Positions 1 through 24,930 of a stretch of 24,930 nt of DNA are shown one piece after another (position 1 is the first letter of the stretch; every line of letters starts with the position of its first letter). The DNA is from a virus: IMG/VR virus record IMGVR_UViG_3300032087_000790, positions 1 through 24,930 of that record; one strand, given 5' to 3'. The position numbers and the translations under genes are program-made. The notes under the pieces were generated by a model, which saw nothing but the letters and a program-made list of their open reading frames with translations, was not told where the DNA came from and made no database searches.

Positions 1-119
1 TGCACATCTGTTAAACTTGTTTTTTTAGTAGTACCTGTTTGTACTATAGGTAAAACTTCAGCTCCTGTTATGTTTGCTGCACTAACTGAATTTAATTCAC
101 TAATTTTTTTGTCTGCCAT
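1..119 (-). CDS. Structural or fibre-like protein, N-terminal fragment (runs off window)
   Basis: This gene starts with an ATG at 119 and reads off the left edge of the window, so only 39 codons are visible. The N-terminus (MADKKISELNSVSAANITGA, then EVLPIVQTGTTKKTSL) follows a pattern common at the start of phage head-fibre, tail-fibre and other virion proteins: a 'KISEL' opening, then 'LPIV..GTTKK'. The start codon overlaps the stop of the upstream 62-aa gene by one base, which suggests coupled translation in the late operon. The family cannot be settled from this fragment. A virion role is inferred from the motif and the context. Confidence 0.65.
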   Translation of the reverse strand, partial: MADKKISELNSVSAANITGAEVLPIVQTGTTKKTSLTDV

Positions 120-307
120 TATTGATAAAGTTTATGTCCGCTTTCTTGAATAAATTTTTCTCCCTCTTCTGTGTATAAATTAAAATAAGACCTAGTTATA
201 TTGCCTATACCTTGAGAATAGTAATCTTGTCCGCAGCATTTTCTACTATAACTACCATCTCTACATAAACAACCTCTTCTGCTATTAATTGGTATTGGTT
301 CTTTCAT
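119..307 (-). CDS. Small Cys-rich conserved phage protein (62 aa)
   Basis: This 62-residue protein has a cysteine-rich N-terminal half (RRGCLCRDGSYSRKCCGQ) containing CxC and CC pairs that could bind a metal, followed by QGIGNI and a short C-terminal part. I have an impression of similar small proteins in flavobacterial phage late regions, but I cannot name a function. It is joined to both neighbours by one-base TAATG overlaps: its ATG overlaps the protease stop, and its stop overlaps the next ATG. That supports the chosen start and shows it is a real member of the late operon. Confidence 0.7.
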   Translation of the reverse strand: MKEPIPINSRRGCLCRDGSYSRKCCGQDYYSQGIGNITRSYFNLYTEEGEKFIQESGHKLYQ

Positions 308-1002
308 TATTCTATTTTAACACAATTAGGTACTTTTTTTCCATCTAATATTTTATATCCAATCATTTCATATCCATCCCAACAAGGATTTTCATCTTCT
401 TCAAATAAATCTTTTAATTTATCAATTAAGATTTGTGCTTCTTCTTGCTCACTATATTCTTCCTTAATTCCTTTATCTTGCGGTGCCTCGGCTTTGTCAG
501 CAAAATAACCCTCAATGCTAAAACCTTTAACTTTGCCTGTTTTTACATACTCATTCCAAATATCATCGTTATCTACTTTTACAGTACCCATCCAAGTACC
601 TATTGGCACATTCATATCATACTTTGCTGACTTGTCATATTTCATATCTTCTTTAATCCAAGATTCTACTAATGTCAGTCCTTGTATATTCATTTGGTGT
701 TCTAGTGTACTGTTCTTTTGATTACCGCTTTTAAGGTATTTTTGAGACGCTTTAAGAACTGTATCTCTACTAAAGTATATATAATACTCTTCATCTTCGT
801 TCCTGCGGTAAATCGGCTTATTTGGTATTAATAAAGCACCCATTAGTATTCTCTTCTCGCTACTTACTTCTGCTAACTTAATATCCTTTTGGTCTTTTAA
901 TGCGACAAAGTCTTCTTCTATTGCTGGGTTCTCAACTATACTAATAGCTTCTACTCCGTTGAATTCGTCGTTTTCGTCAATAATTAATTCTACTATTTTC
1001 AT
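307..1002 (-). CDS. XkdF-like prohead protease (putative serine protease, 231 aa)
   Basis: The sequence resembles the XkdF/peptidase S78-like prohead proteases, which cleave scaffold or capsid precursors during head assembly. The N-terminus (MKIVELIIDE, then EAISIVENPAIEEDFVAL) is typical of such proteins in Bacteroidota phages. A central domain of about residues 50-170 carries STLEHQ with H102 and GKVKGFSIEGYF with S162, the likely catalytic His and Ser. The motif GTWMGTVKVDNDDIWNEY lies between them. The C-terminal tail after about residue 205 (CWDGYEMIGYKILDGKKVPN) is a separate small module also seen on other phage structural proteins. It is one base from the tape-measure stop. No capsid gene is visible, so its substrate is presumably encoded to the left of the window. 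Catalytic residues are assigned by pattern only. Confidence 0.75.
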   Translation of the reverse strand: MKIVELIIDENDEFNGVEAISIVENPAIEEDFVALKDQKDIKLAEVSSEKRILMGALLIPNKPIYRRNEDEEYYIYFSRDTVLKASQKYLKSGNQKNSTLEHQMNIQGLTLVESWIKEDMKYDKSAKYDMNVPIGTWMGTVKVDNDDIWNEYVKTGKVKGFSIEGYFADKAEAPQDKGIKEEYSEQEEAQILIDKLKDLFEEDENPCWDGYEMIGYKILDGKKVPNCVKIE

Positions 1003-1003
1003 T

Positions 1004-2995
1004 TTATCCTAGTGTTGCTCCGTCTATTATATTACGTTCTAGTGCCTGTGCATTTGTAATTTCGTTAGAAACAACGTATGCTTTAACAGGTTGTGATTCT
1101 TGTTGCCCTATAACCTCTGCTAATTGATTCTCAGGTGATGCGCCTACTACATTAAAACTTGGTACTGCAGGTGTTGATGTGCTAGTTCTTGCACCTCTTA
1201 CTGTTCCTGCTGAACCTCCTGTATTACCTCTACCTCCTTTAACTGTTGATAAGATTTGTTTAGCTTGTCCTGCAGCGCCTAATACTGCAGCAATTTGTGA
1301 TGCATAAAATATAGGAAATGCTAATGCAGCAGCGGGTCCTGTGCCTTTTGCAGATTTTTGTGCTATGTCTAAACCTTGTACTACTCCTACACCTGTGCCT
1401 ATTGCTATCTCAGCAAGTGCAGCAGTTTTAGCTGCAGCAGTGCCTTTTTCAAACAATCCGCCTAAATTACCTATTGCTCTACCTAATGCAGATGCAAATT
1501 GAAGTTCTGCTTGTAATTTAGCATCTTTTATTTTTTGGTCGTCTTCTAAATCTTTCTTTCTAGCTTCTTCTGCTTTTTTAGCATCAGCTTTTCTTGCTTC
1601 GTCTTTGACATAATAATAGTAATCTATTACTTGTTGTTTAGCTTCTTCACTAGCGTTTAATGCTTCAAGTTCTGCTAATTTATTTGCTTCTTCTAATTCT
1701 ACTTTAGCTAGTTCAGTAGTTGCTTTGCGTTCAGCTTCTCTTTGTGTATAGTCATCTCTGATGTCTTGTATAGCATCTAACCTATCTTGTTCTCTTTTTT
1801 GTTCTTCCGCTATTCCCTTTTCTTCTTCTGCTTTTTGTTTTCTTAAAAGCATTTGTCTTTGATTCTGTACCTCTCTTTGTCTTTGTATTTTTCTAGCTTC
1901 TAGTTGATACAGTTTCTTTTCAAGTTCAGCTTGTTCATCTAAGTCCTCTTTTCTTGCGATAGAGGTCATATCATTTTCTTTTTTCTTAGCTTCAAACCTT
2001 AATCTTGCAGCTTCTATTTCTTTATTTGTAATATCATCTTCAATAGAAATAGCTTCTTCTAAAAATTTTATTCTTTCTTCTTGATTGTATTTTTCAGTAT
2101 TGTAAGCCTTAGTTCTAAGTTCATTAACTTTAGTATTAGCTTTTTGTCTTTCTACAATTAATTTTCTGTCTATTTTATCAGCTTTAGCTATTGCATCTGA
2201 TAATTCTGCTGCTGCTTGTACATCTTCTTTGATATCTTTACTAAAAGTGCTTATTTTTTCTCCTACAGTATCAAACGTATTAGACAATTGGTCACCTATT
2301 TCACTAAAACTACCTTTACCTGTTATAAAGTTTCCTATTGCTGCAAATGTACCTTTGATACCATTTCCTAGCTGACTTAATAACTCTACTGTATTAGCAA
2401 TAATAGCTTTACCTTGATTAAGTAGTTTAATGAATTTATTTTGTCCTTCTTCACTTGCTTGAAATGCTGCAACTAAAGAACCTAAAATAACTACAAACGC
2501 ACCTATACCACTACTAATAAAAGCTAGTTTTAGTACACTCATTCCTTTAGTAACTGCTTTAATGCCTCCTAAGAGACCTTGAAATCTACTAAATAAACCG
2601 CCTGTTGCTCTATCTAATGCACCTGTACCTCCTAATGTTTTTGTAAGACCTTTACTAGCATCATTATGAGCCTTAGCTTGTTCTCTTAGTTTTTTATTAT
2701 ACTCAGTATTTTGCTTGTTGAGTCTTTGTTTCTGTTTTAGATTTTGTTTTAGTGCAGTATTTTCTTGCTTTATAAATGCTTTAGTTTTTTGTATCCTCTC
2801 GTTAAGAGTTTTTCTTCTTGCTAAGTCTTTTCCAGATGCACCTGTAACCTGTGCTAACTCAGCTTCCATTTTGTTAAGTTCTCGAGTAGCATCAGCAACA
2901 TTATCTTCAAGCCTTACGATTTGCTCGTCTAAACTTTGTATTTCTTCTATTGCTGCTTTAGCATTTAATTTGATGTCAATTATTTTCTCAGCCAT
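1004..2995 (-). CDS. Tail tape measure protein (663 aa)
   Basis: This long alpha-helical protein is the only one in the tail block with tape-measure character. Residues of about 10-115 form a heptad-rich coiled coil. A hydrophobic segment lies at about 152-180 (LKLAFISSGIGAFVVILGSL). A second very charged coiled coil covers about 285-500, rich in E/K/R/A/Q. A Gly/Ala-rich hydrophobic stretch lies at about 515-590. In siphoviruses the tape measure sets tail length and helps DNA pass the host membrane, so 663 residues would suggest a fairly short tail. The start (MAEKIIDIKLNAKAAIEEIQ) overlaps the end of the 50-aa ORF upstream. The gene lies downstream of the tail chaperones, but four tail-tip-like genes intervene, so the order differs from the classical chaperone-tape measure-tip layout. 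Confidence 0.85.
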   Translation of the reverse strand: MAEKIIDIKLNAKAAIEEIQSLDEQIVRLEDNVADATRELNKMEAELAQVTGASGKDLARRKTLNERIQKTKAFIKQENTALKQNLKQKQRLNKQNTEYNKKLREQAKAHNDASKGLTKTLGGTGALDRATGGLFSRFQGLLGGIKAVTKGMSVLKLAFISSGIGAFVVILGSLVAAFQASEEGQNKFIKLLNQGKAIIANTVELLSQLGNGIKGTFAAIGNFITGKGSFSEIGDQLSNTFDTVGEKISTFSKDIKEDVQAAAELSDAIAKADKIDRKLIVERQKANTKVNELRTKAYNTEKYNQEERIKFLEEAISIEDDITNKEIEAARLRFEAKKKENDMTSIARKEDLDEQAELEKKLYQLEARKIQRQREVQNQRQMLLRKQKAEEEKGIAEEQKREQDRLDAIQDIRDDYTQREAERKATTELAKVELEEANKLAELEALNASEEAKQQVIDYYYYVKDEARKADAKKAEEARKKDLEDDQKIKDAKLQAELQFASALGRAIGNLGGLFEKGTAAAKTAALAEIAIGTGVGVVQGLDIAQKSAKGTGPAAALAFPIFYASQIAAVLGAAGQAKQILSTVKGGRGNTGGSAGTVRGARTSTSTPAVPSFNVVGASPENQLAEVIGQQESQPVKAYVVSNEITNAQALERNIIDGATLG

Positions 2996-3132
2996 AACTC
3001 TTTTTTTAACATTTCATATCCCTCTTTTATTGTTTCGGGAAATTTATATTTACCTAACGCTATTTCTACATAGTAACCTGTTAGTTTTTTTTCTTTTGCT
3101 ATTTTTAAAAGCTTTACTATCTCTTCTATCAT
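2980..3132 (-). CDS. Small protein between tail-tip and tape-measure genes (50 aa)
   Basis: An ATG at 3132 opens 50 codons (MIEEIVKLLKIAKEKKLTGY, ending in LKKELWLRK). The ORF fills the otherwise empty gap between the 1025-aa protein and the tape measure, and its end overlaps the tape-measure start by 16 bases in another frame. The composition (amphipathic, charged, one YYVEIALGKYKFPETIKEGY segment) looks like real protein rather than chance. Spacing to the previous stop is nine bases. No family is recognised. A role in tail assembly is only a guess from position. Confidence 0.6.
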   Translation of the reverse strand: MIEEIVKLLKIAKEKKLTGYYVEIALGKYKFPETIKEGYEMLKKELWLRK

Positions 3133-3141
3133 AACTTTATT

Positions 3142-6100
3142 TTAAGGGCAAGTAGTTACTCTTACAACTTCTCCATTTAATTTGTTTACTCTTATAGCCA
3201 TATATTGACTTCTTGTTGAATCTAATATTTTCCAATCATAGAAATTCACAAAATCATAATCACTTTTTGGTATTTGTGTTTGAAAACCTGCAAAAGTCAA
3301 TAAGTTATTACCATATGTAGTATTATAAGTTGTTGTTTCTCCTTTATATTCTAACCCTGTAACTCTTACAAAATCTCCTACTTGTACGTCTCTAGCACCG
3401 CCTGTATGTTCAAAGAACCAAACTTTATCTATATCTGAACTTATTTTGGTACCACAACTTACATCAGGAGGATATGACGGTGAATCATTTACAACATAAA
3501 CTGAAGAAGTAAAGTTTATTCCTTGAGGTAATGCAGCACCTATTGTTTTAGATTCTATTATAGGACCAACTACGTTTCCATTATCGTACAAATCACCTGT
3601 ATATGTTCTTGCGTAGAATCTATAGTAAATAGTTGTTGGATGTGTTAATCCTGTAATAGGAACAGTAACAGGGTCTGATGGTAAAGTATATCTATTTGGT
3701 TTTATATAAGGAACATTTATTAACTGTGTAGGCACGCCTGATAAAGATATATTAGTTACTGCACTAGCAGCATATAATTCATCATAAGTTGTAGGAGATA
3801 AATCAGATTTTGTACCACTAATAAAAAATCCAAACTCTTGAACCATCTCTGTATTCATTAATTTACCAAGTTTAGTAACTGCATATCTTAAATAAACTGT
3901 ATCCTCTGTATCTATGTTACTTAGCCTTAATTGTATCTCAGGTGGTTCTACTAATACAACCTCATCTTCATAAGCAGGTGTTGGTTCATTTGCAGGTATC
4001 TCACTAGGTACTTCAGTTGTTATGTTAGGCACATCAAATCCATCTGTAGCACTATCACCATCAGCAGTTAAATTACCTTCGTCTGCAGTTTTTAACGTAG
4101 TGTCTGCTAATACATTTTGAATAGCAACATTTAGTATAGTGTTGTATTTTATTTCTTCAAATATGTTATGAAGTTCTAATGTAGATTGATTAGTACTGAA
4201 ATCTGTTGTGATTTTATTTATCCTGTACATATCATCAAACACTATTATTCTATCAGCAAGGTTTAAATTGTGTAGAACTTCAATGGGTAAAAATGCTTTG
4301 AAAGTTGAGATTCTTTTTCTAGAATCCATCATATCCTTAACAAACTTTTTGTAGTAATTTTTAAATAATGTTTCTTTATTAGGCTCTCTGTGCCATTCAC
4401 TTATTTCAACTCCAAAGTGTAAGTTTTGTAGATTGTTAAATATAGTGCCTCCTAAATGATTAAAAGGTAAATATGTATTTGAAACTAAATCTGTTGAATC
4501 ATCTAAATCTCTTACTCTTATATTACCTGTAGTTTTTGCAGCATAAAATAGAATTGGTTTACCTAAATAAGAATTTTCACTATCATCTACCGCATATCCG
4601 TATTGAACTAAACTGTTTGTTTTTTCTTCGTTTCCGTCGCTATTAGTTGTTGTCTGTATTACACCATTATCTGTTACATAAACTCTTTCATACTTAAGGT
4701 GTTCAAATGGCGCTACAACTTCATAATTAGTACCATCAAACTTATCTCCATCTCTATAATTTAAGTTACCCCAACCTTTATTAAATAAGTTCTTGTGATT
4801 GTCCGTTAAAAAGGTGTCTAAGCCCTCGTAAGAGAACATAATTTCTTTAAATGGTAATATAGCATTAACTGTACTTTGTGTCTTGTCTAAGTGCTTTGTA
4901 ATATCCCACACCTTAGTACTAGATGCAAAGTAGTTGTCTAATGTTTTTACTTCAATTATTCCATTATCATTTCTAAATGCAGTTAGATTAAACATTTTGA
5001 ATAGACCTGTCAAGAAATCAATAATTCTCATATTTGGCATTAAGCTAGGTATATTTAATACTTTATCAGTAATATATTCAGCAGAACCGCTATAAGTTAT
5101 TTTCTTGTTACCACTAAAAATGTTTTTAGGTTTATTTCTAATTAATACATCAACTGTATAACTCGAAACTACATCCGTTTCAATAAAGAATGTATAAGTG
5201 CCATTTGGTATGACTATCTTAGTTTGCTCTGTTTCGCCTGTTAAGTTATCATATTTCTCAAATGCCTCACCATCTTTTTTTATAACTAAATTGTAAGCAG
5301 CAGTACCACTCGGTACAACTTTTACATTCATATCTCTTTCTGAGTCTGATTCCGAGAAACTATTTTCAAAACTACCTCCTTTGAATCCTTGAATGTCTTG
5401 TGAACTACCATCTGTTATTGTAAAGTTGCTTACAGGATACTGAGCATCTTGGTCTGAGAATAAAACTCCCTCTTTATTGTGGAGCCACATATATAAATCA
5501 CCAAACACTCCTATCTCATTATTAAAAAAGTCTCTTGAAAATTCTAACTCAGGATACTGTTGTTCTATTGCACTTATTATTGGAAATAATTTTATAGCAG
5601 GTTTAAGTTGTGATATTGGTAAACCAACTGTACCAACACTAACACTAGGATTCACATTTTTAATAGTGTCTGTATTTACAGATGTATTATCCCAAATGAT
5701 TCTATTATCAACTGTGATTAATGGAAATATGATAGCTTCATTAATTGTGTCATTGAAAAAATTTACATCTTTTCCATCTGACATATAAGTTTTAATGTTT
5801 GTATCATTGTATTGAAAATTGAAGTATTCTAAGTTTACTAGTTTACTTAATTTATCTTCACCTAATATATCTTTTAAAGAAACTGTATTACCATAAAAAG
5901 TTAGCTTATAAGACTCAGGTTCATTGTTCTTTAACCTTACTCCTTCTAATTTAATTTTACCTTGCTTAAAAGGCTTGTAATTAAGTAATATCGTAGCATC
6001 TCTTTTTTTTCTTGCATCAAATCCTACTATGTGAAAATTATAAAAATGCTTAAAGAGTTTGTTGTTTATTTTAGAAGCTGGTACATTAAAAGTTCTAGTA

Positions 6101-6219
6101 AAGTCTGTAAACACCTTAGAAATATCACGAATGTCTTGTATACTTTGAGTAAGAGTTACTGATTCGTCTTTAAACATTTCAACTTCTTGACCCTCTATGT
6201 AAAGTTGTAACTGTAGCAT
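3142..6219 (-). CDS. Large tail-tip or baseplate protein with Fn3-like domain (1025 aa)
   Basis: This is the largest protein in the window. Its N-terminal third (MLQLQLYIEGQEVEMFKDES, then SVTLTQSIQDIRDISKVFTD and FTRTFNVPASKINNKLFKHF) matches, as I recall it, a conserved structural protein of flavobacterial phages in the position of a tail-associated or baseplate hub protein. The region of roughly residues 740-900 contains a Pro/Glu/Thr-rich linker. After it comes a beta-rich module with EFGFFISGT, GLTHPTTIYYRFYARTYTG and YDNGNVVG, which resembles the Fn3-like adhesive modules common in Bacteroidota surface proteins. The last 120 residues are a separate domain containing two cysteines. Host recognition or tail-tip structure is inferred. 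The start overlaps the upstream gene's stop by one base. Confidence 0.75.
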   Translation of the reverse strand: MLQLQLYIEGQEVEMFKDESVTLTQSIQDIRDISKVFTDFTRTFNVPASKINNKLFKHFYNFHIVGFDARKKRDATILLNYKPFKQGKIKLEGVRLKNNEPESYKLTFYGNTVSLKDILGEDKLSKLVNLEYFNFQYNDTNIKTYMSDGKDVNFFNDTINEAIIFPLITVDNRIIWDNTSVNTDTIKNVNPSVSVGTVGLPISQLKPAIKLFPIISAIEQQYPELEFSRDFFNNEIGVFGDLYMWLHNKEGVLFSDQDAQYPVSNFTITDGSSQDIQGFKGGSFENSFSESDSERDMNVKVVPSGTAAYNLVIKKDGEAFEKYDNLTGETEQTKIVIPNGTYTFFIETDVVSSYTVDVLIRNKPKNIFSGNKKITYSGSAEYITDKVLNIPSLMPNMRIIDFLTGLFKMFNLTAFRNDNGIIEVKTLDNYFASSTKVWDITKHLDKTQSTVNAILPFKEIMFSYEGLDTFLTDNHKNLFNKGWGNLNYRDGDKFDGTNYEVVAPFEHLKYERVYVTDNGVIQTTTNSDGNEEKTNSLVQYGYAVDDSENSYLGKPILFYAAKTTGNIRVRDLDDSTDLVSNTYLPFNHLGGTIFNNLQNLHFGVEISEWHREPNKETLFKNYYKKFVKDMMDSRKRISTFKAFLPIEVLHNLNLADRIIVFDDMYRINKITTDFSTNQSTLELHNIFEEIKYNTILNVAIQNVLADTTLKTADEGNLTADGDSATDGFDVPNITTEVPSEIPANEPTPAYEDEVVLVEPPEIQLRLSNIDTEDTVYLRYAVTKLGKLMNTEMVQEFGFFISGTKSDLSPTTYDELYAASAVTNISLSGVPTQLINVPYIKPNRYTLPSDPVTVPITGLTHPTTIYYRFYARTYTGDLYDNGNVVGPIIESKTIGAALPQGINFTSSVYVVNDSPSYPPDVSCGTKISSDIDKVWFFEHTGGARDVQVGDFVRVTGLEYKGETTTYNTTYGNNLLTFAGFQTQIPKSDYDFVNFYDWKILDSTRSQYMAIRVNKLNGEVVRVTTCP

Positions 6220-7205
6220 TAGCGTACATTATTTATCTTATCAAATGCAAAATCAAATTCAATAGTGTAGTTTGTAAGTTTGTCGTTCAAAGATGTTTTA
6301 TAGTCTAATGATTTAGTAACAGGCATAATAGGCAAAGTTTTATTTTCAAATCTTATCCAAACATTTTCTGACAAGAACAGTTCTTCAATAGTTGAATTCA
6401 TATCCTCTTTTATAAAACCTGTATTTGTAACTAGTCTAGTGTTGCCATTTACATTATATCTCTCTCTTTGACCTTCGTAAGTTTGATAGGTTGCAGTTGA
6501 GTTAGCTATTGTGTTTCTTTTATATAAATCGCTAGTTACCTGTAAGTTCTCAGATGTTTTCTTAAATACATATAAATCTTGAAATGCACCATACTTATTT
6601 ACAAAAGTAATTTTATAACTTGTGTACTTAGGCTCACAAATATTAGTAACTGTTATTGTTTTTAATAAAGTAGAATCATCTGTATCATAAACCTGTATAG
6701 TGCTACTATCTGCAGGTATTGTTATATATTGAATCTTTTGATTTGTGTTTCCGTTATCTGTTATCTCTGTATCTGAACTATCAATAGTAACCTTTCCTAC
6801 TCCTTCTGCAAAGATTGGTAGCTTACCTGCTACTCCTTCTGGTAAGTAAATATTGTCAGCAGTCATTAATGCGTGTCTTTGTAACTCAGGATTAGTTCCA
6901 TCTTCAAAGTATCCGTATCCATCAAGAGCAATAAATTGATAAGTAAAAGGATTATTTGCAGTAAATGGTTGGTCTGCACTATCAAAAGAAGTAACAACTG
7001 CCTCTACCCATCTAGTATGGCTCACATAGTCATCATTAAAAGTAGGTGTTAAATAGTCTCTTACTAACTCTCCTATTTCTAAAGTTATTTTATCGTGTGT
7101 ATCTATTCTTGCTTTGTTTATTTGATAATTAGGTGTCGCAGGTTTATTAGTTTCTAAAACTCCCTCATAAATAAATAAATCTAATTCTATTCTTTTTAAT
7201 GCCAT
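6219..7205 (-). CDS. Putative tail structural protein (328 aa)
   Basis: This beta-rich protein of 328 residues lies between the Cys-containing repeat protein and the large tail-tip protein. It has no predicted membrane segment or enzyme motif. The N-terminus (ALKRIELDLFIYEGVLETNK) and C-terminus (LTNYTIEFDFAFDKINNVR) both read as strand-rich. The 'IEFDFAFDKINNVR' ending recalls tail-tip proteins that pack against the hub. Position directly upstream of the large tail-tip gene, sharing one base with it, fits a distal-tail or baseplate component. I do not recognise a specific family, so the function rests on context. Confidence 0.65.
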   Translation of the reverse strand: MALKRIELDLFIYEGVLETNKPATPNYQINKARIDTHDKITLEIGELVRDYLTPTFNDDYVSHTRWVEAVVTSFDSADQPFTANNPFTYQFIALDGYGYFEDGTNPELQRHALMTADNIYLPEGVAGKLPIFAEGVGKVTIDSSDTEITDNGNTNQKIQYITIPADSSTIQVYDTDDSTLLKTITVTNICEPKYTSYKITFVNKYGAFQDLYVFKKTSENLQVTSDLYKRNTIANSTATYQTYEGQRERYNVNGNTRLVTNTGFIKEDMNSTIEELFLSENVWIRFENKTLPIMPVTKSLDYKTSLNDKLTNYTIEFDFAFDKINNVR

Positions 7206-7207
7206 AA

Positions 7208-8695
7208 CTATACTAGTGTTGAACCTGTGCCACTACCTCCTGTATCACAAGTGTGTAATTTAACTTCTTGTACTATTCCTGAAGAACTTATTTTTACTGC
7301 ATAAAATTTGTCCGGTCCTAGTCCTACTGCTGAATAAACATACGATTGTAATATGCCCCAGTATCGCCCTTTACCATCAAATGCATTACCTCCAAAACAT
7401 ATTTGAGCACCTAGCTGACCTGTTATAGTTGAAGCAGTAGATAGAACAGGTTTTGATGTACCATAAACATCATCACAAAAATCACCTACATCGTCCTTGC
7501 TTACCGGTGTTAAAAAGAACTCATATAAACCACAATCACTTACATCTGCAGGTTGAATAATAGTAACATCACAAGCAGGGCTTAAATTGCTACCTGCATT
7601 AGTATAACCGCTAGGTATCTGTACTGTAAAGCTAACTACTCTACTTGTGTTAGTAGTTACAGGGTCAAAGCTTTTTGGTGACCAATCTACTATTGTTCCC
7701 TCTGCTGCACTACCTTTATATACACTACCGTTCTTAGCTATTGTTTGTCCTGTAAGACCTGCTATGTCACAACTAAAGTCAGGTGTGCTAACACCTGGTT
7801 GAGGATAAGTAACAGAACAATCAGGAGATAAAGTTGCACCCGCATTGCTATAACCTGTTGGTGCTTGTATTCTAAAATATAAAGTAACATTTTGCGCTGA
7901 ACTACCTGTATTAGCAGATACTGTTTCAGGACTTAATAATGTGCCTCCATCGCTTGTTGCTACACCTAAAATAGTACCAATAGTGCTTGGTCTTGTAATT
8001 GTTCCGTCTTGTGCTATACCTCCACCAGTTAAAGGTGAAGTATTACAAGTAAATGCTGCAGGTGCAGCTAATGTAACTGTAACTGATATAGCTTGTACTG
8101 CTTGACAAGTTGTTGGATAACTAGCATCTCTACCTATAGCATAGATTGTTGTAGAACCGCCTATTGCATTTGAAGAAATAACTAAATTGCTTCCTGCTAT
8201 TGCAGTTGTAACTAAGCTAGGATTAGGATTATTTACTGCGTAAGTTGTTTCACTTGTAAAATAACTTGATAAGTCAATAGTTGTTGAATCGCCTCCGTCA
8301 TCTAAACTAACTGCAGATATAGAACCTGAGGTTGTTGGTCCGCCTGTACAGGTAGAAGTTGCAGGTTGTATAGCAGTTAATACGCAGTCTTTATATACAT
8401 CATCAGTATTAGAAAATCCAGCAGGTATCCTAATTCGTGCAGTAACAGACCTTGATGTGTCGCTTGTTTCTGTTGCAAATTTATTATTGCTAAAGTCTGA
8501 ATCTGTACTAGTTAATGATTCAAAAAAACCATAGTCAGGTGTTGGGTCTGTAATTACTCCTTGGTTATCAACTGCAAAACCAGAGTCATCTAATCCTCTA
8601 GGAAATGCAGTAGCACAAGTAAATTCTCTTGCAGGTGTAGCAGGTGCAGATAAATTTAAATAAAAAGGACTGCGAACATTTATTTTAGTACTCAT
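7208..8695 (-). CDS. Repetitive beta-rich virion protein, possible tail decoration or adhesin (495 aa)
   Basis: The protein contains three diverged copies of a module of about 80-90 residues, at roughly 24-112, 214-300 and 306-383. Each begins with an aromatic-[ST]-Cys (EFTC, AFTC, DFSC). Each ends with a [IA]P-x-G-[FY]-[ST]-N element, then a Cys-containing strand and a QP (DCVLTAIQP, DCSVTYPQP, ACDVTIIQP). A bacterial Ig/cadherin-like insert (GDSTTIDLSSYF, about 120-205) separates copies 1 and 2. The C-terminal domain of about 388-495 (CGLYEFFLTPVSKDDVGDFC onwards) looks like a surface-protein module of Bacteroidota. Its start overlaps the upstream stop by four bases. It could be a tail-tube or decoration protein or an adhesin; which one is not decidable here. 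Confidence 0.7.
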   Translation of the reverse strand: MSTKINVRSPFYLNLSAPATPAREFTCATAFPRGLDDSGFAVDNQGVITDPTPDYGFFESLTSTDSDFSNNKFATETSDTSRSVTARIRIPAGFSNTDDVYKDCVLTAIQPATSTCTGGPTTSGSISAVSLDDGGDSTTIDLSSYFTSETTYAVNNPNPSLVTTAIAGSNLVISSNAIGGSTTIYAIGRDASYPTTCQAVQAISVTVTLAAPAAFTCNTSPLTGGGIAQDGTITRPSTIGTILGVATSDGGTLLSPETVSANTGSSAQNVTLYFRIQAPTGYSNAGATLSPDCSVTYPQPGVSTPDFSCDIAGLTGQTIAKNGSVYKGSAAEGTIVDWSPKSFDPVTTNTSRVVSFTVQIPSGYTNAGSNLSPACDVTIIQPADVSDCGLYEFFLTPVSKDDVGDFCDDVYGTSKPVLSTASTITGQLGAQICFGGNAFDGKGRYWGILQSYVYSAVGLGPDKFYAVKISSSGIVQEVKLHTCDTGGSGTGSTLV

Positions 8696-9240
8696 TTCTT
8701 AAATATATTTTCTATTGACACATCAAATTCTGTAAATATTTCTTTTTCTAATTGTGTAACGTACTTTTGAAAAGGCTTAGTAAAAAACATACTAGCTTTT
8801 ATACCTTTGCTATAAATACTTCTTGCTACAAGGAATTGTATAGATTTTTGAAACCCTGCAGTATCTATTCTACGAGCAGTAAACTTTCCTCTTTCTCTTG
8901 GTGCTAAACCTCTTCTAACTATCCACTTATCTAATTTACTAGGTGGTGGCATTTTGTCTGTATAAGCATATACTGTTTTTTTGTCAAATGGTTTCTGTGC
9001 TGCATCTTTTCCTGAATAAGGATTGATTGCACCTCTAACTCCTTTGTCTACATACTTGCCATACTTTGCACCTAAGAATCTTAAAATAAAGCCTTGCTCA
9101 TCTTCATCAAACTCGTGTGATAATGATTTACTTAAATTACTAGATACGTTCTTGTTATCTCTTTGTAAGTTAAGTTTAGCTTCTGCGATAACCTTTAAAG
9201 CAAATCGTTCTAATATTTCTTTGACTTTTTCTATTCGCAT
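8692..9240 (-). CDS. HK97 gp10-like tail completion or head-tail joining protein (182 aa)
   Basis: The size, position and composition fit the gp10-like neck or tail-completion proteins. The N-terminus is helical and basic (MRIEKVKEILERFALKVIAE). A middle segment contains GAKYGKYVDKGVRGAIN, matching the 'Y..yve.GT..i.arPF' region characteristic of this family, and the C-terminus is basic and amphipathic. Residues GLAPRERGKFTARRID are strongly basic. The gene sits between the tail-terminator-like gene (10-base overlap at 9231-9240) and the repeat protein (four-base overlap at 8692-8695). The family assignment is by pattern and order, not alignment. Confidence 0.6.
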   Translation of the reverse strand: MRIEKVKEILERFALKVIAEAKLNLQRDNKNVSSNLSKSLSHEFDEDEQGFILRFLGAKYGKYVDKGVRGAINPYSGKDAAQKPFDKKTVYAYTDKMPPPSKLDKWIVRRGLAPRERGKFTARRIDTAGFQKSIQFLVARSIYSKGIKASMFFTKPFQKYVTQLEKEIFTEFDVSIENIFKK

Positions 9241-9704
9241 ATTGAAATGTCATTATGAATAATTATGTCAAATGTCATTGCCCATCCTGCTACTTGGTGT
9301 TCAAATCTATCTGTAAAAGGTTCACAGGTTGGATTACCAGATAGTTGGTATTGACTAGAAAACAAATCACCTCTTTTAAGAACTTGTGCTAATCTATTTT
9401 GTACTGCTAGTTGTGTATTTAATATGTCCTGTTCGTTATTGTTACCTACGAACACGTCTACGACCTCATCTTTACTTACATTAACAATATCCATAGAAAG
9501 AATAGATATGTTAAAATTAGCAGTATTTTGCAAGAAAGAAACATTGTTTACTATGATATGCGATAAAGGAAACATTGTCTGCTTACTTAAATCGATGTCA
9601 GTTATATTACCAAAGGTAACAGTATTTACATTTACATCATCTAGTAGTTCTGTTTTTAGTGTCTCTGTTATTTGGTAAAATGCTCTAGTTCCTTGTTGGC
9701 TCAT
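9231..9704 (-). CDS. Tail terminator-like protein (157 aa)
   Basis: This small alpha/beta protein (MSQQGTRAFYQITETLKTEL, then DIDLSKQTMFPLSHIIVNNV) has a layout seen in tail-terminator and minor-tail proteins: an N-terminal helix, a strand-rich core and a C-terminal strand pair (HQVAGWAMTFDIIIHNDISI). Its ATG at 9704 forms an ATGA overlap with the stop of the -1 frame of the tail chaperone (stop at 9701-9703), not with the zero-frame stop at 9784. That indicates ribosomes do finish in the -1 frame just upstream. The function is inferred from gene order and size. Confidence 0.6.
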   Translation of the reverse strand: MSQQGTRAFYQITETLKTELLDDVNVNTVTFGNITDIDLSKQTMFPLSHIIVNNVSFLQNTANFNISILSMDIVNVSKDEVVDVFVGNNNEQDILNTQLAVQNRLAQVLKRGDLFSSQYQLSGNPTCEPFTDRFEHQVAGWAMTFDIIIHNDISICE

Positions 9705-9967
9705 TTTATTTTATTTAATTTTTTTATTTGGTTAGCCTCTAGTTCAGCTTTCTCTTTCATAAAAGATAACATTGTAAAACATTTTAAGGCACTGAGTTTT
9801 GTGATATTTTCAAATCGCTCAATATCTCCGTTAGCGAGTGCAAAGACTGATTGATACCAACCCCATTTAGTTCCAAAGCTTTCAATTGCTCCGAAGTTAG
9901 ATTCTCTCCTATCTCCTCCTTCAAACAGTTCAGGGTAAGATTCAGTAGTTCTTTTTTTAAATTCCAA
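9701..9967 (-). CDS. -1 frame extension of the tail assembly chaperone (gpGT-like tail)
   Basis: This reading frame lies in the -1 frame relative to the upstream 223-aa chaperone and overlaps its last 184 bases. It has no ATG before the overlap, only a TTG at 9967. Its sequence (YPELFEGGDRRESNFGAIES, then FGTKWGWYQSVFALANGDIE and a helical, charged tail) looks fully protein-like. As I recall, its FGxKWGWYxS motif is typical of the T part of tail chaperones in Bacteroidota phages. The expected product is a fusion of about 251 residues: chaperone residues 1-167 plus 84 residues from this frame. The stop overlaps the next gene's ATG as ATGA. Tail chaperones of the lambda G/GT type recruit tail-tube subunits to the tape measure. 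Independent initiation at the TTG is the alternative. Confidence 0.75.
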   Translation of the reverse strand: MEFKKRTTESYPELFEGGDRRESNFGAIESFGTKWGWYQSVFALANGDIERFENITKLSALKCFTMLSFMKEKAELEANQIKKLNKIK

Positions 9968-10455
9968 AAAAAAACCATAGCACCTATTGTTATACTCAAG
10001 GGCATTTTAAGCATCTCTACTGCATACTTACTGCCATCGTAAGGTTCTATAACATATCGCTCTCCTTTTCTGTATGTAACAGGTCTATAAAGAACAGACA
10101 TAGCTTTGTGCATATTATACCAATCTCCTAAATATGTATCTAAGTCTATGTACTCTCCTAATGTAATATCGTCTAGCTTAGGTATAAAACCATATTCAAT
10201 ATCATCCATTTTAAATACAGTAACAACATCAGGTACTTGATTTAATACATCATAGATATGATTTGTAATATCTACTAGGTCAGTATATTTTATTTGTAGT
10301 GTCAACTCTAAATCTACCTTACAGAAAATTTCTATTGTTTTCTGCATTAAGAAAGTAGTTTCTCTGTTACTGTCTATATTAATTTTGTCAAACTCTATAT
10401 ACTGTTCTAGAGTAATGTCATCTAAACTGTCAGGTATTTGTAGTTTAAGTTTCAT
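9784..10455 (-). CDS. Tail assembly chaperone, zero-frame product (gpG-like, 223 aa)
   Basis: This is the first gene after the terminator at 10486-10514, so it heads the tail block. The protein (MKLKLQIPDSLDDITLEQYI) repeats a 'LDDITLxEYIxxD' motif at about residues 10-20 and 94-106 and is rich in acidic helical segments, a look typical of chaperone G proteins in flavobacterial phages. The last 56 residues (from about 168) are encoded in a stretch that is also read in the -1 frame as the GT extension. The zero-frame C-terminus (NGVGINQSLHSLTEILSDLK) also looks constrained, so both products are probably made. The slippery stretch is at 9951-9961. Confidence 0.75.
   Translation of the reverse strand: MKLKLQIPDSLDDITLEQYIEFDKINIDSNRETTFLMQKTIEIFCKVDLELTLQIKYTDLVDITNHIYDVLNQVPDVVTVFKMDDIEYGFIPKLDDITLGEYIDLDTYLGDWYNMHKAMSVLYRPVTYRKGERYVIEPYDGSKYAVEMLKMPLSITIGAMVFFWNLKKELLNLTLNCLKEEIGENLTSEQLKALELNGVGINQSLHSLTEILSDLKISQNSVP
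9951..9961 (-). promoter_or_regulatory. Programmed -1 ribosomal frameshift site (slippery sequence)
   Basis: On the minus strand the sequence TTTAAAAAAAG is in phase for -1 slippage in the 223-aa chaperone frame. It reads T TTA AAA (9961-9955), and overlapping it A AAA AAA (9958-9952), both X XXY YYZ heptamers. Slippage here moves ribosomes into the open -1 frame that ends at 9701. A downstream stimulatory structure was not identified by eye. Confidence 0.7.
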
Positions 10456-10485
10456 AGTTATATAACGTATTAGAAAAAAAGTTTA

Positions 10486-10514
10486 TAAAAAAATAAAGCA
10501 GCCTTTCGACTGCT
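10486..10514 (-). terminator. Rho-independent terminator (minus strand)
   Basis: Read on the minus strand this is AGCAGTC-GAAA-GGCTGCT, a 7-bp stem (one G-T pair) closed by a GAAA tetraloop and followed by TTTATTTTTTT. It lies in the gap between the 126-aa gene and the tail chaperone, so it should separate the terminase/small-gene transcript from the tail transcript. A promoter for the tail operon would then be expected at about 10456-10485, though I see no clear consensus there. Confidence 0.85.
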
Positions 10515-10554
10515 CTAAATTAATTAAAAAAAACAAATGAAATTAAACAAACAT

Positions 10555-10935
10555 CTAGCCTTTTGGATGGTCGGCTAATAACCAATATTCCTTTTCACAT
10601 CTTTCAGAACAAAAGTCTTGCATATACGTTTCATCTATTCTAGCTGTACAATTATCACAACAGTAGTTTTCGTAGTAATAATCTATAATATGCTCTGCTA
10701 TTTCTCGCCAGTTAACATATCTGATAAATGCTTGTGCATAGCTTGTAACTAATTCGTTGTCACATTCACATACAAGTATGTCATCTACATAGGCTTGTAA
10801 GTGCTGACCTAGTTCGTATGCGTGACGTTCTCCACGTGTATCTTCTATGTAGTCTGCCCAGTAGTCAACGTCTACGTCATCAAAGATTTCTAAGTTTATA
10901 CGCCACGTAGCGTAGTTAGTCCATCCGTTATGCAT
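10555..10935 (-). CDS. Conserved phage protein with N-terminal WTNYATWR motif and C-terminal zinc ribbon (126 aa)
   Basis: The N-terminal motif GWTNYATWRINLEIFDD is shared with a widespread family of small phage proteins of unknown function. Residues of about 13-85 are acidic and helical (DDVDVDYWADYIEDTRGERH). The C-terminus carries a treble-clef-like or zinc-ribbon pattern, CCDNC at about 92-96 followed by CSERC at about 109-113. The start overlaps the upstream 96-aa gene by eight bases, and a terminator follows the stop. GC content looks slightly higher than in neighbours. No function is assigned; the zinc site suggests nucleic-acid or protein binding. Confidence 0.75.
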   Translation of the reverse strand: MHNGWTNYATWRINLEIFDDVDVDYWADYIEDTRGERHAYELGQHLQAYVDDILVCECDNELVTSYAQAFIRYVNWREIAEHIIDYYYENYCCDNCTARIDETYMQDFCSERCEKEYWLLADHPKG

Positions 10936-11218
10936 TTCTCCATTCTTTTGAATTACGAAACAAATCTACTTTCTCTTTGTGTGTATTTAATAACTTACCA
11001 CACAATTCTATATACTCGGTATAATACCTTGTACCTGCCTTAATCTTTTTGACTTTGCCTAATGCATTTGTAATCATAATATTGCTATCTGCTATATAAT
11101 ATTGTCTACTAGCATAACCAAATTTGATAGGTTTGATGTCTGTGAATTTGCTACCAATGTACTTACCATCTATGTAATATTCTACCGAATAGCCTAAGTG
11201 TTCAAATATTGCGTTCAT
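10928..11218 (-). CDS. Hypothetical protein (96 aa)
   Basis: This small protein (MNAIFEHLGYSVEYYIDGKY) has a beta-rich N-terminal half and a basic helical C-terminus. It has no recognisable enzyme motif, signal peptide or membrane segment. It overlaps the 126-aa zinc-ribbon gene by eight bases, so the two are probably made together. I do not recognise the family. Confidence 0.7.
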   Translation of the reverse strand: MNAIFEHLGYSVEYYIDGKYIGSKFTDIKPIKFGYASRQYYIADSNIMITNALGKVKKIKAGTRYYTEYIELCGKLLNTHKEKVDLFRNSKEWRNA

Positions 11219-11245
11219 ATTATTTTATTTGTTTCTTAAATTTAA

Positions 11246-11380
11246 TTAAAAATATTGAATAAACAAAAATATTTCTAAGAATAAATACATACTACCATAA
11301 GCGAGTATGTTAAATAAAATACCAAGTAAGATGTTTTTTACTGTAAATACTTCTTTTAAAATTTCAAAATCTTTTTTCAT
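11246..11380 (-). CDS. Small hydrophobic membrane protein (44 aa)
   Basis: An ATG at 11380 opens a 44-codon ORF. It begins with a charged helix (MKKDFEILKEVFTVKN) followed by an almost uninterrupted hydrophobic stretch of about 27 residues (ILLGILFNILAYGSMYLFLE onwards). This is consistent with a single-pass inner-membrane protein, or two short membrane helices. It fills the gap between the terminase and the 96-aa gene. AT-rich DNA can produce hydrophobic ORFs by chance, so confidence is moderate. A lysis-accessory role is possible but unsupported. Confidence 0.5.
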   Translation of the reverse strand: MKKDFEILKEVFTVKNILLGILFNILAYGSMYLFLEIFLFIQYF

Positions 11381-11454
11381 AATTTATTTATTAATTAAAC
11401 ATATCTAAATGTAATAACTTCTTTTCAATTATCAAAATTTTTTAATAACTTTTT

Positions 11455-12621
11455 TTAGTTGATAGCGTACTTACCAAAGTTTGGTTTAGATAAAATACTG
11501 TAAGTGCCATACCTTAATGCATCAATCAAGTGATTATGTTTATCTATTGGTATGTTTAGCATTTTACCATTTTTGTCCTCTTGCCATTTATAGTTTCTAA
11601 ACTCTTGTATAGCATTGTTAGAATCAGTTGTAAGGTGTATTTTATATCGCTTCAATAAGTCTATACCTGCATTGATACTATCTCTACCTTTTATACTAGG
11701 TCTAATATTCCAACCCATACGTCTCAATTCATCTATAAGCCTTTGTTCTGCACTATCAGCATATATCATTTCTCTGTTGATGTTTAACTCTCTCAAGAAC
11801 TTATTTATGTCTGTAGTAGTCATCATTGTTCTATATAAATATTCTTTAGCATATAAGTTGTAATCATCTACCCATATGCCTATTAGAGTTGTAGGGTCAT
11901 TTGTATATCCAAAGTCCATTCCATAGGATAAGAACTTAGCTGACTCAGGTATTTGTTGTACTTCTAAGTATCTAAATATTGTAGATTTTGTTACACCTTT
12001 GATACCTAATCCATACACTTGCCAATATTGTTCGTCTGTATCTTTTAGTCTAAGTATCTCTTGTTTAATTGTATCTCCTAGAAATGGGTTGTCTAAGAAA
12101 TTAGTTCTGTAAAAATCACAATCTTCTCTAGGTATCACTTTATCATATATCCAATGGTACTCATCAGAGGGGTTGTAATCTAATATGATTCTTTCTTTTG
12201 TTCTAAATAATAACTGTTGCCAATCTTCCCAGAATAATTCATTTGCCTCATTAATAAATAGTAAATCTCTTTTCCTACCTCTTACCTTTTGCGGTTGGTC
12301 TAATGATATAAACTCTATTAGGTTACCATAAAGAATATATTCGCTTGAAGATTTATTGTGTGCCTCTTCGCTATACATTTGATACTGCTGAAGTATTTGT
12401 ATAAAGTCTCGCATCACAGATGCTCTTAAAGAGGGAAAGGTTTTTCTACAGATTGTTATTGTCTTGCCTCTGTTTTCAGGGCAGTAATAAAATATAATCC
12501 AAATAAGTATATTATAAGTTTTGCCTGACCGAGTACCGCCTTGCTCAACTATAATCTTTTTGTCTGACTCAATTAAATGCCTACAGACAACATTTGTATC
12601 AATCGTGGTTTGTTTGACCAC
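11455..12621 (-). CDS. terL: Terminase large subunit (388 aa)
   Basis: This is the DNA-packaging motor ATPase and nuclease. The N-terminal ATPase shows Walker A GGTRSGKT (residues 28-35) and Walker B LLFINEAN with E125 as the likely catalytic glutamate. The C-terminal RNase H-like nuclease shows GMDFGYTNDPTT (D236), IYADSAEQRLI (D289) and HLIDALRYG (D367), the usual three acidic positions. The length is slightly short but complete for the Terminase_3/6 type. The start overlaps the terminase small subunit by 23 bases. TerL partners with TerS to recognise and cut concatemeric DNA and then docks on the portal, which is not in the window. Confidence 0.95.
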   Translation of the reverse strand: MVKQTTIDTNVVCRHLIESDKKIIVEQGGTRSGKTYNILIWIIFYYCPENRGKTITICRKTFPSLRASVMRDFIQILQQYQMYSEEAHNKSSSEYILYGNLIEFISLDQPQKVRGRKRDLLFINEANELFWEDWQQLLFRTKERIILDYNPSDEYHWIYDKVIPREDCDFYRTNFLDNPFLGDTIKQEILRLKDTDEQYWQVYGLGIKGVTKSTIFRYLEVQQIPESAKFLSYGMDFGYTNDPTTLIGIWVDDYNLYAKEYLYRTMMTTTDINKFLRELNINREMIYADSAEQRLIDELRRMGWNIRPSIKGRDSINAGIDLLKRYKIHLTTDSNNAIQEFRNYKWQEDKNGKMLNIPIDKHNHLIDALRYGTYSILSKPNFGKYAIN

Positions 12622-12955
12622 TTTCTATTATATTTATTCTTATGTCGTTTGGTAAACCTTCTGCACCTGTTATCTCTTGACGTTCTACATATCCTCTTTT
12701 CTTACCTTTAGTTTTTAGATAAAAAATTGTTGCTGAAGTATTACCATCTTTGATTTGTTTATGTAGTTGGCTCTCAGCAAAATCAAGTGCAATATTTTGG
12801 ATGTCATCTACTTTGCTTTTAAACTCATTGTCTTTCATCCATTCGTAAAATGTACTCCTAGCGATACCTACTTGCTTTACTGCAGAAGTAACAACTCCTA
12901 ATGATAACTCTAAGGCTTCTAGTGTTGCCTTTTTTAGTATGTCCGATTTGTCCAT
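12599..12955 (-). CDS. Terminase small subunit-like, HTH DNA-binding protein (118 aa)
   Basis: The N-terminal half contains a helix-turn-helix of the terminase small-subunit type (SAVKQVGIARSTFYEWMKDN), followed by helices for oligomerisation (NIALDFAESQLHKQIKDG) and 'SATIFYLKTKGKKRGYVERQ', a phrase common in this family (TAxIFxLKxRxPxxWxxR). The gene lies immediately upstream of terL with a 23-base overlap and starts directly after the FolE-fusion stop codon with no spacer. It is expected to bind the packaging initiation site and load TerL. Confidence 0.85.
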   Translation of the reverse strand: MDKSDILKKATLEALELSLGVVTSAVKQVGIARSTFYEWMKDNEFKSKVDDIQNIALDFAESQLHKQIKDGNTSATIFYLKTKGKKRGYVERQEITGAEGLPNDIRINIIESGQTNHD

Positions 12956-13783
12956 TTACTTTTTGATTGAATTAAAAAACTCTAATCGTGCATCCTCATC
13001 CTTTTTAAACGCACCTATTAGTTTTGTAGTTGTTGTCCAAGTGTCGTGTTTCTTTACACCTCGCATCTCCATACACATATGTTTCGCAGAAAGAGATACT
13101 GCTACTCCTTTAGGTTGTAATTTCTCTTCTAAGTATTCTGCTACTTGTGTAGTTATTCTCTCTTGGTTTTGTAAACGATTAGCGAACAAGTCTAGCGTAC
13201 GAGCTAATTTACTCAGTCCTACAATCTTATCTTTTGGTATGTAAGCTATATGACCATAACCAAAGAAAGGTGCTATGTGATGTTCGCATAATGAGTAAAA
13301 AGGTATATTAGTTTGTACTATCATTTCATCATATCCCTCGCTACTAAAAGTTGTAAAGTTCCATTCTTGTGGTGTTAGAAATTGTTTGAAGAATTTTACA
13401 TATCGTTTCGGAGTATCTTGCAGACCCTCTCTATGAACATCCTCTCCAAAGTATTGCAACAGTCTAGTAACATTATCTTCTACGTTCCCATTATGATTCT
13501 CCCAAGGAAATACTATCCATTCATTTTTGTACTCTTCTCTTTTATCTATTAAAGCAGCAAAAGGTTTATCGTGTTTAGCATACTGTAATAATGTTTGACC
13601 GCTATCTATTAAGTCATCTACTATTACATCTGCTTGGTCTATAGTATCAACTGCGTTGCCTAACATACCTGCAATGATTTGTCCGCCCCTTGGCACTCCG
13701 TAGAATTTTGTGTCTGGCTCAAATTTAGATTTTAAATATTCTAATCTATTATATATTTCCTGCCAACCTATGAATGTTTTCAT
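12956..13783 (-). CDS. folE: Phosphoribosyltransferase-like domain fused to GTP cyclohydrolase I (275 aa)
   Basis: Residues of about 1-95 form a compact type I PRTase-like domain, with the pyrophosphate-loop motif YGVPRGGQ (28-35), the PRPP-binding motif VIVDDLIDSGQTL (53-65) and a closing WIVFPWE (89-95). Residues of about 97-275 are GTP cyclohydrolase I. They include NVTRLLQYFGED and REGLQDTPKR, zinc ligands C166 and H169 in SLCEHH, and C237 in HMCMEMRGV. GCYH-I turns GTP into dihydroneopterin triphosphate, the first step toward 7-deazaguanines. The ATG makes an ATGA overlap with queE. The PRTase part is short (about 20 residues between its two motifs, usually more), so it may be catalytically reduced. 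Its role is not known; linking nucleotide or base salvage to GTP use is speculation. Confidence 0.93.
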   Translation of the reverse strand: MKTFIGWQEIYNRLEYLKSKFEPDTKFYGVPRGGQIIAGMLGNAVDTIDQADVIVDDLIDSGQTLLQYAKHDKPFAALIDKREEYKNEWIVFPWENHNGNVEDNVTRLLQYFGEDVHREGLQDTPKRYVKFFKQFLTPQEWNFTTFSSEGYDEMIVQTNIPFYSLCEHHIAPFFGYGHIAYIPKDKIVGLSKLARTLDLFANRLQNQERITTQVAEYLEEKLQPKGVAVSLSAKHMCMEMRGVKKHDTWTTTTKLIGAFKKDEDARLEFFNSIKK

Positions 13784-14508
13784 ACACCTGTCTTTTTATT
13801 CCAAATGTCTATATGTAGTCTAGTAGTAAAGTTAAGATAATTTTTCTTTGCTAATTCTATTACTGTTTCTTTGTTGTTGTTTAGTAGTTCTTGATTCTCA
13901 CCTGCAGGCATTAAATAAACTTTTTCTTTGTCTATTAGATAAAAGTAATCTTTTTTTATTTCATCCCAATCTTTTTCTGAACTTACAACAAACTTGAATA
14001 TAGCATTGTGCCTATTAAGTTCTTTTATTACCTCAGGTTTATAGGTTGTGCTTTTATCGTTTCCACTACTTTCTAATTTAGGACTACAATTCCAAAGGTT
14101 GATATTATTTAATAAATACTCACTAGGTAATATTGTTCCGTTTGTTTCTACTTCATAGAAAGCATCAACACCTAAGTCGAATTTAATATATTTCATAAAC
14201 TCTTCTAGTTGTGTTTGTTGCATCATAGGCTCACCGCCTGTCAAAATAATATGCGCTCCGTTCTTTATTGCTTCTATACAATCTTCAGGTAAGACATCTT
14301 TGGGTTCTTTACTCTGTGCTTTCATCCACACCTCAACAGTATCACATCTCCATTCTGCGTTGTTATGTAACTCTCCATCAAATTGCGTACCCATTCCTCC
14401 ACACATCAAGTTGCAACCACCTAGCCTTACAAATACGCTTGGCACTCCAACTGTTTTACCTTCTCCTTGTACAGAATAAAAAACCTCACTAATTGCTATC
14501 TTCTTCAT
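13780..14508 (-). CDS. queE: 7-carboxy-7-deazaguanine synthase QueE (radical SAM, 242 aa)
   Basis: QueE converts 6-carboxytetrahydropterin to 7-carboxy-7-deazaguanine (CDG). The N-terminus SEVFYSVQGEGKTVGVPSVF is the typical QueE opening. The [4Fe-4S]-binding cysteines are C32, C36 and C55 (GCNLMC, then WRCDT). This gives CxxxC-x18-C, with an insert between the second and third cysteines where E. coli QueE has CxxxCxxC. LTGGEP (89-94) is the SAM-binding GGE motif, and FYEVETNGT follows. Length is normal. It overlaps queD by 20 bases and the FolE fusion by four. The insert with the GGMGTQFDGELHNNAEW loop is a known-looking variant rather than damage. Confidence 0.93.
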   Translation of the reverse strand: MKKIAISEVFYSVQGEGKTVGVPSVFVRLGGCNLMCGGMGTQFDGELHNNAEWRCDTVEVWMKAQSKEPKDVLPEDCIEAIKNGAHIILTGGEPMMQQTQLEEFMKYIKFDLGVDAFYEVETNGTILPSEYLLNNINLWNCSPKLESSGNDKSTTYKPEVIKELNRHNAIFKFVVSSEKDWDEIKKDYFYLIDKEKVYLMPAGENQELLNNNKETVIELAKKNYLNFTTRLHIDIWNKKTGV

Positions 14509-14896
14509 ATATAATTGTGCTTGATTTTGTTTCTGCTAATTCTATTCTTGTTATTGGTAACTTACCCTCGTTCTTTATTCTATTGAAAATCCATATAGCC
14601 ATATTCTCGGCACTTGTTTCAAAAGGTACAGTTATAAATTCTTCATCTGCTAATCTAAACACATCAACTAACTTATCTTCTTCAAATAAAATAAACTTAT
14701 GGTCATAGGTTTTTATAATAGGCTCTACTACAGTATCAATGTCAGAGAATAACATAGTAACTCCATCTTTCATTGTTTCAAATTTAAACTCACAAAAGAC
14801 ATCATAAGTGTGTCCGTGTGGTCTGCCACATTTCTCTCCTGCATTTTTATTTCTATGCCCTGCGTAAAAATGATACTTTTTTCTAATCTTAATCAT
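14489..14896 (-). CDS. queD: 6-carboxytetrahydropterin synthase QueD (135 aa)
   Basis: QueD converts dihydroneopterin triphosphate, the FolE product, to 6-carboxytetrahydropterin, the QueE substrate. All key residues of this T-fold enzyme are visible: zinc ligands H14 (FYAGHR), H27 and H29 (PHGHTYDV), catalytic C23 (EKCGRPHGH), the D65-H66 pair in YDHKFIL, and E122 in ELAETKSS. The SAENMAIWIF helix is also typical. Length is normal for the family. The start overlaps the 141-aa gene by eight bases and the end overlaps queE by 20, so the pathway genes are translationally coupled in the order queD, queE, folE. Confidence 0.95.
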   Translation of the reverse strand: MIKIRKKYHFYAGHRNKNAGEKCGRPHGHTYDVFCEFKFETMKDGVTMLFSDIDTVVEPIIKTYDHKFILFEEDKLVDVFRLADEEFITVPFETSAENMAIWIFNRIKNEGKLPITRIELAETKSSTIIYEEDSN

Positions 14897-15314
14897 AATC
14901 GTAAGTTTCTATTCTATGAACATCATTAGCGTAGTCATTATATTTTACTCTCAATGAATTATGCTTTGTAAAGCAAAGTACGTTAAAAGTGTTACCATCT
15001 ACAAAAATGCTATCTGTATCTTTTAAGTCAAATACATTAGTATCTTTTATCCTATAAATAATATGAGCCTTAACTTTTAGTGTTGGTGTCAAGAGTAAAT
15101 ATGTCTCACTATCTACTTCTATTGATATTTGATAGTCTTCTACAAATGATTCCATAATACTAATAGCATTCCTTACATTCCAAAACTCTATCGTATAATA
15201 AAGGTGATGGACTTTATCAGTTATCTCTCCTTGTTTATGTCGATTAAATAAAGTATATAGTCCAAATAACCTACCCTCTACTTCTCTTCCATACCAATAA
15301 TCTTTACCTTGCAT
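14889..15314 (-). CDS. Unknown protein inside the 7-deazaguanine island (141 aa)
   Basis: This protein (MQGKDYWYGREVEGRLFGLY onwards) has an alpha/beta composition with no motif I can assign. It contains several aromatic and His residues (HHLYYTIEFW, around 41-50) and a beta-rich middle, and ends in an acidic tail (HRIETYDYD). There is no membrane segment or signal peptide. It is wedged between the glycosyltransferase (11-base overlap) and queD (8-base overlap), so it is almost certainly co-translated with the DNA-modification enzymes. A role in that pathway or its regulation is inferred only from this position. Confidence 0.75.
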   Translation of the reverse strand: MQGKDYWYGREVEGRLFGLYTLFNRHKQGEITDKVHHLYYTIEFWNVRNAISIMESFVEDYQISIEVDSETYLLLTPTLKVKAHIIYRIKDTNVFDLKDTDSIFVDGNTFNVLCFTKHNSLRVKYNDYANDVHRIETYDYD

Positions 15315-16458
15315 TTATTAGTTTTTTAATATACTCATACTCGTGCCAAATATTTAATTCAGAACCATTGTAATCATTACTAACTATATATGCTTCTAAT
15401 TTTCTACCCAAATCAGATAATAAAGCAAGTTCTACTTTGTTATTATCATTACTATTTATTGATTTGTTTAAAGCTTCAATCGCTGAATCAATGTTAAATG
15501 GTTTGTATTTATTTTCTATAAAATACATTTCTTTAAAACTTCTAAAATCAGGATAAACTAAATTACATTGAAACGCATCTGCTTCTAATGATGTCCAACT
15601 AACGTAATCCTGCAACGAACAGTTAAATTGGATTTTAGCTTGTTTCAATTCATAGTAATATTCTTCTTTGCTTAAATTCTTTTTTAATATAAACCTTTTA
15701 TCTTTTTTAGCATAATTCTCTAAGTCTTCTACTGCGCCTAGTACATTACTTCTAAAATTTGTACCGCTTGTAGTTAGTATAAATTTCCAATCTTGATTCT
15801 CTCTTAAAAACCTTTTTGCAACTTCAAGTAAAAAATAAGGATTTTTTTCTTTATCTAACCTGCTAGTATATATAACGTTGTTTTGTTTAATTTTATCGTC
15901 TGGTGCAGTTTTAAGAACATCTTGTAAATCTAAAGGTAAACTAACAACGTGTATAGGTGCAACAAATCCAGCTTGTCTTAGTTGTTCTTTGTGTATTGTA
16001 CTACCTACAAATATACCTGTCATTCTTTTATCAAGACCTAATTCGTAATATCTCATCCAATTTTTCATTGCATAAGTAAAATCATACTCATCTACTGACT
16101 GTGCGTGAAGCATTGCATATACTTTAATATTTTTATAACCATAAGAATCTAAAGCATAGAAAATAGAACTAACACCTGATGTCCAATAATCTTGCAAAAA
16201 AATAACATCACCATCTATCACCTGTTTTGTTCTTATCTTTTCTAAAAAGTTATTGCACTGAGATAAAGCATACTGTCCTCTACCAATTGCATCAAGTACT
16301 GCGCCTACTCTTATTTCTTTACCTGTGTTTAATTCACCTTGTATAGAATGAAAGTTTACATTATATTTCTTAAATGCATTAGGCATCCATAAATTAGACA
16401 ACTGATATGTATATCTTTCTTTTAATGGCTCTAAGCCAAAGTACCATATGTTTTTCAT
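15304..16458 (-). CDS. GT-B (GT1/GT4-like) glycosyltransferase (384 aa)
   Basis: The architecture is that of a two-domain GT-B glycosyltransferase. The N-terminal Rossmann domain is variable (MKNIWYFGLEPLKERYTYQL, with DVIFLQDYW at about 84-92). The C-terminal nucleotide-sugar domain starts near residue 193 with NVIYTSRLDKEKNPYFLLEV, the usual 'GRLxxxKN' element. It continues with KFILTTSG, and ends with SWTSLEADAFQCNLVYPD (287-304), matching the family's E-x7-E-type acceptor and donor region. The substrate is not predictable. It sits inside the modification island between the QueD-like gene and the 141-aa gene, overlapping both, so glycosylation of a modified base is an attractive idea. Modification of a virion or host surface molecule is the alternative. 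Confidence 0.85.
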   Translation of the reverse strand: MKNIWYFGLEPLKERYTYQLSNLWMPNAFKKYNVNFHSIQGELNTGKEIRVGAVLDAIGRGQYALSQCNNFLEKIRTKQVIDGDVIFLQDYWTSGVSSIFYALDSYGYKNIKVYAMLHAQSVDEYDFTYAMKNWMRYYELGLDKRMTGIFVGSTIHKEQLRQAGFVAPIHVVSLPLDLQDVLKTAPDDKIKQNNVIYTSRLDKEKNPYFLLEVAKRFLRENQDWKFILTTSGTNFRSNVLGAVEDLENYAKKDKRFILKKNLSKEEYYYELKQAKIQFNCSLQDYVSWTSLEADAFQCNLVYPDFRSFKEMYFIENKYKPFNIDSAIEALNKSINSNDNNKVELALLSDLGRKLEAYIVSNDYNGSELNIWHEYEYIKKLINAR

Positions 16459-16802
16459 ATTATTGCTATTGCTCCGTTTTCGTTATCTTCTAATACTTCA
16501 ACAGAATATGCATCAAATTTTTCTAAAATTATATTTGCAATCTGTTCGCAGCTAAGGATACCAAAGTTGCATAATTGTAACTCTATATCCCAGAATCTTT
16601 GATGTAGATAGTTTTTAATTTGTTTCTTAAATCTTATTATTTCAATATCTCTATCATCGTGGTTTACTTTTTTATATACTTTAATGTAGAAGTTGTGCCT
16701 ATGTAAACTCAATAAATATTCTACTTCATTTATATCACAATCTTTCCATTGATGAATACCTTCAACTATTAAATTAACTACTATTAAGTTTTTGCTTTCC
16801 AT
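16455..16802 (-). CDS. QueD-like T-fold protein, possible 7-deazaguanine tailoring enzyme (115 aa)
   Basis: By eye this small protein aligns with QueD. VEGIHQW gives H17, like the first zinc histidine. LHRHNFYIKVY gives H34 and H36, like the HGH pair. SCEQIANIILEKF matches SAENMAIWIF of the true QueD. YSVEVLEDNENGAI matches IELAETKSSTII. There is no obvious equivalent of the conserved Asp-His pair, and the cysteine nearest the HxH motif (C22) is displaced. It therefore probably keeps the zinc site and fold but not normal QueD chemistry. Published work on phage 7-deazaguanines predicted a CDG decarboxylase (DpdL); whether this protein belongs to that family I cannot check. It overlaps dpdA by 19 bases and the glycosyltransferase by four. 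Confidence 0.7.
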   Translation of the reverse strand: MESKNLIVVNLIVEGIHQWKDCDINEVEYLLSLHRHNFYIKVYKKVNHDDRDIEIIRFKKQIKNYLHQRFWDIELQLCNFGILSCEQIANIILEKFDAYSVEVLEDNENGAIAII

Positions 16803-17665
16803 TTTTTGTAATCTAAGTTTTCTAAGTTTTCATTGACATATAAAATGTCTTTTAATTGTTTCTTATTTGCAACTGCTAAAAACAATTTTAAGTTCATAGC
16901 TTTGCTATATTTTTGATACTTACTGAATGCTAATATACTTAAAATATTTGCGATGCATTTTCCTCCTCTGTGATTCTCTAAATCAGAAAAGTCTTTAGGC
17001 GTTACTTTTATTTCTTCTAATGCCTTTTTAAGTCCTAATGGCATCTTAACTTTCTTTGTTAAAATATCATAATACCTTACATTATAAATCTTATCTTCAA
17101 AGTAACTTAAATAACCATATACCTGACTATTTATCCAACTGCTACTATCTACAGAATGCAAAGGCAAACGATATATATCATTAAACTGTACAAATCCTAA
17201 TGCGTGTATTTTTGCTTTGCTTTTTTTATAAACGTCTTGATACCTTTTTAACATCCAATCTCCTCTATTCATAACTCCACCTGCTACGCATAGATGTTCT
17301 TGATTTTTAATTGTGTCTGCCATATAACTCCAATCTGTATCATACTCAGTAAAAACAAACATAGGATTGAAGCCGCGTTGTATCATTATTTCGTAATTCT
17401 CTTTAGTAGCTTTTTCGTTTTTAATGACATCTAGCATTACATACTTTTCTACCTTGTGTCCAAATTGTTCTAAGTACACACAGTAGTTATCTAAATTAAG
17501 TTTAGTTTTCTTTTTAGAATTAAATATTGTAAAAGCACCGCTATCAATCATTAGGTTAGCGACACCATTAACACTCTGTTCTATTGCTAGATTATTAAAG
17601 TCTTTGCTAGTACCTGTGTAGGCAAAGCTAACTAATATATTTAAGTAAGTATCATTTGATATCAC
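16784..17665 (-). CDS. dpdA: DpdA-like DNA guanine transglycosylase (293 aa)
   Basis: DpdA enzymes exchange guanine in DNA for a 7-deazaguanine base and are related to tRNA-guanine transglycosylases (TGT). Visible TGT-like elements are LMIDSGAFT (D41, equivalent to the DSGGFQ aspartate), VAGGV (128-131, a substrate-binding Gly pair) and LPLHSVDSSSW (D173, the likely nucleophile). A TIM-barrel-like alternation of strands and helices links them (KYVMLDVI, PMFVFTEYD, KIHALGF). The zinc-binding Cys cluster of tRNA TGT is missing, as is normal for phage DpdA. It overlaps the ParB-like gene by 14 bases and the QueD-like gene by 19. Its place in an island with folE, queD and queE strongly supports DNA 7-deazaguanine modification. 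The DpdA subfamily cannot be assigned by eye. Confidence 0.88.
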   Translation of the reverse strand: MISNDTYLNILVSFAYTGTSKDFNNLAIEQSVNGVANLMIDSGAFTIFNSKKKTKLNLDNYCVYLEQFGHKVEKYVMLDVIKNEKATKENYEIMIQRGFNPMFVFTEYDTDWSYMADTIKNQEHLCVAGGVMNRGDWMLKRYQDVYKKSKAKIHALGFVQFNDIYRLPLHSVDSSSWINSQVYGYLSYFEDKIYNVRYYDILTKKVKMPLGLKKALEEIKVTPKDFSDLENHRGGKCIANILSILAFSKYQKYSKAMNLKLFLAVANKKQLKDILYVNENLENLDYKKWKAKT

Positions 17666-18170
17666 AACTAGGATAGTTTTCTTTTAACCATTTATCTAAT
17701 GCAAGTCTGATTTCTACTTTTTTGTCTTTTGCATCACCAAGAGCAATAACAATTTTTTCTTCTGCAAGTTCTTTTTTTTCAGCCTCTTCTATATAGTCTA
17801 AGTCATCCCAGTCGTACTTAACTCCATCTAGTCCCCATTTGTCTAGTAATGTACTATCCCAATCGTTAGCTAATATATCCCAATCCCATTCACCAAAACC
17901 TACATTGTCTTTAATTATAAATTCTCTCTTCTGCTCTTCGCTCCAACCATCTGCAACTAATATATCTACTTTTTTTATTCCTGCTTCTATACAGGCTTTT
18001 AATCTCATATTACCGCCTAGCACTATATAGTTTTCATCTACTACAATAGGTCTCTTTTCAAGCATCTCAGGAAAATCTTTTATACTCTGTACAAGTTTTT
18101 TAAACTTATAGTCTTTAATGTATCTTGGATTTTCTTTATTGGGTATAATTTTATTTATATCTATTTTCAT
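17652..18170 (-). CDS. ParB/sulfiredoxin-like nuclease-fold protein (172 aa)
   Basis: The N-terminal domain (residues about 1-90) is ParB-like. It has DINKIIPNKENPRYI, LVQSIKDFPEMLEKRPIVVD and the signature LGGNMRLKACIEAG (51-64). The C-terminal part contains DNVGFGEWDWDILANDWDS and WGLDG, a segment found after ParB-like domains that precede phage DNA methyltransferases. No methyltransferase follows here; instead dpdA follows, with a 14-base overlap. Known ParB-like proteins in phages bind or nick DNA or use CTP. Here a role in directing or assisting DNA modification is inferred from position. The start overlaps the upstream PD-(D/E)XK-like gene by 20 bases. Confidence 0.8.
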   Translation of the reverse strand: MKIDINKIIPNKENPRYIKDYKFKKLVQSIKDFPEMLEKRPIVVDENYIVLGGNMRLKACIEAGIKKVDILVADGWSEEQKREFIIKDNVGFGEWDWDILANDWDSTLLDKWGLDGVKYDWDDLDYIEEAEKKELAEEKIVIALGDAKDKKVEIRLALDKWLKENYPSCDIK

Positions 18171-18507
18171 TGTATAATTCTTTTATAGGTAATACTATTC
18201 CTTTACTTGTATTATTATCTCCTCCAAATTTAATTTCGCCTTTTGTTCTACAAATATGTTTTAACTTCTCAGTTTCAATAAATATTACTAGTTGTTCTGA
18301 TAATACAAAAGCATACCAATTAGCTTTTGTTTTTGACAGACCGCTTGACTTACCTCTACTTTCATATTCAACATAAATGTTCCCAGTCTTTAATGCTAAA
18401 AAATCTCTTTTAACTTCTACTTTACAATTATCAAATAAATAACCCAGATTCCTTTCTGCAACCTGTCCTAATTGCAAATCAAACTCAAAGTTATTATTAT
18501 ATTTCAT
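18151..18507 (-). CDS. PD-(D/E)XK nuclease-like protein (118 aa)
   Basis: The layout is that of a small PD-(D/E)XK fold. An N-terminal helix carries an acidic residue (E18 in QVAERNLGYL), followed by KVEVKRD (29-35) and NIYVEYESRGK (43-53), where D35, E47/E49 and K53 could form the metal site. The phrase 'KRDFLALKTGNIYVEYESRG' is familiar from small phage proteins that resemble Holliday-junction resolvases. It lies between the DnaA-like gene (one-base gap) and the ParB-like gene (20-base overlap). Activity as a resolvase or nicking enzyme is plausible but not shown. Confidence 0.65.
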   Translation of the reverse strand: MKYNNNFEFDLQLGQVAERNLGYLFDNCKVEVKRDFLALKTGNIYVEYESRGKSSGLSKTKANWYAFVLSEQLVIFIETEKLKHICRTKGEIKFGGDNNTSKGIVLPIKELYNENRYK

Positions 18508-18508
18508 T

Positions 18509-18961
18509 TTATTTATTTACTAAGTATGTAAAAATTTCAGCGAGGCTTGGGTCGTTGTTATCTATAAGCTTCTTTGCTGCTATTTTTTTAGCATCGCCTT
18601 GAGTACTTGCATTAATTAAAGTATTAAAATAACCTTCAAGTTTATTGTTATATCTACAATACATTTCAAAGTTCTTATATGAATGCATCGCAGTAGCGTG
18701 GTCAAAGTGTTTGCCTTTACTTCTAAAATAATCTTTAATAGAATGATAAGACATTTTTTCTACCTCTCGCATTATATAAACTAAAACACTTCTTATTTCT
18801 ATAACCTCCATTCGTCTAGTATTTTCAAATGGATTTATTCCACTTATATCTTCTAATAGTTTAGCGATATAGTTAATGTATTCATAGTTTATAGTTTTTT
18901 TCTTTTTAGTTTTTTTCCTAGCTTTTACCATATCTTGTTTCCAATTTTGATTTCTATTCAT
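18509..18961 (-). CDS. DnaA domain IV-like DNA-binding protein (150 aa)
   Basis: After a very basic N-terminus (KARKKTKKKK, 13-22), residues of about 52-100 resemble the C-terminal domain of DnaA. They have RSVLVYIMREVEKMSYHSIK, then FDHATAMHSYKNFE (86-99), the last being a close version of the DnaA signature 'rDHTTVlHA.kki'. There is no AAA+ ATPase domain, so it is not a full initiator. DnaA domain IV binds DnaA boxes, so this protein may mark the phage origin or recruit or compete with host DnaA. It forms an ATGA overlap with the RecE-like nuclease gene and is one base from the next gene. Confidence 0.65.
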   Translation of the reverse strand: MNRNQNWKQDMVKARKKTKKKKTINYEYINYIAKLLEDISGINPFENTRRMEVIEIRSVLVYIMREVEKMSYHSIKDYFRSKGKHFDHATAMHSYKNFEMYCRYNNKLEGYFNTLINASTQGDAKKIAAKKLIDNNDPSLAEIFTYLVNK

Positions 18962-19734
18962 AATACTTCAGTTTGATAATACTCATCTAAATCCTTTCCT
19001 ACATTGTTTTTATATTCTTTAATAGCTTGTTCACATTTAAACTCACCATTAAAATAAAACTCTTCTGATACAGTTGCTACTTTAGGCACTAAGGTTTGTT
19101 TATCAATTGCTATAAAAATAAAGTCTTTATAACTTACATTAAACAAATTACAATAGACATAGCATTGTAAATCATATGACAAACGCTTTGCACTATACTT
19201 AAAATCTCGAATATTAGTTGTAGTTTTTAAATCTATAATGCCTCCATCTTTTGTTATAATATCAGCCTTACCTCTAAATGGCATATCCATAACCTCTCCT
19301 GCGATAGGCACTTCAAATTGTGCCCTATTAAGATATTGTACTAGAATACTATTTTTTAAAAATGCATCTGCTAATCTTTCTGCATCTTGTTTTTCTTGTG
19401 CAGTAAATACTCTTTTGTTTGGATTAGCTGCTACTGCTTCTTTGTAAGCATTCGTGTTCTTACCTTTTACACTTGTAAAAATTTGTTTTTCAAAGACGTG
19501 AGGTTCTAATATTGCAGTATGAAATAACCAACCATCTCTTAAAGGTTGCGTTTCATCTTGTCCATATTTCATTATGTAGTAATATTTTTTATAAGAATCT
19601 AATAGCAACTTTGCATTGCTACTGCTTAACATATTTTTACCACATAATTTATAATAGAATTCATCATTGTCCATATTGTGTATTAGTTCTTCTACAGACC
19701 ATACTGAACCGTCTAGTAATTTTATTGTTTCCAT
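18958..19734 (-). CDS. RecE/exonuclease VIII-like PD-(D/E)XK nuclease (258 aa)
   Basis: The protein matches the RecE/Cas4-like exonuclease group (DUF3799-type). It has LSSSNAKLLLDS near the N-terminus, a GWLFHTAILEP motif with H72, E141 in FEVPI, RGKADII with D158, GGIIDLKTTT with D168 and K170, and SYDLQCYVY (186-194). That is the typical PD-(D/E)XK order with a QxxxY motif. Such enzymes resect dsDNA ends for single-strand annealing recombination. No annealing partner of the RecT or Erf type is visible next to it. It starts two bases downstream of the 80-aa gene. Confidence 0.85.
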   Translation of the reverse strand: METIKLLDGSVWSVEELIHNMDNDEFYYKLCGKNMLSSSNAKLLLDSYKKYYYIMKYGQDETQPLRDGWLFHTAILEPHVFEKQIFTSVKGKNTNAYKEAVAANPNKRVFTAQEKQDAERLADAFLKNSILVQYLNRAQFEVPIAGEVMDMPFRGKADIITKDGGIIDLKTTTNIRDFKYSAKRLSYDLQCYVYCNLFNVSYKDFIFIAIDKQTLVPKVATVSEEFYFNGEFKCEQAIKEYKNNVGKDLDEYYQTEVL

Positions 19735-19736
19735 AT

Positions 19737-19979
19737 TTAATCGTTTAAGTTCTCACAATGATTAGAAAAACAATCAGTATTAACTTGTATTATAGTACCG
19801 TTGATACCTACATCTTCTATCTTCATACCTACAGTTTTTCCATCGTTAAATGCGTGTGGTATCTCAATTCTATCAGACATTAAGTATAATAAGTGAGTCA
19901 TCTGTCTTAAATTTAGTCCTTCATATATATCGTGGACTGCTTTGAATTCTTTTCTAATTTGTTCTTTGGTTGGTTTCAT
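19737..19979 (-). CDS. Hypothetical protein (80 aa)
   Basis: This 80-residue protein has a basic helical start (MKPTKEQIRKEFKAVHDIYE) followed by a short beta-rich half (VGMKIEDVGINGTIIQVNTD) and an acidic end. No family is recognised. It overlaps the 104-aa gene by 26 bases upstream and precedes the RecE-like nuclease by two bases, so it belongs to the replication and recombination operon. The arrangement suggests a small accessory factor, but nothing in the sequence names its role. Confidence 0.7.
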   Translation of the reverse strand: MKPTKEQIRKEFKAVHDIYEGLNLRQMTHLLYLMSDRIEIPHAFNDGKTVGMKIEDVGINGTIIQVNTDCFSNHCENLND

Positions 19980-20268
19980 ATTGTTGTAGTATTTGTTGTT
20001 CTGCTTTTCTTGCTCTTACTATCGCTCGGTCTTTGTCTGCCCTATACTGCGATATTGTTCTATGATATAGCGTTCTATCATATGTTAATTTATTTACAAT
20101 AAAAGTTAAGTGTATTACTGCATCTCTTAACTTAATTAAATCTTCATTGTCTGGTCTAGCGTTATACCATTTCTTAGTAATCTCTTGTATCATTAATAGA
20201 TTAGAATTAATGTCAAGGTCTTGCATTGCTTCAAATTTTTTTGTCATAGCGTATAAATTTATATCCAT
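19954..20268 (-). CDS. Hypothetical helical protein (104 aa)
   Basis: The sequence is almost all helix (MDINLYAMTKKFEAMQDLDI, then LRDAVIHLTFIVNKL and a basic C-terminal helix AIVRARKAEQQILQQYETNQ). That suggests a coiled-coil or oligomerising protein with a positively charged C-terminus able to contact DNA. No known family is recognised. The gene is separated by 27 bases from the upstream PD-(D/E)XK-like gene and overlaps the next gene by 26 bases. A second in-frame ATG seven codons in is an alternative start. Confidence 0.65.
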   Translation of the reverse strand: MDINLYAMTKKFEAMQDLDINSNLLMIQEITKKWYNARPDNEDLIKLRDAVIHLTFIVNKLTYDRTLYHRTISQYRADKDRAIVRARKAEQQILQQYETNQRTN

Positions 20269-20295
20269 ACTATAAATATAATTAAAAAATTTTAA

Positions 20296-20712
20296 TTATT
20301 CTACGTCATAGGTAATTTGTGCTGCTAAGTTTTCTTGAAGTAAATAACAAGGTTTTAATTTTTTTTTGCTTGACCATAACGTAGTATCTGGACACCACAT
20401 ATCTACAGGCTCAGGCATTTTTAATGTATTTAAATAAAACAAATAGTTACCTTTAGGGTCGTGGACATAATATAACTTTACTATATCTTCATCCATTTCA
20501 AATAACTTATCATATTTATATTTCTCAAGCATTTTATCAGGATAGTATTTGTTTCTAAATTTCATTTCAATAACACAATCAAATCCTTTAGGTGTCTTAC
20601 CTATAGCATCATAATGCTCATAACTACCACCGCACCATTTCAAATCCCAATGGTCAAAATTTAAAAAGCTGATGACAACTTGTTCGTATTTATGTACGTC
20701 ATCAATATTCAA
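20296..20712 (-). CDS. PD-(D/E)XK-like protein (138 aa)
   Basis: The segment HYDAIGKTPKGFDCVIEMKFR (about 33-53) resembles the core of PD-(D/E)XK enzymes: a 'DAxGxTxxG' turn with D34, a strand, then E48-x-K50. The rest (YHNK-type positions, KYKYDKLFEMDED, VKLYYVHDPKGNYLFYL) fits the following helix and strands of such folds. Many phage proteins with this pattern are resolvase-like or recycling nucleases. The start has a four-base overlap with the 70-aa gene. Whether it is an active nuclease is not shown. Confidence 0.6.
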   Translation of the reverse strand: MNIDDVHKYEQVVISFLNFDHWDLKWCGGSYEHYDAIGKTPKGFDCVIEMKFRNKYYPDKMLEKYKYDKLFEMDEDIVKLYYVHDPKGNYLFYLNTLKMPEPVDMWCPDTTLWSSKKKLKPCYLLQENLAAQITYDVE

Positions 20713-20921
20713 TCTCTGCCTCTTTTGTATATTTCATTTAACTGACTTATCCAAGTGTTGTAAGTTTTTGGACTACAAGTACAAGGTAGATAGTAACTGT
20801 GTTTAAAATAGTAAGCGTGTAACCTAGCAAGTAGTTCTTGTTCTTGTTTAGTCATTGTGTTTTTGTTGCTTGTAATAAATTCTGTCCAAGCATCATAGTG
20901 TTCGTCAGTCATTTTAAGCAT
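20709..20921 (-). CDS. Hypothetical protein (70 aa)
   Basis: This short, mostly helical protein (MLKMTDEHYDAWTEFITSNK onwards) carries a CTCSPKTYNTW segment and ends in a basic helix. The Cys pair CxC might bind metal, but two cysteines are not enough to predict it. The ATG overlaps the stop of the 51-aa gene by eight bases and the stop overlaps the 138-aa gene's ATG by four. I do not recognise it. Confidence 0.65.
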   Translation of the reverse strand: MLKMTDEHYDAWTEFITSNKNTMTKQEQELLARLHAYYFKHSYYLPCTCSPKTYNTWISQLNEIYKRGRD

Positions 20922-21069
20922 CGCGTCTTATTTTAAGATTATTCAATTTTTCTTTTCTATCATTACAACCGCAACTTTCATATTTCAAAATGTCAAACCA
21001 TATCCAATTATGCAGTCTTTTTATTCCTGTGTAGATAAATATCTTTTCTACTAAATCACCTAGTTTCAT
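20914..21069 (-). CDS. Small conserved-looking phage protein (51 aa)
   Basis: An ATG at 21069 starts a 51-codon ORF (MKLGDLVEKIFIYTGIKRLH, with a C-terminal CGCNDRKEKLNNLK). The 'GDLVEKI..YTGIK' start and 'CGC..RKEKLN' ending are a combination I recall from small Bacteroidota phage proteins. It fills a 144-base gap and has an ATGA overlap with the sigma-like gene. Its stop overlaps the next ATG by eight bases, which makes it a convincing gene despite its size. The function is unknown. Confidence 0.75.
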   Translation of the reverse strand: MKLGDLVEKIFIYTGIKRLHNWIWFDILKYESCGCNDRKEKLNNLKIRRDA

Positions 21070-21599
21070 TGTGTTCTATTTGTTATTATTTTTTTCAATT
21101 CCTTTTTAACTTTTCTATAAGTATTGTATATAGAATAATAACTTATAGATGTTTTATCGCTTAAACTTTTAATACTCTCTCCGCTTTCTATGTATTGGTA
21201 TATTTTTTTATCATACCAATGAAAGTCATCAAGCATTTTATTTACTTCTTCGTATAATTTTTTAAAGTCTTGATTTTCATACAAACTTATTTTAGTCTTT
21301 TGGTCTAATTTGTTTTTATACATTTCTATAAACTCTTCGCTATCTATTGACATTAGATTTATTTTTTGTTGCTTTCTTGTTAAGTCAATAAACATTGAAC
21401 GCAGTGTTCTAAAGACATAAAAGTAGTTTACCTCTGTTTTATTAAACATAATATCAGTTCCACTAGCAATTAACCTGTGCAACTTGATATACATTTCTTG
21501 AACTATATCTTCTGCAGTATCTCTATTGCAACCAAAACTAACCACTATGTTAATCCAGTCCTCGTGCTTCTCAGCTACTATTTCTAATACTGATTTCAT
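21066..21599 (-). CDS. ECF-like sigma factor or sigma-like regulator (177 aa)
   Basis: Residues of about 10-75 resemble sigma region 2, with FGCNRDTAEDIVQEMYIKLHRL as the usual 'AEDlvQevf' element and MFIDLTRKQQKI as the end of region 2. The C-terminal part (IYQYIESGESIKSLSDKTSI, then YYSIYNTYRKVKKELK) resembles the region 4 helix-turn-helix. An ATG at 21599 overlaps the stop of the 63-aa gene as ATGA and is preferred over the in-frame TTG three codons upstream. The protein may switch host RNA polymerase to phage promoters. A terminase-like or HTH adaptor is the alternative, but the region 2/4 order favours sigma. Confidence 0.75.
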   Translation of the reverse strand: MKSVLEIVAEKHEDWINIVVSFGCNRDTAEDIVQEMYIKLHRLIASGTDIMFNKTEVNYFYVFRTLRSMFIDLTRKQQKINLMSIDSEEFIEMYKNKLDQKTKISLYENQDFKKLYEEVNKMLDDFHWYDKKIYQYIESGESIKSLSDKTSISYYSIYNTYRKVKKELKKIITNRTQ

Positions 21600-21787
21600 A
21601 AACGCCAATAAGTGATATGAATACCTGCTACAAGGAACATTAAAGTTATCTGATGATACATTTCATCATCTTGTACTTTTGTGTCTGGTTCTAAGTTAGG
21701 GTCGTAATATAAAACACCAATACTCAATCCATATATAGGTATGAACTGAATATTGATTCCGTAATTATTAAACTGAAAGTTTATCAA
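21596..21787 (-). CDS. Hypothetical hydrophobic small protein (63 aa)
   Basis: The protein is beta-rich and fairly hydrophobic (MINFQFNNYGINIQFIPIYG, ending in QITLMFLVAGIHITYWRL). The C-terminal 18 residues could be a membrane-associated segment but are marginal. It is joined by four-base ATGA overlaps to both the helicase upstream and the sigma-like gene downstream, which strongly supports it being real. No family is recognised. Confidence 0.7.
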   Translation of the reverse strand: MINFQFNNYGINIQFIPIYGLSIGVLYYDPNLEPDTKVQDDEMYHQITLMFLVAGIHITYWRL

Positions 21788-22698
21788 AATGGTAAATTAG
21801 TTTGCACTCTCTTTGGTAAATCTAATAAATTTTTTCCATTTATTTCAAATCCTACATTATTTATAACGCTTCTTAATGTAATTGGGTCCTCTATTGGTGT
21901 CGGTCTGCCTCCTGTATCTACGTCTTTTACCTTTCTAACGTGAATCAAAGTTTGCATCCAATCAGTAGGGTGTTGAATATATCTGTGTATCACAATAAAA
22001 TCATCTGCTCTGTTTACAAATTTACCTCCACCCTCTACATCACTTGCCATTGGTGGTATTGGATGACCTGCATAAGGATGTCTGTCTCCGTGTTTTTTTC
22101 TTAATGCATCAGTACTAGCGTGTGTATTTAACCAAATAGATACTTGATTAGTTTTACAAAATATTCTCATCTCACTACAGGCAAGGTAATCGTATTCGTG
22201 TCCGTTTAAACTTTTACTAATCTCCTTATCTTTCATCATAGAGTTATAAGGGTCTATAAATAATCCTTGATAATCCCAAGCGTTTTTAATATGAGTTGAC
22301 AGTTCTAATATTTCTTTATAGGTATAAATTTTAGTAGGGTCTATAAACTTAAAATGCTCATCAACAAACTTACTACGTTCTTTAAAATGTTCTTCTTCTA
22401 TTTTATTTATAACCTTGCCCTCCATAAATTCTATTAGTTTTTTTATTAGAGTATAAGGTTCGTTTTCGCTACTAAATACTAACCACCTAAGGTTTTGTTT
22501 TATACTATACATTAACATTAAGTAAAGTATGACTGTAGTTTTACCTGTATTTGCGTGTCCTAGAATAACATTAAAGTTGCCTTGTTTAAATCTAAAATGC
22601 TCATCTATCTCAGGTATATCTACTTTAAGACCCTCTTTTATTTGTCCTGTCCTTACTTGTTTTATTCTCTCTAAGTGTTCTTTAAAATCAATTATCAT
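21784..22698 (-). CDS. DnaB/RecA-type replicative helicase or ATPase (304 aa)
   Basis: This is a RecA-fold ATPase of the DnaB-helicase type. Walker A is GHANTGKT (47-54), with SSENE (76-80) as the Glu motif region. Walker B is GLFIDPYN with D149, and WLNTHA (189-194) is the sensor-like element. A C-terminal VRKVKD motif and GFEIN complete the core. There is no separate N-terminal DnaB domain, so it is a compact form, as in several small phages. It begins 20 bases after the T-run of a terminator and follows two putative ssDNA-related genes. It is expected to unwind DNA at the phage fork. Confidence 0.85.
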   Translation of the reverse strand: MIIDFKEHLERIKQVRTGQIKEGLKVDIPEIDEHFRFKQGNFNVILGHANTGKTTVILYLMLMYSIKQNLRWLVFSSENEPYTLIKKLIEFMEGKVINKIEEEHFKERSKFVDEHFKFIDPTKIYTYKEILELSTHIKNAWDYQGLFIDPYNSMMKDKEISKSLNGHEYDYLACSEMRIFCKTNQVSIWLNTHASTDALRKKHGDRHPYAGHPIPPMASDVEGGGKFVNRADDFIVIHRYIQHPTDWMQTLIHVRKVKDVDTGGRPTPIEDPITLRSVINNVGFEINGKNLLDLPKRVQTNLPF

Positions 22699-22717
22699 AA
22701 TATTTTTCTATAAATGT

Positions 22718-22749
22718 AAAAAAAAACCCCTCAGTATAGAACCAAGGGG
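22718..22749 (-). terminator. Rho-independent terminator (minus strand)
   Basis: Read on the minus strand the sequence is CCCCT, a 13-base loop, AGGGG, then nine T residues. The GC-rich 5-bp stem and T-run are a standard terminator. It lies between the SSB-like gene and the helicase gene and should limit read-through into the replication operon, which then needs its own promoter nearby or partial read-through. Confidence 0.85.
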
Positions 22750-22787
22750 CTAGTTAACATCAAATAACGCTAACAAGGAAGAAAAGT

Positions 22788-23066
22788 TTAAAAAGGTAAA
22801 TCGACATCTTCTCTATCTGGACTATGCTGCGATGCAGTTACTTGTTCTTTTTTTTCTGCTATATAGTCATCTAAAATAGTGTACATTTTAGTTTTATCTT
22901 TTGATAGACAAACGTCAATATTAATAAATCCGTTTTTTTCTTTAGCGTGATTTTCTAATCTTGCTAGTTCTTGTTTAAATGTTTCTACTTTGATTCCAAG
23001 CGAAACAACTTTCCAATCTTGGTTTCCTTTTTTCGGATACAATCCGTTGATTAATTTATTATCCAT
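22788..23066 (-). CDS. Small protein with SSB-like acidic C-terminal tail (92 aa)
   Basis: The body (MDNKLINGLYPKKGNQDWKV, then INIDVCLSKDKTKMYTILDD) is short and alpha/beta. The last residues, EDVDLPF, closely resemble the acidic tail of single-strand DNA-binding proteins (DDDIPF in E. coli), which recruits replication proteins. Together with position just upstream of the helicase and downstream of the 125-aa protein (8-base overlap), this suggests an ssDNA-binding or SSB-mimicking role. The fold itself is not recognised as an OB-fold by eye. Confidence 0.65.
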   Translation of the reverse strand: MDNKLINGLYPKKGNQDWKVVSLGIKVETFKQELARLENHAKEKNGFINIDVCLSKDKTKMYTILDDYIAEKKEQVTASQHSPDREDVDLPF

Positions 23067-23436
23067 TTCTGTTTTTTAAATAATTAGACATCCATTCAAA
23101 ATCTTCTTCTGTAAATTTATGCACTTGGTCTCTATATTGTGCACCAAATACTTCCATATTTGCCTTATAACACACTTGAAACATAATACTATCATTTGTA
23201 CTGTTGCTTGGTGCAGGTCTATTAAATGTTTTTTCTACTATAAATTTAGCATTTTTATATTCCTCATTGATAACTTCGTATTTAACTTCTTCGCCTATTT
23301 GTTTTTTAAATTCTCCTTTAGCTAAAAATTTATACTCGTTACCATCTGCAAAAGTAACCTTGTATCGGTTATACTGCATTCCTTTAATTTCTGCTTGACC
23401 ATTAGGTTGGTAAGCTACAATTTTACCTGTTTTCAT
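23059..23436 (-). CDS. Putative OB-fold or ssDNA-related protein (125 aa)
   Basis: The N-terminal half (MKTGKIVAYQPNGQAEIKGM, then YKVTFADGNEYKFLAKGEFK) reads as a five-strand beta barrel with alternating hydrophobic and basic/aromatic residues, as in OB-folds. The C-terminal half (DSIMFQVCYKANMEVFGAQY, then FTEEDFEWMSNYLKNR) is helical. As I recall, similar proteins lie next to helicases in Bacteroidota phages. It overlaps the SSB-tailed 92-aa gene by eight bases, so the two may act together on ssDNA. No family is certain. Confidence 0.65.
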   Translation of the reverse strand: MKTGKIVAYQPNGQAEIKGMQYNRYKVTFADGNEYKFLAKGEFKKQIGEEVKYEVINEEYKNAKFIVEKTFNRPAPSNSTNDSIMFQVCYKANMEVFGAQYRDQVHKFTEEDFEWMSNYLKNRNG

Positions 23437-23557
23437 AATATTCCTCTTTTTGATTGTTTAAATTTACTTCTAACTTAGCCTCTAACTCTTCTACTTTATC
23501 TGTTAGTGCTTTAACTTGAGCCTGTAGTAATCTTACTATATCGTCTTGAAAAGTCAT
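23423..23557 (-). CDS. Very small coiled-coil protein (44 aa)
   Basis: An ATG at 23557 opens 44 codons (MTFQDDIVRLLQAQVKALTD, then KVEELEAKLEVNLNNQ). The heptad pattern of leucines and valines indicates a short coiled coil. It overlaps the 48-aa gene upstream as ATGA and the 125-aa gene downstream by 14 bases, which supports it as a real gene. The function is unknown. Confidence 0.6.
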   Translation of the reverse strand: MTFQDDIVRLLQAQVKALTDKVEELEAKLEVNLNNQKEEYYENR

Positions 23558-23700
23558 TTTGTTTTTGTTTTTAACTCTTCTCTTCTACTTAACTCATCTT
23601 TTGCCGCTTGAATTGTTGCATCAAGCATATTCTTGCTATTAGCTATGCTATGCAAGTCTTCGTCTTTTAATAATTCTACTAATGCTAATTTTGTTGCCAT
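23554..23700 (-). CDS. Very small helical protein (48 aa)
   Basis: An ATG at 23700 opens 48 codons (MATKLALVELLKDEDLHSIA, ending in basic and acidic residues ELSRREELKTKTK). It is helical and charged, with no known motif. It is the first gene after the terminator at 23739-23772 and overlaps the coiled-coil ORF as ATGA, so the two form the start of a short operon leading to the ssDNA-related genes. Confidence 0.6.
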   Translation of the reverse strand: MATKLALVELLKDEDLHSIANSKNMLDATIQAAKDELSRREELKTKTK

Positions 23701-23738
23701 AATAATATCTTTTTCTAAAGATAATAAAAAATTTTGAT

Positions 23739-23772
23739 AAAAAAAAGAGGTAGAACTAAATTCTACCCCTCT
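23739..23772 (-). terminator. Rho-independent terminator (minus strand)
   Basis: On the minus strand the sequence reads AGAGG, GG bulge, TAGAA, loop TTTAG, TTCTACCTCT, then T8. The imperfect stem with a two-base bulge is followed by a T-run, giving a credible terminator after the NinG-like gene (stop at 23808). Confidence 0.8.
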
Positions 23773-23807
23773 TCACGCTTAATTGAACAAAAAATATTAT
23801 GAAACAC

Positions 23808-24212
23808 TCAAATATATATCTTTTCTAGTTCATCTACAACTTTTTTATAATATTCATACATAGCAACTAATTCAAAGGTTTGAAATTTAACTATTTTGTT
23901 ACTTCTCTGAAACAGTTCATCTGCCTTGTAAGCACCTAAAGCTACACTATATTTATATTGCTCACCTGCCCTATAGACATTACAAGCAACGCATTGAGGA
24001 TGCACATTATCTTCATCCCATCTAGTTGAATAGTGTTTGCGTGACATAAAGTGTCCTGCTTGTATCTCTTTCCAATGAAATGTTTTTTCACAGGTAATAC
24101 ACATACAATAGCCTCTCTTATCAGCATTTTTCATTCTAATATACCTACTAAAAACAGTATCTAACTTTTTTATTAATTTACTTCTTACGGGTTTTTTAGA
24201 ATTTTTAGCCAT
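23808..24212 (-). CDS. NinG/Rap-like HNH-type recombination protein (134 aa)
   Basis: The protein has the signature of the lambda NinG (Rap) family. Two cysteines in YCMCITCEKTF are followed by QAGHFMSRKHYSTRW, DNVHPQCVACNVYRAGEQ and a helical C-terminus. The C-x2-C ... C-x2-C arrangement with AGHF and NVHPQC is a zinc-stabilised HNH-like core. NinG proteins nick or resolve branched recombination intermediates. The protein starts with a very basic N-terminus (MAKNSKKPVRSKLIKKL). Length is slightly shorter than lambda NinG, as is usual for phage homologues. It is followed by a terminator and preceded by an inverted-repeat region. Confidence 0.85.
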   Translation of the reverse strand: MAKNSKKPVRSKLIKKLDTVFSRYIRMKNADKRGYCMCITCEKTFHWKEIQAGHFMSRKHYSTRWDEDNVHPQCVACNVYRAGEQYKYSVALGAYKADELFQRSNKIVKFQTFELVAMYEYYKKVVDELEKIYI

Positions 24213-24247
24213 TTAAATTTTGTAGTTTAAACTAGTTTACTATTTTA

Positions 24248-24302
24248 TACTATTATAGTACTATTACTATTTAAGTAATAATATAATATTACTGTAATAT
24301 TA
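24248..24302. repeat. Cluster of three perfect short inverted repeats (putative operator or regulatory region)
   Basis: Three perfect inverted repeats lie within 55 bases upstream of the NinG-like gene. They are TACTAT/ATAGTA with a 1-base spacer (24248-24260), TATTACT/AGTAATA with a 5-base spacer (24262-24280), and TAATATTAC/GTAATATTA with a 1-base spacer (24284-24302). The last overlaps the stop of the 79-aa gene. They are very AT-rich and no T-run follows, so a protein-binding operator or a promoter region fits better than a terminator. Confidence 0.5.
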
Positions 24303-24539
24303 GTCCATAGCATTAATAAGTGATTCGCCTAACTCAGGCTCAATACTTTTTATTTGCTTATAAATATACTTACTATCACCTTTTACTTTTTGTTTCTCAT
24401 AACCTTTACTATCGATACCTAAATTAGTATATTGAATAGCATCTAGTTGTAGTAGTTCATCAGTACGTTCTTTTACTGAGCGTTGGTAATCACTTGCAAT
24501 TTTAAACGCAAGATTTCTAATAGTCATTTCTTCTGACAT
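24300..24539 (-). CDS. Hypothetical helical protein (79 aa)
   Basis: This mostly helical protein (MSEEMTIRNLAFKIASDYQR, then SVKERTDELLQLDAIQYTNL and KYIYKQIKSIEPELGESLIN) has no enzyme motif. It stands alone between the hairpin after the holin and the inverted-repeat cluster upstream of the NinG-like gene. Its isolation between regulatory-looking sequences may mean it is separately expressed. It could be a small regulator, but no HTH is visible. Unknown family. Confidence 0.65.
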   Translation of the reverse strand: MSEEMTIRNLAFKIASDYQRSVKERTDELLQLDAIQYTNLGIDSKGYEKQKVKGDSKYIYKQIKSIEPELGESLINAMD

Positions 24540-24571
24540 AGTTTTAAAATTAAAGATTAGTAAATATATTG

Positions 24572-24620
24572 AAAAAAAAATGATAGTATTTAGTTTTTAT
24601 GCATCTTATTACTAAATACT
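24572..24620 (-). terminator. AT-rich terminator-like hairpin (minus strand)
   Basis: A perfect 10-bp inverted repeat, AGTATTTAGT (24585-24594 on +) and ACTAAATACT (24611-24620), lies right after the holin stop. It is followed on the minus strand, after a four-base gap, by nine T residues. The stem has only two GC pairs and a 16-base loop, so termination would be weak. A binding site for a dimeric regulator is possible as well. Confidence 0.5.
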
Positions 24621-24622
24621 TT

Positions 24623-24930
24623 TTATTTAACTTTGTCTTTTAGTTTCTCGTAAGTCCTTAAACCACCAAGTCCTAACATACCTAACAGAACAGTCATCAA
24701 ATGTTCCATTTGTAAGGCAGGAGGAACTGTTTCAGGTTTTATTGCCCAAATAAACAAATCCCTAATTACAAAGTTATATGCTAATGCTACACCACACACC
24801 CAACCTATAAATGGTCTCCACCCTGCTACAAATACAGTACGGTGTTGTGCTTCTATTTCGTTAATCCTTGTTTGTATTTCTAATAGCTGATTAGGGTCAA
24901 GTTCTTTGCCTTTTATGGCTTCCCTAATTT
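24623..24930 (-). CDS. Holin of the 3TM (GTA_holin_3TM-like) superfamily, C-terminal part
   Basis: Only the last 102 codons are in the window; the start lies beyond 24930. The visible part has an amphipathic helix (DPNQLLEIQTRINEIEAQHR), then VFVAGWRPFIGWVCGVALAY and NFVIRDLFIWAIKP, and a second hydrophobic helix HLMTVLLGMLGLGGLRTYEK. The AGWRPF-GW motif and terminal RTYEK are typical of the 3TM holin family in gene transfer agents and many phages. Holins form inner-membrane lesions that release or trigger the endolysin. No endolysin is visible. Finding a lysis gene upstream of the replication block is unusual. Confidence 0.8.
   Translation of the reverse strand, partial: IREAIKGKELDPNQLLEIQTRINEIEAQHRTVFVAGWRPFIGWVCGVALAYNFVIRDLFIWAIKPETVPPALQMEHLMTVLLGMLGLGGLRTYEKLKDKVK

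Follow-up and report, generated by a model that had tools for sequence, protein, structure and literature searches.

A two-frame gene pair beside the terminase gene in a family of phages carries a conserved run of at least nine Ts, a candidate site of polymerase slippage

The window analysed here is a stretch of 24,930 nucleotides of viral DNA (IMG/VR record IMGVR_UViG_3300032087_000790). Its minus strand carries two overlapping reading frames, called G and T below, downstream of the gene for the terminase large subunit (terL). The features are listed here; T9 standing alone means a run of nine Ts, and positions in the run are numbered such that T3-T9 is the in-phase heptamer T_TTT_TTT.

9784..10455, minus strand: G, the zero-frame ORF, 223 amino acids (phrog_32199; ATG at 10455, stop at 9784)
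9966..9974, minus strand: T9 run, the proposed slip site, positions T2-T10 (codons GTT TTT TTT TGG); a run of nine or more is present here in 420 of 420 contexts, and P12024L and P12024S have T9 at the same position
9701..9973, minus strand: T, the -1-frame extension, 90 amino acids counted from FF, with the KWGWY motif within (stop included in the coordinates)
9784..9966, minus strand: zero-frame tail of G past the T9 run, overlapping T (dual coding)
9957..9959, minus strand: +1-frame stop TAA, two codons past the T9 run, as read from the sequence
9951..9961, minus strand: TTTAAAAAAAG, the slippery site proposed earlier; not conserved (TTTAAA heptamer in 18 of 420 contexts)
9231..9704, minus strand: next gene, 157 amino acids (phrog_30964, family function not named), with an ATGA overlap with T
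11455..12621, minus strand: terminase large subunit, the upstream neighbour of G (PF17288 and PF04466)
1004..2995, minus strand: tape-measure-like protein (phrog_339, tail length tape measure, E 1.2e-6), encoded a long way downstream of the G/T pair

From about 10006, 449 nt past the start of G, the -1 frame is free of stops until the TGA at 9701. This stop (9703-9701) overlaps the ATG (9704-9702) of the 157 amino acid gene. From the coordinates, G and T overlap by 184 bases (9967-9784), and a GT fusion is predicted to have 251 residues (161 + 90). The layout agrees with the first-pass annotation of this DNA, which had described a zero frame of 223 amino acids overlapping a -1 frame open to 9701, an FGxKWGWYxS motif in the -1 frame (here FGTKWGWYQS), an ATGA overlap with the next gene and a fusion of about 251 residues. 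It had also stated that the ORF open from 9967 has no ATG in the overlap; this is correct, but a TTG is present at 9967. Six other ORFs separate T from the tape-measure-like ORF in the window, and G/T does not lie beside the tape measure gene. The tape-measure-like gene comes just before a head-protease-like gene (307-1002, PF14550). Over 307-12621, the tail-type genes lie between the terminase and the head-protease-like gene, a gene order unlike that of lambda.

Searches with G or T as queries, eight through viral contigs and one through genome contigs, gave at least 565 loci together with P12024L and the window, and further relatives exist beyond these; some of the loci are one contig retrieved twice, and three (L001, L305 and L306) were excluded as copies. 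The motif [WY][GA]W[YFH] placed the junction in 556 of 565 loci (505 when W was required first), always with the motif in the -1 frame. These gave 420 distinct contexts, which are separated by exact identity only and include many near relatives. Among the nine loci without a placed junction, seven have nine or ten Ts near the contig end and two stop before the site. Ahead of the T-run, the zero frame has 110 or more open codons in 418 of 420 contexts and the T frame nowhere exceeds 51, so G and T share a frame in 0 of 420; T is always in the -1 frame. The 114 representatives on a tree, which drew on 418 of the 420 contexts, are widely diverged.

The neighbourhood is shared as well. In the 419 other contexts, a protein similar to terL is found in 344 and one similar to the 157 amino acid gene in 351, while relatives of the 182, 328 and 1025 amino acid genes are found in 323, 156 and 117, all in the same order and strand; the counts for the farther neighbours (the later genes) are limited by short flanks. 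We confirm that a two-frame G/T unit beside terL and tail-module genes is common to many phage contigs and to the Nonlabens (Persicivirga) phages P12024L and P12024S, which are the only relatives found among phage records. The host of P12024L/S is a Persicivirga strain, and both relatives from genome contigs lie in contigs titled Bacteroidetes; the host of the window's phage therefore likely belongs to Bacteroidota.

Directly upstream of the position of TTTAAAAAAAG stands a run of Ts, nine long in 342 of 420 contexts, ten long in 76 and twelve long in two. A run shorter than nine was found at the junction in none of the 420 distinct contexts. We took the longest run (at least five Ts) before the motif, a choice that favours long runs, yet short ones would show where they stood alone. 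The run occupies T2-T10 in 258 contexts (the window's included), T3-T11 in 82 (the L284 and L084 clades), T2-T11 in 51, T3-T12 in 20 (the L235 clade), T1-T10 in five, T2-T13 in two and T1-T9 in two (L519 and L521, where T10 is a C and the run stretches back to T1). All three nine-base windows that hold T3-T9 are found, namely T1-T9, T2-T10 and T3-T11, i.e., three codon phases. A T lost at one end of the run is accompanied by a longer run at the other end: T2 and T11 are never both non-T (0 of 420), with a T at T2 only in 263 contexts, at T11 only in 102 and at both in 55. On the tree as drawn, the length/register label changes 14 times among the 114 representatives. In L485, the sister of L084 (100/99), a run of ten Ts links two registers without falling below nine; the run of L271 is ten Ts, plus an extra codon.

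When the flank columns were shuffled independently (2,000 times), at least nine Ts were kept in a mean of 104.6 and a maximum of 110 of the 114 representatives, against 114 observed, and in a mean of 354.5 and a maximum of 368 of the 420 contexts, against 420 observed; the shuffle disregards relatedness and only three clades are without T2, so these numbers are support and not proof. In the clades without T2, codon 161 encodes Gly, Ala, Asn, Thr or Ser, so a requirement for Val, Leu or Ile does not account for T2. A stop closes the +1 frame no more than 10 codons past the run in 114 of 114 representatives (median 2), which may arise from the encoded residues alone. The site common to the family is a T-run held at nine or more, with a sliding register.

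The first-pass annotation had called the 184-base overlap dual coding, and the comparison bears this out. Differences in the overlap peak at position 3 of the -1 frame (0.199, 0.149 and 0.293 for positions 1, 2 and 3; 3,778 pairs; 157 of 166 contexts, with those that have no T stop, or L084 in the wrong phase, left out), so the -1 frame leads there; in G before the T-run, the corresponding values are 0.228, 0.140 and 0.469. The zero frame, too, stays free of stops for longer than chance allows: among synonymous reshuffles of the -1 frame, the fraction that remains open as long is no more than 0.038 for 36 of 39 representatives (the exceptions are L002, 0.25; L073, 0.30; and L087, 0.08), with the caveat that one position weighs heavily, since many reshuffles already break at the first zero-frame codon, and that the combined p-value disregards relatedness. 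Between the run and the motif, the T frame has no start codon in 184 of 420 contexts, a GTG or TTG in 159 and an ATG in 77. The residues of T are conserved immediately from the run (FFxxF).

Are long runs tolerated elsewhere in these phages? We counted them in the other ORFs of these loci, 419 once redundancy was removed (105,817 codons), with the expectation obtained by codon reshuffling. T9 is depleted in the other genes, with one seen against 5.7 expected, and no run of ten or more Ts was seen against 0.9 expected. For A9, five were seen against 21.3 expected, and for ten or more As, none against 16.2. The ratio of observed to expected falls from 0.82 at T5 through 0.79 at T6, 0.60 at T7 and 0.48 at T8 to 0.18 at T9; since the depletion is gradual from T5, with no step at nine, a length of nine is not singled out. 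Baranov and colleagues have used the depletion of runs as a sign of slippage (PMC1088944). In the window, T9 runs are also found on the minus strand at 22718-22726 and 24572-24580, both between listed ORFs, and are perhaps terminator tracts. An A9 run at 20359-20367 (minus strand) lies within the ORF 20296-20712, where it encodes Lys-Lys-Lys; slippage is possible there too.

The reading that we favour, with somewhat better than even confidence and from sequence comparison, is that G and T form a G/GT pair of the tail-assembly-chaperone-like type and that slippage of RNA polymerase at T9 is the main source of their fusion. We infer both that the fusion is made at all and that the polymerase, over the ribosome, is the agent. 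Most transcripts would give G (223 amino acids), and a minority would give GT (251 amino acids), in which T replaces the 60-residue zero-frame tail after the residues FF. The frame would switch at T9 (9974-9966) and not at TTTAAAAAAAG: the polymerase would slip on the run, adding one U or dropping two, and normal translation of the resulting mRNA would produce GT. Transcripts short of one U would run into the +1-frame stop almost immediately. The nine-U run would match the length of the RNA:DNA hybrid of the polymerase, which is 9-10 bp, and slippage in vivo is highly efficient at nine As or Ts (PMC5009743). The published criterion for functional slippage combines conserved overlapping ORFs with a conserved run of nine (PMC1088944). 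The E. coli polymerase makes insertions at about 5% at T7 and about 10% at T8, undetectable below T7 (PMC6260861), so nine is no physical limit in E. coli; the polymerase of Bacteroidota may differ. The conserved feature is the length of a homopolymer, which favours the polymerase. It is tempting to extend this reading to a large phage group, probably of Bacteroidota, that would make its chaperone fusion by programmed polymerase slippage at T9-T12, with the minimum held at the hybrid length while the codon register drifts; we regard this wider proposal as evenly balanced between right and wrong.

The chief competitor of the polymerase, possible though less likely, is the ribosome. In programmed -1 frameshifting at U_UUU_UUU within T9, both Phe-tRNAs would slip back one base; the GT protein would be identical, so sequence alone cannot separate the two. 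Every run of nine holds an in-phase ribosomal heptamer whatever its phase, and T3-T9 are all T in 420 of 420 contexts, partly by definition, since the run defines T3. Moreover, U_UUU_UUU and U_UUU_UUC are among the heptamers that give more than 0.10% frameshifting in E. coli without stimulators (PMC4066793), and tail chaperones of other phages use this kind of frameshifting (PMC5009743). A heptamer needs only seven Ts, however, whereas at least nine are kept while the register slides, and T_TTT_TTC or another heptamer is found as a substitute in 0 of 420 contexts. Nor does a conserved downstream RNA structure give a signal in 39 representatives (mean z of +0.3 over 4-54 nt and of -0.4 over 4-84 nt, in a scan that covers structures other than pseudoknots and Shine-Dalgarno-like stimulators). 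In the same 39 representatives, no upstream hairpin of the slippage-stimulating kind stands beside the site.

Two further accounts are far less probable. The first-pass annotation had placed a programmed -1 frameshift at TTTAAAAAAAG and had named conservation of its heptamer in relatives as a check. The stretch is in phase at 9961-9951, and TTTAAAA and AAAAAAA are slippery under the usual rule, but an in-phase TTTAAA within 14 codons past the run occurs in only 18 of 420 contexts, all 18 of which also have the T-run. Against a T-run of at least nine in 420 of 420, this conservation rules out TTTAAAAAAAG as the common slip site; it could add slippage locally but is not the shared mechanism, and as the slip site in the window's own phage it is exceedingly improbable. 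An independent T gene, begun at a start codon of its own and not fused to G, is only slightly less improbable. The TTG at 9967, the P12024L/S records (which annotate T as its own ORF from an internal ATG) and the 236 of 420 contexts with some start-like codon ahead of the motif speak for a separate T; it is countered by the 184 of 420 contexts without ATG, GTG or TTG, by the conservation of T residues from the run onward and by a T-run of nine that a separate gene would not need. The preference of the first-pass annotation for a frameshift over a separate start of T stands on this lack of a conserved start, though not at the site it named. It was right about the unit and wrong about the site, and the slipping machine is probably a different one.

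The identification of G/T as a tail-assembly chaperone is plausible because of its architecture and position. The genome arrangement has a short ORF with a frame-shifted extension replacing its tail, of which a fusion is predicted. A division of labour like that of lambda would have G coating the tape-measure protein and T recruiting tail-tube subunits. The tail-chaperone assignment made in the first-pass annotation holds in so far as a G/T unit stands in a tail-module position and its T is in the -1 frame throughout; it lacks a sequence match to a named family, for neither Pfam, NCBIfam nor the named PHROGs gave a chaperone family match for G/T, and profiles showed no similarity to lambda G and T (single lambda sequences were used). 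The family phrog_38404 matches 15 of 27 relatives of T and leaves the window's T unmatched; neither phrog_32199 nor phrog_38404 has a named function. The structure model of G (pLDDT 80.3) has 36 matches among predicted structures of viral proteins (E <= 0.001), none of them with a named function, and the chaperone-named BFVD matches, from Caudovirales sp. ctCpR1 and Paenibacillus phage Wanderer, are not significant (both E 0.36). The T model is weak (pLDDT 69.5), and among PDB sequences and folds there is no convincing match for G/T. Three single proteins in BFVD, A0A516L611, A0A6J5N0W0 and A0A6J5MY57, match the G model (E 1.3e-9, 5.3e-9 and 9.2e-4) and also the T model (E 0.06-0.36); judging by these models, they are possible in-frame relatives of G/T. 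Alternatively, the fusion unit may have another role, e.g., as a head-tail joining or morphogenesis factor, which would be compatible with any of the mechanisms above. The position beside terL and away from the tape-measure gene, unlike lambda, together with the missing match to lambda G/T and the PHROG families without named function, points in that direction, but the size, the architecture and a slip near the end of G agree with G/GT, and we consider another role unlikely.

In phage lambda, the short ORF G is extended in the -1 frame by T, and the fusion is the rarer product (PMC5009743). The pair in the window resembles lambda gpG/gpGT in this architecture but has no sequence similarity to it, and lies between terL and the 157 amino acid gene, whereas the lambda pair sits between the major tail protein and the tape measure. 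The slip site of lambda is a G/A heptamer, in contrast to the T-run common to the window's family. P12024L and P12024S share the same G family (approximately 30% identity) with terL adjacent and T9 at the same position (in P12024S, read by eye), and T is in the -1 frame in P12024L. They differ in that the records annotate two hypothetical genes without a frameshift; in P12024L (L002:12001-12695), these are P12024L_40 (G) and P12024L_41 (T, from an internal ATG), and the zero-frame tail past the run is just 76 nt. The T9 suggests that P12024L_40 and P12024L_41 are one unit, as the two hypothetical genes of each P12024 record may be. The closest likeness in mechanism is to slippage in Thermus dnaX and IS elements, which likewise have a run of nine, conserved overlapping ORFs and depletion of nine-runs elsewhere (PMC5009743, PMC1088944). 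The reported conserved cases are dnaX, IS elements and others, and not a phage tail gene (PMC1088944). In the open-access literature we found no report of a tail chaperone made by transcriptional slippage.

Tail-chaperone fusions are usually regarded as ribosomal frameshifts. If the polymerase is used here, the same type of fusion would be made at another step, in transcription and not in translation; the ratio in tail morphogenesis would then be set at transcription, and programs that look for ribosomal heptamers would assign the wrong mechanism. The family would also supply, ready-made, a range of run lengths and registers on which slippage by the polymerase can be measured.

Other genes in the window include one for a sigma-70/ECF-like protein (21066-21608; TIGR02937, E 3.2e-8, below the curated cut-off). 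The genes at 12956-14896 fit synthesis of 7-deazaguanine (queuosine-type), possibly for DNA modification: a GTP cyclohydrolase I (PF01227, E 5.9e-64), a 6-pyruvoyl tetrahydropterin synthase/QueD-type protein (PF01242, E 1.3e-24) and a weak radical-SAM match, below cut-off, which we take to be QueE-like. Near them, at 16784-17665, a protein of 293 amino acids without a Pfam or NCBIfam match may resemble DpdA-type enzymes.
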